Below, piece after piece: positions 1 through 64,000 of a stretch of DNA of 64,000 nt; position 1 is the stretch's first letter, and the number at the start of each line of letters is the position of its first letter. The position numbers and the translations under genes are program-made. Source of the DNA: Streptomyces sp. NBC_01454. GTDB taxonomy: Bacteria > Actinomycetota > Actinomycetes > Streptomycetales > Streptomycetaceae. The DNA is taken from the NCBI RefSeq assembly GCF_036227565.1, contig NZ_CP109460.1:3720001-3784000 (forward strand), given 5' to 3'. The notes under the pieces were generated by a model. That model was not told where the DNA came from, ran no database searches, and saw only the letters and a program-made list of their open reading frames with translations.

Positions 1-910
1 CGTCGGCGCGCTCCAGGGCGTACGGAATCCAGCCCATCTGCCCTTCGCTGTAGGCGAGCTTCAGCCGTGGGAACTTCACCAGGACGCCACTGAACAGGAA
101 GTCCATCATCGACGCCATGGCGTTGTTGAAGCTCAGTGAGGCCTGCACCGCCGGAGGTGCGTCCGGCGAGGCCGCCGGCATCTGTGACGACGACCCGATG
201 TGCATGTTCACGACGGTGCCGGTCTCCTCGCACGCGGCGAAGAACGGATCCCAGTACCCGCAATGGATGGACGGCAGCCCCAGATACGTAGGGATCTCGC
301 TGAAGGTCACCGCCCGTACGCCGCGCGCCGCGTTGCGCCTGATCTCGGCGACGGCGAGGTCGATGTCCCACAGCGGGATGAGGCACAGCGGAATCAGCCG
401 GCCGCCGCTGTCCCCGCACCACTCCTCCACCATCCAGTCGTTGTAGGCCCGGACGCAGGCGAGCCCGACCTCCTTGTCCTCGGCCTCGGCGAACGTCTGG
501 CCGCAGAAGCGCGGAAACGTGGGAAAGCAGAGCGACGCCTCCACGTGGTTGAGGTCCATGTCCGCCAGCCGGGCCTTGGGGTCCCAGCATCCGCGGCGCA
601 TCTGCTCCCGGGTGATCCCGTCCAGCGTCATCTCGTCGCGCGAGAAGCCCACGGCGGCGATGATGCGCTTGTACGGGAAGATCAGCCCCTCGTACTGCCA
701 CCAGTCCGTGAGCTGGCCCTCGGGATCCGTGGTGAACCGGTACTTCCCCCCGACGTACGCCAGCTCCCCGATGCCGGCGGTGAAGGGCTTCGGCCCCTTG
801 TCGCGGTACTTCTTCGGAAGCCAGGTCTCGAAGAGGTGCGCGGGCTCGATCACGTGATCGTCCACGCTGATGACCTTGGGTAGCTCCGCCGTGCCGCTGC
901 TGCTGCTCAC
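1..910 (-). CDS. Amidohydrolase family 2 protein, partial (C-terminus missing)
   Basis: The first 303 residues are visible; the gene runs off the left edge. The N-terminus has the DDHVIEP segment (about residues 17-23) typical of amidohydrolase-2 metal-dependent hydrolases and decarboxylases with a TIM-barrel fold. A later MHIGSSS segment fits a metal-ligand strand. I chose the GTG at 908-910 because the conserved region starts directly after it; the following serine run is the natural N-terminus. The substrate cannot be told. It has no SARP-type repeat upstream and is transcribed away from the cluster, so it may lie outside the pathway. Confidence 0.8.
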   Translation of the reverse strand, partial: MSSSSGTAELPKVISVDDHVIEPAHLFETWLPKKYRDKGPKPFTAGIGELAYVGGKYRFTTDPEGQLTDWWQYEGLIFPYKRIIAAVGFSRDEMTLDGITREQMRRGCWDPKARLADMDLNHVEASLCFPTFPRFCGQTFAEAEDKEVGLACVRAYNDWMVEEWCGDSGGRLIPLCLIPLWDIDLAVAEIRRNAARGVRAVTFSEIPTYLGLPSIHCGYWDPFFAACEETGTVVNMHIGSSSQMPAASPDAPPAVQASLSFNNAMASMMDFLFSGVLVKFPRLKLAYSEGQMGWIPYALERAD

Positions 911-1104
911 GCTGTACCCCCAACTGCCCGCCGGCGCGTCACACCCTCACACTCCGGAACGATTTCTGACGGTCCATCAGTTCTGAGGTTATGGGCTGCC
1001 CCCTTCGACGACAAGGCGCGGCCGGGAACTCCACCCCTTGCGTGATCGCACGGTGTCCGCTGAACTGACACATCGTCAGTCAATGGGTGAGGCGAGGGGG
1101 CAGC

Positions 1105-1557
1105 ATGCACACGATCTGGCTCAGCGGTGCCGAGTGGTTCGCCGTCCTCCGTATCGGCCTCGGGCTGTGGTGGCTGGAGAGCTGGCGCCACAAGGACAAG
1201 AAGACCTGGTTCGCCGGTGGCGGCATCACCTGGGCGGCCGGCATCGCGGCGGATCACCGGTGGCCCGCGGTGCGCAGGAGCTTCGACCGCGTCGTGAAGC
1301 CCCACCCACGACTGATGGCATCTCTCGTCGCCTACGCGGAACTCGCTCTCGGCCTCGGGCTGATCGTGGGCTTCCTGACACCGATAGCCCTGGTCGCCGG
1401 GGCCGTGCTCAACCTGATCTACCTCGTGCTGATGATCCACGACTGGGCGGAGCAGGGGCAGAACCTGATGATGGGGCTGATCTCCCTCGCCGCGTTGCCG
1501 GCCATGAGCTGGCAGACCTGGTCACTCGACGGCGCCTGGGGACTGTTCCTGAACTAG
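1105..1557 (+). CDS. DoxX-like small integral membrane protein
   Basis: A 150-residue protein with about four hydrophobic helices, around residues 10-25, 65-85, 88-110 and 120-140. It resembles the DoxX/DoxD-like family of small membrane proteins linked to respiratory or redox functions. The ATG at 1105 is preceded by a strong GAGGGGG ribosome site; an in-frame GTG at 1087 is less well placed. The gene stands alone between the divergent amidohydrolase and the thioesterase operon. Its role in the cluster, if any, is unknown. Confidence 0.7.
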   Translation: MHTIWLSGAEWFAVLRIGLGLWWLESWRHKDKKTWFAGGGITWAAGIAADHRWPAVRRSFDRVVKPHPRLMASLVAYAELALGLGLIVGFLTPIALVAGAVLNLIYLVLMIHDWAEQGQNLMMGLISLAALPAMSWQTWSLDGAWGLFLN

Positions 1558-1672
1558 GGCGTGGCCGAAGCGTCCCGCCGGCACGAACGAGGTCACCGCA
1601 GTGGCACGACGCGCTGCCGGCCACCGAGGCGCGTCGCGGGACGTACCTCCGTGACGCGGCGGCCTCGGGGTG

Positions 1673-1694
1673 CTGTCAGCAGGCTGTCAGCAGG
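1673..1694 (+). promoter_or_regulatory. SARP-type box A upstream of the thioesterase operon
   Basis: Two perfect copies of an 11-bp unit (CTGTCAGCAGG) lie in tandem. The CTGTCAG heptamers start at 1673 and 1684, 77 bp upstream of the thioesterase ATG. The same GTCAG core at 11-bp spacing occurs before four other operons here. Direct heptamer repeats at one helical turn are the known recognition pattern of SARP activators. TCCAAT at 1702-1707 could act as the -10 element. Confidence 0.65.
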
Positions 1695-1767
1695 TACTTG
1701 GTCCAATGGGCGGTGTCTGTGGTGGCGGAGCCGAGAGTGGTCGGCGGTGACGGGCGGGAGGCTGTCC

Positions 1768-2514
1768 ATGGCCTGGACGGAATGCAGTGAGAACCGGCCG
1801 TTCGCCGCTCAGCGGCTGATCTGCTTCCCGCACGCGGGCGGCTCGTCGTTCTTCTTCCGGGAGTGGCGCAAGGGGCTGCCCGAGTTCGAGGTGCACGCGG
1901 TCTGCTACCCGGGGCGCGCGGACCGGTTCGGGGAGCCGGTGGCCACGGACCTGGTGGCGATGGCGGAGGAGATCGCGGAGGCGGTCCGGCCGCTGATGGA
2001 CCGGCCCACGGCGCTGTTCGGACACAGCATGGGCGCCGTGGTGGCCTACGAGACGGCCCGCGCGCTGGAGGCCTCGGGAGGGGGGCCGACGCACCTGTTC
2101 GTGTCGGGCGCCCGTGCCGCACACCTGGTGCGACGGGATGCCAAGGCGGCGGCGATGAACGACGAGACGGTCGTCGCGACGCTGGTGGAGCTCGGCGGCA
2201 CCGACACCGAGCTGCTGGACAACCCGATGTTCCGCGAGCTGATCCTGCCGTACGTGAAGGGCGACTTCCGGATGCTGGGTGCCTACGGGCACCGGGTGGG
2301 CGTACCGCTGGCGTGTCCGGTCACCGCGGTGGCCGGCGAGAGCGACCCCCGGGTGACGCCTGCGCAGGCCGGGGAGTGGGCACGGCTCACCGAGGGCCCC
2401 TTCGTCCGGCGGATGGTGCCCGGCGGGCACTTCTACCTGGCCGACGCGCCGCCGTACGCGCTGGTGCGGGAGGCGTGCGCCGAGGAGCGGGAGGAGAGGA
2501 CCGGAAGCCGGTAG
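1768..2514 (+). CDS. Type II thioesterase (alpha/beta hydrolase)
   Basis: This 248-residue protein has the size and motifs of the editing thioesterases that free mis-primed carrier proteins in NRPS and PKS systems. The N-terminal PHAGGSS segment is the family hallmark. The nucleophile elbow GHSMG places the catalytic serine at residue 87, and an ESDPRV segment and a C-terminal GGHFYL supply Asp and His. The ATG at 1768 has a GGGAGG ribosome site. It is the first gene of an apparent operon with the antiporter and the phosphopantetheinyl transferase, downstream of SARP box A. It is probably the only active type II thioesterase in the cluster, since the thioesterase domain of the stand-alone NRPS lacks its serine. 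Confidence 0.93.
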   Translation: MAWTECSENRPFAAQRLICFPHAGGSSFFFREWRKGLPEFEVHAVCYPGRADRFGEPVATDLVAMAEEIAEAVRPLMDRPTALFGHSMGAVVAYETARALEASGGGPTHLFVSGARAAHLVRRDAKAAAMNDETVVATLVELGGTDTELLDNPMFRELILPYVKGDFRMLGAYGHRVGVPLACPVTAVAGESDPRVTPAQAGEWARLTEGPFVRRMVPGGHFYLADAPPYALVREACAEEREERTGSR

Positions 2515-2587
2515 GCGGCGCCGGAAGGACCGCCGGCAGAACCGCCGGTGTCCGCGAGCGAAGGTCACGGGACACGGGGGTACGGAA

Positions 2588-4057
2588 GTGCGAGCGGAAG
2601 TCGGGTTCGGCAAGGGGCGGTTCGCCGCGGCCGCGTTGATGGTGGTGGCGCCCCTGGCGGTGATCCTCTGGGCGGCGACGGACGCGGTGACGGGCCAGGC
2701 GTCGGGCAAGGGGACCCTGGAAGCGGCGCACGGGCTCGACAAGACCGGGCACTTCTTCCTCGCGGTGGCGGTCATCCTCGTCGTCGCCTACCTGGGCGGG
2801 CTGCTGGCCGACCGGCTGGGCCAGCCGCGGGTGATCGGTGAGATCTGTGCCGGGATCGCGCTGGGGCCGACGCTGCTGGGACGGTACGCGCCGGTGGCCG
2901 GGCACTGGCTGTTCCCGAAGGACACCCTGCCGATGCTGGACGGTCTGGCCCAGATCGGCCTGATCTTCTTCATGTTCGGGGTCGGGCGGGAGCTGACCGG
3001 GATGCGGCTGCGGGGCAACGGGCCGCAGGCGCTGCTGGTGAGCAAGTCCTCGTTGCTGCTGCCGTTCGCGGCGGGGACCGCGGCGGCCGTGCCGCTGGTG
3101 CACGACTTCCTGGGGCGGAGCGCCGACCCCATGGCGTTCGTGCTGTTCGTGGGGTGTGCGCTGAGCGTCACCGCGTTCCCGGTGCTGGCCCGCATCCTGA
3201 CCGACCTGGGCATCACCGGGACCCGGCAGGGGCAGTTGAGCCTCTTCGCGGCGGCGGTCGGGGACGGTGCGGTGTGGCTGGTGCTCACCGGAATCCTGGC
3301 GGGGCTGCACGGGAGCAGCCCGGCCGGCGTGCTGTGGAACGCGCTGATCGCCGCGGGCATCACCGTGGTGTTCCTGGGGCCGCTGCGGCTGGGCCTGGCC
3401 CGCTGGGTGCGGTCCCGGTCGGCGGCCGGTGAGGGCGGCGCCGGCGGTGAGGGCGATGCGACCACGATGGTGCTGCTCGCCGTCGGGATCGCCGCGACGT
3501 CCACGCTGACGACGATCGTCGGGGTGCACCAGCTGATCGGGGCGCTGCTGGTCGGGCTGGCCTGGCCGGTGGGCAGCGCGCGGGCGGCCCGGGTCGCCGA
3601 CCGGCTCTCCAGTACGGCCAAGACCGTGCTGCTCCCGTTCTTCTTCTTCGGCTTCGGGCTGAGCATCGACCTGGGGTCGCTGCACTTCGACCGGTCGTCG
3701 GCGCTGGCCCTGGTGACGCTGCTGGTGCTGGGCGTCGTCACCAAGGTGCTCGGGCCCACGCTGTCCGCCGTCCTCACCGGAATGCGGGTGCGGCCGGCCC
3801 TGGCGCTCGGCTGGCTGCTCAACTCCCGCGGTCTGACGGAACTGGTCATCCTGCAGATCGGCTACCAGGCCGGCATCATCGACCAGCGGCTGCTCAGCAT
3901 CCTCACCATCGTCGCGCTGATCACGACCATGATGACCCGGCCGATGCTCCGGCTCCTCGGGCCGGACGCGGTCGAGCCGGTGCCCGCCCCGCACGATCAG
4001 GAGCGGGCCGGCGCGTCCGCACGGGAGGCGCCCGAGTTCACCTCCGCTCCCCGGTAG
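2588..4057 (+). CDS. Cation/proton antiporter (CPA2/KefB-like)
   Basis: A 489-residue polytopic membrane protein with about 12-13 hydrophobic helices and the layout of CPA2-family Na+/H+ or K+/H+ exchangers. Recognisable parts are the early GGLLADRLGQPRVIGEICAG region and the later SRGLTELVILQIGYQ region. The GTG at 2588 is the start, 73 bp after the thioesterase stop. It sits between two carrier-protein service genes and shares their SARP-type promoter, so it may give export or ion-homeostasis protection. That role is inference; antiporters in biosynthetic clusters often have no proven function. Confidence 0.88.
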   Translation: MRAEVGFGKGRFAAAALMVVAPLAVILWAATDAVTGQASGKGTLEAAHGLDKTGHFFLAVAVILVVAYLGGLLADRLGQPRVIGEICAGIALGPTLLGRYAPVAGHWLFPKDTLPMLDGLAQIGLIFFMFGVGRELTGMRLRGNGPQALLVSKSSLLLPFAAGTAAAVPLVHDFLGRSADPMAFVLFVGCALSVTAFPVLARILTDLGITGTRQGQLSLFAAAVGDGAVWLVLTGILAGLHGSSPAGVLWNALIAAGITVVFLGPLRLGLARWVRSRSAAGEGGAGGEGDATTMVLLAVGIAATSTLTTIVGVHQLIGALLVGLAWPVGSARAARVADRLSSTAKTVLLPFFFFGFGLSIDLGSLHFDRSSALALVTLLVLGVVTKVLGPTLSAVLTGMRVRPALALGWLLNSRGLTELVILQIGYQAGIIDQRLLSILTIVALITTMMTRPMLRLLGPDAVEPVPAPHDQERAGASAREAPEFTSAPR

Positions 4058-4106
4058 GAGCCCCCGTGCCCGCGGGCCCCGCTGTCCCCCAGTGCAAGGC
4101 GGCCAC

Positions 4107-4817
4107 GTGATCGACGAGATGTTTCCTGGGGCCGTCGCGGCCGTCGAGTCCTTCGGGGACCCTGCCGACGCCCGCCTGTTCCCCGGGGAGCGGGCCGCGC
4201 TGGTCGGGGCCGGCGAGGCCCGCCGGCGTGAGTTCACCACGGTGCGGCACTGCGCGCGTCGCGCCCTCGGCGTATTGGGCCTGCCGCCGGTGCCGCTGCT
4301 ACCGGGCGTCCGGGGCGCCCCGCGGTGGCCGGACGGCGTCGTCGGCAGCATGACCCACTGCGCCGGCTACCGGGCCGCGGCCGTGGCGCGCCGCTCCCAG
4401 GTGCTCACCCTCGGCATCGACGCGGAGCCCCATGAGCCACTGCCGGACGGCGTCCTGCGGCACATCGGGCTGCCCGAGGAGCGGGCGCGGCTCGCCGGGC
4501 TCGCCCGGCGGGAGCCCGGCGTGCACTGGGACCGGCTGCTGTTCTGCGCCAAGGAGGCCGTCTACAAGGCGTGGTTCCCGGTCACCGGGAGCTGGCTCGG
4601 CTTCGACGGGGCACTGGTCTCACTGCTGCCCGACGGCACCCTCCGCGCCCGCGTCCTGGCCGCTCCGCCGCCCGAAAGAGCTGGTGCCCCGAGGGAGTTC
4701 GCGGGGCGTTGGCTGGTGGGGAGCGGCCTCGTGCTGGCGTGTGCGGTGACCCTTGAGACGGGCCCGGGGGGCGGCCCGGGGGCGACCTCCTGGGCGGCCA
4801 CCGGGACGCGCTTGTAG
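4107..4817 (+). CDS. 4'-phosphopantetheinyl transferase (EntD/PptT type)
   Basis: The enzyme transfers the phosphopantetheine arm of coenzyme A onto the conserved serine of carrier domains, here probably the NRPS T domains and the two free carrier proteins. It has 236 residues from the GTG at 4107. An in-frame GTG at 4092 is possible but has no better ribosome site. It shows the GIDAEPHEPL magnesium/CoA-binding motif and the FCAKEAVYKAW motif of Sfp-like transferases. The short upstream arginine-rich region (RRREFTTVRHCAR) is typical of the EntD subgroup. It lies 49 bp after the antiporter, last in the SARP box A operon. Confidence 0.93.
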   Translation: MIDEMFPGAVAAVESFGDPADARLFPGERAALVGAGEARRREFTTVRHCARRALGVLGLPPVPLLPGVRGAPRWPDGVVGSMTHCAGYRAAAVARRSQVLTLGIDAEPHEPLPDGVLRHIGLPEERARLAGLARREPGVHWDRLLFCAKEAVYKAWFPVTGSWLGFDGALVSLLPDGTLRARVLAAPPPERAGAPREFAGRWLVGSGLVLACAVTLETGPGGGPGATSWAATGTRL

Positions 4818-5017
4818 GGCGTCGGGCGCCCGGTGCGGCTGCTCCGGGACCTCACCGGCGCCTCCGCAAGCGCCCCCGGAACCGCGGACCGGACGCCTCG
4901 GAGCACGCCCCCCCCCGCGGGCACCGCCGCCACCACCCCGGCGACGCCCCCGACCACGCCCGCCCGCGCCCCGCCGCGGACCTGCGCGCGGGGCTTCCGC
5001 GCGGGCCCCGGAGGGGT

Positions 5018-5046
5018 TTGACAGCCTTTCTCGCCATGTGAAAGAT
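5018..5046 (+). promoter_or_regulatory. Candidate promoter of the winged-helix regulator operon
   Basis: A consensus -35 TTGACA lies at 5018-5023 and a weak -10 AAAGAT at 5041-5046 with 17-bp spacing. It sits in the only AT-richer stretch of this intergenic region, 40-70 bp before the TTG start at 5087. Confidence 0.45.
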
Positions 5047-5059
5047 TTGACTTACACAT
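5036..5059. promoter_or_regulatory. Palindromic operator candidate before the winged-helix gene
   Basis: Arms ATGTGAAAG (5036-5044) and CTTACACAT (5051-5059) match as an inverted repeat in 8 of 9 positions with a 6-bp spacer. The site overlaps the predicted -10 element and start of transcription, the usual place for an autorepressor of the winged-helix class. Confidence 0.55.
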
Positions 5060-5086
5060 ACAGTCCGGCATTCGGGGAGGTGGACG

Positions 5087-5422
5087 TTGAACAGCGAGGA
5101 GCTGCTCACCTTTCTCGCCGCGGTGGGCCACGCGCAGCGTCTCCGGGCCATCGCGGGGCTCGCCGACGGCCGGATGTACGTCAGTGAACTGGCCCGCCAG
5201 CTGGGCATGTCCCGCCCCCTGCTCTACATGCACCTCGAACGCCTGGAGAAGGCCGGCCTGGTCGTGGGCAGTCTGGAACTCTCCGACGACGGGAAGGCTC
5301 TGAAGTACTTCGAGCTGGCTCCGTTCGAGGTGCAGCTCAACGTGCAGACGATCCTGGACGTCCTCCGGGCGGACGAGGAACAGGCACACGAGGCGGACGG
5401 GCCGACCGATGAGAAGGGTTAG
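5087..5422 (+). CDS. Winged-helix transcriptional regulator (ArsR/MarR-like)
   Basis: A 111-residue DNA-binding protein. Residues about 5-75 form a winged helix: the segment SELARQLGMSRPLLYMHLERL is a helix-turn-helix, followed by a wing ending near SDDGKALKYFEL. The TTG at 5087 follows a GGGGAGG ribosome site at the right distance. It heads an operon with a small membrane protein, a sensor-domain protein and an ABC exporter, so it probably represses that operon through the palindrome just upstream. The ligand is unknown. The exporter may carry the cluster product or may be a general stress exporter. Confidence 0.85.
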   Translation: MNSEELLTFLAAVGHAQRLRAIAGLADGRMYVSELARQLGMSRPLLYMHLERLEKAGLVVGSLELSDDGKALKYFELAPFEVQLNVQTILDVLRADEEQAHEADGPTDEKG

Positions 5423-5445
5423 AACGTTATGAGGGGGACCCGGAC

Positions 5446-5679
5446 ATGACCGGCGCCATCGTCGCCATCGCCATCGTCTTGATCGTCGTCGGAGGAATCA
5501 CGGCGGCGGTGGTCTCGCACTTCAGACTGCAACGCCACCGCGCCGACGCCGTCGCCATGGCCTCCTACCGCAAGCTCGCCGAGGAAGCGGTGGCCCGACA
5601 GGAGTCCTTGCAGGCCGAGTTGGCCGAGCTGAAGGCCCGGGTGGGGTCGATCGACGAGATGCTGCGGAGGATCGAGTGA
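5446..5679 (+). CDS. Small membrane protein with coiled coil
   Basis: A 77-residue protein with one N-terminal membrane helix (about residues 3-24, rich in Ile/Val/Ala), followed by a heptad-like charged helix (about 40-75) likely to form a coiled coil. It starts 23 bp after the regulator and its stop overlaps the GTG of the next gene, showing translational coupling. Small proteins of this shape often precede sensor-domain/ABC operons in Streptomyces. No function can be assigned; a scaffold or partner of the sensor protein is a guess. Confidence 0.75.
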   Translation: MTGAIVAIAIVLIVVGGITAAVVSHFRLQRHRADAVAMASYRKLAEEAVARQESLQAELAELKARVGSIDEMLRRIE

Positions 5680-6458
5680 TCAGTCTGCCCCCGGGCCGGC
5701 TGCGTCTCCCCGGCTCACTGCTCACACTGCCCTTATCGGCGGCTCCCTGGCTCGCTGCCGGCTACCTCGCAAGCTACCTCGTGGCCGGCGGCGTGCTCTT
5801 CGCGGTGGCCACGGCGGCCTTCCTGGGCGGGGTGGTGCTGAGCCAATTCACCGTCACGGTGCCGCTGGTCGTCGGCTCGGCGTGGGTGATCCGCGGCTGT
5901 GCGCAGGTCGAACGGGGTCGCGCGCTGCTGATCGACCGGCCGATCCCGTACCGCTACCAGGAGGTCACGGAGCCGGGTCTGACCGCCCGCCTCAAGGCCC
6001 GCTGCGCCGATCCCGCGATCGTCCGGGACTGCGCCTACCTCATCCTCCTCTTCCCTCCCCTGCTGTTGCTGGACCTCCTCGCCCTCGTCGTCTGGCTGGT
6101 GCTGCTCGGCCTCCTCACCCTGCCGCTGTGGTACTGGGCCGTGACCGTCTCCGGCGGATCGGCAGGACAGGGTCACGCCCTCCTCGCGATCGACACCCTG
6201 CCCGGAGCGCTGGCCGTCGGGGCCGTCGCCCTCGTCCTGCTTCCCCTCGCCGCCCGGCTCCTCGTGACCGCCGCACGACTGCACCTGGCCGTCGCCCAGG
6301 CAGTGCTCCGTCCGCCCGGTGACCCGCTCGCGCAGATCAAGGGCGTGCTCGCTCGTCCCGGTCCGCTCTCCGCACGGAGCGGACGTCGCACCCGCACTTC
6401 CACAGAACCGACATCTGATTGGGAAGCCCATGAACCGAACACAGGGCGGGCCGGCTGA
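5676..6458 (+). CDS. Sensor-domain membrane protein
   Basis: A 260-residue protein with four or more membrane helices (about 12-60, 115-150, 170-205), matching the 'putative sensor' domain often fused to histidine kinases in actinobacteria. Here it stands alone with no kinase. The GTG at 5676 overlaps the stop of the upstream gene. The RYQEVTEPGLTARLKARCAD region between helices is typical of the family. A TTA leucine codon lies at 5733-5735, so translation may depend on the bldA tRNA. It probably senses membrane state or a drug for the adjacent ABC exporter. Confidence 0.75.
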   Translation: MISLPPGRLRLPGSLLTLPLSAAPWLAAGYLASYLVAGGVLFAVATAAFLGGVVLSQFTVTVPLVVGSAWVIRGCAQVERGRALLIDRPIPYRYQEVTEPGLTARLKARCADPAIVRDCAYLILLFPPLLLLDLLALVVWLVLLGLLTLPLWYWAVTVSGGSAGQGHALLAIDTLPGALAVGAVALVLLPLAARLLVTAARLHLAVAQAVLRPPGDPLAQIKGVLARPGPLSARSGRRTRTSTEPTSDWEAHEPNTGRAG

Positions 6459-7239
6459 CGCCGTCGTCCATCTGGACTCCGTGTACAAGGTCTACGGCGG
6501 CGGCAAGAACAAGGTGGCCGCGCTGGACGGGGTCAGCATCGGCCTGCGACGGGGCACCTTCACCGCGGTGATGGGCCCCTCCGGATCCGGCAAGAGCACC
6601 TTCCTGCACTGTGCCGCGGGGCTGGACCGGCCGACCTCCGGCACGGTCCAGCTGGACGGCGTGGAGCTGTCCCGGCTCAAGGAGCGGGAGTTGACCAAAC
6701 TCCGGCGCGAGCGCGTCGGTTTCGTCTTCCAGGCGTTCAACCTGATGCCCTCGCTGAGCGTGCGGGACAACGTCACCCTTCCCTTACGGCTCGCGGGTCG
6801 CCGCGCCAAGGCATCCGAGGTCGACGAGGTCATCGAGCGCGTCGGCCTCGCCGCACGTCAAAAGCACCGCCCCGGCGAGCTCTCCGGCGGCCAGCAGCAG
6901 CGCGTGGCGATCGCCCGCGCCCTGGTCACCAGGCCCGCCGTGGTCTTCGGTGACGAGCCGACCGGCGCCCTGGACACCCGCACCGCCCGGGACGTCCTCA
7001 CCCTGCTGCGGGAGGCCGTCCAATGGGCCGGGCAGACCATCGTGATGGTCACCCACGACCCGGTGGCCGCCGCGCACGCGGACCGCACCCTCTTCCTCGC
7101 CGACGGCCGGATCGTCGACGCCCTGGAGCGCCCGACCGCGGACCTGGTCGCCGAGCGCATGACCCACCTCGGCGCCTGGGCCGACGAGCAGACGGCACAG
7201 GGCGGCAGCACAGGGCGCCAGCACGGAGCGGCCCGATGA
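6430..7239 (+). CDS. ABC transporter ATP-binding protein (MacB/LolD-like)
   Basis: A 269-residue ATPase. It has Walker A GPSGSGKST, a Q-loop in FVFQAFNLMPSLS, the signature LSGGQQQRVAIARAL, Walker B VVFGDEPTGALD and the switch histidine in MVTHDP. This is the pattern of the MacB/LolD family that works with FtsX-like permeases. The ATG at 6430 lies inside the end of the sensor gene and has a GGGAAG ribosome site. The stop overlaps the permease start (ATGA). A TTA codon at 6784-6786 again points to bldA dependence. Confidence 0.93.
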   Translation: MNRTQGGPADAVVHLDSVYKVYGGGKNKVAALDGVSIGLRRGTFTAVMGPSGSGKSTFLHCAAGLDRPTSGTVQLDGVELSRLKERELTKLRRERVGFVFQAFNLMPSLSVRDNVTLPLRLAGRRAKASEVDEVIERVGLAARQKHRPGELSGGQQQRVAIARALVTRPAVVFGDEPTGALDTRTARDVLTLLREAVQWAGQTIVMVTHDPVAAAHADRTLFLADGRIVDALERPTADLVAERMTHLGAWADEQTAQGGSTGRQHGAAR

Positions 7240-9779
7240 TCGGCCTCGCGCTGCGCTCCCTGCGGTTCCACAAGGGCGGCTTCATCGCCTCCTTCATCGC
7301 CCTGTTCTTCGGCGCCTCGATCGTGATCGCATGCGGCGGACTGCTGGAGACCGGGCTGCGCGGACTGGCCGCGCCGCAACGGCTCGGGGCCGCGCAGGTC
7401 GTCCTCACCGGGGACCAGAACTACCCCGGGTCGAACAAGGTCTTCCAGGAGCGGGTCCGGCCGGCCGCCTCCGATGTGCGCAAGGCCGCGGCGGTGCCCG
7501 GCGTCCGGGCCGCGGTGCCCGACCTCTCGATGCCCGTCGCCCTGGTCCCGAAGGGCGGCAAGGGCGGCGCCACCGCCACCGGCCACGGCTGGGCCTCCGC
7601 CCGGCTCGGGCCGTACCGCCTGGTCAAGGGCAGCGCGCCGACCGCTGCGGGGCAGCTGGCGGTGGACTCCCGGCTGGCCGCGAAGGCCGGGGCCGGCGTC
7701 GGCGACCGGATCGCCCTCGGCGTCCACGGCTCCGTCCACCCGTACGAGGTGACCGCGCTGGTGGACGGGCCCGGCGAGGCCGCGACGGTGTTCCTCTCCG
7801 ACACCGACGCGGCGCGGTACGCGCCCCAGCGGGGCAAGGTCGACTCCATCGGGGTGCTCACCGACCCCGGCACGGATCCCGAGCAGGTGCGGTCCGCGCT
7901 CGCAGGTGCCTTCAAGGGCGCGCCGGTCGCGGTGCTGACCGGCGACGAGCGGGGCCGGGCCGAGTTCCCCGACGTCGTCACCCGCGGCAAGAACCTGGTG
8001 TCGATGTCCGCGGTCTTCGGCGGACTGGGCGCGATGGTCACGGTCTTCGTGGTGGCCAGCACGCTCGGCCTGTCGCTCCAGCAGCGGCAACGGCAGATGG
8101 CGCTGCTGCGCGCGATCGGCTCGACACCGGGTCAGGTCCGGCGGATGGTCCTGGCCGAGACCTTCACCGTCGCCGTCTTCGCCACCGCGCTGGCCTGCCT
8201 GCCCGGACCGCCACTGGGCAAGTGGCTGCTGGGCCGGTTCGTGGACGGCGGTGTGGTGCCGGATGTGGTGATGTACCGGGCCGGCTGGCTTCCGATGATC
8301 GCGGGCGGCGGCGCGGCGCTGCTGACCGCCCTCGGGGCGGCGTACATCGCAGCCCGCGGTGCCGCCCGCACCCGCCCGACCGAGGCGCTGGCCGAAGCGT
8401 CGGTGCAGCGGCGCTGGTTGAACTGGATCCGGCTGCTCGTGGCCCTGCTCTGCCTGGCCGGCGGCGCTGCGCTCGCCCTGGTCACGGCGCAGATGGACGG
8501 GGCGAAGGCCGGCAGCGCGGCGACGCCCGCGGCGATGCTGTGGGCCGCGGCGTTCGGCCTGCTGGGGCCCGGCCTGACCAAGCTGATGACAGCGCTGCTG
8601 CACTGGCCGCTGCGGGCGGTCACCGGCTTCGCCGGGCAGCTGGCCCTCCTCAACGCCAAGGCCCGCGCGGTCCGGCTGGCCGGCGCGGTCATGCCGGTCA
8701 TGCTCGCCACCGGCCTGGCCACCGCGCTGATCTACCTCCAGACCACGCAGAGCGAGGGCGCCCAGCAGGCGTTCAAGGACAACCTCCGGGCCGACCTGGT
8801 GCTCACCTCGGCGACCGGCGGGGTGCCGGACTCCCTGGTGGACCGGGTCGCACAACGGCCCGGGGTGGCGGCGGCGTCCGCCTACGTGCCCAGCTCCGGC
8901 TTCCTGGAACCGTCGAAGGCCGAGTGGGCCGGCTACAACGGCAAGGGCCAGAAGCCGAAGGGCACGCCGGTGCAGATCAACGGCGTCTCGCCGGAGGGCA
9001 TCGAGCGGACCACCGCGGTCCGCGCGGTGAGCGGCAGCCTCGCCGGGCTGCGCGGCGACACCGTGGCATTGCCCGAGTCGGCAGCCGGGGGGCACCGGCT
9101 CGGTGAGCGGATCCCGATGCGCATGGGCGACGGCACCAAGGTCGAGCCCCGGCTGGTGGCCACGGTCGGCGAACGGCGCGGCTACGGCACCGTGTTGATG
9201 CCCGCCACGGTCGTCACCGCGCACACCACCAAGGGCGTGGTGCCGCAGGTGCTGGTATCCGCCAGGCCCGGCACCGACGCCGCGCGGCTGGCCGCCGAGC
9301 TCACCGGCCCCGGCTCGGGGACACCCGGACTGCACGCGGTCGACCGGTCGTCGCTGGTCACCGCCCAGGTCAAGCAGAACGACACCCAGACCTGGGTGGC
9401 CTACCTCCTGGTCGCCATGGTCGTCGGCTATGCGGTCATCGCCCTGGTGAACACCCTGGTGATGGCGACCGCCGAGCGGCGCCGGGAGTTCACCCTCCAG
9501 CGGCTCATCGGCGCCACCCGCGCCCAGGTCATGCGGATGATGACGGTGGAGGCACTGCTCACCGCGTTCGCCGGGATCGCGCTGGGCCTGCTGGTCGCGG
9601 CCGCGACGCTGGTTCCGCTCAGCTACGCGGTGCTCGACCGGGCCCTGCCCGCCGGGCCGCCCTCGATCGTGATCACCGTGGTCGCGTTCGCGCTCGTCCT
9701 GACCCTGGGAGCCACCCTGTTGTCGGCCAGGATGGCGCTTCGCACCCGGCCCTCGGCGGCGGTCGGCACCCGGGAATGA
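7236..9779 (+). CDS. FtsX-type ABC transporter permease
   Basis: An 847-residue permease with an N-terminal membrane helix, a large extracytoplasmic domain (about 45-250), three helices around 265-400, a second extracytoplasmic domain (about 500-700) and three C-terminal helices. This duplicated FtsX layout is usual for actinobacterial antibiotic and lipid exporters. The LRAIGSTPGQVRRMV and LQRLIGATRAQVMRM segments are the two FtsX coupling motifs. The start overlaps the ATPase stop. A perfect hairpin 37 bp after the stop probably ends the transcript. Confidence 0.92.
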   Translation: MIGLALRSLRFHKGGFIASFIALFFGASIVIACGGLLETGLRGLAAPQRLGAAQVVLTGDQNYPGSNKVFQERVRPAASDVRKAAAVPGVRAAVPDLSMPVALVPKGGKGGATATGHGWASARLGPYRLVKGSAPTAAGQLAVDSRLAAKAGAGVGDRIALGVHGSVHPYEVTALVDGPGEAATVFLSDTDAARYAPQRGKVDSIGVLTDPGTDPEQVRSALAGAFKGAPVAVLTGDERGRAEFPDVVTRGKNLVSMSAVFGGLGAMVTVFVVASTLGLSLQQRQRQMALLRAIGSTPGQVRRMVLAETFTVAVFATALACLPGPPLGKWLLGRFVDGGVVPDVVMYRAGWLPMIAGGGAALLTALGAAYIAARGAARTRPTEALAEASVQRRWLNWIRLLVALLCLAGGAALALVTAQMDGAKAGSAATPAAMLWAAAFGLLGPGLTKLMTALLHWPLRAVTGFAGQLALLNAKARAVRLAGAVMPVMLATGLATALIYLQTTQSEGAQQAFKDNLRADLVLTSATGGVPDSLVDRVAQRPGVAAASAYVPSSGFLEPSKAEWAGYNGKGQKPKGTPVQINGVSPEGIERTTAVRAVSGSLAGLRGDTVALPESAAGGHRLGERIPMRMGDGTKVEPRLVATVGERRGYGTVLMPATVVTAHTTKGVVPQVLVSARPGTDAARLAAELTGPGSGTPGLHAVDRSSLVTAQVKQNDTQTWVAYLLVAMVVGYAVIALVNTLVMATAERRREFTLQRLIGATRAQVMRMMTVEALLTAFAGIALGLLVAAATLVPLSYAVLDRALPAGPPSIVITVVAFALVLTLGATLLSARMALRTRPSAAVGTRE

Positions 9780-9815
9780 CCTGACCCGAAAATAACTCGC
9801 CCACATCACCTGCGA

Positions 9816-9851
9816 ACTTCGCCCACCACTTAACAACGTGGTGGGCGAAGT
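9816..9851 (+). terminator. Perfect 14-bp hairpin between the exporter and halogenase genes
   Basis: Arms at 9816-9829 (ACTTCGCCCACCAC) and 9838-9851 pair perfectly around an 8-base loop, 37 bp after the permease stop. There is no clear T-run after it. It may end the exporter operon. Because it lies only 75 bp before the halogenase ATG it could also act as an attenuator. Confidence 0.6.
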
Positions 9852-9926
9852 CTTGTGAAACCTACGCTCGCTCTTATGGCGTTGAAGCCTCTCAACACCG
9901 TCTTGTCGCGGAATTGGAGTTTCCCA

Positions 9927-11480
9927 ATGCTCAATAGAGTCGTGATCGTGGGTGGCGGTACAGCCGGCTGGATGACCGCGTCGTATCTCAAGGCAGCATT
10001 CGGTGACCGGATCGACATCACCCTCGTCGAATCCGGAAAGGTCGGCACCATTGGTGTCGGTGAGGCCACCTTCAGCGACATCCGGCACTTCTTCGAGTTC
10101 CTCGGTCTCAAGGAATCCGACTGGATGCCGGCGTGCAACGCCACGTACAAGCTCGCGGTCCGCTTCGAGAACTGGCGGAAGCCCGGCCACCACTTCTACC
10201 ACCCGTTCGAACAGATGCGGTCGGTCGACGGCTTCCCGCTGACCGACTGGTGGCTGAAGAACGGCCGCACCGACCGCTTCGACGCAGACTGCTTCGTGAT
10301 GGCCAACATCTGCGACGCGGAGCGCAGCCCGCGCCACCTCAACGGCGCGATGCTCTCCCAGCCGTACGACGAGCGCGCGGCCGAGCCCGAGGGCCTGACG
10401 ATGTCGGAGCACCAGGGCAAGACCCAGTTCCCGTACGCGTACCACTTCGAGGCCGCGCTGCTGGCCAAGTACCTCACCACGTACACGGTGGACCGCGGCG
10501 CCAAGCACCTCGTCGACGACGTCAAGGACGTCACCCTCGACGAGCGCGGTTGGATCAAGAGCGTGGTGACCGCCGAGCACGGCGAGCTGGAGGGTGACCT
10601 CTTCATCGACTGCACGGGCTTCCGCGGACTGTTGCTCAACAAGGCCCTGCAGGAGCCCTTCATCTCCTACCAGGACACCCTGCCCAACGACAGCGCGGTC
10701 GCGCTGCAGGTGCCGCAGGACATGGAGAAGAGGGGCATCCGGCCCTGCACCACCGCCACCGCCCAGGACGCGGGGTGGACCTGGACCATCCCGCTCTACG
10801 GCCGGATCGGCACCGGCTACGTCTACGCCAGCGACTACCTCTCCGCGGACGAGGCCGAGCGCACCCTGCGGGAGTTCGTCGGTCCGTCGGCCGCCGAGGT
10901 CGAGGCCAACCACATCAAGATGCGCATCGGTCGCAGCAACCGCTCCTGGGTCAACAACTGCGTGGGCATCGGCCTGACCAGCGGCTTCGTCGAGCCGCTG
11001 GAGTCCACCGGCATCTTCTTCATCCACCACGCCGCGGAGCAGCTGGTCAAGAACTTCCCCGGTCCGGACTGGAACGAGGTGCAGCGCGGCAGCTACAACA
11101 GCTCCGTCGCCAACGTGATGGACGGTGTCCGCGAGTTCCTGGCACTGCACTACGCGGCCGCCGCCCGCAACGACACGCAGTACTGGAAGGACACCAAGAC
11201 CCGTCCGCTGCCGGACGGCCTGGCCGAGCGGATCGAGCACTGGAAGCACCAGCTGCCGGACAGCGAGTCGGTCTTCCCGTACTACCACGGGCTGCCGCCG
11301 TACTCCTACATGTGCATCCTGCTCGGGATGGGCGGCATCGACCTCAAGCCCTCCCCCGCCCTCGCGCTGGCCGACGAGACAGCAGCGCAGAAGGAGTTCC
11401 AGGCGGTGCACGACCGGGCCGCGACCCTCATCGACCAGCTCCCGTCGCAGTACGAGTACTTCACTCACATGCGCCACTGA
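9927..11480 (+). CDS. Flavin-dependent tryptophan halogenase (PyrH-like)
   Basis: A 517-residue FADH2-dependent halogenase that would chlorinate free tryptophan on the indole ring. It has the N-terminal FAD motif GGGTAGW, the conserved GWxWxIP motif (AGWTWTIPL) and a lysine at residue 75 in TYKLAVRFENW, the position of the active-site lysine of PyrH. The FEPLEST-like segment with its glutamate is also present (EPLESTG). From memory it resembles the tryptophan 5-halogenase PyrH closely, so 5-chlorination is most likely, but regiochemistry is not proven. The ATG at 9927 puts the FAD motif at the usual place and has a TTGGAG ribosome site; GTG 9855 and ATG 9876 lie upstream in frame. Confidence 0.94.
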   Translation: MLNRVVIVGGGTAGWMTASYLKAAFGDRIDITLVESGKVGTIGVGEATFSDIRHFFEFLGLKESDWMPACNATYKLAVRFENWRKPGHHFYHPFEQMRSVDGFPLTDWWLKNGRTDRFDADCFVMANICDAERSPRHLNGAMLSQPYDERAAEPEGLTMSEHQGKTQFPYAYHFEAALLAKYLTTYTVDRGAKHLVDDVKDVTLDERGWIKSVVTAEHGELEGDLFIDCTGFRGLLLNKALQEPFISYQDTLPNDSAVALQVPQDMEKRGIRPCTTATAQDAGWTWTIPLYGRIGTGYVYASDYLSADEAERTLREFVGPSAAEVEANHIKMRIGRSNRSWVNNCVGIGLTSGFVEPLESTGIFFIHHAAEQLVKNFPGPDWNEVQRGSYNSSVANVMDGVREFLALHYAAAARNDTQYWKDTKTRPLPDGLAERIEHWKHQLPDSESVFPYYHGLPPYSYMCILLGMGGIDLKPSPALALADETAAQKEFQAVHDRAATLIDQLPSQYEYFTHMRH

Positions 11481-11550
11481 GCCCGCCGGCGCCGTGCCGG
11501 GCCCCCGTGGCCGGTACGGCGCCGTGTCCGTCGTCCCAGGAGCGTCCCCC

Positions 11551-12114
11551 ATGACCGAACTGACCCAGCTGACCGACCCCGCGCAGCCGACCGCCCCGCT
11601 TCCGGCGGCGGCCGTCGCCGAGGGCCAGCGCGCCATGATGAGCGGCTTCCCCACCGGGGTCGCCGTGCTCACCGCCGTCGACCACGCCGGCACCCCCCGC
11701 GGGATGACCATCTCCTCGGTGTGCAGCGTCACGCTGGCCCCACCGACCCTGCTGGTCTGCCTGCGGATCGGCAGCCCGACCCTGGAAGCCGCCCTGAACT
11801 CCGGCCACTTCGCGGTGAACCTGCTGCACGGGGCGGCACGGCAGGTCGCCGAGCTGTTCGCCTCGGGCGCGCCCGACCGGTTCGACCGGGTGCGCTGGCA
11901 GCACGACGCGGACGATCCGTACGCGGCAGGGCCGCACCTGTTCCACGACGCGCACGCCATCGCGGACTGCCGGGTGAGCGACCGGCACCGCAGCGGGGAC
12001 CACCTCGTGGTCTTCGGCGACATCCTGCGGGTCACCCCGTACCCGGACCGGCAGCCACTGGTCTACGGCAGGCGGAAGTACCGGGCATGGCCGGTGGGCC
12101 CGGAGGACCGGTAG
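11551..12114 (+). CDS. Flavin reductase (partner of the halogenase)
   Basis: A 187-residue protein of the flavin reductase (HpaC/PheA2-like) family, which uses NAD(P)H to make free FADH2. The family segments FPTGVAVLTA, GMTISSVCSVTLAPPTLLVC and FAVNLLHG are clear. It starts 70 bp after the halogenase with an AGGAG ribosome site and is almost certainly its reduced-flavin supplier. Its stop codon lies inside a large palindrome that separates it from the convergent regulator. Confidence 0.92.
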   Translation: MTELTQLTDPAQPTAPLPAAAVAEGQRAMMSGFPTGVAVLTAVDHAGTPRGMTISSVCSVTLAPPTLLVCLRIGSPTLEAALNSGHFAVNLLHGAARQVAELFASGAPDRFDRVRWQHDADDPYAAGPHLFHDAHAIADCRVSDRHRSGDHLVVFGDILRVTPYPDRQPLVYGRRKYRAWPVGPEDR

Positions 12115-12138
12115 CCGCCGCCCGGCCGGGCGGCGGCT
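12113..12138. terminator. Bidirectional terminator, 26-bp perfect palindrome
   Basis: 13-base arms meet at position 12125/12126. The left arm is AGCCGCCGCCCGG. It starts in the flavin reductase stop codon and ends 22 bp before the stop of the convergent regulator gene, so it can end transcription from both sides. Confidence 0.65.
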
Positions 12139-12159
12139 GTGCGCGGTTGCGGACGCCGC

Positions 12160-13044
12160 TCAGGCGCCGGCCGGCGACGGCACGGCCGGCGCCGGCCCGA
12201 GGGACCGGGCGGCAGCGATGACCGCGGGATCCACGACCTTGCCGTCCAGCAGCGCCATCCCCAGCGGGGTCACCGAGTGCAGCACGGTGTTGCGCACCCG
12301 CAGGGTGGTGATCAGCCCGGACTCCCGGAGTACGGCGGTGTGCTGGCTGGCGCAGGGCGCGGAGATGCCCAGCCGGTCGGCGAGCTGCCCGGTGGTGCAC
12401 GACGCCCGCAGCTCGCGCAGGGCCGCCGCCCGGGTCCGGCCCACCAAGGCGCCGAGCGCCTGCGAGGAGACAACGGTCTCGCCCCACAGGACGCCGGACT
12501 GCTCGGCGTCCGGCGGCGCGGCGAACACCAGGACGGCCGGGGCGGCGGGGCCGCCCGGCCGTTCCGTCCCGCGCTGCCGGTCGCCGTGGAAGAGCCGGGC
12601 GGGGCGGTGGCCGAGGAAGACCGAGGGGCTGAGCACCAGGCCCCTGCCACCGAGATGAATGTCCTCGTCCAGGCCGTCGGGGAGCTCCAGAACCTGGCCG
12701 TTCCAGTGAGCCCGGCGCCCCAGGCCGGCGAGCAGCTGCTCCACCCCGCCCGCCATCAGCATCCGGCCGCGGGCGTCGCACTCGGCCTCGCAGTAGGCCA
12801 GCACCCGGCTCCAGTACGGGGCCACCGCGGCCCGCCAGAAGTCGGCCGGGGTCGATGCCACCGACGGCTGGGCGCCCGCCCTGGCCCGCAGCCGGCGGTA
12901 CACCTGGCGGCGCCACCGTGCGTACACGTGGCCGGCGCCGCGGGCGAACAATTCACGGGCCAGGCCCGCCTCGATTTCCGGTCCTGCGGTGGTCCGCAGG
13001 CGGGTTCTCCCCAGATCCGGTGCCGTGAAATGAATTCTCTGCAT
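12160..13044 (-). CDS. ArsR-like winged-helix transcriptional regulator
   Basis: A 294-residue regulator of a type common in Streptomyces: a long N-terminal region (about 1-190, DUF5937-like) followed by a C-terminal ArsR-type winged helix, with ADRLGISAPCASQHTAVLRESGLI as recognition region (about 235-260). The ATG at 13044 has a GGGGGA ribosome site. It lies just downstream of the DrrA-type ATPase gene, 102 bp from that stop, and could be read from the same transcript or control the exporter. Its ligand is unknown. Confidence 0.8.
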   Translation of the reverse strand: MQRIHFTAPDLGRTRLRTTAGPEIEAGLARELFARGAGHVYARWRRQVYRRLRARAGAQPSVASTPADFWRAAVAPYWSRVLAYCEAECDARGRMLMAGGVEQLLAGLGRRAHWNGQVLELPDGLDEDIHLGGRGLVLSPSVFLGHRPARLFHGDRQRGTERPGGPAAPAVLVFAAPPDAEQSGVLWGETVVSSQALGALVGRTRAAALRELRASCTTGQLADRLGISAPCASQHTAVLRESGLITTLRVRNTVLHSVTPLGMALLDGKVVDPAVIAAARSLGPAPAVPSPAGA

Positions 13045-13146
13045 TACGGTTCCCCCGTCGTCCCCGTAGTTACTTTGTATGGCGTCCACCCCACCGGGGC
13101 AGCCGACGGGGGGAATCACCTTCCGTACCGGCCGGAGCCGGCCGGA

Positions 13147-14088
13147 TCAGCCCACGCTCCGCCCGGTGAGTTCGGCGAAGGCGTCGTCGAGAGTGGGCCG
13201 GCGCACGGCGAAATCCGCGACGGTCACGCCGGCCTTTTCGAGTGCGGTCGCGGCGGCGGCGATAGTGCCCATTCCGTCGACGAGCCGCAGGGAGATGACG
13301 CCCTTTCCCGGGTCCACGGCGGGCTCTTCGGCCGCGTCCGTGCCCAGGGCCGTGAGGGCGTGGCCGACCGCGCCGTCGCCCACCACGCGGATCTCCAGCC
13401 GGTCCGGGCCGACGGATCGCTTGAGGTCGTCCGGTGTGCCCTCGGCGATGACCCGTCCGGTGTCGACGACCGCGATGCGGTCGGCCAGGTAATCGGCCTC
13501 TTCCAGGTATTGAGTGGTCAGCAGGACGGTCACCCCGTCCGCCACCAGTTCGCGCACGGCGCTCCACAGCGACATCCGGCTCACCGGGTCCAGACCGGTG
13601 GTGGGCTCGTCAAGGAAGAGCACCGAGGGCGCGGCGACCAGGCAGGCCGCCAGGTCGAGCCGACGGCGCATACCGCCGGAGTAGGTGCGGGTGGGCCGGT
13701 CGGCGGCGCCGGTCAGGTCGAAGCGCGCGAGGAGTTCCTCGGCGCGCTGCCGGGCGGCCCGCCGGCCCAGGTGGAGCAGCACGCCGATCAGCACGAGGTT
13801 CTCCCGGCCGGTGAGCAGGCCGTCGACGGCCGCGTACTGGCCGGCCAGGCCGATCCGCCGGCGGACCTCGGCGGGCTGCCGGGCCACGTCGAAGCCGGCC
13901 ACCTCGGCGCGGCCGCCGTCCGGTGCGAGCAGGGTGCTGAGCACCCGTACCGTGGTGGTCTTGCCGGCTCCGTTCGGGCCCAGCAGTCCCAGGACGGTGC
14001 CCGTCGCAACGGAGAGGTCAACGCCGTCGAGGGCCTGGTGGTCCTTGAAGCGCTTGCGCAGGCCCTCGGCCCGGATCGCGGTTTCCAC
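13147..14088 (-). CDS. ABC transporter ATP-binding protein (DrrA type)
   Basis: A 313-residue daunorubicin-resistance-type ATPase. It shows Walker A GPNGAGKTT, signature YSGGMRRRLDLA, Walker B VLFLDEPTTGLD, and the C-terminal domain ending in RRPTLDDAFAELTGR found in DrrA-like drug exporters. The GTG at 14088 starts 27 bp after the MbtH stop. Its membrane partner is probably the ABC-2 permease encoded 6 kb upstream on the same strand, next to the NRPS. Splitting the pair across two transcripts is unusual. Confidence 0.92.
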   Translation of the reverse strand: METAIRAEGLRKRFKDHQALDGVDLSVATGTVLGLLGPNGAGKTTTVRVLSTLLAPDGGRAEVAGFDVARQPAEVRRRIGLAGQYAAVDGLLTGRENLVLIGVLLHLGRRAARQRAEELLARFDLTGAADRPTRTYSGGMRRRLDLAACLVAAPSVLFLDEPTTGLDPVSRMSLWSAVRELVADGVTVLLTTQYLEEADYLADRIAVVDTGRVIAEGTPDDLKRSVGPDRLEIRVVGDGAVGHALTALGTDAAEEPAVDPGKGVISLRLVDGMGTIAAAATALEKAGVTVADFAVRRPTLDDAFAELTGRSVG

Positions 14089-14115
14089 GTCTCTCGCCGG
14101 CCGGCCGGGACGCGG

Positions 14116-14334
14116 TCAGGCGCCGTGGCCGGCGGCGGGCTCGCGGAGGCTGCTGGGCCGCAGATCGGTCCAGTGCTCCTCCACATGGGCCAGGGCGGCT
14201 TCCCGGCTGCTCTCGCCCAAGGACACCGTCCATCCGTCCGGCACCTCGGCGAAGGCGGGCCACAGGCTGTGCTGGCCCTCGCCGTTGACGAGTACGAGGA
14301 ACGTGCCGTCCTGGTCGTCAAAGGGGTTCGTCAC
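14116..14334 (-). CDS. MbtH-like protein
   Basis: A 72-residue member of the MbtH family, small chaperone-like proteins that bind NRPS adenylation domains and help them fold and work. The N-terminal NPFDDQDG and the central [13 protein letters not shown] are the family signatures. The GTG at 14334 has a GGAGAG ribosome site. It is the first gene downstream of SARP box B and is coupled to the DrrA-like gene. It is the only MbtH gene in the window and probably serves both NRPS proteins. Confidence 0.95.
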
Positions 14335-14402
14335 GTCGCGCTCTCCAGATCTGAGGGGAAGGCCACAGCGGGCCTCGACGCGAAACATCGTGTCGAGGCC
14401 CG

Positions 14403-14431
14403 CTGACACCGCACTGACCGCGCCCTGAAAC
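14403..14431 (-). promoter_or_regulatory. SARP-type box B upstream of mbtH
   Basis: Three heptamers, CTGACAC (14403), CTGACCG (14414) and CTGAAAC (14425), on the plus strand are spaced exactly 11 bp. Read toward mbtH they give the GTCAG core. The last repeat is 68 bp before the GTG of mbtH. The box lies in the 104-bp gap after the carrier-protein gene, so mbtH-drrA probably has its own promoter. Confidence 0.65.
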
Positions 14432-14438
14432 CTCCGTG

Positions 14439-14690
14439 CTACGCGGGAGTGGCCGACTGACGGGACACCACGAAGCGCGCCACGTCGTTCACCGTGCGGA
14501 AGTTCTCGATGTCCAGGTCGGTGGGCTGCACCGCGACCCCGAAGGTCCGCTCGACCCACATCACCAGCTGCACGGCGAACAGCGAGCTGACGCTGCCGGT
14601 CGCGAAGATGTCGTGGTCGTCGGTGAGTTCGGTGTCCCGGACATGCTCGGAGATGAAGCCGCGGACGGTCTTGACGATGTCGTCTGTCAT
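14439..14690 (-). CDS. Free-standing carrier protein (acyl/aminoacyl)
   Basis: An 83-residue carrier protein. The phosphopantetheine serine is probably residue 36 in GSVSSLF, replacing the usual DSL. The helix-2 region [17 protein letters not shown] is typical. Its ATG overlaps the stop of the hydroxyacyl dehydrogenase gene. It is last in the long NRPS operon. Being coupled to an amino acid:carrier-protein ligase and two dehydrogenases, it probably holds serine while this is oxidised to aminomalonyl, as proposed for zwittermicin A. That assignment is inference from gene order. Confidence 0.88.
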
Positions 14691-15586
14691 CAGGCACCTG
14701 CCTTGTTCCCGGCGATGGCCGGCTCGTACGAATAGAAGCCGTGGCCGCTCTTGCGGCCGAGTCGGCCGGCGGCGACCAGCTTGCGCAGGAGCGGCGCCGG
14801 GGCGAACTTGGAGTCGTTGAAGTTGTCCAGGAGGACCTCCAACGAGTACATGACGGTGTCCAGGCCGATCAGGTCTGCCGTCTCCAGCGGGCCCATCTGG
14901 TGGCCCAGGCACTGCCGGAAGAGCCGGTCGATGTCGCCGGCCTGCGCGACGTTGTCCTGCAGCAGGAGGATCGCCTCGTTGACGCTGAGCATCGCGACGC
15001 GGTTGGTGACGAAGCCCGAGGAGTCCTCGACCACCACGATGTCCTGGCCGATCGTCCAGAACAGCCCGCGGGTCAGCTCGATCGTCTCCGGCGAGGTGTG
15101 AAACCCCCGGATCACCTCGACGAGCTTCTTCAGCGGCACCGGGTTCATCAGATGGGTCCCGACCACCCGGTCCTGGCGTGTGGTCACCGAGGCCATCTTG
15201 GTGATCGGGATGGCCGAGGTGTTCACGCCGAAGACACAGTGCTCCGGGGCGACAGCGTCCATCTCCCGGTAGAGCTTCTCCTTGATGTCCCAGTTCTCGG
15301 TGACGTTCTCGACGACGAAGTCGGCGTCCGCGAGCCCCTCGAGGCCGGTGCGGAACTCGATGCGGGCGAGCACCTCGTCGGGGGTGTCGGCGGCGAGCTT
15401 GCGGTCGAGCATCCCGTACAGCCGGGCGTTCTCCCCGATCAGCTCGCGGGCCCGGTCCAGGGCCTCGTCGGTGGTGTCCACGAGCACCACCGACAGCCCG
15501 GCCGCCGCGAAGGCATGGGCACCGCCGATGCCCATCGTGCCGGCACCGAGTACTCCCACGCGCCGGATCTGGCTGGTCTCAGTCAT
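14690..15586 (-). CDS. 3-hydroxyacyl-CoA dehydrogenase family enzyme
   Basis: A 298-residue NAD-dependent dehydrogenase. The N-terminal Rossmann domain has [12 protein letters not shown], then the conserved NTSAIPIT and [10 protein letters not shown] segments. The C-terminal domain ends with [12 protein letters not shown], typical of 3-hydroxybutyryl-CoA dehydrogenases. In aminomalonyl- and hydroxymalonyl-ACP pathways such an enzyme oxidises the side-chain alcohol of a carrier-bound substrate to the aldehyde. Both ends overlap neighbours: its stop overlaps the carrier-protein ATG, and its ATG overlaps the ligase stop. Confidence 0.92.
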
Positions 15587-16821
15587 CACATTCCCTCGGG
15601 CGGTTGTGGTGTGCGGGGTGGTGTGGTCCGGCACCGCTCGGCGAGCGGCGCCGGCCAGTCGTCGACGTCCCATCCGTACTGGCACAGCAGGGCGTAGGTG
15701 AGCCGCTCCAGGCCGAACCCGACGCAGGCGGAGTGGACCGTGCCGCCGTCGGGGCCCTTGATGCCGAAGGCGTCACCGAAGTGCTTTTCGTGCAGGTTGA
15801 ACGAGCCGACCGAGATGCTGTCCCCGGGGCCCACGTCCAGGTGGAGTTCGTGCTTGAGCTCCAGCAGCCGCTGCGAGGAGACCTGCGCGGCGGTCGCCGC
15901 CCCGGCGAAGAACGGGTCGCTCGCCACCTCGCACCGGCCGGCCAGATCGAGCCGTTCGACCAGTTCGACGGCGCGTCGGCGGAACCGGTCGCGGGCCTCG
16001 CGGACGAACTCCGCCGTGCCGAGGAAGACCGTCTCGCGGATGGTGAAGTCCGCGAGCCGCTCCAGCGTGCGGTGGTAGCGGGACTCGTGCCGAAAAGAGC
16101 CGCCCTTGGCGGTGACCACGGTGTTCTCGTCCGGCAGGGTGGCGCCGGCGAACTGGTCGAAGGTGTGGTAGCACATCGTGGGCGGCAGGACCCGGTCCAC
16201 CGGCGCGCAGCGGTGCAGCACCCGGTCCCCGATGGTCTCCCGCGCCCCGACCTCCTCGGCGAAGGCACGGTAGGTGTCGACGTCCCCGTCGAGCCGGGCG
16301 GCGAACATCATGTGCTGCGGGAACGAGGAGAGGTAGCCGCTGCGGTGCAGCGCGGTGACCGGCAACAGCGTCGGGTAGCGGTACTCCCGCGCGCCGAACT
16401 CCGCGCGGATGATGTCGTGCAGCAGTCCGTCCAGCGCGTCCAGCGCCGCCAGGGCCGGGGCGCCGAGCGCCACCTGCCCCGGGCCGATCTCGTGCACCAC
16501 GCCGTCGGCCAGCAGCCCGGCGAACGTGTCGGGGCGCGGGACGCGGTCGGAGGGCGAACGCCACAGCACCTTGGGGGGCGTGCGCAGTTGGGGACGTACC
16601 TCGGTGTCGACGACGTGCCGGAGCTTCTTGCCCAGCGCCTCGGCGTCGACGGGGTGCTCGGTGGTCACCACGACGGCGCCGACCTCGTCCCCGCCGGGGC
16701 CCTCGGCGGCGACCAGCCGGAAGCCGGTGATGGCCTCGGAGATGTAGTAGACCCGTCGGTTCAGCTCATCGAGGTGTGCCCCCGAGACCGGTTCGTCGAG
16801 GTCGAGTTGGTAGGAGTGCAT
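15586..16821 (-). CDS. Seryl-tRNA-synthetase-like amino acid:[carrier protein] ligase
   Basis: A 411-residue protein with the class II aminoacyl-tRNA synthetase catalytic core but no long coiled-coil tRNA-binding arm, as in the amino acid:carrier-protein ligases related to atypical seryl-tRNA synthetases. It keeps possible zinc ligands Cys217 (PTMCYHTF), Glu263 (IRETVFLG) and Cys366 (SACVGFG), and motif 3-like GFGLERL. The enzyme would activate a small amino acid with ATP and load it onto a free carrier protein. Its neighbours (two dehydrogenases, a carrier protein) suggest serine for aminomalonyl-ACP. Glycine or another small amino acid is possible. Confidence 0.85.
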   Translation of the reverse strand: MHSYQLDLDEPVSGAHLDELNRRVYYISEAITGFRLVAAEGPGGDEVGAVVVTTEHPVDAEALGKKLRHVVDTEVRPQLRTPPKVLWRSPSDRVPRPDTFAGLLADGVVHEIGPGQVALGAPALAALDALDGLLHDIIRAEFGAREYRYPTLLPVTALHRSGYLSSFPQHMMFAARLDGDVDTYRAFAEEVGARETIGDRVLHRCAPVDRVLPPTMCYHTFDQFAGATLPDENTVVTAKGGSFRHESRYHRTLERLADFTIRETVFLGTAEFVREARDRFRRRAVELVERLDLAGRCEVASDPFFAGAATAAQVSSQRLLELKHELHLDVGPGDSISVGSFNLHEKHFGDAFGIKGPDGGTVHSACVGFGLERLTYALLCQYGWDVDDWPAPLAERCRTTPPRTPQPPEGM

Positions 16822-16839
16822 GTCGGCTGCCTCTCGTCC

Positions 16840-17997
16840 TTACGCCGCGGTGGGCAGGCCCAGCAGGCCGGCGATGATGGACCGCTGGATGTCCGAGGTG
16901 CCGCCGTAGATCGTGCCGGCCAGCACGTCGCGCACCTCGCGCTCGATGCCGAGCTCCTCGGTGTAGCCCCGGGCGCCGTGGATCTGCATGGCGTCCAGGG
17001 CGGTGGTCTTCAGGCTCTCGCTGACGTAGAGCTTGAGCATCGAGGCCTCGTGCATCGCGAGCCGGCCCTGGGAGCGCAGCCAGCCGACCTTGTAGAGCAT
17101 CAGCCGGGACAGCTCCAGCCGGACCCGCATGTCGGCGATCTTGTTCGAGACGGACTGGAACGAGCCGATGGCGCGGCCGAACTGGCGGCGGCTCGCGGCG
17201 TGCGAGACGCAGCGGTCCAGCAGCCGGCTCATCACCCCGACCTGGCTGGCGAACATGAAGCCGCGTTCCCACTCCATGGTGGCGGTGAACAGCTGGTACC
17301 CGGCGCCCTCGGCGCCCAGCCGCTGGTCCTCGCCGACCACGCAGCCCTCGAAGGCGATCTCGCCCATCAGGGTGCCGCGCAGGCCCGCCTTGGGGATGTC
17401 CCGGGCGGTGAGTCCGGGGGTGTCCGCCGGCACGACGAAGGCGGTGACGGCGCGCTGCGGGGCACCGTCCGTGGCGGTGCGGGCGAAGACGATGAACAGG
17501 TCGGCGCGCGGCCCGTTGCTGATGAACTTCTTCGTCCCGTTCAGCACGTAGGTGTCGCCGTCGCGCTCGGCGGTGGTGGTGAGCGAGAGCATGTCGGAGC
17601 CGGCCTCCGGCTCCGAGAGGGCGTGTGCGCCGACCAGCGAACCGTCGCACAGCGAGGGCAACCAGCGCCGGCGCTGCTCCTCGGTGCCGTGGTCGGCGAG
17701 GTAGACGGCGCAGGCGAAGAGGTGGTTGTTGATCGCGAAGACCAGGCCGTTGTCCACGCAGCCCTCGCCGAGCGCCTCGTAGGCCATGATCGCGGTCAGC
17801 GGATCCAGCCCGCCGCCGCCGTACTCCTTCCTGATCGGCCAGCCCAGGACGCCGAAGTCGGCGCAGGCCTGCCAGCCGGCCTCGTCAAAGGTGGCGTTGC
17901 GGTCGTGTTCGGCCGCCCTGGCGCCGAGGTTCTCCCGGGCGAACCGGACGACCTTGTCGCGCAGCGCCTGCTGTTCCGGCGTGGGTGCAAAGTCCAT
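16840..17997 (-). CDS. Acyl-CoA dehydrogenase family flavoenzyme
   Basis: A 385-residue FAD enzyme of the acyl-CoA dehydrogenase superfamily: N-terminal helices (about 1-115), the middle strand domain with ALSEPEAGSD, and the C-terminal helices with RRQFGRAIGSFQSV and QIHGARGYTEE. The usual Tyr-Glu-Gly-Thr catalytic segment reads YGGTSDIQR. The base may therefore sit on the earlier helix (MEWERG), as in isovaleryl-CoA dehydrogenase, or the enzyme may do different chemistry. Homologues in aminomalonyl/hydroxymalonyl pathways oxidise a carrier-bound aldehyde or alcohol. It lies 18 bp before the ligase gene in the same operon. Confidence 0.92.
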   Translation of the reverse strand: MDFAPTPEQQALRDKVVRFARENLGARAAEHDRNATFDEAGWQACADFGVLGWPIRKEYGGGGLDPLTAIMAYEALGEGCVDNGLVFAINNHLFACAVYLADHGTEEQRRRWLPSLCDGSLVGAHALSEPEAGSDMLSLTTTAERDGDTYVLNGTKKFISNGPRADLFIVFARTATDGAPQRAVTAFVVPADTPGLTARDIPKAGLRGTLMGEIAFEGCVVGEDQRLGAEGAGYQLFTATMEWERGFMFASQVGVMSRLLDRCVSHAASRRQFGRAIGSFQSVSNKIADMRVRLELSRLMLYKVGWLRSQGRLAMHEASMLKLYVSESLKTTALDAMQIHGARGYTEELGIEREVRDVLAGTIYGGTSDIQRSIIAGLLGLPTAA

Positions 17998-18049
17998 CAG
18001 TTGTCTCCGTGGTCGGGGGGCGCGGTCCGGGTGGGTGCGGGGCTGCTGC

Positions 18050-19021
18050 TCAGACCTCCCACAGGGTCACCGCCCAGGCGGCCACCGGGCTGTTGTTGAG
18101 CACCAGCACCAGGTCGCCCTGCTGCAGTCCGCCGCCGGTCAGCAGGGCGTCGAGGTTCAGCACCACGTCCATGGCGCCCAAGTGCCCGTATTCGGCGAGG
18201 TTTTCGCCGCAGACCGGGTGAATGGTCAGGCCGAGCAGGGTGGCGTAGAAGTCGTAGGCGGCGGCGGTGACGTTCTGCATCAGCGTGGTCTTGACCCGGT
18301 CGCGGCTCACTCCGGCGTCCGCGAGGACCTGCTCCACCAGCGCGCCGAGCTTGCGGGAGCTGAGGGTGGCCAGTCCGAAGCGGTAGCGCGAAGGGTCCTG
18401 GCACACCTCACGCCACTCGTACCAGGGAGCGTCCTTGTAGTCGACGCGGAAGAGGTCGTGGAAGCTGCCGTCGGTCTCCTGGCGGTGCGCCCGCAGTACC
18501 GGCCGGCCGCCGCGGACCAGGGTCATCGCGTAGGCGGCGTCGCCGATGACGGTGACCGGGAAGCGGATCCGGTCCACCCCGGTGGGGCGGCTGGCGTGCG
18601 CGATCACGATCTGCTCACGGGCCGGGTCGGCACGCAGCAGGTCCCGGGCCAGGGCCCACGCCGCGCTGGACCCGGTGCAGCCCAGGCCGTCGACGGTGAA
18701 GGCGAACGCGGAGGTCAGTTTGGCTTCGCTCTGCACCCGGCAGACGTCCGAGCCGAGCAGCACGTCCGGCGCGCGGGGGCCCACCAGCAGCAGGGCGTCC
18801 GGTTCGCCGGGGTGTGCGGCGTACAGCTCCTGGCAGGCCCGGGCGGCGAGCGGCGCCTGCTCGGTCTCGTCGAAAACGCTGACGGTCCGTACGCCGCTGC
18901 CGCGCGCGAACGCGGCGGTGTCGGCGTCCAGCATCCCGAATTCGGGGAGCTCCTCGACCGGCACCTTGGTGTCGGACAGCAGGCAGTGGATGGCACCGAT
19001 GCCGATGGTGTCGACACTCAT
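18050..19021 (-). CDS. KAS III-like (FabH-family) condensing enzyme or acyltransferase
   Basis: A 323-residue thiolase-fold protein. The nucleophile is Cys115 in GLGCTGSS. The other two FabH catalytic residues are not where expected: the HQAN segment reads MQNVT, and the Asn of GNTS is replaced in YGHLGAMD, which puts a His there. It is therefore probably not an ordinary decarboxylating ketosynthase. Relatives with changed triads act as acyltransferases or as dedicated condensing enzymes. Its ATG overlaps the P450 stop, and its neighbours suggest it moves or condenses the carrier-bound amino unit. Substrates are unknown. Confidence 0.82.
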   Translation of the reverse strand: MSVDTIGIGAIHCLLSDTKVPVEELPEFGMLDADTAAFARGSGVRTVSVFDETEQAPLAARACQELYAAHPGEPDALLLVGPRAPDVLLGSDVCRVQSEAKLTSAFAFTVDGLGCTGSSAAWALARDLLRADPAREQIVIAHASRPTGVDRIRFPVTVIGDAAYAMTLVRGGRPVLRAHRQETDGSFHDLFRVDYKDAPWYEWREVCQDPSRYRFGLATLSSRKLGALVEQVLADAGVSRDRVKTTLMQNVTAAAYDFYATLLGLTIHPVCGENLAEYGHLGAMDVVLNLDALLTGGGLQQGDLVLVLNNSPVAAWAVTLWEV

Positions 19022-20268
19022 GCGACGCTCCCCTCCACAGCCGGCTCGGCGGTGAGCGCGACCCGCAGTCCGCTGTAGCCGTTGACGAAGTTCGAGAAGA
19101 GCCGCTTGGGCGGGCCGGCCAGGTGGATGTCCGCGACCTGGGTACGCAGCGCGTCGAGCATGGCGTTCACATGGACGCGGCCGAGGAAGGCGCCGAGGCA
19201 GAAGTGCGGGCCGTGTCCGAAGGCGACGTGCTTGTTGGACGTGCGGGCCAGGTCGAAGACGTGCGGGTCGGTGAAGACGGTCTCGTCGAAGTTCGCCGAG
19301 CTGTTCCACAGGCTGACCACGTCACCGGCCTTGATGGTCACGTCCCGCAGCGGGACGTCCACCAGCGCCCGGCGCCCGAAGTGCATGGCGGGGGTGGTCC
19401 AGCGCAGCACCTCCTCGGTGGCGCTGTCCACGTCGACCGCGCCGGACTTCAACGCCCGCCACTGGTCGGGGTGTTCGGACAGGGCGATCAGTCCGCCGAC
19501 GGAGGACATCCGGCTGGACTCGTCGCCGCCCAGGATCAGGCTGTAGCAGTTGAAGACGATCTCGTCCTCGCTGAGCAGCTCGCCGTCGAGGGTGGCGGTG
19601 GCCAGCGCGCTGATCACGTCGTCGCCGGGGTGGCGCCGGCGGCGGGCGGCGAGGTCGGAGAAGTAGAGGAGGATCTCGTTGCGCGCCATCCACTCCTCCA
19701 TCTCGCTGTCGTCGGCGCTGTGCCGGGAGAGCGTCTGGGTGTTCCAGGCGACGAGCTGCTCGCGGTCCCCCTGCGGGACGTCCATGAGGTCGCCGATGGT
19801 GTTGATGGGGATGTGGTCGGCCACATCGGTGACGAAGTCCAGTTCGCCGTGGGCGAGGGCCCCGGCGACCAGCGCCCGGGTCCGCTCGTGCACACCGGCC
19901 ACCACCGGCTCCAGCACCCGGGGTGAGAAGGACTTGAGCATCAGGTTGCGGATCTCGCGGTGCCGGGCGCCGTCGGTGACGGCGAGCATCTTGCGCGAGG
20001 CGGAGTCCTCCCCCTGCAGCAGGGTCGCCAGGACGTTGCCGCGCTCGGAGGTGAACTGCTTGTTGTCGCGGTAGAGGGTGACCACGTCCTCGTAGGTGGA
20101 GATCACCCAGAACCCGGGGCCACGATCGGTGGCCCGGTGCCAGAAGACGGGGTGCTCGGCCCGGAACCTGCGCCACATGTCCGCGAGGTCCACGTCGAGG
20201 AACGTCTGCGGATCGGTGAGGTCCACCGTGGCCAGGTCGTCCGCGGTCGACCGTAGTTGGGGCTTCAT
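19018..20268 (-). CDS. Cytochrome P450
   Basis: A 416-residue soluble bacterial P450. The heme-ligand loop is FGHGPHFCLG, the ExxR motif is in EEVLRW, and the I-helix oxygen-activation segment is LGGDESSR, with Ser in place of the more common Thr. The ATG at 20268 has a GGAGGAAG ribosome site and follows the permease by 26 bp. The I-helix resembles P450s that hydroxylate carrier-bound amino acids, which would fit beta-hydroxylation of an NRPS-bound residue, but a PKS-chain oxidation is equally possible. Confidence 0.93.
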   Translation of the reverse strand: MKPQLRSTADDLATVDLTDPQTFLDVDLADMWRRFRAEHPVFWHRATDRGPGFWVISTYEDVVTLYRDNKQFTSERGNVLATLLQGEDSASRKMLAVTDGARHREIRNLMLKSFSPRVLEPVVAGVHERTRALVAGALAHGELDFVTDVADHIPINTIGDLMDVPQGDREQLVAWNTQTLSRHSADDSEMEEWMARNEILLYFSDLAARRRRHPGDDVISALATATLDGELLSEDEIVFNCYSLILGGDESSRMSSVGGLIALSEHPDQWRALKSGAVDVDSATEEVLRWTTPAMHFGRRALVDVPLRDVTIKAGDVVSLWNSSANFDETVFTDPHVFDLARTSNKHVAFGHGPHFCLGAFLGRVHVNAMLDALRTQVADIHLAGPPKRLFSNFVNGYSGLRVALTAEPAVEGSVA

Positions 20269-20294
20269 GTGCTGTCTTCCTCCAGGACTGCGGA

Positions 20295-21113
20295 TCAGGC
20301 GCCTGCGGTGCGGTATCGGCGGAGACTCACCAGGGAGCAGAGGGCGAGGAGCAGGCCCAGTGACACCCCGGCCACCACCCACGGGTGGTCGGCTGGGAAG
20401 GTGCCGCCGGCCGTCGCGGGGTTACCCCACAACCGGCGGCAGCAGGCGATCACGGCGCTGACCGGGTTCCACTCCGCGACCGGCCGGATCAGCGACGGGA
20501 TGTTCTGCGGGGCCAGGAACGCGTTCGACAGGAAGGGCAGCACGATCACCACGAACGGCGTGATCACGCTGATCGTCTCCACGTTGCGCAGGGTCAACGC
20601 GAACAGCACGCCCAGCCAGAGCATGGCGTAGACGAACACCGCGATCAGCGCGAAGCCCGCCAGGACCCGCAGCGGCCCGGAGTTCGGGCGCCAGCCGAGC
20701 AGCAGCCCGGCGCCGGTGACGACGGTCAGCCCCAGCAGCCCGACCAGGAGGTCGGCCAGGGTGTGCCCGAAGAGCACCGCGGACCGGCTGATCGGCAGCG
20801 ACCGGAACCGGTCGGTCATCCCGCCCTGGAGGTCCAGCGCCACGGAGACCGCGGTCGGCCCCACACAGGCCAGGGCGACCTGGACCGCGCCGCCGGCGAA
20901 CACGTACTCCCCGTACGAGCCGCCGGCCGGCAGGCTGATGGAGTCGCGGAACAGGTAGCCGAGCATGACCATGCTGACCAGCGGGCTGAGCGCGACGCCC
21001 AGCACCCGGGCGGGCGCCCGCCGCAGGTGCCGCAGCCGGCGCCCGGTCACCGCGGCGACCTCCGTGAGGAGCGCCGCCGCGGGAGCGGGCCGGGGTGCCA
21101 CCGCCGTCGTCAT
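20295..21113 (-). CDS. ABC-2 type transporter permease (DrrB-like)
   Basis: A 272-residue membrane protein with six helices (about 45-65, 80-100, 125-150, 155-180, 190-210, 245-265). It matches the ABC-2 permease family, with the GGMTDRFRSLPISR cytoplasmic loop typical of DrrB-like drug exporters. The ATG overlaps the NRPS stop (ATGA). The expected ATPase partner is the DrrA-type protein encoded at 13147-14088. Together they would export the product and give self-resistance. Confidence 0.92.
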   Translation of the reverse strand: MTTAVAPRPAPAAALLTEVAAVTGRRLRHLRRAPARVLGVALSPLVSMVMLGYLFRDSISLPAGGSYGEYVFAGGAVQVALACVGPTAVSVALDLQGGMTDRFRSLPISRSAVLFGHTLADLLVGLLGLTVVTGAGLLLGWRPNSGPLRVLAGFALIAVFVYAMLWLGVLFALTLRNVETISVITPFVVIVLPFLSNAFLAPQNIPSLIRPVAEWNPVSAVIACCRRLWGNPATAGGTFPADHPWVVAGVSLGLLLALCSLVSLRRYRTAGA

Positions 21114-24100
21114 GACCGCCCGCCTTCGTGCTCGGCGTGCCAGCGGTCCAGTTCGGCGGTGACGGCCGGGCCGATCTCGTTCAGCGGCCCGCGGCTCATC
21201 ATCTCGTCGTGGGTGCAGGCGACGTGGTGGACGTCCATCGGCCCGTCGAAGACCGGCTTCCACAGCCCGACCTTGTGCGTCCGCTCGCCGTCGGAGAGCG
21301 GCGACTCGGAGACGAAGAGCTGCATCCTGCCGTCATAACGACCGGGCGCGTACAGCGACTTGAGCGTCTGGTGGTGGGCCATCAGGTCGACCATCCGGGC
21401 CATCCGGCGCTCCCCCATCTCCGCCAACGGGCTGTGGTCGCGGCGCAGGGTCTCGAAGATGTCCTGGACGCTCAGGTCCCGGTCGCCGAACTCGGCGCGG
21501 TCGTGGCCGATGCCCTCCAGCAGCCAGGCGAAGAGCGACTGTTCCTCGCGGTCGTCGGGCACCCCGGTGCGCGGATAGGCGTCCAGGACGGACAGCACCC
21601 CGACCTCCTCGCCGGCGGCCCGCAGCTGCACCGCCATCTCGTAGGCGATGGTGCCGCCGAACGACCAGCCGAGCAGGTGGTACGGGCCCTCCGGCCGCAC
21701 CTTCTTGATCATCTGCAGGTAGTCGGCGGCGGCCTCCTCGACGGAGGCGGGCAGCGGCGCGTAGTCCACCACGCAGGGGGCCTGGATGCCGTAGATCGGG
21801 TGCTCGGCACCGAGGTGCCGGGCGAGCGGCAGGTAGGGCAGGCTGAACCCGACACCGCCGTGGATGCAGAACACCGGGGGGCGGCTGCCGGTCGGCCTGA
21901 TGCACAGCATCGCGCTGAACGGGTCGGACAGCTCCAGCTCCGCGGAGGCGCCGAGCGCCCCGGCCATCACCTCCGCACCGCTGTGCGGCTCCGGCGTCCC
22001 GGCCGTACCCGCGGTCGCCGCGGTGGTCGCGGGTGCGGAGGCGAGCGGCCCGGGGCGGCAGACCTCGGCGAGGGCGGCCACGTTCTGGTGTACGAAGACA
22101 TCGGCGACGGTGATCTCCAAACCGGCGTTCCGCGCCCCGCTGACCAGCCTCAGCGACTTCATGCTGTCCATGCCGACGTCGAAGAAGTTTTGCTCGACGC
22201 CGAACCGGGGCAGGCCCAGCACCTCGGCGACCACGCCGTGCAGCGCCGCCTCGGTCCCGTCGCGCGGCGCGGTCCCGGGCGCCTCCTTCGCCGCCTCCGG
22301 CGCGGGCAGCGCGGCGCGGTCCACCCGGCCATCGGCGGTCAGTGGGAGGGCGTCGAGCGCCACGAAGGCGGACGGCACCAGGTAGGCGGCGAGCGACGTG
22401 GCGGCGGACCGGGCGAGTGCGGCGGTGTCCACCGTGGCTCCCTCGCCGGGCACCACATAGGCCACCAGCCGGACGTCGCCCCGGCGGTCCTCGCGGGCCA
22501 CGACCACCGCCCGCTCCACGGCGGCCTCCCGCGACAGCACGGACTCGATCTCGCCGAGACCGACCCGGTAGCCGCGGATGCGCACCTGGTCGTCCGACCG
22601 GCCCACGTACCGCAGGCTGCCGTTCGCATCCCACTTCACCAGGTCACCGGTACGGAACATCCGGGACCCGGCCGGGCCGTAGGGGCAGGCGACGAACCGT
22701 TCGGCGGTGGGCGCCGGGCTGCCGGCGTAGCCGCGGGCCAGGCCCGCACCGGCGAGGTAGAGCTCACCGGTCACACCGGGTCCGACCGGCCCCAGCCAGG
22801 GGTTGAGCACATACGCCCGGACGTTTGCGATCGGCCGGCCCAGCGGCAGGGTGCCGGTGCCGGTCTCCTGGCCGGGCTCCACGGCCCCGGCGACGGCGCC
22901 CACCGTGGCCTCTGTCGGGCCGAACTCGGTCAGCACCCGCACCTGGGGGTGGGCCTTGCGCCACTCGTCCAGCTGGTCGGCCGCCACCGGCTCGTCGGCG
23001 AGGACCAGTTCACCGGTCGGCGAGCAGCCGTCGGGCAGCACGTCGAGCACCGCCAGGTGGCTCGGGGTGCCCTTGAAGAACGCGGCGCCCGCCCCGGCCA
23101 CGGCGTCACCCTCGGCCAGTTCGCCGAGGCGCACCGTGCCGCCCGTGGTCAGCGGCAGGAACAGCCCGGTTATCGAGACGTCGAAGGACAGCGAGGTGGT
23201 CAGCAGCGCGTCGCCGGACGCGGAGCGGTAGGTCTCCCGGGCCCAGGCGAGGTAGTTGACCACCGCCCGGTGCTCGACGACCGTGCCCCGGGGGCGGCCG
23301 CCCGCGCCGGCGGTGTAGATCACATAGGCCGGGTGCGCGGGGAGCAGCGGGTGCCGCCGGTCCGCCGCGGTCAGCGGATCCGCCGACGTCCCGGTCACCG
23401 CGGGCCCGTCGAGCGCCACCGGCGGTGTCCCGGCGGCGAGCATCCGGCGGACCAGACCGGCGGTGGTGACCACCCGCAGCGGCGCGGCCTCGGCGAACAT
23501 CCGCTTGACCCGCTCGACGGGCTCGTCGGTCTCGACCGGCAGGTAGGCCGCGCCGGACTTGAGCACACCGAGCACGGCGACGACCGCCTCGGGGGACCGG
23601 GGCAGGGCGACCGCCACGGTCGTCTCCGGGCCGGCGCCGGCTTCGATCAGGTGGCGGGCCAGCCGGTTCGACCGGGCGTCGAGCTCCGCGTAGCTGAGGG
23701 ACCCGGACTCGGCGTGGACCGCGGTGGCGTCCGGGGTGCGGGCCGCCTGGGCGGCGAACAGCTCCGGCAGGGTGGCCTCCGGCACCTCACGGGCGGTGGC
23801 GTTCCAGGCGCCGAGCACCCGCTCCCGTTCCTCCTCGCCCAGGACGTCCACCCGGCTCAGCCGGATGTCCGGGTCGGCGGCCACCGCCGCCAGCAGCCGG
23901 GTGAAGCCCGCCACGACGCGCTCGGCGGCGGCCCGGGTGAACAGGTCGGTGCTGTAGCCGAGCAGACCCCGCATGGAGCCGTCCTCGGGCCACTCCAGCA
24001 GCTGCAGGGACAGGTCGACCTTGATCCGGCCGGACGGGACGAACTCGGGGCGCACCGTCAGACCGGGCAGCACCAGCGGCGCGTCCTCGTTGTTCTGCAG

Positions 24101-27100
24101 CGTCAGCATGACCTGGAACAGCGGGTGCCGGGCCAGCGAGCGGGCCGGGTTGAGGGCGTCGACGATCTGCTCGAACGGCACGTCTTGGTGCGAGTAGGCG
24201 GCCAGGTCGGTCTCCCGGACCCGGGCCAGCAGCTCGGTGAACGTCGGGTCGCCCGCGGTGTCGGTGCGCAGCACCAGGGAGTTGACGAAGAAGCCGACCA
24301 GGTCACCCAGGGCGTCGTCGGTCCGGCCGGCCACCGAGGTGCCCAGCGGGACGTCGGTGCCCGCGCCGAGCCGGGTGAGCAGGGCCGCGAACGCGGCCTG
24401 CAGCACCATGAATTCGGTGACGCCGGCCCGGCGGGCGATCGCCACCAGCGTGGCGTAGAGCCCGGCGTCCAGCCCGAACATCAACTCACCGCCCGCGTTG
24501 CCGCTCACCGCCGGCCGCGGGAAGTCGGTCGGCAGGGCCAGCTCCTCGGGCAGCCGGGCCAGCGTTTCCTTCCAGTACGCCAGCTGCCGGGAGACGTGGC
24601 TGGTGGCATCGTCCGGGGAGCCGAGCAGCTCCCGCTCCCAGACCGCGTAGTCCGCGTACTGCACCGGGAGCGGTGCCCACTCGGGCGCCCGGCCGGCGCA
24701 GCGCGCCCGGTAGGCGGCAGACAGGTCGCCCAGCAGCGGCGCCATCGACCAGCCGTCGAAGGCGATGTGGTGGAGGACCAGCAGCAGGACGTGTTCGTCC
24801 TTGCCGAGGGTGAACAGCCGTACCCGCAGCGGCGGTTCGACGGTCAGGTCGAAGCCGAGGTCGTACTCGGCGGCGAGGGCGGCGGCCAGGCCGTCCGCCG
24901 GCAGCGACCGGACCTTCAGCGCCGGGCCGCCGGCGGCTGCGTCCAGCACCCGCAGCGCGGGCCGGCCGTCGTGCTCCGGGATCACGGTGCGCAGCACCTG
25001 GTGCCGGCCCGCGACGTCGCGCAGTGCCTCCCGCAGGGCGTCGGCATGCAGCCGCCCGGTGAGCCGGAAGGTCATCGGCGAGTTGTAGGTGCCGGTGGCC
25101 CTGCCCTCGCGGCGGTTGAGGAACCACAGCCGCTGCTGGGCGAAGGACAGCGGCCGGCCGCGGTCACCGTCCTGGACGCGGGCCGGTACCAGCGCCGGGC
25201 GGGCGGCGTCGGCGGAGTCCAGCTGACCGGCCAGGGCGGCCACGGTCCGCGCCTCGAACAGGGCGCGGATCGGCAGCTCGACGCCCAGTGCCGCGCGGGC
25301 CCGGCTGACCAGCCGGGTAGCCAGCAGCGAGTGGCCGCCGAGGTCGAAGAAGTCGTCGTCGATGGTGACCCGGTCCAGGCCGAGCACATCGGCGAACAGG
25401 CCGCAGAGGATCGCCTCCGCCGGGTTGCGCGGCTCCCGGCCCCGCGGCGCGGTGTGCAGCTCCGGCGCGGGCAGCGCCTTGCGGTCCAGCTTGCCCTGCG
25501 GCGTGAGCGGCATGTCGGGGAGCGCCACCACGGCGGCGGGGACCATGTAGTCGGGCAGCGCCCCGGCGAGCTGCTCGCGCAGCCCGTCGGCGACCGCTTC
25601 CTTGTCCGTGAGGACCACGTACGCCACCAGCCGGCGGTCGCCGCCCGCTTCCTCGCGCACGTCCACCACGGCCTGGGCGACGCCCTCCTGGGCGAGCAGG
25701 GCCGAGGAGATCTCGCCGAGCTCGATGCGGAAGCCGCGTAGCTGGACCTGGTCGTCGGCGCGGCCGACGTAGTCGAGTTCGCCGTCCTCCAGCCACCGCA
25801 CCAGGTCGCCGGTGCGGTACATCCGCTCGCCCGGTGCGCCGTACGGGTCGGCCACGAACCGCTGGGCGGTCAGCCCGGTGCGGTCCAGGTAGCCGCGGGC
25901 GAGGCCGCCCGCCACATACAGCTCCCCGGTCACGCCCACCGCGGCCGGCGCCAGGTCACGGTCGAGGACGTAGACGCGGTGCGCGGAGGTGGGGCGGCCG
26001 ATCGGCGGCCGGCCGGAGCCGGCCAGCGGGCCGCTGACCGTCGAGCTGACCACGGCCTCGGTCGGGCCGTAGCCGTTGTACAGCCGCACGTGGGAGGCCC
26101 AGCGCTCGACGGTCTCGGCGGGCACGGCCTCACCGGCGACCGCCAGGCGCAGGTCGGCCGGGAGCGTGCTGCCCTCGGGGAGGCCGTTGACGACCACCGG
26201 CGGCAGGCCGGCCAGGTTGACCCGGGCGTGGTGGATCAGGTCGACCAGCGGCCGGCCCGGGGTGCGGCACTCCTCGTCGGCGATCACCAGCGTGCCGCCG
26301 TTGAGCAGCGCCAGCATGATCTCCCAGACCGACGCGTCGAAGCTGAACGAGGCGAACTGCAGCACCCGGGTCTCGCTGTCCAGGCCGAACCGCTCCACCA
26401 GGCTCGCGACCATCGCCAGCATGCCGGTGTGCTCCACGACGACGCCCTTGGGGCGCCCGGTGGATCCGGAGGTGTAGATGACGTAGGCGGGGTGGCGGGC
26501 GTCCAGCGGGGCGCGGCGCTCGGCGTCGGTGACATCGTCGCCGGAGCACTGCGCCAGTTCCGCGACGGTGCCGGCGGCGTCCACCGCCACCGCGTCCCTC
26601 CCGTCGGGCAGCCGGCCCAGGATCTCCTCAGTGGTCAGCAGGGCCACCGGACGGGCGTCGTCCAGCATGTACGCGATCCGGTCCGCGGGGTACGCGGAGT
26701 CGACCGGGAGGTAGGCGGCGCCGGCCTTGAGGACCGCGAGCGCGGCCACCACCATCGTGGCCGACCGCGGCAGGGCCACCGCGACCACGTCCTCGGGGCC
26801 GACCCCGCGGTCGATCAGCAGCCGGGCGAGCCGGTTGGCGCGGGCATTGAGGTCCCGGTAGGCCAACTCCTCACCGCCGTCCCCGTACACCACGGCGGTG
26901 GCGTCGGGGGTCCGGGCGGCGTGCTCCTCGAAGACCTCGGTGGCGGGACGCGAGGCGGCCGGCGCGGTGCTGCCGGCCCAGGCGCCGAGCAGCTGTCGGC
27001 GCTCGTCGTCGCCCAGCGCGTCGACCGAGCCCAGCCGTGCGCCGGGGGCGGCGACCAGGGCCCGCAGGACATGGACGAACCGCTGGACGACCGTCTCGAC

Positions 27101-30100
27101 CTGCGGGGCGTCGAACACGTCGGAGCGGTACTGCGCCTCCAGGCGCATCCGCTCGCCGGGGAACACCCCGAGCGCCAGCGGGTATTCGGCGATCACCCGG
27201 GCCTGCCACGCCAGCATGGACAGGCCGGGGATGCGCTCGCCGATGCCGTCGAGCACACCGGTGGGGTAGTTGTGGAAGCTCACCACGGTGTCGAAGAGTT
27301 CGCCGAGGCCGGCGCCCTGCTGCACCTCGGCCAGCCCCAGGTGCTGGTGCGGTTCCAGCGCGAGCCGGCGCGCCTGCAGGTCGACCAGCATCTCTTCCAG
27401 GGTGGTCTGCGGGGTGAGGGTCACCCGCACCGGCAGCGTGTGCATGAACGAGCCGACCATCTGCTCCACGCCCGCCAGCTCGGCGGGGCGCCCGGAGACG
27501 ACTGCGCCGAAGGTGACGTCGCCGCGGCCGGTCAGCCGGCCGAGGGCCACCGCCCAGGCGCCCTGGGCCACCGTGTTCATGGTCAGGCCGCGGGCGTGGG
27601 CCCACGAGGTCAGCGCGGCCGTCAGCTCCTCGGGCAGTTCGACGGTCCAGGTCTCCGGCAGCGTCTCGACGCGGGCGCGGTCGGCGGGGCCGAGCCGGGT
27701 GGGCTCGGCCACCCCGGCCAGTTCCTGCCGCCAGGCCGTCCGTGCGGCCTCCTTGTCCTGCTCCCCGGACCACTGCAGGTATCCGCGGACGGAGGCGACC
27801 GGCGGCAGCGCGGAGGCGTCCGCGCCGTTGGACCACAGGACGACCAGCTCGTGCGCCAGCACGGCCGACAGGGACCAGCCGTCGACGAGGATGTGGTGCG
27901 CGGTCCACACCACCCGGTAGCGGTCCGGGCCCAGCTCGTACACCGTGAAACGGGTCAGCGGCGGCTCGGCCACGTCGAAGCGGCGCAGCCACTCCTGGTC
28001 GGTCAGCCGGACGGCCTCGGCCTCCCGCTCGTCCTCCGCGAGCCCGGTCAGGTCGACCTCGGACCAGGGCAGTTCGACGGATCCGGGGATCAGCTGGACG
28101 GGGTCGCCGGCGTCACGGTCGCGGAAGCAGGCCCGCAGGGCGTCGTTGCGCTCCAGCAGCGCGGCCACCGCGCGGCGCAGGGCGGCCTTGTCCAGCGGCC
28201 CGGCGATGTCCATGAGGACCTGCAGGGTGTAGGCGTCCATCCCGTGCCGGTCGAACTCGGCCTGGAACAGCAGGCCGCGCTGCAGCGGGGACAGCGGCAG
28301 GATGTCCGTCAGCCCCTCGACCTCGCGCTCGTAGTCCTCGATCTCGCTCTGGGCCACGGTGACCAGCGGGAATTCGGACGGGGTCCGGCCGCCGGCACCG
28401 GGCTTCCGCGCGTGCTCGGCGAGCTGCTCCAGGGCGCGGAACCAGCCCTCGGCGATCTCCCGGACGTCGTCCTCCGCCAGCAGCCCGCCGGCGTACGTCC
28501 AGGTGGCCGCGAGCACCGGCCCTCCGGGGCGGTCCTCGGTGACGGAGACGACCTCGACCGGGTAACGCAGCGGGGTGTCCGGGTGTGCGGTCTGGCCGGA
28601 GGCGCCGGCCGCCATCTGCCAGGCCTCCCCGGTGCCGACGGTGAACCGGCCCAGGTAGTTGAAGCCGATCTGCGGAACGGCGTGCCGCGCGAGCACCCGG
28701 GCGGCCTGCGGGTTCAGGTGCCGCAGCAGGCCGTAGCCGATGCCGTGGCCGGGGACGGCGCGCAACTGCTCCTTGATGCGCTTGAGCGCGGTGCCGAAGC
28801 CGGGCCCGGCGTCCCGCAGCTCGTTGCGGTCGAGGTCGCCGAGGTCGCCGAGGTCGCCGAGGTCCAAGGCGACCGGGAAGACGCTGGTGAACCATCCGAC
28901 GGTGCGGGAGAGGTCGAGCTCGCCGGCGACCGGCTCACGGCCGTGCCCCTCCAGCTCGATCACGGTCCGGGCGGCGGGCGCCCCGCGCCCGCGCCGCCAG
29001 TCGGCGACCGCCAGTGCCAGGCCGGTCAGCAGGACCTCGTTCACCTCGGCGTGGAAGACCGCCGGGACGGTGGTGAGCAGCGCGGCGGTCCGCTCGGGCG
29101 ACAGCTCGATCCGCACCTCGCCGGCGGTGGCGCAGGTGTCCCGGGACGGGTCCAGCAGGCGCGCGCCGAGCGCCGGGGCGTCGCCGGCCACCTGCGCGGT
29201 CCAGTGGGCCAGTTCGCCGACCCGCTGCGCGGTGCGGGCCTGTTCCGAGAGCGCCTTGGCCCAGCCGCGGTAGGACGTGGCGACCGGGTCGAGCCGCACC
29301 GTGCGGCCGGCGGCCACGTCGCTCCAGGCGGCCTGCAGGTCGGGCAGCAGGATGCGCCAGGACACCCCGTCCACGGCCAGGTGGTGGACGACCAGCAGCA
29401 GCCGGCCGGGCCGGTCGGGGCCCGCGTCGAGGAGGACCGCCTGCAGCATCAGCCCGCCCTCGGGGCTCAGCCGGCCGCGGGCGGCGGCCAGCTGTGCGGG
29501 CAGCGGGTCGTCGTCGGCCCCGGAGACGTCCACCCGGCTGACGGCGTCCGCGGCGCGCACCGCACCGGCGGGCAGCACCTCCAGGGACCACAGTCCGGGA
29601 GCCGGGGCCACCAGCCGCATCCGCAGGGTGTCGTGGGCATCCATCAGCGCCTGCAGGGCCGTGGTGAGCCGCTCGGGGTCGGTCCCGGCGGGCACGGCGA
29701 CGGTGACGTACTGGGCGAACTCGCGGGTGGGGTCGGGCAGTTCGCCGAGATCCTCGCGCAGCTGGTCGACGATCGGGGTCAGCTCGATCTCGCCGACGCC
29801 GTCCTGTGCGGCCACCGGCGTCCGCGCCTCGACCGGCTGGGCGGCCGCCGCGATCGCCGCCGGGGTGCGGTGCAGGAACACGTCACGGGAGGTGATGACC
29901 AGACCGGCCCTGCGGGCCCGGCTGACCACCTGGATGGAGCTGATGCTGTCGCCGCCCAGGGCGAAGAAGCTGTCGTCCCGGCCGACCGACGGCAGTCCGA
30001 GCACCTCGGCCAGCACCCGCCCGATGGTCTCCTCCGCCGGGCCGCGCAGGGCCTCGGGGACCGAGGAGGCGGCCGAGGACGGGGCCGGGGCCGGGGCCGC

Positions 30101-32980
30101 GAAGTCGGGGGTGGGCAGGGCCTTGCGGTCGACCTTGCCGTGCGCGGTCAGCGGCAGCCGGTCCAGGGGCACCAGGGCCGCCGGGACCATGTAGCCGGGC
30201 AGCACGCGGGCCAGTCCGTCGCGGACCGCCACGGTGTCGGGGCCGTCGTGCTCGGGCACGAAGTAGCCGAGCAGCCGCTTGTGTCCGGCCTGGTCATCGC
30301 CCGCGATCACCACCGCGTCCGAGACGCCCGGCAGGGCCCGCAGCGCGGTCTCGATCTCGCCCAGCTCGATCCGGTGGCCGCGGATCTTGACCTGGTGGTC
30401 GCGGCGCTCGATGAAGTCCAGCTGCCCGTCGGCGCGCAGCACCACCCGGTCGCCGGTCCGGTACATCCGCGCCCCGCCGCCCACGAACGGATCGGGCACG
30501 AAGGTGGTGGCGGTGCGGCGCGGGTCGGCGAGGTAGCCGCGGCCCACCCCGGCGCCACCGATGAAGAGTTCACCGGGCACGCCCTGCGGCACCGGCCGCA
30601 GTTCGTCGCCCAGGACGTACAGCAGGGTGTTGCGCAGCGGTCGGCCGATCGGGACGAACACCCCGTCCAGGACGTCGCCGTGGCGGACGTAGGCGTGCGT
30701 CACGTCGTCCGAGCACTCGGTGGGCCCGTACATGTTGACCAACGGGATCGCCGGGTAGCCGGCGAACCAGCGGTCGCACAGCTCGGGGGCGAGCGCCTCA
30801 CCGTTGGAGATCATCCAGCGCAGACCGGGCAACCGTGGGGCGTGGCCGGTGGTGTCCCAGGCGTCGAGGGTGGCGCGCAGCAGGGACGGGACCACCTCCA
30901 GCACGGTCAGGCTCTCGTCGCCGATGACGCCGAACAGGGCGTCCGGGTCGGCCGCGGTCTCCCGGCTCACCACCCGGACGCGCCCGCCGACCAGCAGGGT
31001 GGTCAGCGTCTGCCACACCGTGATGTCGAAGGTGACCGGGGCGTTGTGCACCAGGCTGTCCGCGCGGGTGAGGGAGAGCTCTTCGACCTTGGCCAGCAGG
31101 TGGTTGATCATCCCGCCGCGCTGCACCATCGCGCCCTTGGGCTTGCCCGTGGACCCGGAGGTGAAGATGACGTACGCCAGGTCCGCGGGCCCGCCGACGA
31201 CCGGGGCCACGGCGTCCGGTGCGTCCTCGGCGCCGTCCAGGACCAGCAGGTCGATCTCCCGTCCGGCCTCGCCGGCCAACCGCCCGGCCAGCTCCCGGTT
31301 GGCGGGGTCGGCCACCAGGCAGGTCGCGCCGCTGTCGGCCAGCAACGCGGTCAGCCGGGCGTGCGGCGAGCGCGCGTCGAGGGGCAGGAAGGCGCGTCCG
31401 GCGCCCAGCACGCCCAGCTCGGTGACGACGAAGTCCCGCCCGGGCTCGGCCAGTACGGCCACCAGACCGGTCCCGCCGAGCCGCCGGGAGAGCGCGCTGG
31501 CGCGGCCGGTGAGCTGGGCGTAGGTGAGGCTGCCGGTGTCGTCGGTCACCGCGACGGCGGTGGGCCGTTCGGCGGCCCGGGCGCGTACCCGCTCGACGAC
31601 GCCGAGGTAGGGCTCGCGCCGCTCCGGGCCGGTGAGCACCCGGGTGAGCCGCTCGTCCTCGCCGGGCGCCAGCAGCTCCAGTGCGCCCAGCCGGTCGTCG
31701 GCGCCGGCGGTCACGAAGCGGCCGAGGTAGCCGATGAACCGCGCCAGGTGCCCGCGGACCTCGTCGCGGTCGTAGCGGCTCTCGTTGGCGCTGAGGTCGA
31801 CGCCGACGCCGGCCGCGCCCTTGTCCGCGACGGTGAACTCCAGGTCGTCCACCAGCCCGGTCGACGGGCTGTACAGGACCGCCTCGCAGGGCCCGATGGC
31901 CAGCTTCTCGATCTGCGGCATCATGTTGAGGAACGGGCCGAACGGGCGCCGGTCGTCGCTGCCGAGCCGCATCTCGCGCCGCACCTTGCTGACCCGGTAG
32001 CGCTGGTGCTTGAGCGCCCCGGTGACCTCCTTGTGCGCGGCGGCCAGCAGCGCGCCCCGGGTCGTGCCGGGGCTGATCCGCATCCGCAGCGGCAGGTAGT
32101 TCACGACCATGCCGGGGATGTTCTGCATGGTGGCGCCGACCCGAGCGGTGACCGGCAGCGACAGCAGCACGTCCGTGGCGCCGGTCATCCGCTGGGTATA
32201 CGCGCCGAGCGCGGCGACCAGCACGGTCTGCCAGGTCACCCTGGCGTCCCAGGCCACCGCCCGCAGCCGCTCGGCGAGTTCCTCGGAAAGGACGGTCTCC
32301 TCGCGCAGGAACGACTGGGCCGGTTCGGCGTCCCGGCGGGCCAGGGTCACCAGCTCGGGGGCGTCGGTGAAGTGCTCCGCCCAGTACGCCTTGTCCCGCT
32401 CGTGGCGCGGGGAGCCGGCGTAGGCCGCCTCGGCCTCGATCAGCGTGGTCAGCGGCGCGAACCGGCCCTCGTCGAGGGAGGTGCCGGCCGTCATCGCCTC
32501 GTAGATCGCGGAGAGCCGCTGCCAGTAGATGACGTAGCTGAAGCCGTCGGAGACCAGGTGGTGGTTGAGGAGGCAGAAGAACGTGCGGTCCTCGGCGAGC
32601 GTGAACACACTCAGCCGGAACAGCGGCACCTCACCGCCCACCGTGAACGGCACCCGCAGATCGGCACGGATGGCCTCGCGGGCCGCCGCCACCGGGTCGG
32701 CGGCGGCGGAGACGTCGGTGACGGTCAGCGGCAGCCGGTCGAGTTCCTCGACGACCTGCCGGGGCTCCCCGTCCACCTCGAAGAAGCGGACCCGCAGGCA
32801 CTCCGACTCCTCGGCGAGCCGGGCCAGCGCGGCCGCGAACCGTTCCTGGTCCAGCGGACCCTTGATGTCCCAGTAGATCGCGGTGTTGTACGTGGCACCG
32901 CCGCCGGTGAGCTTTTCGTCGAACCAGATGTCGTTCTGGCCAGCGGTGAGCGGCAAGCCGGCCGTCGGCACACGCGTCAT
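21110..32980 (-). CDS. Trimodular NRPS, C-A-T-E-C-A-T-C-A-T-TE
   Basis: A 3956-residue peptide synthetase. Approximate order: C1 1-440 (HHLVSDG near 140; starter-type, so probably N-acylating), A1 465-960, T1 (GGDS near 1010), E 1060-1550 (HHLAVDG near 1198), C2 1555-1990 (HHILVDGWS near 1695, a D-L condensation type), A2 to 2480, T2 (GGHS near 2547), C3 (HHIAFDGWS near 2737), A3 to 3520, T3 (GMDS near 3602), TE with GWSFGG near 3768. By manual alignment the pocket residues are DIWEINMDD for A1 (acidic, suits a diamino acid), DAWGAAGVS for A2 (roomy, suits an aromatic such as chloro-Trp) and DVTKVAEVG for A3 (Asn/Asp-like). A3 has a degenerate P-loop and lacks the A10 lysine. The ATG at 32980 has a GAGGGG ribosome site. 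Confidence 0.95.
28801..28864 (-). repeat. In-gene 9-bp repeats in the epimerase domain
   Basis: The segment holds several head-to-tail copies of a 9-bp unit (gaggtcgcc on the plus strand). They encode a Gly-Asp-Leu triplet three times over, in a surface loop just after the [10 protein letters not shown] motif. It looks like a slippage expansion. Confidence 0.7.
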
Positions 32981-33192
32981 TGCAATCCCCTCGGAAAGGT
33001 TCATCAGGTCCGTGCCGCCGTAGCCGACGTCACCCCACGGGCGCGGTGCGGCGTCCGGAGGCACGGAGGGCGGCTGTGGTCCGGGCGGGTGGCATCCGTG
33101 CCACCCCGTCCCGAGCCACGCACGCGTACTGCCCCTCGCCGGCTGTCCGGGGCGGCAGGGGGCAGCGTCGTCTTCGATGGTGTCCGAGTGCG

Positions 33193-33221
33193 CTGACAGC
33201 GCACTGACCGAGAACTGACGG
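33193..33221 (-). promoter_or_regulatory. SARP-type box C upstream of the NRPS operon
   Basis: Heptamers CTGACAG (33193), CTGACCG (33204) and CTGACGG (33215) lie on the plus strand at exact 11-bp steps. Read toward the NRPS they are three GTCAG-core repeats. The last is 212 bp before the NRPS ATG, implying a long leader. The remaining 32981-33192 shows no gene. Confidence 0.7.
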
Positions 33222-33238
33222 TCCGCGCGGGCGGCCGG

Positions 33239-33946
33239 TCAGCCGCAGCCGCCCGCGTGCCCGTCGTCGGCCGACCGGCCGATGCCGATCGCGCCGGCGA
33301 CGGCGGCGGGCGGCGCGGACCCCGCCGGCTCCTTGTCGCGCAGGTGCGCCACGAAGGCGTCGAGGCGGTCCAGTCCCCAGTACCGGGTGAAGCCCCGCAC
33401 GAAGAACGGCACCCCGAAGACGCCGTCCTTGCAGACGTCCATCAGGATGTCCACACCCTGGGCACGCAGGTCCTGGTCGTCCTTGGCATGGGAGATGATC
33501 TCGGGGTCGAGGCCCAGTGCGCGGCCGATGTCCGCGATCGTCTCCGGGTCGCAGACGTTGCGGCCCTCGCCAAATCTGGCCCGGTAGACCGCGGCGATGT
33601 AGTCGTGGCCCCGGCCCTCCCGCGCGGCCACCAGGTAGCCCAGGTGCGGGACCTCCCAGACCGGGTCCTTGTCCACCGGCCAATTGACCGTGATGCCACG
33701 GGACTTGGTGATCCGGCCGATGTCCTGGAGTACGTACATGTTCTTCGCCCGGGACATCTCCGAGTACGGGAACGTGCCGCCGCGCTCCTGGAGCAGCCGG
33801 GCGCTGACCTCGTCCGGCTCGAAGAACGGCAGCCACTGCAGCCGGTCGACCAGCTCGGGATGGCGTGCCATCAGGTCCCCGTAAGCCAGCCAGGAGTACG
33901 GGCTGCGCAGGGAGAAGTAGAACCGCGGTGTCTTGTTCTTGGGCAT
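33239..33946 (-). CDS. DsbA-fold isomerase (2-hydroxychromene-2-carboxylate isomerase-like)
   Basis: A 235-residue thioredoxin-fold protein of the DsbA/HCCA-isomerase family. It has no CxxC redox site. The FYFSLRSPYSWLA start puts a serine (residue 15) where HCCA isomerases bind glutathione. Similar proteins occur in clusters that make polyenoyl or cinnamoyl chains, where they are thought to isomerise double bonds. It follows the ketoreductase gene in the type II PKS operon. The ATG at 33946 is preferred; ATG 33961 is also in frame. It probably acts on the growing acyl-ACP. Confidence 0.8.
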   Translation of the reverse strand: MPKNKTPRFYFSLRSPYSWLAYGDLMARHPELVDRLQWLPFFEPDEVSARLLQERGGTFPYSEMSRAKNMYVLQDIGRITKSRGITVNWPVDKDPVWEVPHLGYLVAAREGRGHDYIAAVYRARFGEGRNVCDPETIADIGRALGLDPEIISHAKDDQDLRAQGVDILMDVCKDGVFGVPFFVRGFTRYWGLDRLDAFVAHLRDKEPAGSAPPAAVAGAIGIGRSADDGHAGGCG

Positions 33947-34010
33947 GCTGCTACCCCACATCCGATTTCTGGGTACGACGGGGCGGGCCGCGCGGGGGCC
34001 CGCGCCCGGT

Positions 34011-34763
34011 TCAGACGACCAGGCCGCCGTCGACGCCGAAGACTTGTCCGGTGATGTACGAGGCGCGGTCGGAGACCAGGAACGACACCAGGTCGGCCAC
34101 CTCCTGGGGGCGGCCGAGGCGGCCGAGCGGGATCCGCTCGGTCATCGTCCGGGTGTGCTCCTCCGCGAGCCCGGAGAGCATGTCGGTGTCGATGAAGCCG
34201 GGCGCGACGGCGTTGGCCCGCACGCCGTAGCGGCCGGACTCCTTGGCCAGCGCCTTGGTGAACCCGATGATCCCGGCCTTGGACGCGGAGTAGTTGGTCT
34301 GCGTCGCGTTGCCGTACACGCCCGCGACGGAGGACATCGTCACCACGGTCCCGGCCCGGCGCTTCATCATCGAGAAGACCGCTGCCTTGCACAGGTGGTA
34401 GGTGCCGTCCAGGTTGGTGCGCAGCACCGCGTCCCAGTCCTCCTCGGACAACATCACCAGCGGGTTGTCCCGGACGATGCCGGCGCAGGAGACCACCGCG
34501 TGCAGTGGGCCGAGCGCCTTTTCGGTGGCCTTGACGAAGCCGCGTACCGCGGTGGCGTCGGCGACGTCGGTGCGGGCGGTGAACACCGCCGCGCCCTCCT
34601 GTTCGGCCTCCTTCGCCACGGACTGCGCGGCGTCCTCGTCGGACCGGTAGCACAAGGCGACGTCGAAACCGTCCCGCGCGAGCCGGGTGACCACGTGCCG
34701 TCCGATGCCCCGGGAGCCCCCGGTGACCAGCGCGACCCTGCGGGCAGTTGTCTCCACGTTCAC
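34011..34763 (-). CDS. 3-oxoacyl-ACP reductase (FabG-like ketoreductase)
   Basis: A 250-residue short-chain dehydrogenase. It has NADPH motif TGGSRGIG, the Ser in [10 protein letters not shown], the YSASK catalytic Tyr/Lys, and APGFIDTDM after it, all FabG-like. It would reduce the beta-keto group made by the KS/CLF pair. The GTG at 34763 overlaps the CLF stop and has a GAGGAGAA ribosome site. In highly reducing type II PKSs a partner dehydratase is needed to make double bonds; none was found in the window. Confidence 0.93.
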
Positions 34764-35863
34764 TTCTCCTCATTCGTCGGGGCGGCGAGCAGCGCGCAGC
34801 CGGCCGTTCCGTCCCGGTCGACCGCCGTCACCAGCGCGAGTCCCCCGGGTGCGGCGGCTTCCTCTTCGAGCACCGTCAGGACCGCGGCGAACTGCAGGCT
34901 CGCGGCCGCCGCCGAGGTGTCGCCCAGCAGCGCCCGGCTGCCCAGCCACCTGGGCCGGGCCGCGGCGCCCAGCGCGTCGCCGACCGCTGCCTCCTCGACA
35001 CCGGCGAGCACCCCGCCGGTCTCCACCGGGGCCACCAGCCGGACGTCCCCGGCCGACGCCCCGGCCTGCTTCAGGGCGTCGCGGATGCACTCGGCCAGCG
35101 CCCCGCGGGCCCCGGCCGGTGTGCCGAAGGCCCGGAAACGGGTGGTCAGCAGGCGGGCACCCACGGGCCGCCCGGCGGCCCGGGCGTCCTCGGCGGCCTC
35201 CAGCAGGAAGACCGCACCGCCCTCGCCGAGCGGGGTCCGCCGGTCGTCTCCGTCCCGGCCGTGCCACTCCAGCCAGGCCCGCTGCACGGAGTACTCCTCC
35301 GCCGCCCCGCACAGCACCCGCGCGCAGTGCCCGCCGCGGTGCAGCCGGGCGGCGTAGCTCAGCGCGGTCAGGCCGGTCAGCCGGCCGCCGGCGATGGTGG
35401 TGTTCGGGCCCTTGATGCCGTGCCAGATCGCGCTCTGCCCGGCGGCCCGGTTCATCACCGTGTTCGGGAAGCGCGCCGGGTCGACGTGGTACGGGCGTTC
35501 CCCGACGAGCGAGTCGCGGGTGAAGTCCATGATGCTCTGCACGCTGCCCGAGCCGGTGCCCAGGACCAGCCCGGTCTCCTCGGGCCGGGCGATCAGTTCC
35601 GGTCCGCCGTCGGTCAGCAGCCGGCCGACGGCGGTCACCGCGATGGCGGTGACCCGGTCCATGGTGCGGGTGCCCTTCTTGCCGACGTACGCGGCGGCGC
35701 TGAAGTCCGGCACCAGCGCAGCCTGCGCGAACGGCCCGGGGTGGGTCTGCGGGTCGAGGTCCGCGACGGCGCTGCGGCCGGCCCGTATCCCGGCACGGAA
35801 CGGCTCGCTGCCCACCCCGAACGGGGACACCGCCGACCAGGTGGAGAAGACCAGTGCGGACAT
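34760..35863 (-). CDS. Chain length factor (KS beta)
   Basis: A 367-residue ketosynthase-like protein. It keeps the fold ([42 protein letters not shown]), but the nucleophile segment reads TIAGGRLTG without cysteine. It also lacks the HGTGT and NxHxG histidines, so it is the non-catalytic partner that sets chain length. It is somewhat shorter than the KS. Its ATG overlaps the KS stop, the normal arrangement for a type II PKS heterodimer. Confidence 0.9.
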
Positions 35864-37095
35864 CAGACAGCCTCCCGGTGCCGTCCCAGGATGAGCACGG
35901 CGTTGTTGCCCGCGAAGGCGAGCGCGTTGTTCTGCACCACCGAGAGTTCGGCCGGCCGCGCGTGGTTGGGCACGCAGTCGACGCCGCAGTCCGGGTCGGT
36001 CTCCCGGTGGTTGATCGTGGGCGGGATGAAACCCTCGGCGATGGCCAGTGCGCAGGCCGCCGAGCCCAGGGCGCTGGCCGCGCCCATGCTGTGCCCCACC
36101 ATCGACTTGATGGAGACGGTCGGGGGCGGCGCGTCGAAGACCTGCCGGATGGCGCCGGCCTCGGTCACGTCGTTCGCCCTGGTGCCGGTGCCGTGGGCCG
36201 AGATGAAGTCGACGTCCCCCGCGGTGATCCCGGCGTTGCGGTGGGCCAGCGCCATGCACCGGGCGAGGCTGTCCTGATCCGGCGCCACGGGGTGGTGGGC
36301 GTCGCAGTTCAGCCCATAGCCGAGGACCTCGGCGTAGATCCGGGCACCGCGCGCCTGCGCGGACTCCAGGCTCTCCATCATCAAGATGCCCGCGCCCTCG
36401 CCGGTGAGGATGCCCTTGCGGTCCCGGTCGAAGGGCTGGCACACCTCGGGCGCGATGGTGCCCAGCCGGTAGAAGCCGGCGAAGGTCTTGCGGCACACCG
36501 CGTCCGCCCCGCCGCACAGCGCCACGTCGACGTCGCCGGCCCGGATCGCGTCGTAGCCGCTGCCGATCGCGTAGTTGCCGGCCGCACAGGCGGTGGGGAT
36601 GGTCAGCGCCTCGACGTCGACCAGCCCGAGCTCACGGACGATGCTGGAGGACAGCCGGCTGGCGTGCGCACGCCGCACCACCTGCCGGGAGAGCTGTTCC
36701 GGGCCCCGGTCGAGCTGCTCGCCGGCCAGCACATCCAGGTCGCGGGACTCCGCGTCGGTGGTGCCGACCGACACCATCGCCCGCCGGCCGCGCAGCTCCG
36801 CCGGGCCGATCCCGGCGTCCGCGACCGCCATGTTGGCCGCCGCAACGGAGAACTGGGTGGCCCGGCCCAGCTCGTCCGGCTCGACGCCGTGGATCCACTC
36901 CGCCGGGTCGAAGTTGGTGACCTCGCACCCGAAGGAGTGGGCGAAACCGGCGGTGTCGAACGCGGTGATGGGCTTGGCCCCGCTGCGGCCGGCCCGCAGG
37001 CCGGCCAGGAACTCCTCGACCCCGAGGCCGATGCTGGTGACCAGGCCGAGTCCGGTGATCACCACCTGGCGGGGCCGCTGATCGTTGTCGTACAC
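35863..37095 (-). CDS. Beta-ketoacyl-ACP synthase (KS alpha)
   Basis: A 410-residue condensing enzyme with Cys170 in PTACAAGN, the HGTGT histidine and the GHSMGA histidine, so it is catalytically complete. The PTACAAGNYAI context is closer to the highly reducing type II PKS group (ishigamide/asukamycin side chains) than to aromatic-polyketide KSs. That judgement is from memory of the families. The GTG at 37095 has a GGAG ribosome site. It forms an operon ACP-KS-CLF-KR-isomerase. Confidence 0.92.
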   Translation of the reverse strand: MYDNDQRPRQVVITGLGLVTSIGLGVEEFLAGLRAGRSGAKPITAFDTAGFAHSFGCEVTNFDPAEWIHGVEPDELGRATQFSVAAANMAVADAGIGPAELRGRRAMVSVGTTDAESRDLDVLAGEQLDRGPEQLSRQVVRRAHASRLSSSIVRELGLVDVEALTIPTACAAGNYAIGSGYDAIRAGDVDVALCGGADAVCRKTFAGFYRLGTIAPEVCQPFDRDRKGILTGEGAGILMMESLESAQARGARIYAEVLGYGLNCDAHHPVAPDQDSLARCMALAHRNAGITAGDVDFISAHGTGTRANDVTEAGAIRQVFDAPPPTVSIKSMVGHSMGAASALGSAACALAIAEGFIPPTINHRETDPDCGVDCVPNHARPAELSVVQNNALAFAGNNAVLILGRHREAV

Positions 37096-37152
37096 CCTGC
37101 ACTCCAGTCCCTCACGCCCGGCCCCGGACGGCCCCGAGGCGGGCAGCGCCGG

Positions 37153-37413
37153 CTACTTGGCGGCCACGGCCTCGTCGACGACGATGACCACGGCATCGAG
37201 GTTGACCATCCGGGCCAGCACGCTCTGGTCCAGGTCGATCGCGAAGGCACGCTCGAGGGAGGAGAGGATTTCGATGGCACCCATCGAGTCGGCCTCGTGG
37301 TCCTCCTTGAACCGACTGGTGTCGGTCATGTCGGCGGGCTCGATCTCCAGGATGTCGCAGATGATGTCCTTGATCTGGGCACGCCGTACGGCGCTGGTGG
37401 CTTCAGTAGTCAT
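37153..37413 (-). CDS. Acyl carrier protein of the type II PKS
   Basis: An 86-residue ACP with the phosphopantetheine serine at residue 43 in EADSMGAIEI and an acidic helix 2, as in FAS-like and highly reducing PKS ACPs. It is the first gene after SARP box D, which ends only 23 bp before the ATG, so the transcript may have a very short leader. It carries the growing chain for the KS/CLF, KR and isomerase encoded downstream. Confidence 0.93.
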   Translation of the reverse strand: MTTEATSAVRRAQIKDIICDILEIEPADMTDTSRFKEDHEADSMGAIEILSSLERAFAIDLDQSVLARMVNLDAVVIVVDEAVAAK

Positions 37414-37436
37414 GCGCACGATGCTGGAGCAACGGC

Positions 37437-37465
37437 CTGACAGCTGGCTGACCGTGAACTGACGC
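37437..37465 (-). promoter_or_regulatory. SARP-type box D upstream of the type II PKS operon
   Basis: Heptamers CTGACAG (37437), CTGACCG (37448) and CTGACGC (37459) on the plus strand have exact 11-bp spacing, almost the same series as box C. Read toward the ACP they give GTCAG cores. The nearest repeat ends 23 bp before the ACP ATG. Confidence 0.7.
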
Positions 37466-37496
37466 GGATTCCCGCCGACTTCAGGCAGTTCCGTCC

Positions 37497-38486
37497 TCAA
37501 ACGGCGCTGGGCAGGGGCAGGGGCTTGCCGGACAGGAACTGCGCGACCTCGCGGAACTCCTCGGGGTGTCCCGTCATCCAGGACCAGTAGCGCGGGATGG
37601 TGCGCGCGTACTCGCAGTAATAGCGGCGCACGCTCTCGACCAGCCGCCACAGTGTCGTCCGGCCGATCGACTCGCTGCGCCACACCAGCAGCAGTTCACA
37701 GGTGTGGGCGTCGGCGATCGGCACCAGACGGATGTCCTTGGTGGCGCCGGTCGGGGTGGTGAGCGCGGCCACTCCGGCGTCCCGGACCCAGCTCATCGCC
37801 TCGTGGTGGCCGCGCACCCGGTGCACCGACGTGGGGCGGCCGTCGACGAGGTCGGCGAACGCCGCCTCCTCGACGTCGTGGAACCAGTGGCCCCGCGCAT
37901 AGCGCACCCACTCGAGCGAGTGCACCTGCGTGCCGTCGACCGGTTCCTTCCCGGACAGCCGGTGGCCGGGCGGCAGCGCGAGCCAGACCGGCTCGCGGAC
38001 CACAACGGCCGTGCTGAGCGGGACCTTTCCGGTGTCGGCCGGCGGACGGCTCGACACGTTGGGCACCAGCGCCAGCGTGAGCAGGCCCTCGCTGACCGCG
38101 TCCATCGCGTCGGCCGGATCCACCGTCTCGGTCTGCACCTCGGCGGCCGGCAGTGAGGCGGCGATCGCCTCGCGCAGCGTGGGCGGCGTCCACTCCACGT
38201 TGCCGATCCGCACGGTGTTGGTGCTCTGCGCGGCCACCTCGGCGAGGAAGGCGTCCCCCCGCCGGGCGAGGTCGACGAGCATCGGGATCAGCCGCTCGCC
38301 GAGCGGGGTCGGGACCACGCCGGCGTGCGACCGTACGAAGATGTCGCCGCCTAACTCGCGCTCGATGCGCCGGAGTTGGGCCGAGAGTGCGGGCTGCGGA
38401 AGGTTGAGCTGTGCAGCCGCCTTGGATATACTCTTGGCGGTCGCAATACCTGCCACGAGTCGGGCATGCCGTAACTCGACGTGCAT
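37497..38486 (-). CDS. LysR-family transcriptional regulator
   Basis: A 329-residue regulator. The N-terminal helix-turn-helix (about 8-60, with SISKAAAQLNLPQPALSAQL) is typical of LysR, followed by a periplasmic-binding-like effector domain. The ATG at 38486 has a G-rich ribosome site. A TTA codon at 38352-38354 (in the RELGG segment just after the helix-turn-helix) suggests bldA-dependent translation, which would link cluster expression to development. It lies between the PKS operon and the SARP gene and may control either. A small inverted repeat upstream may be its own site. Confidence 0.88.
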   Translation of the reverse strand: MHVELRHARLVAGIATAKSISKAAAQLNLPQPALSAQLRRIERELGGDIFVRSHAGVVPTPLGERLIPMLVDLARRGDAFLAEVAAQSTNTVRIGNVEWTPPTLREAIAASLPAAEVQTETVDPADAMDAVSEGLLTLALVPNVSSRPPADTGKVPLSTAVVVREPVWLALPPGHRLSGKEPVDGTQVHSLEWVRYARGHWFHDVEEAAFADLVDGRPTSVHRVRGHHEAMSWVRDAGVAALTTPTGATKDIRLVPIADAHTCELLLVWRSESIGRTTLWRLVESVRRYYCEYARTIPRYWSWMTGHPEEFREVAQFLSGKPLPLPSAV

Positions 38487-38527
38487 TGCAGGTCGGCCCC
38501 CCTGGCTCCCCCGGACACACGCATCAC

Positions 38528-38540
38528 ATGTGTCACACAT
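38528..38540. promoter_or_regulatory. Inverted repeat before the LysR gene
   Basis: ATGTG-TCA-CACAT is a perfect 5-bp inverted repeat with a 3-bp spacer, 42 bp upstream of the LysR ATG. The related CACAT-TAC-ATGTG occurs before the MMPL gene. It is a candidate operator for the LysR protein. Confidence 0.4.
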
Positions 38541-38629
38541 TGAGGCGCACGCCAGACCGCCCTCTACGCCCCGTGGGTCGCATCCTATCCGCGGCTCTCA
38601 GGCGCGTCCACGGATTTTCACGGCACCGG

Positions 38630-39418
38630 TCAGCCGGTGAGCGCCAGGGACCGACGCGGGCTCCCGAGGATCTCGTCCTGCTTGAGGATCGCCTGGTAGA
38701 TCTCGTGCAACGAGCGTCCCGGCTCCAGGCCCAGGTCGTTCGCCAGGCGCCGGCGCGTTCCGTGGAAGACCTCCAGCGCCTCGGTCTGCCGGCCGTCGCG
38801 GTAGAGCGCCAGCATCAGCAGCTCGCTGAGGCGCTCCCGACCGGGGTGCTCGACGGCGAGATGGCGCAGCTCCGGGACCGACACCCGCTCCGCGCCGACC
38901 GCCAGCTTCGCGGTGATCAGGTCCTCGTAGGCGGTGAGCCGGCGTTCGTCCAACTGCGCCGCCTCGGTGCGGCAACGGAACCCTTCGCAGATGTCCAGCA
39001 GCGCCGGCCCCCGCCACATGCCCAACGCCTGTTCCAGCACTTCGGCCGCCGGCGCGGCGTCCCGCGCGACCAGGGCAGCGCCCCGGTCGGCCAGCGTGAG
39101 GAAGCGGTGCGCGTCCACCGATTCGGCCGGAACGTCGAGCAGGTAGCCGCCGCCGACCGTGCGGACGAGGTCGCCGCCTCGCCTTCCCGTGATGGACGCC
39201 AGGAGCTTACGCAGCCGGGTGACGTTCGCCTGCAGGGCGTTCTTCGCGTTGGCGATCCGTCCGTCACCCCACAGTTCGTCCACGAGCTGGTCGAAGGGGA
39301 CCGGCTGTCCCGGTGTCAGGGCGAGCAGGGCGAGCACGGAACTCACCCGCTTCGATGCCACTCCCCACCGCTGGGTGTCCTGAGTCAGAGCGAGTGAACC
39401 AAGTATGTGGATCTCCAC
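38630..39418 (-). CDS. SARP-family transcriptional activator
   Basis: A 262-residue Streptomyces antibiotic regulatory protein: an OmpR-like winged helix (about 10-95, with NALQANVTRLRKLL) followed by a bacterial transcriptional activation domain (about 100-245). No ATPase domain follows, so it belongs to the small DnrI/ActII-ORF4 class. It is the obvious binder of the GTCAG 11-bp repeats upstream of five operons here, and so the likely pathway-specific activator. The GTG at 39418 is the start of the conserved region. Confidence 0.92.
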   Translation of the reverse strand: MEIHILGSLALTQDTQRWGVASKRVSSVLALLALTPGQPVPFDQLVDELWGDGRIANAKNALQANVTRLRKLLASITGRRGGDLVRTVGGGYLLDVPAESVDAHRFLTLADRGAALVARDAAPAAEVLEQALGMWRGPALLDICEGFRCRTEAAQLDERRLTAYEDLITAKLAVGAERVSVPELRHLAVEHPGRERLSELLMLALYRDGRQTEALEVFHGTRRRLANDLGLEPGRSLHEIYQAILKQDEILGSPRRSLALTG

Positions 39419-39543
39419 CTTTTTACCCCCGTCTTCGACTGAGCCAAATCCTGGCCCGTCGACACACCCCTGGGAAATACCATCCCGTCGGTTCTTCCAT
39501 ACCTGTGCAGGTATGGCCCTCGGGCACCGTCACGCGGAAACGA

Positions 39544-39576
39544 GTGCTGGGCCGCTCGGAGGGAGCGGCCCAGCAC
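39544..39576 (-). terminator. Perfect hairpin between the MMPL and SARP genes
   Basis: 14-bp arms at 39544-39557 (GTGCTGGGCCGCTC) and 39563-39576 pair fully around a 5-base loop. It is 59 bp after the MMPL stop and 126 bp before the SARP start, so it probably ends the MMPL transcript and isolates the regulator. Confidence 0.7.
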
Positions 39577-39634
39577 CTGGCCTTCCCGGGGGTGGAAGGC
39601 CGATCGCATAGCTGCCGTGACCGGCAGCCGTGGT

Positions 39635-41869
39635 TCAGAAGCGCCCGGTTTCCTGCGTTTGGCGAAGATCACGCACGGTGGAATCAGCCGTACCGGTTGG
39701 TTGGGACTGCGCCCGGCGCATACCGCGGGACGGCCACCAGCTCGCGTTGCCCAGCAGGGTCAGCACCGACGGAAGGATCATGATGCGCACGATGAACGCG
39801 TCCAGCAGGACCGCGACCGCGAGGACGAAGCCCATCTGCTTCATCTCGACCAGGTTGAGGAAGACGAAGCTGGCGAAGACGGTGACCATGACGACCGCGG
39901 CGCTGGTCACCACGCCCGCGGAGCTGCCGATTCCGTCCAGCACGGCCTTACGGGTGTCCAGGCCGCGCAGCGCCGCCTCCCTGATCCGGCTGACCACGAA
40001 GACCTGGTAGTCCATCGACAGCCCGAAGAGGATGACGAACAGGAAGAGCGGAACCCGGGACCCGATCGCGCCGGTGGAGTGGAAGTCGAGGAGGCCCTGT
40101 GCCCACTGGCCCTGGAAGACCACCACCAGCAGACCGAACGCGGCGGCCGCCGAGAGCAGGTTGAGCGCGATGCCGATCAGGCCGATGACCACCGAGCGGA
40201 AGGTCACCACCGTCACCAGGAACGTCACCAGCAGCAGGAAGCCGACGACGAGCGGGAGCTTGGAATTCTGGTGGTCGAGGTAGTCGGAGTCACGGGCGAT
40301 GTCACCGGTGACGTACGCCTCGGTGCCGGGCACCTTGCCGACCGTGGCGGGGAGGTAGTCGTCGCGGAGGTGGGCGAGCGAGTCGAGCGCCTTGGACGAG
40401 CTGGGCTTGATCGGCACGGAGAGCATCAGGCTGCTGACGCGGTGGTCCGTCGAGGTGCTCAGCGTGAAGGGGACGCCATGGGCGAACAACGGGTCGGCCT
40501 GGGCGCGCCGGGTGAGGTCCTCCAGCGCCTTCACCACCTGCGGTGAACGGTCCGCGTCGGCCCGCACCACGACCTGGTGCTGGACCAGCATCTCCGGGAA
40601 CGCGGCGGTCAGCCGGTCGTAGGTCTGCACCGCGGGGATCTTGCGGGAGAAGGTGTCCTTGCCCAGCACGCTCAGCTTCAGTCCGAGCGCGGGGGCCGCG
40701 AGGCCCAGCATGATGAGCACCGAGACCACCAGGGTGATGCCCGGACGCCGGGTGGCGGGCCGCAGCATGGTGCTCCACACCTTGCCGGTGCCGGCGTGGT
40801 CCCGGTTCCGCTTGCCCTCGGCCGCGCGGCGGGCGTCACGGCGCTCGGCGCGGGCCCCGAGCTTGGTCAGCAGGGCGGGCAGCACGGTCAGTGAGCTGGC
40901 CATGGCGACGAGCACGACGATGATGGTGCCGGTCGCCAGCGAGGAGAAGATGACGTCGGTGGCGAGGTAGAGCGTCGCGGTCGAGACGATCACTGCGAGG
41001 CCGGAGACCACGATGGCCCGGCCGGCGGTCGCCGCGGCCAGCTGCACGATGGCCTCCGAGCCGAGCCTGCCGCCGGCCCGGGCCCGCTCCTCGCGGTCCC
41101 GCTTGAGGTAGAAGAGCGAGTAGTCGACGCCGACGGCCATGCCGATGAGCAGGATGATGTTGTTGCCCACGCCGGCGTCCGGCAGCACATGCGAGGCCAG
41201 GGCGGACAGGCCCATGGCGGCGGCGATCGAGGAGAGCGCCAGCAGGACGGGGACACCGGCCGCGATCACCGAGCCGAAGGCGATCATCAGGGTGATGACG
41301 GTGACCGGCAGGGTGAGCATCTCGGAGAACGCGAGGTCGTCACCGCGCTGCTGGTCGAGGCCCTTGCTCATGGACGGGCCGCCGGTCTCCTGGACCCGCA
41401 CGCCGGGGTGGCTCTTCTGTACCGCCGCGGTCTGCGCGACCAGCGGGTCGACGTGCTTGCGCGCCGCGAGTTCCTCGCCGTTCATGACCACCTGGACCCT
41501 GAGGACCTTGTGGTTCTTGGACAGGACCGGCTTCTCGACCCCGTCAACCTCCGGCAGCTTGTGCATCCGGGCGGTGACGTCGGCGGCGGCCGCGCGGGCC
41601 GCCGCCTCGTTCAGCGCACCGGACGGGGAGTCGATGACGATCTGCTCGACCGGCCGGCGCTGCAGGCCGCCCTGGGTCGCGATCGCCTCGGCCTGCCCGG
41701 CCTTGCCCACCCGGTAGTCCTCCGTGGTGGCGCTGTGCGTCCCCGCGACAGCGGACGCGGCCAGGCACAGCGCCACGAAGAGGAACCACCCGACGATTGC
41801 CCGCCAGGGATGCGCCGCGCTCCAGCTCGCCACCCTCACAGTGACCGACTGTTTCTCCACTGACTCCAT
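39635..41869 (-). CDS. MMPL/RND-type transporter
   Basis: A 744-residue exporter of the MMPL family, with about 12 membrane helices in two repeats. The first half has a helix at 22-42, an extracytoplasmic loop to about 190, then five helices with the GMAVGVDYSLF proton-relay motif. The second half repeats this, with LFGLSMDYQVFV. MMPL proteins in actinomycetes move lipids and lipopeptides, which suits an acylated peptide product. The ATG at 41869 starts directly before the N-terminal helix. A possible degenerate SARP box lies 20-40 bp upstream. Confidence 0.92.
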   Translation of the reverse strand: MESVEKQSVTVRVASWSAAHPWRAIVGWFLFVALCLAASAVAGTHSATTEDYRVGKAGQAEAIATQGGLQRRPVEQIVIDSPSGALNEAAARAAAADVTARMHKLPEVDGVEKPVLSKNHKVLRVQVVMNGEELAARKHVDPLVAQTAAVQKSHPGVRVQETGGPSMSKGLDQQRGDDLAFSEMLTLPVTVITLMIAFGSVIAAGVPVLLALSSIAAAMGLSALASHVLPDAGVGNNIILLIGMAVGVDYSLFYLKRDREERARAGGRLGSEAIVQLAAATAGRAIVVSGLAVIVSTATLYLATDVIFSSLATGTIIVVLVAMASSLTVLPALLTKLGARAERRDARRAAEGKRNRDHAGTGKVWSTMLRPATRRPGITLVVSVLIMLGLAAPALGLKLSVLGKDTFSRKIPAVQTYDRLTAAFPEMLVQHQVVVRADADRSPQVVKALEDLTRRAQADPLFAHGVPFTLSTSTDHRVSSLMLSVPIKPSSSKALDSLAHLRDDYLPATVGKVPGTEAYVTGDIARDSDYLDHQNSKLPLVVGFLLLVTFLVTVVTFRSVVIGLIGIALNLLSAAAAFGLLVVVFQGQWAQGLLDFHSTGAIGSRVPLFLFVILFGLSMDYQVFVVSRIREAALRGLDTRKAVLDGIGSSAGVVTSAAVVMVTVFASFVFLNLVEMKQMGFVLAVAVLLDAFIVRIMILPSVLTLLGNASWWPSRGMRRAQSQPTGTADSTVRDLRQTQETGRF

Positions 41870-41888
41870 CCCCTTACTCGCGTCGCAC

Positions 41889-41922
41889 CTGACTTCTACC
41901 TGTCAGCCACACATTACATGTG
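41889..41922 (-). promoter_or_regulatory. Possible regulatory sites upstream of the MMPL gene
   Basis: CTGACTT (41889) and CTGTCAG (41900) are 11 bp apart on the plus strand and look like a degenerate SARP box. Beside them CACAT-TAC-ATGTG (41910-41922) is a perfect short inverted repeat, like the one before the LysR gene. Both are weaker than boxes A-E. Confidence 0.35.
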
Positions 41923-42222
41923 AATGAGGTCGCGTCAATCGGGCTTCGGAAACAAACCCGTTGGTAGGTGGGGCACTTGAGGCGTTCCGCTGCGCTCGGC
42001 CGCACCCGTACGTGCGCGGCCGGCCCCCCCGTAGGGGTTAATCGCCATTGCGCCGGCGACGGGCCCCGCACGTGCGCGGCTGTCCCACCGCGGTTGCTGG
42101 TCGCCGTTGCGCCTGTCGCGGATGTGTGTGGGGGGGGCGGTGCCGCTCCTCCGGACCGTGTCCCGCGGCGCGGCCCCTCCCGTGAGGGGGAGTGAAGCGG
42201 CCGGTGCGGGTGGAGGCCGTCT

Positions 42223-42289
42223 GTTCACTGTCCGCAGGGACCGGCGTTCACTGTCCGCAGGGACCGGCGTTCGCTGGCCGCGGGGGACC
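42223..42289. repeat. Tandem 23-bp repeat, two perfect copies and one degenerate
   Basis: Copies at 42223-42245 and 42246-42268 are identical (starting GTTCACTGTCCGCAGGGAC); a third from 42269 is degenerate. It lies in the gene-free region between the MMPL gene and the end of the diamino-acid operon. No function is evident. Confidence 0.75.
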
Positions 42290-42424
42290 ACCGGGCCCGC
42301 CCCCACCGGTCTTTTCTTCACCCACCCACGGGAGGGTGGGGGCCGGTGGGAGAGGCGGCCCGGAGGCATGGCGAAGCAGTCCGGGGGCCCCTACCCCGGA
42401 CGCCCGTACCCGCAGCCCACAGCG

Positions 42425-42466
42425 CCGTGGCGCCTGCGGCGGACCAGCCCGCCGCAGGCGCCACGG
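42425..42466 (-). terminator. Strong terminator after the PLP/ATP-grasp gene
   Basis: 18-base arms (42425-42442 and 42449-42466) pair perfectly around a 6-base loop ACCAGC, 40 bp after the stop of the last gene in the 50.7-42.5 kb operon. This is the strongest hairpin in the window. Confidence 0.75.
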
Positions 42467-42506
42467 TGAGACGACCACACGGGCGGGAAGGGCGAACACG
42501 TGACGG

Positions 42507-44774
42507 TCAGGCCACGTGCAAACGGACCAGCGCAGCGGCTCGTTCCAGGGCCTCGGTGACCTCGGCCCGGGTGTCGCCGACCGCGACGATGTGGCCGATC
42601 CGCCCGTACGCGTCCGTGGGCGGGGCGACCCGGCGGCCCTCGGCGGCGGTGACGGTCACCCGCTCCACGCCGGGGACGGCCCGGGCCTCCGCCACTCCGG
42701 TGACGCGCTCCAGGACCCCTTCCTCGGTGGGCAGGATGAACTGGATGCCGGCGTGCCGCCGGATGCCGTCGGGCAGCACCGGGGTGGCGCCGGTGGCGTA
42801 CCCCACCTGTGCGGCGAGCAGGTCGACGCCGGTGGCCAGGCGGTAGAGCTCGGGGATGAGACCGCCGGCGAGCCGCGGGTTGATCTCGACGACGGCGCTG
42901 CCGGACGCGGTCCGCTTGACCTCGGTGTGGCTCGGCCCGCGGGTCAGGCCGGTCGCGGCCAGTGCGGCCGTCACCGCCTCGGCCATCTCCCGCGCCGCCT
43001 CTTCGGGCAGCTCGGCCGGCACGAGGTGCCGGGACTCCACGAAGTGCGGGGCACCGGTGACGGTCTTCTCGGTGATGCCGATGAGCTGGTGCCGGCCGTC
43101 GATCCCGAACATCTCCACGCTGTATTCGGGGCCGTCCAGGTACTCCTCGACCAAAGCCTGACCGGCCGTCGGCTGGCCGCGCCCGTTGGTCCGGACGGCC
43201 ACGATCTCCTCGGCGAGCGCCGCCGCCTGCTCCGCGGAGTCACAGCGGCGCACCCGTGTCGAGCCGGAGTCGTCGACCGGCTTGACCACGCAGGGCGTGC
43301 CGAGGCGGGCGGCCGCCCGGGCGGCGGACGGCCCGTCCTGCACCACCGCGAAGTCCGGCTGGCCGATGCCGGCCCGCTCCAGGGTGCGACGCAGTTCGCC
43401 CTTGTTCCGGCAGCCGGCTATCGCCTCCGCCCGTTCCGCGGGCAGCCCCACCGCGTGGGCCAGCGCGGCCGCCGCCACCAGGTAGAACTCGCTGGTGGTG
43501 GACACCCCGGCGATGCTCCCGGGTTCGATCGCCTTGGTCACCGCACGGACCAGCGCGTCGGGGTCGTCGGTGTCGTTGGGGTCGTTGGTGTCGCAGTCCA
43601 CGACCGTGGCGCCGGTCTCCGCCAGCCCGGCGTAGCGGGTGGAGTCGGCGGTCGCGAGGACCGGCTCGTAGCCGGACTCCGCCGCGATCCGCAGGGCCAG
43701 CATCCCGGTCCCGGTGGTGTTGGACTCGACGAAGACGAACGCCGGGCGCGGGGCATCCGCGCGGTTGCGGCGGAACGACCAGCTGTGCACCTCGGTGCCG
43801 TCGAGCACCTGCCGCGGCACCGTGGCCAGCGGCAGCCGCTCCAGGTTCTGCTCGGCCCAGTGCGCGGCGCTGTGCACGGTGTCGGCGTAGCGGTCCCCGC
43901 GGTCCGGGAAGATGCCCACGACGGTCGAGCCCGGGGTGGCCCGGGCGGCCATGGCGCCCAGCACCCGGTACACCGAGCCGGAGGTGTTGCCGGCGAACAG
44001 CTTCTCCTCGCGGGCCAGGTCCCGGGTGGCCCCGAACGCCTCACGGTCGTTGAGCCAGTGGACCTCGTCGATCAGGTCGTGGTCCAGGTTCTTCGGGTGC
44101 AGGCTGTTGCCGAGCCCGCTCTGCAGCCGCTTGGGCCGATCGGGCTGGCCGAACAGCACGCTGCCGACGCAGTCCACCCCGACCACGTACAGCTGGGGCA
44201 GGGACTCGCGCAGCACCCGCGACGTGCCGCACAGCGAGCCGCCGCTGCCCACCGCGCCGACCAGGACATCCACCGACTCCAGGTCGGCGAGGAGCTCCCC
44301 GGCGAGGTGCCGGTAGGCGGCGGAGTTCTCCGGGTTCTCGTACTGCCGCGGCCAGAACGCCCCCGGATTCCGGTCCATGATCTCCCGCAGCCGGGTCAGC
44401 CGGGCGCCCTGCCAGCCGCGGTCGTCCATCGCAGCCACCACGTGCACCTCGCAGCCCAGCGCCTCCAGCTTGGCCAGCGTGATCCGGTCGATCCGCGGGT
44501 CGGTGACGATGTGCACCGGATGGCCGAGCGAGGTGCCCACCAGGGCGACGCCCAGGGCCATGGTGCCCGAGGAGCTCTCCACGATCGGGGCGCCCTCGGC
44601 CAGCGCACCGGTCCGGCGCGCCTCGGTGATGATCTGCTTGCCCACCCTGTCCTTCATCGCGAACAGGTTGTTCATCTCCAGCTTGGCGTAGACCGCGACG
44701 CCCCGCTCGGCACCCAACCGCAGGCGCACCAGCGGCGTATGGCCGATGGCCTCGATCACGTTCTGGCTCAGCAT
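42507..44774 (-). CDS. Fused PLP-dependent beta-replacement enzyme and ATP-grasp ligase
   Basis: A 755-residue two-domain protein. Residues 1-330 are a cysteine-synthase/cystathionine-beta-synthase-type fold: PLP lysine 41 in AMKDRVG, substrate loop ESSSGTMALG, and PLP-phosphate loop GSGGS (176-180). Residues about 345-755 are an ATP-grasp ligase: VKPVDDSGSTRV, EEYLDGPEYSVEMFG and VVEINPRLAGG. With the kinase and lyase encoded just upstream, the PLP half could replace the phosphate of O-phosphothreonine (or phosphoserine) with the amino group of aspartate. The ATP-grasp half may make an amide or activate a carboxylate; its substrate is unknown. The ATG at 44774 is 49 bp after the kinase gene. 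Confidence 0.88.
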   Translation of the reverse strand: MLSQNVIEAIGHTPLVRLRLGAERGVAVYAKLEMNNLFAMKDRVGKQIITEARRTGALAEGAPIVESSSGTMALGVALVGTSLGHPVHIVTDPRIDRITLAKLEALGCEVHVVAAMDDRGWQGARLTRLREIMDRNPGAFWPRQYENPENSAAYRHLAGELLADLESVDVLVGAVGSGGSLCGTSRVLRESLPQLYVVGVDCVGSVLFGQPDRPKRLQSGLGNSLHPKNLDHDLIDEVHWLNDREAFGATRDLAREEKLFAGNTSGSVYRVLGAMAARATPGSTVVGIFPDRGDRYADTVHSAAHWAEQNLERLPLATVPRQVLDGTEVHSWSFRRNRADAPRPAFVFVESNTTGTGMLALRIAAESGYEPVLATADSTRYAGLAETGATVVDCDTNDPNDTDDPDALVRAVTKAIEPGSIAGVSTTSEFYLVAAAALAHAVGLPAERAEAIAGCRNKGELRRTLERAGIGQPDFAVVQDGPSAARAAARLGTPCVVKPVDDSGSTRVRRCDSAEQAAALAEEIVAVRTNGRGQPTAGQALVEEYLDGPEYSVEMFGIDGRHQLIGITEKTVTGAPHFVESRHLVPAELPEEAAREMAEAVTAALAATGLTRGPSHTEVKRTASGSAVVEINPRLAGGLIPELYRLATGVDLLAAQVGYATGATPVLPDGIRRHAGIQFILPTEEGVLERVTGVAEARAVPGVERVTVTAAEGRRVAPPTDAYGRIGHIVAVGDTRAEVTEALERAAALVRLHVA

Positions 44775-44823
44775 GTGCGCTCTCTCTTCCCGTCCCTGCG
44801 CCCGGCCGCCACCGCTCCGGACG

Positions 44824-45756
44824 TCATCGGTCGAAGCTCAAGGTCCGATAGACCGTCACGTTGCCGACGAGCTCGGAGCACGCGCTCGCGGCGTCCACCA
44901 CCCGTTGCGGGTAGGAGGGATCGGTGGTGTCCAGCAGCACCCCGAGGCTCGTGCCGCTGTGGCCGATCACCACACCGAGCCCGCCGACCTGCCGGCACAT
45001 CTCGATCATCGGTTCCAACGTCCGTTTGGGACGCAGCACTTGGTTCATCAGGGCGCTGCGGGTGGCCACCGCGCCCACCTCGGCGAGGTCGGCGCCGGCC
45101 ACCGCCGTGCTGATCCGTTCCAGCAGCCGGGCGTACTCCACGCGGTCGGCGGCCGAGAACGGTTTGGGGATGCGGTTGAAGGCGACGGTGTCGATCTCGC
45201 CGCCCTCGTCGGCGCCCACCACGGTCATCGACGGCAGCGACCCCAGTTCGGAGTGCAGCGCCACCCGCCGGTGGTAGAACGCCACGATGCCCGGGTAGAG
45301 GACGCCGTCGGTCGGCTCGATCTCGGCCAGCAGCGACTCGATCCGCCGGGGCGGCATCGGCTCCCCCAGCGCGTTGGCCACCGCGCGCGCCGTCGCCACG
45401 AGGTCGGCGGAGGAGCTGGCCAGCCCCTTGCCCTCGGGCAGGGTGCTCTCGATCGTCAGCACCCCGCCCATCGGCGTGGCCGACGACTGCGTGATCATTC
45501 GGGCGAGCCGGAGCGCCTTGCGCTTGTGGGCCGGGTACACCGTCAGCGCGTCGGTGCCGGGCGTGCCGTGGAACGTCACCCGGGCCCAGCGGGCGATCGG
45601 CAGGGTGACCAGGAAGTCGGTGTTCTCCGCCGGCAGGACACCCTGCAGCAGCTCGCCGAAGGTGCCGGACGCGGTGCTCATCCCGGTCACCGCCGCGTAC
45701 GGGGCCTCCCGGCGCCCGAGGACGTCCTGCACCGCTCCGTCAGGGACCGTCGCCAC
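44824..45756 (-). CDS. GHMP-family kinase, L-threonine kinase-like
   Basis: A 310-residue kinase with the GHMP ATP-binding motif LPEGKGLASSSADLVA (107-121), very similar to PduX-type L-threonine kinases, plus GTFGELLQG near the start and GHSGTSLGVLL near the end. It would make O-phospho-L-threonine (serine or homoserine are alternatives). The GTG at 45756 overlaps the lyase stop and has a GGAGGGG ribosome site inside that gene. In 2,3-diaminobutyrate clusters such as those of uridyl peptides, a kinase of this kind is thought to start the pathway. Confidence 0.85.
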   Translation of the reverse strand: MATVPDGAVQDVLGRREAPYAAVTGMSTASGTFGELLQGVLPAENTDFLVTLPIARWARVTFHGTPGTDALTVYPAHKRKALRLARMITQSSATPMGGVLTIESTLPEGKGLASSSADLVATARAVANALGEPMPPRRIESLLAEIEPTDGVLYPGIVAFYHRRVALHSELGSLPSMTVVGADEGGEIDTVAFNRIPKPFSAADRVEYARLLERISTAVAGADLAEVGAVATRSALMNQVLRPKRTLEPMIEMCRQVGGLGVVIGHSGTSLGVLLDTTDPSYPQRVVDAASACSELVGNVTVYRTLSFDR

Positions 45757-47288
45757 TAATGCCGCCCCTCCGGTCCGGCCAGCAGCCGGTCCAGACCGGT
45801 CGCCGCCTCCGCGAGGTCCGCGCGCCGGGCGCGCCAGCGCTCCGCCACCACGTCGATGGCGGCCTCCTGGTCGGCGAGCAGGGACCGTACGGCCTCCGGG
45901 CCGGTCGAGCCGTCGGAGCACTTGGCGGCGAGGCCGCCCGGCACGCTCATCGCCTGCGCCAGCAGCCCGGCGGCGTCGTCGGCCCGGTGGCCCTCGTCGG
46001 CCAGCAGGGCATCCAGCAGCGGCCCGTCCGGCTCGGCGGGCGAGAGTCCGCGCTCGACGGCCCGCACGATGTAGCGCCCGGCGACGACCTGGGAGGTGCG
46101 CCAGGGCACCCCGGCGCGCAGGGTCAGGAGATTGGCGAGGGTGAAGCCGCCCAGGTACTCGCTCTCGCAGGCCGCCCGCATCCGGTCCGCCCGGAGCTCC
46201 AGGTTCTCCAGCACCGCGCCGAACAGCCGCAGCACCGACCCGAAGGCGTCGAAAGCGGCCGGCACCCCCGCGTTGGCCTCTTTGGAGACCTCTACGGAGT
46301 TGCTGTACGGGGTGTTCCGCTGGCCGGTGGCGATGTCGGTGTAGGCGGCGCTCAGGTGCGCCGTACGCGCGCGGATGCGTTCCAGGACCGGGTAGTTCTT
46401 CTTCTGCGGCATCGCGGAGGAGATGCCCGACCAGTGGTCCGGCAGGTCGACGAAGCCGTAGCCGGCGCCGCCCCAGGTCATCAGGTCGGTGACGAACCGG
46501 CTCAGGGCCACGCCGAGCAGGGAGAACTCCGCGCAGGCCTCCAGCGCCCAGTCGCGCTGCGCCACGGCGCGCAGCGCATGCCGGCGTACCTCGGTGAAGC
46601 CCAGCAGCCGGGCCATCCGGGCCCGGTCCCAGGACAGTTCCTGTCCGGCCATGGCCCCGGCGCCCATCGGGGAGGCGCTGGCCGTGCGGTACACCGCGTC
46701 CAGCCGGTCCAGGGTGTGCAGCACCTGGTCGCACAGCGCGGCGAAGTAGAAGCCGGGGCTGATCACCTGCGCCGGCTGCAGATGGGTGTAGCCGGGCATC
46801 ACCAGTCCGGCGCCCCGGACGGCCAGCCGGTGCGCGGTGCGGCCGAACTCCAGCAGCGCCTCGGCGCTGTCCAGCAGCCGGCCGCGGCCGTACATCAGCT
46901 GGGCGGTGGCCTGCAGGTCGTTGCGGCTGCGGTCCACGTGCCAGGCGGGCGGCACCTCGGCCAGCCGGCGGGAGACGTAGCGCTCCAGGGTGAAGGCGAT
47001 GTCGCTCATGCTCTCCCCGGCCTCCTGCTCGATGGCCTCGGGGGTGACGCGGTCGAGGAGGTCGGCGACGGCGCCGACCTGTGCGCCGTCCATCAGCCCG
47101 AGCCGCCGGTACTCCAGCAGCAACACCTTCTCCAGCTGGACGTATCCGGGCAGCAGGGCGTCGATCTCGAAGCGGAGCTGCGGTTCGAGCACCTCGGCGC
47201 GCAGCAGGGCGTCCGGGCCGGACGCGATCCGCCCTGTCAGCCCGCCCGGCCCGCCGCCACGGGGCGCCGTCACATCGTCGTTGGGCAT
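45756..47288 (-). CDS. Argininosuccinate lyase-like enzyme
   Basis: A 510-residue member of the fumarase/aspartase superfamily closest to argininosuccinate lyase. It has the WHVDRSRNDLQA motif (residues 121-124), His169 in GYTHLQP, and the signature loop SSAMPQKKNYP (about 290-300), with a Tyr inserted before the usual Pro. It is some 40 residues longer than housekeeping ArgH. No argG lies nearby, so a dedicated role is likely: releasing fumarate from an aspartate adduct to leave a diamino acid. The ATG at 47288 has a GAGGAAA ribosome site. Confidence 0.87.
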   Translation of the reverse strand: MPNDDVTAPRGGGPGGLTGRIASGPDALLRAEVLEPQLRFEIDALLPGYVQLEKVLLLEYRRLGLMDGAQVGAVADLLDRVTPEAIEQEAGESMSDIAFTLERYVSRRLAEVPPAWHVDRSRNDLQATAQLMYGRGRLLDSAEALLEFGRTAHRLAVRGAGLVMPGYTHLQPAQVISPGFYFAALCDQVLHTLDRLDAVYRTASASPMGAGAMAGQELSWDRARMARLLGFTEVRRHALRAVAQRDWALEACAEFSLLGVALSRFVTDLMTWGGAGYGFVDLPDHWSGISSAMPQKKNYPVLERIRARTAHLSAAYTDIATGQRNTPYSNSVEVSKEANAGVPAAFDAFGSVLRLFGAVLENLELRADRMRAACESEYLGGFTLANLLTLRAGVPWRTSQVVAGRYIVRAVERGLSPAEPDGPLLDALLADEGHRADDAAGLLAQAMSVPGGLAAKCSDGSTGPEAVRSLLADQEAAIDVVAERWRARRADLAEAATGLDRLLAGPEGRH

Positions 47289-47314
47289 GGTTTCCTCACG
47301 GGTACGAAGGGGTC

Positions 47315-50300
47315 TCACAGGGACGGAGGGGCGGGGCGCGACGGCACCGGGGCCGGAACGGGCGAGGCCGGCGCGGTCGGCGCGGCCAGCGCGGCCAGCA
47401 CCAGCTCCTTGGCGTCGGCCGCCCGGGTGCGGAGGAAGTGCGGTCTGCCGGAGTCCAGTTCGTGGTGGGTGACGTCGTCGGAGAGGAGCTGCCAGTCCCC
47501 GTGGGCGTGGGCACCGGGCGGGGTGCCGTCGGGGGCGCCGGCGGCCACGACGAGTGCGAGGGGCGCGGTGATGCGGTGGGCCGCGGGGTGCTGCCAGGCG
47601 GCCAGCAGGAAGCGTCCCGCCGAGTGGACGTCGTGCCGGTAGGCGGGGCCCATCAGCCGGGCCCGTTCGGGCTTGAGCCCGTCGAACTCCACGTAGGCGC
47701 CCTCGCGGAGCAGGGCCGCGGTGACCTCCTGGTCGCTCATGGCGCGGACCCGTTCCATCCGCTCCGGCAGTCCGGCCGCCCGGCCGGGGGCGGCGCCGCC
47801 GACGAAGACCCGGCGGGGGGCGCCGGGACCGTCCTGAAGCAGCCGGGCCAGTGCCAGGGCGTGTGCGGCGCCCTCCCCCTGGCCCCACAGCAGCAGCGGT
47901 GCGCCGGGCAGCCGCCGCAGCTCCTGGTGCACCCGGCGGGCGGCCTCCGCCACGTCCACCAGGTCCTGCGGGCCGGGCACGAAGTCGTGGCCCGGCAGTT
48001 CGACGCCGTACACCTCGACTCCGCAGGGGGCGAGTTCCCGGGCGAGGGCGAGGAAGTTGACGGCGTTCCCGCCGGCGCCGGGGAAGCAGACCAGGCGCCC
48101 GGCCGGTGCGGTGCGGTCCGGGAGCGCGACGGTCAGCGACCGCAGCAGCGGTGCCGCGGTGTCGTCCGGTGCGGTGCCGTCGCCCGCGTCGATGACGGCA
48201 GCCAGGTCGGCAAGGACGGGGTGGGCGACGATCCGGGCCAGGGAGACGAGCCGGTCGAGTTTGACCACGAGCCAGGTCGCGGAGAGCGAGGTGCCGCCCA
48301 GTGCGAAGAAGTTGTCGGTCCGCCCGATGCACTGCAGCGGCGCGTTCAGGGCCTCGGCCCAGGCCATCGCGAGGCGCTGTTCGGTGGGAGTGGCGGGGGC
48401 GGCGCCGGTGGCGTCGGCATGGCCGAGGGTGCCGGCCAGCTCGGTGAGCGCCTTGCGGTCGACCTTGCCGTTCTCGCTGACGGGCAGGGCGTCCAGCCAG
48501 TGGCAGTAGGTGGGGATCAGATAGTCCGGGAGGTGGCCGGCGAGGACGTCGCGGAGCCGGCCGGTGTCGGGGCGGCCGGTGCCGACGAGGAAGGCGACCA
48601 GCACCTTGTGCCGGTCGCTGCCGGCGGAGGCGACGACCACCGCGTCCTTCACCCCGTCGACGGCCAACAGCCCGTTCTCGACCTCACCGGTCTCGATGCG
48701 ATATCCGCGGATCTTGACCTGCTGGTCGCGGCGGCCGAGGAACTGCAGCCGGCCCTCGGGCAGCCAGCGCCCGAAGTCGCCCGTGCGGTACATCCGTTGG
48801 CCCGGCCGGAACGGGTCGGGGACGAAGGCCGCCCGGGTGCGTTCCGGATCGTTGACGTAGCCGCGGCCGACCGCGACGCCGGAGAAGACGATCTCCCCGG
48901 TGGCACCGAGCGGGGCCAGGCCGCCCTGTTCGTCGAGGACGTAGCCGCGCACGTTGCGGCGCATCCGGCCGAGCGTGACGAACCCTCGGTCGGGCACCCG
49001 GTCGAGGATCTCGTGCATGGTGTCGTCCGAGACCTCTGTCGCGCCGTACGCGTTGACCAGCCGGATGTCCGGCCGGCAGGCGAACCACCGGCGCACCAGG
49101 TCCCGTTTGAGCTCCTCGCCGGTCACCGAGACCACGCGTAGCGCGCCAAGGTCGCGGGGGTGCCGTTCCAGGGCCGTGATCAGCGCGTCGAAGTAGGACG
49201 GGACGAGCTGGACGACGGTGGCCCGCGCGGCGGTGAGTTCGGTGAGGAAGCGGTCCACGTCCAGCAGTACGTCGGTATCCACGATGCGGGCGCTGCCGCC
49301 GGTCAGCAGCGGTGCGACGAGCTGCCACAGCGAGATGTCCAACGACTGAGCGGCAGTTTGCGCCACCACCGCACCGGGCCCGATGCCGAGGTCCGTCACC
49401 TTCATCAGCAGGTGGTTGAGCAGCCCGGCGTGCTCGCACATCACACCCTTGGGCGTGCCGGTGGAGCCCGAGGTGAAGTAGATGTACGCGAGCCGGTCGG
49501 GTGCCGTGCGCCGTCCGGGGGCGGCGGTGGTGTCCGTGGCCGGGCGTACGCCCCCGCCCGCAGCGGGGTCATCGGCGCACAGGGCGGCGGCGTCCAGTGT
49601 CCGGCGCCGGCCGGCGCCGTCGGGCGCGGGGGGTGCCGTGGGACCGGCCCCCAGCACGAACCGGCAGTCGACGCCGTCGAGTTGGGCGGCGATCCGGGCG
49701 GGCGGGAAGTCCGGCTGCACGGGGAGATAGCAGCCGCCGGCCTTGAACACGCCGAGGGTGGCAGCCGCCCACTCCAGGCCGCGCTCCATGACGACGGCCA
49801 CCACGTCCTCGTCGGCGAGGCCGTCGGCCCGCAGGGCGTGCGCGATCCGTTGGGCGTGGGCGTCGAGCCGGCGGTACGTCCAGGTCCGGCTGCGGTGCGT
49901 GACCGCGACCGCATCCGGGGTCCGCCGGACCTGCTCCTCGAACCGCTCGACGAACAGCCGTCCGTCGGAGGGCTCCGCCGGGCCGGCCAGCCCGTAGATC
50001 TGGAAGTGTCGTTCATCCTCGGCGAGCAGGCTGCGCTCCCCCGCAGGGGCGTCCGGGTGCGCGGCCAGCAGCTCCAGGGCCCGGCCGTGGTAGCCGACGA
50101 TCCTGGTCAGCTGATCGTCGGTCATGACGTCGCTACGGGACCGGGCCGTCACGACCACGCCGCCGGCGTGCACCGCGATACGCACCCACAGCGCCGGGGT
50201 GTCCTCGGGGGCCTCCGCCGGATCGGTGTCGGACAGGTCGAGGACGGACTCGGGACGCGGCGGGATGCCGCCGCCCGGCCCACCTTCCGTGCCGGGCGGC

Positions 50301-50689
50301 CGGCAGCCCTGCCCGGCCTGGCCGATGAGTTCGCGCCAGGTGGTTCGCAGCACCCCGCTCGCGCCGACCGGGTGCGGCGCGGCCGGGTCGCCGCCCGCGG
50401 GCACGTACCCGGTGACCGGCTCCTGCCGGGAGGTGAGCGCGGCAACCACCCTGAGGTGGGCGGCCAACAGCACGGCGTCCAGCGGGGCGGCGCTCTCCTC
50501 GGCGACCGCTTGCAGCCGGGCGGTCAGCCGCGGGGGGAGGACGATGTCGGCGGCCGGCACGGCGGGCGGCGCACCGGCCCCGGGTGCGGTCCAGCGCGGG
50601 ATGCGGGCGGCGGCATCCGCCGCGGTGTCCCCCGAAGCGCGCCCGCCCGCCGCTCCGGCCGCGACGGAGCGGCCCAAAGTCTTCGACAC
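47315..50689 (-). CDS. Stand-alone NRPS: truncated C - A - T - inactive thioesterase
   Basis: A 1124-residue protein. Residues about 45-215 resemble only the C-terminal half of a condensation domain and have no HHxxxDG. The A domain (about 230-750, TSGSTGTPKG near 405, ENGKVDR intact) has manual pocket residues DIWQSTADD, similar in its acidic end to A1 of the large NRPS. T domain has GGTS near 799. The thioesterase region (about 860-1110) looks like a type II thioesterase (CFPGAGG), but its nucleophile elbow reads GQGEG near 936, with Gly in place of Ser. The protein may hold an amino acid for modification or hand-over. It heads the diamino-acid operon behind SARP box E. Start GTG 50689 has a weak ribosome site. 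Confidence 0.9.
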   Translation of the reverse strand: MSKTLGRSVAAGAAGGRASGDTAADAAARIPRWTAPGAGAPPAVPAADIVLPPRLTARLQAVAEESAAPLDAVLLAAHLRVVAALTSRQEPVTGYVPAGGDPAAPHPVGASGVLRTTWRELIGQAGQGCRPPGTEGGPGGGIPPRPESVLDLSDTDPAEAPEDTPALWVRIAVHAGGVVVTARSRSDVMTDDQLTRIVGYHGRALELLAAHPDAPAGERSLLAEDERHFQIYGLAGPAEPSDGRLFVERFEEQVRRTPDAVAVTHRSRTWTYRRLDAHAQRIAHALRADGLADEDVVAVVMERGLEWAAATLGVFKAGGCYLPVQPDFPPARIAAQLDGVDCRFVLGAGPTAPPAPDGAGRRRTLDAAALCADDPAAGGGVRPATDTTAAPGRRTAPDRLAYIYFTSGSTGTPKGVMCEHAGLLNHLLMKVTDLGIGPGAVVAQTAAQSLDISLWQLVAPLLTGGSARIVDTDVLLDVDRFLTELTAARATVVQLVPSYFDALITALERHPRDLGALRVVSVTGEELKRDLVRRWFACRPDIRLVNAYGATEVSDDTMHEILDRVPDRGFVTLGRMRRNVRGYVLDEQGGLAPLGATGEIVFSGVAVGRGYVNDPERTRAAFVPDPFRPGQRMYRTGDFGRWLPEGRLQFLGRRDQQVKIRGYRIETGEVENGLLAVDGVKDAVVVASAGSDRHKVLVAFLVGTGRPDTGRLRDVLAGHLPDYLIPTYCHWLDALPVSENGKVDRKALTELAGTLGHADATGAAPATPTEQRLAMAWAEALNAPLQCIGRTDNFFALGGTSLSATWLVVKLDRLVSLARIVAHPVLADLAAVIDAGDGTAPDDTAAPLLRSLTVALPDRTAPAGRLVCFPGAGGNAVNFLALARELAPCGVEVYGVELPGHDFVPGPQDLVDVAEAARRVHQELRRLPGAPLLLWGQGEGAAHALALARLLQDGPGAPRRVFVGGAAPGRAAGLPERMERVRAMSDQEVTAALLREGAYVEFDGLKPERARLMGPAYRHDVHSAGRFLLAAWQHPAAHRITAPLALVVAAGAPDGTPPGAHAHGDWQLLSDDVTHHELDSGRPHFLRTRAADAKELVLAALAAPTAPASPVPAPVPSRPAPPSL

Positions 50690-50702
50690 GTGATCGCCAA
50701 CC

Positions 50703-50726
50703 TACGGAGGAATGTACGGAGGAATG
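50703..50726. repeat. Two tandem copies of a 12-bp unit
   Basis: TACGGAGGAATG occurs twice in direct succession, 14 bp upstream of the NRPS GTG. On the plus strand it looks like a ribosome site plus ATG, but no open frame follows. It may be a promoter-proximal duplication. Confidence 0.7.
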
Positions 50727-50768
50727 TGCTGTCCGGCATCGCCTGCGTCACCATGCTGGCGAGGTGCA

Positions 50769-50797
50769 CTGACAGGCCGCTGACGCCCCGTTACCGG
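50769..50797 (-). promoter_or_regulatory. SARP-type box E upstream of the stand-alone NRPS
   Basis: CTGACAG (50769) and CTGACGC (50780) on the plus strand are 11 bp apart, and a poor third repeat (TTACCGG) follows at 50791. Read toward the NRPS they give GTCAG cores, the last one 79 bp before its GTG. This is the rightmost such box and so a good marker for the cluster border. Confidence 0.6.
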
Positions 50798-51055
50798 TGG
50801 TGTGCCACGAGACCGTCGGTCCCCTCACCGCCGGGGGCGCGCCACCGGTCTCCGGTCACCGACCGGCGGTCGGGTGCCGGGGCCGCGCCCGATGCGGCTC
50901 CCGTACCCGGTGGCGCCGTCGACGCGCTCGTTCCACCTCGCGCGATGAACCTCCCGCCCGTCGTCAGGGCCCGTACGTTGTCGCATTCGGCGAAGTTGTC
51001 CACAGCCTGGTGACCCTCGCCGACGGATCCGCGACGCCGGGCGCAGAATGGGCTC

Positions 51056-53011
51056 ATGACTGACGAGACGACCGCAGGCCCAGCTCACGCCACCGACCCG
51101 AAGCCTTTGCCGACCGATACCCACCAGGGGCCCGGGGCGACAGATGCGGCAGGCCCCATAGCGGGAGCGGAGGGGTCGGCGGCGGGCTCCGGCGGCGCGG
51201 TGGACGCGATGCCGGACTGGGAGAAGCGCTTCCGTGCGCCGCGGATCGGGCTGCCGGACTGGGCCGAGGACGCCCCGGCCCGTTCCCTGTTCGTCTCGAA
51301 CGCCACCGGCACCTTCGAGCTGTACTCCTGGGACCGGTCGACCGGCGAGCAGCGGCAGGTCACCGACCGGCCGAACGGCACGACGGACGGGACGCTGTCG
51401 CCGGACGGCCGGTGGATCTGGTGGTTCTCGGACACCGACGGCGACGAGTTCGGCGTCTGGATGCGGCAGCCCTTCGAGGGCGGCCCGGATGAGCCGGCCA
51501 CCCCGGGGGTCGCCGCCGCCTATTCGGGAGGGCTGGCGATCGGCCGGGACGGGACCGTGGTCGTCGGATGCTCCACGGATGAGGAGGGCTCCACGGTCCA
51601 TGTCGTACGGCCCGGAGAGCCTCCGGTGGAGATCTACCGGCACCGCGAATCCGCAGGCGTCGGCGATCTTTCTCACGACGGCTCCCTGATCGCCCTGGAG
51701 CACACCGAGCACGGCGATGCGATGCACTCCGCGATCCGCGTCGTCAGGCCCGACGGCTCCACGGTCGCCGAGCTCGACGACACCGACGGCGGGACCCAGG
51801 AGCTGGGCCTGTCCGTGATGGGCTTCGCCCCGGTCGACGGGGACGCCAGGCTGCTGGTCGGACATCAGCGCAGGGGCCGTTGGGAGCCGATGATCTGGGA
51901 CCCGCTCACCGGGGTGGAGACCGCCCTGGAGATCGATCTGCCCGGAGATGTGGGCGCCGACTGGTGCCCCGACGGGTCCGCCCTGCTGGTGGAGCACGAG
52001 TACCAGGCCCGCAGCGAGCTGTGGCGCTATGAGCTGGGCGAGCCGGGCGGGGCTGCGGGATCGGCGGCCGGACGTCCGCTGACCCGGGTCGAGACCCCGG
52101 CCGGCACGGTCTCGGGTGCGACGGCCCGCCCGGACGGCACGGTGGAGTTCCTGTGGTCGTCGGCGGCGCAGCCCCCGGAGGTGCGCTCGACGAGCGGCAA
52201 GGTCGTGCTGGACCCGCCCGGTATGAAGGCCCCCGGGTCGGTCCCGGTGCGCGACGTCTGGGTGGAGGGCCCGGGCGGCCGTATCCATGCGCTGGTGCAG
52301 CAGCCCGCAGGCGAGGGTCCCTTCCCGACGGTGTTCGACATACACGGTGGTCCGACCTGGCACGACAGCGACGCTTTCGCTTCGTCGCCCGCGGCGTGGG
52401 TCGACCACGGCTTCGCGGTCGTCCGCGTCAACTACCGCGGTTCGACCGGCTATGGCCGCGCCTGGACGGATGCGCTCAAGCATCGCGTCGGACTGATCGA
52501 GCTGGAGGACATCGCAGCGGTACGCGAGTGGGCGGTCTCCTCCGGTCTGTCGGACCCGGAGCGACTGGTACTGGCGGGCGGCTCATGGGGCGGCTATCTG
52601 ACGCTGCTGGGGCTCGGCACCCAGCCGGAGGCCTGGGCGGTGGGCCTGGCGGCGGTCCCGGTCGCGGACTACGTCACGGCGTACAACGACGAGATGGAAG
52701 CCCTCAAGGCCATGGACCGGACCCTGCTGGGCGGCACCCCTGAGGAGGTCCCGGAGCGCTTCGAGGCGTCGTCGCCGCTGACCTATGTGGACGCGGTGCG
52801 GGCGCCGGTGTACATCTCGGCGGGCGTCAACGACCCGCGGTGCCCGATCCAGCAGGTGGAGAACTACGTGAAGCGTCTGGAGGGCCGCGGCCATCCCCAC
52901 GAGGTCTACCGCTACGACGCCGGCCATGGCTCCCTCGTCGTGGAGGAACGCATCAAGCAGGTCCGCCTGGAACTCGACTTCGCCCAGCGCCATGTGAGCG
53001 CGAAGGACTAG
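51056..53011 (+). CDS. S9-family (prolyl oligopeptidase-like) peptidase
   Basis: A 651-residue serine peptidase with an N-terminal beta-propeller (about 60-390) and a C-terminal alpha/beta hydrolase domain. The nucleophile is in GGSWGGYL, the acid in NDPRCP, and the histidine in AGHGSLV. The first 50 residues are low-complexity and poorly conserved. It probably cleaves short peptides in the cytoplasm. The SARP boxes stop before it and it is read away from the cluster, so it is probably not part of the pathway. Confidence 0.92.
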   Translation: MTDETTAGPAHATDPKPLPTDTHQGPGATDAAGPIAGAEGSAAGSGGAVDAMPDWEKRFRAPRIGLPDWAEDAPARSLFVSNATGTFELYSWDRSTGEQRQVTDRPNGTTDGTLSPDGRWIWWFSDTDGDEFGVWMRQPFEGGPDEPATPGVAAAYSGGLAIGRDGTVVVGCSTDEEGSTVHVVRPGEPPVEIYRHRESAGVGDLSHDGSLIALEHTEHGDAMHSAIRVVRPDGSTVAELDDTDGGTQELGLSVMGFAPVDGDARLLVGHQRRGRWEPMIWDPLTGVETALEIDLPGDVGADWCPDGSALLVEHEYQARSELWRYELGEPGGAAGSAAGRPLTRVETPAGTVSGATARPDGTVEFLWSSAAQPPEVRSTSGKVVLDPPGMKAPGSVPVRDVWVEGPGGRIHALVQQPAGEGPFPTVFDIHGGPTWHDSDAFASSPAAWVDHGFAVVRVNYRGSTGYGRAWTDALKHRVGLIELEDIAAVREWAVSSGLSDPERLVLAGGSWGGYLTLLGLGTQPEAWAVGLAAVPVADYVTAYNDEMEALKAMDRTLLGGTPEEVPERFEASSPLTYVDAVRAPVYISAGVNDPRCPIQQVENYVKRLEGRGHPHEVYRYDAGHGSLVVEERIKQVRLELDFAQRHVSAKD

Positions 53012-53146
53012 CGACTCGGCTGGGGCCCCCGCGTCTGCGTGCGTCGACTGCGGGGCGGGCGAGTGGGGTCGGAGGGTGCGGTTCGGGCAGCTGCCGACGG
53101 GGATGGTCGGCTGCGCTGGGACTGAGCTTTGGCCGGGGCCTGGCTG

Positions 53147-53196
53147 GGCCTGGGCCGGCCCAGGCCGTAGCCGGCCCAGGCCGTAAGCCGGCCATG
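53147..53196. repeat. Palindrome and repeats between convergent genes
   Basis: A perfect 20-bp palindrome (53147-53166, half-site GGCCTGGGCC) is followed by direct copies of CCGGCCCAGGCCGTA. It lies between the convergent peptidase and CDF genes, where a two-way terminator is expected. CAGCT repeats run to the CDF stop (53246-53260). Confidence 0.55.
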
Positions 53197-53259
53197 GGCA
53201 GGTGGTGGTGGAGGAGGGTGGGAGGGGGAAAGCAACCGAACCGGCCAGCTCAGCTCAGC

Positions 53260-54426
53260 TCAGTTCACCTCACCCCACCCCACCCCCTCCCCATGATGAG
53301 CCAACACCGCATGCGGGTCCGTGCCGTTGCTGGTGTGGTCGGTGTGGACGGTCGCCGCGGTGAGGCGGGGGACGGCGTGGAGGAGGGCGTGTTCGGCGGC
53401 GACGGCGAATGCATGCGCCTGCACCACGGTCAGCCGGGAGTCGACGACGATATCGGCCTCGGCACGCAGGGTATGGCCGATCCAGCGCATCCGGACCTGT
53501 CCGATATCGCGGACACCGTCCACGCCACGCAGCGCGTCCTCGGCGGCGTCGATGATCTCGGGGTCGACGGAGTCCATCAGCCGCCGGTAGACCTCCCGGG
53601 CCGCGTCGCGCAGCACCACGAGGATGGCAGCGGTGATCAGCAGGCCGATGAGGGGGTCGGCCGCCCGCCACCCGAGGGCCGCGCCGCCCGCGCCGAGAAG
53701 GACGGCGAGCGAGGTGAAACCGTCGGTACGGGCGTGCAGACCGTCGGCGACGAGGGCGGCCGAGCCGATCCTGCGGCCGGTGCGGATGCGGTAGCGAGCC
53801 ACCCACTCGTTGCCGAGGAACCCCACCACGGCGGCCGCGGCCACGGCCCACAGATGGGTGACCTCGCGGGGGTCCAGCAGCCGGTCCACGGCTTCGTAGC
53901 CGGCCAGCGCCGAGGAGGCGGCGATCGTGAGCACGATGGCGATACCCGCGAGGTCCTCGGCACGGCCGTAGCCATAGGTGTAGCGGCGGTTCGCGGCCCG
54001 TCTGCCGAGCACGAAGGCGATGCCCAGCGGCACGGCGGTCAGCGCGTCGGCGGCATTGTGGATGGTGTCGCCGAGCAGCGCCACCGACCCCGACAGCGCG
54101 ACGACCACCAGTTGGATCACGCTGGTCAGGCCCAGGATGCCCAGCGAGAGCCACAGGGTGCGCAGGCCCTCGCGCGAGGTCTCCATCGCGGCGTCGACCT
54201 TGTCCGTGGACGCATGGCTGTGCGGGGTGACCATGTGGGCGAGCCGGTGGCGCATCCGCGACCAGCGACGGGCACGGTGCGGCGGCTGAGGCCCGGACGC
54301 CTGCTCGGGACCAGGGCGACGACCTGCGTCGACGTCATCATGGCGGCCACCGTGCACGTGATCATCGAGGCGGTGGTCACGGCGCGCGTGCTCATGGCCG
54401 TGCGGGTGAGTGTGATTGCCTGCCAT
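53260..54426 (-). CDS. Cation diffusion facilitator (CDF) metal transporter
   Basis: A 388-residue metal exporter, probably for zinc or a similar divalent ion. A histidine-rich N-terminal tail (THPHGHEHARRDHRL) likely binds metal. Six membrane helices follow (about 90-290), with the CDF metal-site pairs in LLGDTIHNAADAL and ADGLHARTDGFTS. The C-terminal cytoplasmic domain begins near 300 (VDPEIIDAAEDALR). ATG at 54426. Housekeeping metal tolerance is the likely role. Confidence 0.93.
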   Translation of the reverse strand: MAGNHTHPHGHEHARRDHRLDDHVHGGRHDDVDAGRRPGPEQASGPQPPHRARRWSRMRHRLAHMVTPHSHASTDKVDAAMETSREGLRTLWLSLGILGLTSVIQLVVVALSGSVALLGDTIHNAADALTAVPLGIAFVLGRRAANRRYTYGYGRAEDLAGIAIVLTIAASSALAGYEAVDRLLDPREVTHLWAVAAAAVVGFLGNEWVARYRIRTGRRIGSAALVADGLHARTDGFTSLAVLLGAGGAALGWRAADPLIGLLITAAILVVLRDAAREVYRRLMDSVDPEIIDAAEDALRGVDGVRDIGQVRMRWIGHTLRAEADIVVDSRLTVVQAHAFAVAAEHALLHAVPRLTAATVHTDHTSNGTDPHAVLAHHGEGVGWGEVN

Positions 54427-54523
54427 ACGGCCTACCGTGGCACGGCAGCCCCATTGCAGCTACTGCCGTGGTACGCCCTCTGACCAGGTGCAACATCGTT
54501 GCAGCAGCGACAGTCGCCCGGCC

Positions 54524-55507
54524 TCAGACCTGCCCGGCCCGCGCCGTCTCGCCCCGCTCCTCGGCCCGGCCGTCACCCGGGCCGTCACCCGGGCTGTCAG
54601 CCTGGTCGCTCCCCTGCTCGGCCTCGGACGAGGCCCCGGCGCCGGACGGGGCCACACCCGCACCGGCTCCCGCACCGTCTCCCACACCGATTCCCCCGCC
54701 GTCCGGCCCGCCGTCCCCCTCCGGCACGATGCCCAGCGCCGCGTCCTTGGCGGCTTCGGCGTCGCGGCGGAAGAGGCGGAACCACATGAAGACCACGAAG
54801 CCCGCGAAGACGAACCACTCGCCGGTGTAGCCGAGGTTCTGGAAGGCCTTGAGGTCCAGCCCACTGCCCTCGGCGGCGGCCGGCGGCACGGCGCGCAACG
54901 GCGCCCGGGGGTCGGTCTGTGTGATCCATGCGTCGTAGACCGTGTACGGCACGATGTTGACCAGCGACGCCGCACTGATCATGCCGAGCTGTCCCTGCGG
55001 CAGCCCGCCGCCGGCCTGCACGCCGTCGGTGCCCTGGTTCTCGGAGGCCTGCAGCGCTCCGGTGACCGTCACCTCGCCCTTGGGCGGCGCGGGCACCTTC
55101 GCCGTGTCGGCCGTCGAACCGGCGTCGCCGGGCAGCCAGCCGCGTACGACCGGGAGCGCCTTGCCGCCGTCCGTACGCAGCAGATCAAGAACGTAGAAGC
55201 CCTGCCGCTCGCCGCGCTTGTCCTTCAGGGTGCGGTCCGGTACGAGCAGTTGGTGGGCGGCGTCATAGCGCCCGCGGGCGCTGGCCTGGCGGCCGGAGGT
55301 CACCGTGTCGACGGGGAGCAGACGCTCCACCGGGCGCGCGGCCGCCGCCTTGGCGCGGGCGGAGCGGCTCTCCTGCTGCTGGTGGCTCTGGACGCGGCCC
55401 TCGAAGCGGCTCAGCTGCCAGCTCCCCATGAAGATGCAGAGCGGAATCGCCAGTACGGCGAACACGTTGATTCCCCACCACCGCGGGGTCAGCAGGAACC
55501 GGTACAC
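54524..55507 (-). CDS. SURF1-family protein
   Basis: A 327-residue membrane protein of the SURF1 family, which helps assemble cytochrome c oxidase. It has one N-terminal helix (about 11-30, in the typical YRFLLTPRWWG context), a large extracytoplasmic domain with PVVRGWLPG and QNLGYTGEWFVFAG, and a second helix near 235-252. The C-terminal tail (about 265-327) is low-complexity, rich in Gly, Asp and Ser. I chose GTG 55507 because homologues begin at this YRFLL segment; the ribosome site is weak. Confidence 0.88.
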   Translation of the reverse strand: MYRFLLTPRWWGINVFAVLAIPLCIFMGSWQLSRFEGRVQSHQQQESRSARAKAAAARPVERLLPVDTVTSGRQASARGRYDAAHQLLVPDRTLKDKRGERQGFYVLDLLRTDGGKALPVVRGWLPGDAGSTADTAKVPAPPKGEVTVTGALQASENQGTDGVQAGGGLPQGQLGMISAASLVNIVPYTVYDAWITQTDPRAPLRAVPPAAAEGSGLDLKAFQNLGYTGEWFVFAGFVVFMWFRLFRRDAEAAKDAALGIVPEGDGGPDGGGIGVGDGAGAGAGVAPSGAGASSEAEQGSDQADSPGDGPGDGRAEERGETARAGQV

Positions 55508-55605
55508 GCCATTAACGGTACGGGGCCCACGCGGCCGGGCCGCACCGCCCCCTCCGCACCCGGCCCCGCCCACCGGGACCTGGCCCTTCCCCCGCCGGCC
55601 CCCAC

Positions 55606-57336
55606 CTAGCGCGGAGCCGCCAGCGCTTCCGTCCGGTACACCGTCCCGGCGCACGCGTCCGTGACCTTGGCGTCGGCCGCCGCGGGCTCGCCGGCCTCCG
55701 GGGTGTGGCTGAGGACGATGCCTCCGGCCGCGGCCCCGCTGTCGCCGGAGCCCGTGTCGCCGCCCGCCTGGCCGCCGCCGTCGCCCGCCGCCGTGGACCC
55801 GGTGTCCGCGGACTGGCCGGCGTCCTTGGTGGGTTCGGGAGTCGGTGAGGGCCCGGGGTTGACGCAGCCGGTGGTGCCGCCGCCCGATTGCGGGATCCAG
55901 GCGAACTTCACCTCGTACGACTCCCCCGGCTTGAGAACCAGCTGGTCAGGGGTGGTGGCCGGGTCGGGCAGACCGGTGGCTTCATCGCCGGAGGTGTGGT
56001 CGACGACATGGATGCGGTCGGGGTTCGTGGAGCCCCGTGCGACCACGCCGACGGTGCCGCCGCCCTCCACGGAGCAGGCGGTGCTGGAGGTGTTGACCAC
56101 CCGGAACGCGCCGTAGATGCGGCCCGCGGAGTCCGCCGTGCCGACCGTGCTGGTGCCCTGGCCGAGCTGTTCGCGCCCGCAGACCGGTGAGGTGACGTCC
56201 ATCGTCTCGTCCGGCGCGGGGGTGCCGGCGCCCGCTCCGTGGCCCGCGCCGTTCTTGCCCGCGGACCGGTCCCTGCCGCCGTGCCGGTCCGCGCCCGGCA
56301 GCCCGCCGTCCACGCCGGGCTGCCGGGGCCCGGCCTGCTCGGTGCCCTCGCCGTGCGCGCCCTCGTCGCTGCCCTGGGTGTGCTGGCTGCTCGCCGCATT
56401 GGCGGGCCGCTCCCCGGAGCTGTCGGCGAGGTTCGCCACATGGACCATGGCGGGGATGGACGTGCCGCCGAGCAGCAGCGCGGCCGCCGCGCCCACCACG
56501 GCATGGCGGCGGCGCTGCCGGCGGGCGGGCACGGCGCGGCGCAGCTGCTCCAGTGCGTCCGGTGACGGTTCGAGGTCGCCGACGCGGGACTGCAGCAGCC
56601 GCCGCAGGTCGTCCTCGCCGCCGAAGCCGCCCGTGGGATGGCCGGAGCCGGGCCCCTCGCCGGAGCCGCCGCTCCCGCCTCCGAAGCCGCCGCCTCCGAA
56701 GGCGCTGCCGTCGAACGCCGCGCGGTCGTAGGCATGAGTGTCATCGTCGTCGTAGGCCCGGCTGCCGCGGCTGTCGTAGGCGTGACCCTCGTCGCCGTCG
56801 TAGGCGCGCCTGCCGTGTCCGTCGTACGCGCAGTGGTCGGCCGCGCCACCGGTGTCTGCCGTGTGCGGTGCGGCGGCGGTGTCCGGTGCGCCGGCCACGA
56901 CACCGATGTCATCGCCGTTGCCGGATTCTTGGCCGGAATTCGCGCCTGTCCCGCACGGGGCGCCGCGCCGGTGGCCGTCCTCGGGTCCGCCGCCCCCGGG
57001 GCCCTGTGCCGTACGCGCCGCACACAGCCCCCGCACCGTCTCGCCGGGCCTGCCCCGCGCGACGGCCAGGCCGCCCGGGCCATGCCGCCCCTCCGCGCCG
57101 GGAGAGCCCGGGCGCCGGTGCTCGTCAGGGGAGCCGTACGGGGCGCCGGGCGGCGGGGGGCCGGTCGGGGCGAGCCGGTTGCCATGGGGAGTGCGGTGGT
57201 GCATGAGATCTGTGGGGTGAGGTGAAGTGCCGGGGTTTCTCAGGGTGATCGGGGTGTTTGAGGTGAGCGGGGGGCTCGCCTCGTGCGCGCCGCGCGAGTC
57301 GAACGGGTCGTACCGGCCGGACGTGGTGCCGTTCAT
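55606..57336 (-). CDS. Membrane protein paired with an ECF sigma factor (anti-sigma-like)
   Basis: A 576-residue protein with a long low-complexity N-terminus. It has five copies of an Ala-Tyr-Asp motif (AYDGHGR, AYDGDEG, AYDSRGS, AYDDDD, AYDRAA; about residues 168-212, the first preceded by Cys), a Gly-rich stretch, then a short helix DLRRLLQSRVGDLEP and one membrane helix (about 280-305). The C-terminal extracytoplasmic domain (about 380-576) is beta-rich with several cysteines. Its ATG overlaps the sigma-factor stop, so it is probably its membrane-bound partner, although no clear anti-sigma zinc motif is visible. Confidence 0.75.
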   Translation of the reverse strand: MNGTTSGRYDPFDSRGAHEASPPLTSNTPITLRNPGTSPHPTDLMHHRTPHGNRLAPTGPPPPGAPYGSPDEHRRPGSPGAEGRHGPGGLAVARGRPGETVRGLCAARTAQGPGGGGPEDGHRRGAPCGTGANSGQESGNGDDIGVVAGAPDTAAAPHTADTGGAADHCAYDGHGRRAYDGDEGHAYDSRGSRAYDDDDTHAYDRAAFDGSAFGGGGFGGGSGGSGEGPGSGHPTGGFGGEDDLRRLLQSRVGDLEPSPDALEQLRRAVPARRQRRRHAVVGAAAALLLGGTSIPAMVHVANLADSSGERPANAASSQHTQGSDEGAHGEGTEQAGPRQPGVDGGLPGADRHGGRDRSAGKNGAGHGAGAGTPAPDETMDVTSPVCGREQLGQGTSTVGTADSAGRIYGAFRVVNTSSTACSVEGGGTVGVVARGSTNPDRIHVVDHTSGDEATGLPDPATTPDQLVLKPGESYEVKFAWIPQSGGGTTGCVNPGPSPTPEPTKDAGQSADTGSTAAGDGGGQAGGDTGSGDSGAAAGGIVLSHTPEAGEPAAADAKVTDACAGTVYRTEALAAPR

Positions 57337-57833
57337 GCCGGAGTCTCCATCGCGACGCGGAGCGCCGCGATGCCCCGCGACCCGTAGGCCTTGACGGAGC
57401 CGAGCGATATGCCCAGCGTCTCGGCGACCTGCGCCTCGGTCATATCGGCGAAATAGCGCAGCACCAGCACCTCACGCTGCCGGCGCTGGAGGCCGCGCAT
57501 CGCCTGGATCAGCTGGTCCCGCTCCAGCAGGTCGTACGCGCCCTCCTCGGCGCTCGCCATGTCGGGCATCGGCTTGGAGAGCAGCTTGAGCCCGAGGATG
57601 CGGCGGCGCAGCGCGGAGCGCGAGAGGTTGACGACGGTCTGCCGGAGGTAGGCGAGGGTCTTCTCGGGGTCGCGCACCCGTCCACGCGCGGAGTGCACGC
57701 GGATGAAGGCCTCCTGGACGACGTCCTCGCAGGAGGCGGTGTCGTCGAGGAGCAGCGCGGCGAGCCCGAGCAGGGAGCGGTAGTGCGCGCGATAGGTCTC
57801 GGTGAGGTGGTCGACCGTGGTGCCCGCTGCCAT
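57333..57833 (-). CDS. ECF RNA polymerase sigma factor (SigE family)
   Basis: A 166-residue sigma factor. Region 2 is at about 10-75 (YRSLLGLAALLLDDTASCEDVVQEAF) and region 4 at about 110-160 (LRYFADMTEAQVAETLGISLGSVKAYGSRG). It lacks regions 1 and 3 like other ECF factors. The ATG at 57833 is the first methionine before region 2; upstream in-frame starts exist (for example 57909), so the N-terminus is uncertain. It is coupled to the membrane protein downstream and probably responds to an envelope signal. Confidence 0.88.
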   Translation of the reverse strand: MAAGTTVDHLTETYRAHYRSLLGLAALLLDDTASCEDVVQEAFIRVHSARGRVRDPEKTLAYLRQTVVNLSRSALRRRILGLKLLSKPMPDMASAEEGAYDLLERDQLIQAMRGLQRRQREVLVLRYFADMTEAQVAETLGISLGSVKAYGSRGIAALRVAMETPA

Positions 57834-58391
57834 CGCGTCGTCAGAGTCCCCGCGTTGAGGAGGGATCTGTGCGGGACGCGCGGTGGGCCAGGGAGCGATC
57901 ACCGGCATGCTCCCGGCCGCACGGGAACGCGGCGGGCACACTGCCGCACCTGCCGCTGCGCCCGCTGGGGCGATGGTGAATCCGAGTACCTCTGCCACGC
58001 TTGTTGGACACGCTTCCCCCCACAAGGGTTGTACGCGCAAGGCACCGCTTTTGACGATGCATCAAATGCCCTCATGCGTACCAGCTCTTCCTGAATGCCC
58101 TGTTTACCCCGACGCGCATGCCCCGCCGTCCGGAACTCACTCTGCGGCCCGCGGATCCCCCGAGCCACCCCTGAAGGCGGCCACGATGACGCACCCCGTC
58201 CAACTGCCGGTTGCAGTGGGGCGGGGAGCGCATGGTCGAACGGATCGTCAGCCCAGATCAAGAGCGGGGTGCTGGCGATTCGCTCACATAATCTTCACAC
58301 GCTCCGCAAAGTATCTCCCAGACGGCCCGCGTACGGCGACCGATCCCGCCAAGTCGCGTACTCCACAGGGCCCGAGCCCGGACTCGCTCCC
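57834..58391. other. 558-bp intergenic region upstream of the sigma gene
   Basis: No convincing gene was found. It contains a weak inverted repeat, TTTGA (58050) and TCAAA (58062) around ATGCAT, and an AT-richer stretch at 58284-58320 just after the asd stop. The promoter of the sigma gene is expected here. A long in-frame upstream extension of the sigma gene cannot be excluded. Confidence 0.5.
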
Positions 58392-59522
58392 CTACCTCCG
58401 GGAGTGCCGCCCCCGCAGCTCCGCCGCCACCAGCTCCCCCAGCTGCGCGGTGTTCAGCGCCGCCCCCTTGCGCAGATTGTCCCCGCACACGAACAGCTCC
58501 AGCGCCCGCGGGTCGTCCAGCGAACGGCGCACCCGCCCGACCCAGGTCGGATCCGTACCGACGACATCGGACGGGGTGGGGTACTCGTCCTCGCCCGGAT
58601 CGTCGCACAGGACCACTCCGGGCGCCGCGGCCAGGATCTCGTGGGCGCCGCGGACCGTGACCTCGTTCTCGAAACGGGCGTGCACGGTCAGCGAGTGGGT
58701 CGTGATCACCGGCACCCGTACGCAGGTCGCGGTGACCGGCAGGTCCGGCAGCCCGAGGATCTTGCGGGACTCGTTGCGGATCTTGAGCTCCTCGGAGGAC
58801 CAGCCGTCCTCCTGGAGCGAGCCGGCCCAGGGCACCACATTGAGCGCGATCGGCGCCGGGAACGGCCCCAGCGTGTCCCCGGCGGCCCTTCGCACATCGC
58901 CGGGTGCGGTCCCCAGCTCCGTGCCGGACACCGCGGACAGCTGCCCCCGCAAGGTGTCGATGCCGGCCTTCCCCACCCCGGAAACGGCCTGGTAGGAGGA
59001 GACGATCAGCTCGCTCAGCCCGTACTCGGCATGCAGCGCCCCCAGCGCGACGATCATCGAGAGCGTCGTGCAGTTCGGGTTGGCGATGATGCCGCGCGGG
59101 CGCACCCGGGCCGTGTGCGCATTGACCTCGGGGACGACCAGCGGCACGTCCGGGGCCATCCGGAACGCGCCGGAGTTGTCCACGACCACCACGCCCTTGG
59201 ACACCGCGACCGGCGCCCAGCGCGCGGAGACCTCGTCGGGGACGTCGAACATCGCCACGTCGATACCGTCGAAGGCCTCCTCGCTCAGCGCGACGACCTC
59301 GACCTCCGTGCCCCGCACGGTCAGCTTGCGGCCGGCCGAGCGGGGGGAGGCGATCAGCCGGATCTCGCCCCAGATGTCGGCCCGCTCGGAGAGGATGCCC
59401 AGCAGAACGCCGCCGACGGTGCCCGTGGCACCGACGACGGCGAGCTGTGGCCTGGCGGCCGAGCGGGCGTCCGCCCCCGCCGTGTCAGCGTGGGACGGAC
59501 GGCCCGCCTCGGCCGGAATCAT
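58392..59522 (-). CDS. asd: Aspartate-semialdehyde dehydrogenase
   Basis: A 376-residue NADPH-dependent enzyme that converts aspartyl phosphate to aspartate semialdehyde for lysine, threonine, methionine and cell-wall diaminopimelate. It shows GATGTVGG, the catalytic cysteine in [14 protein letters not shown] and the histidine in RVPVITTHS. Its ATG overlaps the ask stop, so the two enzymes of consecutive steps are coupled. The first 25 residues are a variable extension. Confidence 0.95.
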
Positions 59523-60040
59523 CGCCCGGTGCCGCCATAGACCACGGCCTCGTCACTGTCGGTGTCGAGTCCGAAGGCGGTGTGGACGGCGCGCACGGCC
59601 TCGTTCACGTCATCGGCGCGGGTGACGACCGAGATGCGGATCTCGGAGGTCGAGATGAGCTCGATGTTCACGCCCGCGTTCGACAGCGCCTCGAAGAAGG
59701 TCGCCGTGACGCCCGGGTTGGTCTTCATACCGGCGCCGACCAGGGAGATCTTGGCGATCTGGTCGTCGTAGCGCAGCGAGTCGAAGCCGACCGCCGCACG
59801 GGTCTTCTCCAGGGCCGCGACGGCCTTACGGCCCTCCGTCTTGGGCAGCGTGAAGGAGATGTCGGTCAGACCGGTCGACGCGGCGGACACGTTCTGCACG
59901 ACCATGTCGATGTTGACCTCGGAGTCCGCGATCGCACGGAAGATGCGCGCGGCCTCGCCCGGCTTGTCCGGGACTCCGACGACCGTGACCTTCGCCTCGG
60001 AGGTGTCATGTGCGACGCCCGAGATGATTGCCTGCTCCAT
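59519..60040 (-). CDS. ask: Aspartate kinase, beta subunit (internal start)
   Basis: An in-frame ATG at 60040 ([12 protein letters not shown]) is preceded by an AGGGGA ribosome site. It would give a 173-residue protein with only the two ACT domains. Actinobacterial aspartate kinases are known as alpha2-beta2 enzymes made from such overlapping genes, and the sequence here keeps that layout. Confidence 0.7.
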
Positions 60041-60790
60041 CGGCTGGTCCCCTTGCGGTTCGTTGCTGACCCACGTGCCCTGCAGTCCCGAGAAGGACGA
60101 ACGGACATGGATCGGGATGTTGTAACGGCGTGCGTACTCGACGCAGCGGTGCAGCAGCACCTTGGATCCGGAGCTGGCCAGCTCCAGCATGTCCTCGAAG
60201 GAGATCCAGTCGATCTTCCGGGCCTTCTTCACGACCCGCGGGTCGGAGGTGAAGACACCGTCCACATCGGTGTAGATCTCACAGACATCGGCGTCCAGGG
60301 CGGCCGCCAGCGCGACGGCGGTCGTGTCCGACCCGCCGCGGCCCAGCGTCGTGATGTCCTTCTTGTCCTGGGACACGCCCTGGAAGCCGGCGACGATGGC
60401 GATGTTGCCCTCGTCGACGGAGGTCTTGATACGGCCCGGCGTGACATCGATGATCCGTGCCTTGTTGTGCACGGAATCGGTGATGACACCGGCCTGGCTA
60501 CCGGTGAAGGACTGCGCCTCGTGACCGAGGTTTTTGATCGCCATCGCCAGCAGGGCCATGGAGATCCGCTCTCCGGCGGTCAGCAGCATGTCGAACTCGC
60601 GCCCCGACGGAATCGGGGACACTTCCTGCGCGAGATCGATCAGCTCGTCCGTCGTGTCGCCCATCGCCGAAACCACCACGACAACCTGGTTGCCGTTCTT
60701 CTTGGCCTCGACGACTCGCTTGGCAACGCGCTTGATGCCCTCGGCATCCGCAACGGATGAGCCGCCGTACTTCTGCACGACAAGGCCCAC
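59519..60790 (-). CDS. ask: Aspartate kinase, alpha subunit
   Basis: A 423-residue enzyme that phosphorylates aspartate. The N-terminal kinase domain (1-250) begins VVQKYGGSS and has [21 protein letters not shown]. Two ACT domains (about 265-410) give feedback control by lysine and threonine. The GTG at 60790 is the usual start for this family; upstream Met codons are not conserved. The gene also encodes a shorter beta subunit from an internal start. The leader contains two hairpins. Confidence 0.96.
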
Positions 60791-61218
60791 GTGCGCTCCT
60801 CGCAACTGTCTCATCGGGAGTTTCCTCCCGGACCCCCGGAAATGGGGGTACTGCGGTCGGCTCAGTCTAACGAGCAAGCGGAGTCCGCCCTGCTGATACC
60901 GCATCCTGAGACGCGTGACTCACTGTTTGACCACCGTGATCGGCTTGATCACCATGGCCACCTGAACTCGTGAGTTCCGCGTCCCACGGCGGTATCCACA
61001 CGGCGCACCGTTGCGCCTGCCCGGCGAGCACATGCCCGCTCCAGCCCGGTACACACGAAAACGTAACCCAGCTCACAGGGTCCGGCCACGGCGCGAGGCA
61101 TCACGGGAGAGCCGGCGCCAGGCGCCTCGTGCGCCCCGGCGGCGGACGGCGGACGGGGAGCGCGGACCTGGCGGCGGACGGCGGACGGGGCTCACGGCCC
61201 CGGCGCCCGCCCCCGGGG
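60791..61218. promoter_or_regulatory. ask leader and promoter region
   Basis: Two hairpins lie in the ask leader. The first is at 60815-60830 (6-bp stem, a GAAA tetraloop in the ask transcript), the second at 60833-60848 (CCCCC/GGGGG). A -10-like TAGACT (minus strand, 60864-60869) would start the transcript just before them. Farther up are two inverted repeats: GTGATC/GATCAC (60936-60952) and GAACTC/GAGTTC (60964-60977). An 18-bp direct repeat (61141 and 61173) lies near the DUF5063 stop. No gene is seen. Confidence 0.5.
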
Positions 61219-61881
61219 TCAGCTTCCCCGCAGCCCCAGCGGGCCCGCGATCTCGGCCGCCATGACCTTGCCGGCCTCCTCGGCGAGCCGCTCCTCGTCG
61301 GCGGTGACGTCGCTGTCGGTGTCCAGGCCGTCCAGCTCGACCAGCGGCTGGTCGAGGCGTACGTGGGCGACCAGCGACTGCAGCGCGCGCAGGGCGGCCG
61401 AGGCGGTCGGGCCCCAGTTGGAAAGGTAGGAGAACTGCCACCACCACAGGGCCTCGCTGACCCGGCCCGCGCGGTAGTGCGCCAGGCCGTGGCGCAGATC
61501 GGTGATGATGTCGGCCAGGTCGTCGGAGATCCGGCTGGCGACCGGCTCGCTGCGCGGCACGTACGGGTCGAAGACCTCGGAGTAGACGTCCACCGGTTCG
61601 AGCAGGGTCGCGAAGCGCTCGCGCAGCTCGTCGACGTCCGGTTCCGGGCCGATGTCCGGCTCGTACCGCTCGTCGGGAACGAAGTCCTCGTGAGCCCCCA
61701 GGCGGCCGCCGGTCAGCAGCAGCTGGGAGATCTCCAGCAGCAGGAAGGGCACCGCGCTGTCCGGCTCGTCACCCTTGGCGACCTCGGTCACCGCAACGAT
61801 GAAGCTCTCGATCGAGTCGGAGATCGATACGGCGAAGTCGTCCGGGTCCTGTGTCGCGTTGTGCAGCGTGGCATCAGACAT
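61219..61881 (-). CDS. DUF5063 domain-containing protein
   Basis: A 220-residue acidic soluble protein of a conserved actinobacterial family with no known function. It is helical throughout, with segments such as [15 protein letters not shown] and [19 protein letters not shown]. Its ATG overlaps the recR stop by 8 bp, and this order (ybaB-recR-DUF5063-ask) is conserved in Streptomyces, so a link to recR is likely. Confidence 0.85.
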
Positions 61882-62473
61882 CGAGAAGTCTCCTCCCTTC
61901 GAAGGCCCGCCCGAGCGTGACCTCGTCCGCGTACTCCAGATCGCCCCCGACCGGCAGTCCGCTGGCCAGTCGCGTCACTCTCAGGCCCATGGGTTTGATC
62001 ATGCGGGCCAGATAGGTGGCCGTGGCCTCGCCCTCCAGATTCGGGTCGGTGGCCAAAATCAGCTCGGTGACGGTGCCGTCCGCGAGCCTGGCCAGCAGTT
62101 CCCTGATCCGCAGGTCGTCGGGGCCCACGCCCTCGATCGGGCTGATCGCCCCACCGAGGACGTGGTAGCGACCGCGGAACTCACGGGTCCGCTCGATCGC
62201 CACGACGTCCTTGGGCTCCTCCACGACGCAGATGACCGCCGGATCGCGCCTCGGGTCCAGGCAGACCCGGCACTGCTCCTCCTGCGCCACATTGCCGCAG
62301 GTGCCGCAGAACCGGACCTTCGCCTTGACCTCCATCAGCGCGTTCGCGAGCCGGCGGACATCGGTCGGCTCGGCCTGAAGAATGTGGAAGGCGATCCGCT
62401 GCGCGCTCTTGGGACCGACGCCGGGCAGCCTGCCCAGCTCGTCGATCAGGTCCTGAACCACGCCTTCATACAC
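61874..62473 (-). CDS. recR: Recombination protein RecR
   Basis: A 199-residue DNA-repair protein that acts with RecF/RecO in gap repair. It has an N-terminal helix-hairpin-helix ([18 protein letters not shown]), the C4 zinc finger ([16 protein letters not shown]) and a Toprim domain ([27 protein letters not shown]). The length is normal. It lies in an apparent operon with ybaB upstream and the DUF5063 gene downstream. Confidence 0.97.
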
Positions 62474-62524
62474 GGAACGTCTTCTTTCTCTTCTGCCGTG
62501 CTGCGTACGCTAGTTGGCTACTCC

Positions 62525-62875
62525 TCAGAAGGGGAGACCGGGGATCCCGCCACCGCCCAGACCCTGGGCGAGCGGGCCGAGCTTCTGCTGCTGCAGCTGC
62601 TGGGCGCTGGCGTTGGCGTCCCGGACCGCCGCCAGGATGAGGTCGGCGATCGTCTCGGCCGTCTCCTCCGCGGAGTCGGTGTCGACCGCCTTGGGGTCGA
62701 TGACCAGGCCCGTGAGCTCACCGGAGCCGGTCACCGTGGCCTTGACCAGGCCGCCGCCCGCGGAGCCCTCGACGGGTGTCTCCGCGAGTTCCTGCTGGGC
62801 GGCCGCGAGATCCTGCTGCATCTTCTGGGCCTGCTGAAGCAGCTGCTGCATATTGGGCTGACCACCGGGGATCAC
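62525..62875 (-). CDS. YbaB/EbfC-family nucleoid-associated protein
   Basis: A 116-residue DNA-binding protein of the YbaB/EbfC family, normally encoded beside recR and dnaX. It has the glutamine-rich helix [19 protein letters not shown], the [20 protein letters not shown] strands and a Gly-rich C-terminus. The GTG at 62875 has an AGGAG ribosome site and matches the usual IPGGQPNM start; in-frame Met codons upstream are not conserved. Confidence 0.93.
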
Positions 62876-63034
62876 GACGTGACTCCTGCCATACGACAAC
62901 GATTGGTGCGGTAGCCCGAGCCTACGTGTTTCACGGGCCCCGCGCCCTACGCCGTAGGGAGGAGCACGGATGTACGTCCGGTGGACGTCTGCTGACCTGC
63001 TCAGCGGCTGGTCCGGGGCGCTTGTGGGCGCCGT

Positions 63035-64000
63035 CTACTCGTTGTTGAACTCTTCGAGCACCGTCGCACCGAGCTCGCGGACGATCAGGTCGTGGCCGCT
63101 GAGCGCGGAGTCGACGAGATCGGCGTCGTCCTCGGCCGGCATGTCGTACTCGATCGACGTCGGCGGGGGCTCCGGCGGCGTGTACGAGGGCTCCGCCACA
63201 GGCCCGCCCTGGCCGCCGCCCGCGGACGCCGCCGGCGACACGGCCTCCCGGGCCATCCGCGCGCCCTGGCTGCCGCCTCCGCCGCCACCGCCGGTTGCTT
63301 CACCGCCCGGTCCGTACCCGCCCCCGGACGACGGGGGCCCGGCCGGGCCGCCCTGCTGCGGCGGGGGTTGCGGGGCGCCCTGCTGCGGGGCGGCGGGCGC
63401 TCCGCCGCCGAAGCCGCCGCCACCGCCGCCGCGGGGGGCACCACCGGCCGGCGGGCCGGCGCCGCCCGACGGGTCGACGATCGCCTCTACCCGCCACTGC
63501 AGCTGGAACCGCTCGGCCAGCACATCCTTGAGGACGTCCTCGCTGCCGCCGTTGGCGAAGCTGTCGCGGGCGCCGGCGTTGGGGAAGCCGATCTGCAGCG
63601 TCGTGCCGTCGAAGCCGGAGACCTGGGCGTTCTGGCTCAGCAGGATCCAGGTGAAGCGCCGGCGGTCCTTCACCGCTTCCAGGATGTCCGGCCACATCTG
63701 CCGTACCTGGGCGGCACCATGCGCCGCTCCCGGGGCCGTACCGGCCTGCGGGGTGGACTGCTGCGCTGCGGGCGCGGGCGGGCCGGCCGGCGGTGCGGAC
63801 GCGGCGGGGGGCCCGGACGCGGCGGGCGCCCCGCCCTGCCCCGGTGCCACGGCCGTGGGCCAGCCGCCGGGCTGCCGTCCGGCGCCCCCGCCGGACCCGC
63901 CCGCCGTGCTTCCGCTGCCGGCGCCGTTGCCCTTGGCCGTACCGCCCGGCCAGGCCCCGGGCCGGGTGGCCGCACCCGCAGGGCCGTCGTCCTGCCCAGG
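63035..64000 (-). CDS. dnaX: DNA polymerase III gamma/tau subunit, C-terminal part
   Basis: The last 321 codons of a gene that enters from the right edge. The visible part is a Pro/Gly/Ala-rich linker followed by the C-terminal domain, with VRQMWPDILEAVKDRRRFTW, the LQIGFPNAG strand and the end LIVRELGATVLEEF. This matches the tau C-terminus of actinobacterial DnaX, and the position beside ybaB-recR supports it. No catalytic AAA+ region is in the window. Confidence 0.85.
   Translation of the reverse strand, partial: PGQDDGPAGAATRPGAWPGGTAKGNGAGSGSTAGGSGGGAGRQPGGWPTAVAPGQGGAPAASGPPAASAPPAGPPAPAAQQSTPQAGTAPGAAHGAAQVRQMWPDILEAVKDRRRFTWILLSQNAQVSGFDGTTLQIGFPNAGARDSFANGGSEDVLKDVLAERFQLQWRVEAIVDPSGGAGPPAGGAPRGGGGGGFGGGAPAAPQQGAPQPPPQQGGPAGPPSSGGGYGPGGEATGGGGGGGSQGARMAREAVSPAASAGGGQGGPVAEPSYTPPEPPPTSIEYDMPAEDDADLVDSALSGHDLIVRELGATVLEEFNNE

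Follow-up and report, generated by a model that had tools for sequence, protein, structure and literature searches.

We describe a four-gene cassette in a 64,000-nt stretch of Streptomyces sp. NBC_01454 DNA, the whole of which is called the window below. Our best reading of it, at a probability of about 0.68 and judged from sequence, is that a class II aminoacyl-tRNA synthetase (aaRS)-like ligase (LIG) loads serine onto a free carrier protein (ACP), and that a 3-hydroxyacyl-CoA dehydrogenase homologue (HAD) and an acyl-CoA-dehydrogenase-type oxidase (ACAD) convert the product into aminomalonyl-ACP. LIG would adenylate its amino acid substrate, most probably L-serine, and load the activated residue on the phosphopantetheine arm of the free ACP; HAD and ACAD would then oxidize C3 of seryl-ACP in two steps, via an aldehyde/enol stage, to give aminomalonyl-ACP. 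In most relatives with a window-type ACAD, an acyltransferase (AT) with the motif GYSxG would pass this extender unit to a polyketide synthase (PKS); in the window's own branch a KAS III-like enzyme may stand in the AT's place and either hand the unit on to a different carrier protein or condense it. The cassette occupies positions 14439-17997 on the minus strand (ligase locus L080), and the genes that concern us are the following.

14116..14337, minus strand: MbtH-like protein, downstream of ACP (Pfam PF03621)
14439..14690, minus strand: ACP, free acyl/aminoacyl carrier protein, 83 aa (Pfam PF00550)
14690..15586, minus strand: HAD, 3-hydroxyacyl-CoA dehydrogenase homologue, 298 aa (Pfam PF02737, PF00725)
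15586..16821, minus strand: LIG, class II aaRS-like amino acid:carrier-protein ligase, 411 aa (NCBIfam PRK07080, PDB matches, tree)
16840..17997, minus strand: ACAD, acyl-CoA-dehydrogenase-type oxidase, 385 aa (Pfam PF00441, PF02770, PF02771)
18050..19021, minus strand: KAS III-like protein, putative transferase or condensing enzyme (Pfam PF08541, FabH alignments)
19018..20268, minus strand: cytochrome P450, adjacent to the KAS III-like gene (Pfam PF00067)
21110..32986, minus strand: three-module NRPS, part of this cluster (Pfam: four condensation-type, three A, three PCP and one TE stretches; domain order read by eye)

Organization and recurrence of the cassette

As a preliminary description of this DNA had proposed, a ligase, a free carrier protein, a HAD and an acyl-CoA dehydrogenase are all encoded in the cassette interval, and third-position GC is 93-97% across the four genes. 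ATGA overlaps join the ligase gene to the HAD gene and the HAD gene to the ACP gene, while 18 bases separate the ACAD and ligase genes; translational coupling, which had been claimed for the entire set, is therefore likely among the ligase, HAD and ACP genes but no more than possible between the ACAD and ligase genes.

These genes form a recurrent cassette. A window-type ACAD is present in 27 of the 83 ligase loci examined, and since HAD and ACP accompany it in all 27, the association exceeds chance. The ACAD might instead serve another step of the cluster, such as dehydrogenation of an NRPS-bound residue, and the functional unit would then be LIG, HAD and ACP only. Eight ligase loci do have HAD and ACP but lack an ACAD match in the stretch fetched, which is short for some of them, and elsewhere prolyl-type ACADs accompany an adenylation gene with no annotated HAD; however, the window-type ACAD lies only 16-125 bases from LIG (measured between aligned parts) in every one of the 27 loci, and we consider a separate role for it highly improbable. 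In a second type of cassette the ligase is paired with FkbI-like ACADs. Finally, clusters of Amycolatopsis and Kitasatospora contain the four cassette genes and a KAS III-like gene at 44-82% identity to those of the window; their content is otherwise different, other window genes having at most 38% identity or no match there.

The ligase

NCBIfam and PDB matches place LIG with the amino acid:carrier-protein ligases and so bear out the earlier view of the loader as a class II aaRS paralogue, although Pfam gives no credible match for it. Its best solved-structure relative is Bll0957 (4h2w/3mey, 125 bits), and the type-2 SerRS 3w3s scores 87 bits. Since LIG reaches 167.9 bits against NCBIfam PRK07080 (NF005479), where the cut-off is 357, we say that it probably works like an amino acid:carrier-protein ligase and do not call it a member of the curated family. 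With Bll0957 it shares the class II core, a Cys/Glu/Cys site, the motif 2 and motif 3 arginines (R244 and R373 in LIG) and a partner carrier protein, here the ACP at 14439-14690. The Cys217/Glu263/Cys366 site noted earlier is present in full and is nearly invariant in an alignment of biosynthetic-type ligases (C217 and E263 kept in 68/68, C366 in 67/68), and in M. barkeri SerRS (chain 2cim) the residue aligned with C217 is a Cys, which we take to be a zinc ligand. LIG differs from the Bll0957-type ligases in its unassigned N-terminal part, its own clade, its HAD and ACAD partners, its score below the NCBIfam cut-off and a small residue, instead of Met or Leu, before the sequence SFN.

Could LIG charge a tRNA? 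Its type-2 SerRS homology (87 bits) would allow this, and there are precedents in the albomycin-resistant SerRS2, a resistance paralogue, and in VlmL, which supplies Ser-tRNA (PMC9437257 and PMC2922099). Such a role is nevertheless very hard to credit for LIG, which scores far below the cut-off of the type-2 SerRS model TIGR00415 (104.8 vs 489.55 bits) and matches only positions 211-506 of its 518. The SerRS matches start only at LIG residues 87-112, as the 4h2w/3mey match does at 89-90, which leaves some 90 N-terminal residues unassigned; a Pfam tRNA-binding domain was matched at E <= 1 in 0 of 48 relatives. In addition, a normal bacterial SerRS (440 bits) is encoded elsewhere in the genome, and a free ACP is constantly paired with LIG.

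If LIG is a carrier-protein ligase, it might load glycine or alanine in the manner of the classical ligases, with HAD and ACAD acting on something else. Its best solved-structure relative, Bll0957, is a carrier-protein ligase and presumably prefers glycine. Gly, Ala and Ser are all listed as substrates of such ligases in a table of PMC9437257. Against this, HAD, found in 27/27 loci, acts on 3-hydroxyl groups; the starred branch of the ligase tree (like the ACAD tree, a quick tree) parts the biosynthetic-type ligases from the nine classical ones (L071-L079); and the pocket residue before SFN is small (G/A/C/S) in 68/68 biosynthetic-type ligases, as in SerRS 3w3s (G), whereas it is M or L in 8/9 classical ligases and M in Bll0957. 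We thus regard glycine or alanine loading as improbable. The small pocket residue is itself no proof of serine, since the position is Gln in SerRS 2cim and Gly in three more distant ligases (L067-L069) that have no cassette. That serine is the substrate is suggested by the chemistry of the partner proteins together with this one pocket position.

The carrier protein and the two dehydrogenases

The phosphopantetheine Ser of ACP sits in VSSL; in motif counts among relatives, D is the usual residue before this Ser. HAD resembles the HADs of extender-unit cassettes, being 51.4-58.7% identical to those of three FkbH-type hydroxy/methoxymalonyl-ACP cassettes. These came from a plasmid search with HAD, in which the regions of five records among the best 30 of 328 were examined; two of the regions hold ligase cassettes and three (L155-L157) FkbH-type ones. 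The latter resemble the window in having HAD, ACP, ACAD and loader genes in a row; their own order is HAD-ACP-ACAD-loader, which recurs in the ligase cassettes L081 and L082 with LIG last. Their gene annotated as 'HAD-IIIC family phosphatase' we take to be FkbH, which loads a glycerate-type unit. They differ from the window in this loader and in their FkbI-like ACADs, which are 32-35% identical to the window's.

The window's ACAD is not FkbI-like; its tree position and its best PDB match place it in the prolyl/aminoacyl-carrier-protein dehydrogenase group. The best match is the prolyl-ACP dehydrogenase 4irn (391 bits), FkbI (1r2j) is absent among the best 60 of 120 PDB matches, and on the quick tree a branch with SH-aLRT 100 has ACAD on the same side as the prolyl-carrier-protein dehydrogenases. 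At the alignment columns that we take to be catalytic it has the Glu of EWERG at the helix-G base position and, where SCAD has its base, a Gly (GGTSDIQ). It falls short of the curated RedW and PigA models NF045652 and NF053553 (372/650 and 406/500 bits), but shares family and helix-G base Glu with PltE, RedW, PigA and 4irn, and with five plasmid ACADs (L161-L165), one of which (L164) is also close to a KAS III gene. The surroundings of these plasmid ACADs are different, with an adenylation-type loader gene for L161, L162, L164 and L165, and no loader annotated beside L163; for none of the five do the annotated features that were read include a HAD. We assume that ZmaI of zwittermicin A biosynthesis is an FkbI-type ACAD, and the equivalence of the window's ACAD with that dehydrogenase, in a comparison restricted to non-Zma sequences, is doubtful.

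Comparison with zwittermicin A and survey of acyltransferases

The zwittermicin A aminomalonyl-ACP pathway comprises ZmaJ, ZmaH, ZmaG, ZmaI and the AT ZmaF (PMC4207774 and PMC6395733); GYSxG is the motif of ZmaF, the aminomalonyl-ACP acyltransferase, and of ZmaA-AT (PMC4207774, Tables 2 and 3). The cassette resembles this pathway in its free carrier protein, HAD and ACAD, and a GYSxG AT like ZmaF is found in 19 of the 27 loci. It differs in its loader, which is a class II aaRS-like ligase where zwittermicin's is an adenylation enzyme, and probably in its prolyl-carrier-protein type of ACAD; moreover, no AT was found in the window, which has a KAS III-like gene.

The GYSxG AT lies within the fetched stretch in 15 of the 27 loci with a window-type ACAD. 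Four further ones lie 19-40 kb from the ligase (14 AT matches were read across four genomes, and each genome yielded one), so that 19/27 share the ligase contig, as would fit an aminomalonyl-ACP extender; by comparison, 31 other ligase loci have an AT in the fetched stretch, and GYSxG occurs in not one of them. Seven of the remaining eight loci, the window included, have a KAS III-like gene, and one is cut off. On the ligase tree the loci with GYSxG fall largely into a single clade, so the count does not represent that many independent events; nor is GYSxG required for every ACP-bound extender, since one FkbH-type cassette has an AT with GHSIG. Position 1 of the RXR motif is non-basic in 19/19 GYSxG ATs and R/K in 44/82 ATs with His at the Tyr place; position 3 is R or K in 12/19 GYSxG ATs, contrary to the hydrophobic motif proposed in PMC4207774.

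The window's own ligase locus has no AT match, and Pfam identifies no AT in any window gene scanned; its own genome has 41 AT matches, and the 30 loci read for these include no GYSxG. Nor is a modular PKS that could accept an extender unit among the window genes examined, so that the use of such a unit there is only a proposal. The aminomalonyl-ACP pathway of the preliminary description thus holds in part: the ligase-type loader and the ATs of the relatives agree with it, and the prolyl type of ACAD and the lack of an AT or PKS among the window genes examined do not. These last points would suit a different ACP-bound product, with serine (or threonine) loaded and then converted to a formylglycyl-, 2-amino-3-oxobutyryl-, dehydroalanyl- or similar ACP that the KAS III-like enzyme or the NRPS would use, since a prolyl-thioester-type ACAD could form an enamine or enol and no assembly line lies nearer than the NRPS. 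We think this unlikely, though worth keeping in view, as the ZmaF-like ATs of the relatives point to a malonyl-type unit and the window's ligase and ACAD fall among these relatives on the trees. Aminomalonyl-ACP therefore remains the preferred product.

To our knowledge, the natural role of amino acid:carrier-protein ligases has been little defined. If the aminomalonyl-ACP reading is true, one branch of them gains a clear job in supplying aminomalonyl-type extender units, and the cassette would give polyketide engineers a loading system that is both compact and portable. Ligase, HAD and ACP, with either a GYSxG AT or a KAS III-like gene, could also serve as a genome-mining marker for aminomalonyl-bearing clusters, which a Pfam-based search can miss given the lack of a credible Pfam match for the window's ligase. 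No paper joining a class II aaRS-like ligase to aminomalonyl-ACP was found in the open-access PMC literature searched, which is a weak negative.

The KAS III-like protein and neighboring genes

The KAS III-like protein departs from the Cys-His-Asn triad in that it retains the Cys (Cys113) but has Gln247 and His278 in place of the FabH His and Asn, respectively (residues are numbered from base 19015; the start is taken to be the ATG of MSVDTIG, two codons upstream), and the same three residues are found in the six other KAS III-bearing loci. No GYSxG AT accompanies the KAS III-like gene in the fetched stretches of the seven loci, and none is among five AT matches (E <= 1e-45) in 5/6 of the other KAS III-locus genomes. 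The seven loci do not group together on the ACAD tree. We suggest, tentatively and with the odds somewhat against it, that this Cys-Gln-His protein replaced the aminomalonyl AT and uses aminomalonyl-ACP directly, either in a PLP-free decarboxylative condensation to an alpha-amino-beta-ketoacyl unit or for entry into an NRPS. Such a replacement would let the unit enter peptides and type II systems without passing through a modular PKS.

Among the genes scanned between 14116 and 21109 there is no AMP-binding match, and hence no dedicated serine A-domain enzyme was seen there. The KS, CLF-like and KR genes at 33239-37095 were considered as users of the unit and rejected, the KS being weakly AmcF-like (193/325 bits) with no link to an amino unit. 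The NRPS at 21110..32986 is a possible recipient of the ACP-bound unit, and a counterpart 84% identical to it occupies the same place in Streptomyces sp. cf386.

The ligase cassette and its predicted substrate

The four genes of the cassette lie on the reverse strand at the positions that the preliminary description assigned to them:

16840-17997, - strand, ACAD, an acyl-CoA-dehydrogenase-type oxidase (named by Pfam)
15586-16821, - strand, LIG, a class II aaRS-like amino acid:carrier-protein ligase (given no name by Pfam)
14690-15586, - strand, HAD, a 3-hydroxyacyl-CoA dehydrogenase homologue (named by Pfam)
14439-14690, - strand, ACP, a free carrier protein (named by Pfam)

LIG and HAD, like HAD and ACP, overlap at an ATGA, and 18 bases separate ACAD from LIG. 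The Cys217/Glu263/Cys366 site previously proposed for LIG was confirmed in its sequence, and C217 pairs in the alignment with a Cys of the seryl-tRNA synthetase (SerRS) structure 2cim, native C306, which we take to be a zinc ligand. The best NCBIfam match of LIG is amino acid--[acyl-carrier-protein] ligase at 168 bits (cut-off 357), followed by archaeal-type serine--tRNA ligase at 137 bits (cut-off 611), and PDB matches rank in the same way (Bll0957 structures 125 bits, type-2 SerRS 3w3s 87, SerRS 2cim 45); the genome has a normal SerRS elsewhere, outside the cassette. As a separate observation, 45 of the 53 ligase-cassette ACPs aligned (14439-14690 and its relatives) have N or S immediately ahead of the phosphopantetheine Ser, a position where D is the usual residue of carrier proteins.

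All 68 biosynthetic-type ligases aligned have G, A, C or S as the pocket residue before SFN, and SerRS 3w3s has G; Bll0957 has M there, and eight of the nine classical ligases compared (L071-L079) have M or L. The group on which HAD acts is a 3-hydroxyl. A small pocket residue together with this chemistry is suggestive of serine as the LIG substrate, as judged from sequence, and the pocket evidence is weakened because this position is Gln in 2cim and Gly in the distant ligases L067-L069. Aminomalonyl-ACP, the proposed product, is already known. En route to it in zwittermicin biosynthesis, serine goes onto ZmaH, according to PMC6395733. Amino acid:carrier-protein ligases are likewise known (Mocibob 2010, as cited in PMC9437257 and PMC2922099), and Ser is among the substrates in the table of PMC9437257. 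Their combination seems new, in that we found no paper linking such a ligase with aminomalonyl-ACP in the open-access literature, a scope outside which most subscription journals fall.

One loader family, two ACAD families

A protein search with LIG scored 7999 candidates and gave 312 relatives, and the closest among the best 120 of the 312 are from Streptomyces. At E <= 1e-60 LIG is present in 14 of 295 genus genomes and 4 of 394 class genomes (the window's own genome counts in both). A scan of the genome collection found 140 relatives, the best 80 of which, in 79 loci, were combined with the window's locus and three plasmid loci into a set of 83. By ACAD these are 27 type A (55% or more identity to the ACAD of the window), 26 type B (more distant), 4 with a weak match and 26 with none. 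HAD and ACP accompany all 27 type A ligases; within the fetched stretch, HAD is found at 17 and ACP at 18 of the 26 type B loci. Five Paenibacillus/Brevibacillus loci (L019, L023, L025, L033, L034) have the ligase and a type B ACAD with no HAD or ACP match in the fetched stretch, and at L019 genes for a 2-oxoacid dehydrogenase complex come next.

Type A ACADs group with five plasmid ACADs (41-53% identical to the window's), four of which lie near both a carrier-protein and an adenylation-type gene. Across a branch with SH-aLRT 100, type B ACADs group with those of three FkbH-type cassettes (our reading of genes annotated HAD-IIIC family phosphatase), which are 49-58% identical to the ACAD of the ligase locus L041 and 32-35% to that of the window. 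Type A ACADs have the base Glu on helix G, as the Glu of ER in EWERG, and type B ACADs have it at the SCAD position; both are presumably catalytic base positions of ACADs. From this split, one loader family is paired with two ACAD families, and the earlier statement that the cassette has the same two dehydrogenases as zwittermicin therefore needs correction for the ACAD. The HAD of the window shares 51-59% identity with those of the FkbH-type cassettes.

Acyltransferases near type A cassettes

Two plasmid cassettes (L081, L082) are annotated in the order KS - hydrolase - HAD - ACP - ACAD - LIG - acyltransferase - condensation - ACP - AMP-binding, interrupted in L081 by an opposite-strand transporter gene, and both acyltransferases (ATs) carry GYSxG. 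PMC4207774 gives GYSLG for ZmaF (aminomalonyl-ACP), GYSFG for ZmaA-AT (hydroxymalonyl-ACP) and GHSxG for CoA-using examples, and proposes that hydrophobic residues replacing RXR mark ACP-bound extenders. A GYSxG AT lies inside the fetched stretch at 15 of 27 type A loci; four others (L004, L009, L022, L051) each have one 19-40 kb from the ligase on the same contig, among 14 AT matches read in these genomes at E <= 1e-40. None was found at the 31 of the 56 non-type-A loci whose stretch includes an AT (Fisher P ~2e-11 for GYSxG versus type A over the 47 such loci of either group; the GYSxG loci, however, are largely one clade). All 19 GYSxG ATs have A, P or G at RXR position 1, and 44 of 82 ATs with His have R or K there, although 12 of the 19 still have R or K at position 3; as a counter-example, the AT from one FkbH-type cassette has GHSIG.

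Eleven further loci (L010, L011, L014, L020, L021, L024, L029, L037, L056, L058, L063) have near the ligase an ORF with a GHSxG AT, L at RXR position 1 and LPAH/LAAH. The only one scanned with Pfam (L010, 5199-8096) is a carrier protein-condensation-acyltransferase fusion, so that an AT apparently takes the place of the A domain in serving an NRPS module.

A KAS III-like gene in the branch of the window

Eight of the 27 type A loci remain: at one (L065) the contig ends inside the ligase, and seven (the window's, L001, L002, L003, L013, L054, L066) have a KAS III-like gene, at 18050-19021 (- strand) in the window. Of 41 AT matches in the window's genome, 30 were read and none has GYSxG; in the genomes of L001, L003, L013, L054 and L066, the 5 AT matches reaching E <= 1e-45 are all GHSxG. 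The seven fall into a single clade (SH-aLRT 99), nested among GYSxG loci, in a quick LIG tree, and it thus looks as if the KAS III-like gene replaced the AT in this branch. In the ACAD tree the seven do not group together, requiring 2 changes, or 1 if only starred branches count. Compared with the Amycolatopsis and Kitasatospora clusters, the window's KAS III, ACAD, LIG, HAD and ACP show 44-82% identity, versus at most 38% or no match for the remaining window genes.

All seven proteins keep Cys113, but where FabH has its His and Asn they have Gln247 and His278, respectively. ChlB3, one of the PDB matches, and CloN2 are known transferases of the KAS III type that act between carrier proteins, so the window's protein may catalyse either transfer or condensation. 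Two KAS III-bearing genomes (L122, L123) encode elsewhere a second KAS III-like paralogue, which is 37-38% identical and shares the Cys/Gln/His residues. On a Streptomyces microflavus plasmid (L164, 118-4125), a KAS III - ACP - A domain - ACAD row may form an acyl unit from an amino acid, with KAS III as the partner; its KAS III aligns poorly and is without the Gln/His exchange.

Surrounding genes

The window cluster has a three-module NRPS, the KAS III-like gene and a P450 adjoining ACAD, a tryptophan-halogenase-family gene, a flavin reductase, MbtH and transporters. Gene order is shared with Streptomyces sp. cf386 over the stretch bounded by the TE gene (at 1561) and the GHMP-type gene (near 46700). 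At 42507-44774 is a fusion of an SbnA-like PLP enzyme with an ATP-grasp ligase, and proteins 54-55% identical to it are encoded close to the cassettes of L005 and L009. At 33239-37095 are a DsbA-like gene, a FabG-like reductase and a KS, weakly like cispentacin AmcF, with a shorter KS-like partner. Finally, 12160-13119 encodes a 319-aa protein that has an ArsR-type helix-turn-helix at its C terminus and no Pfam match over its first ~220 residues.
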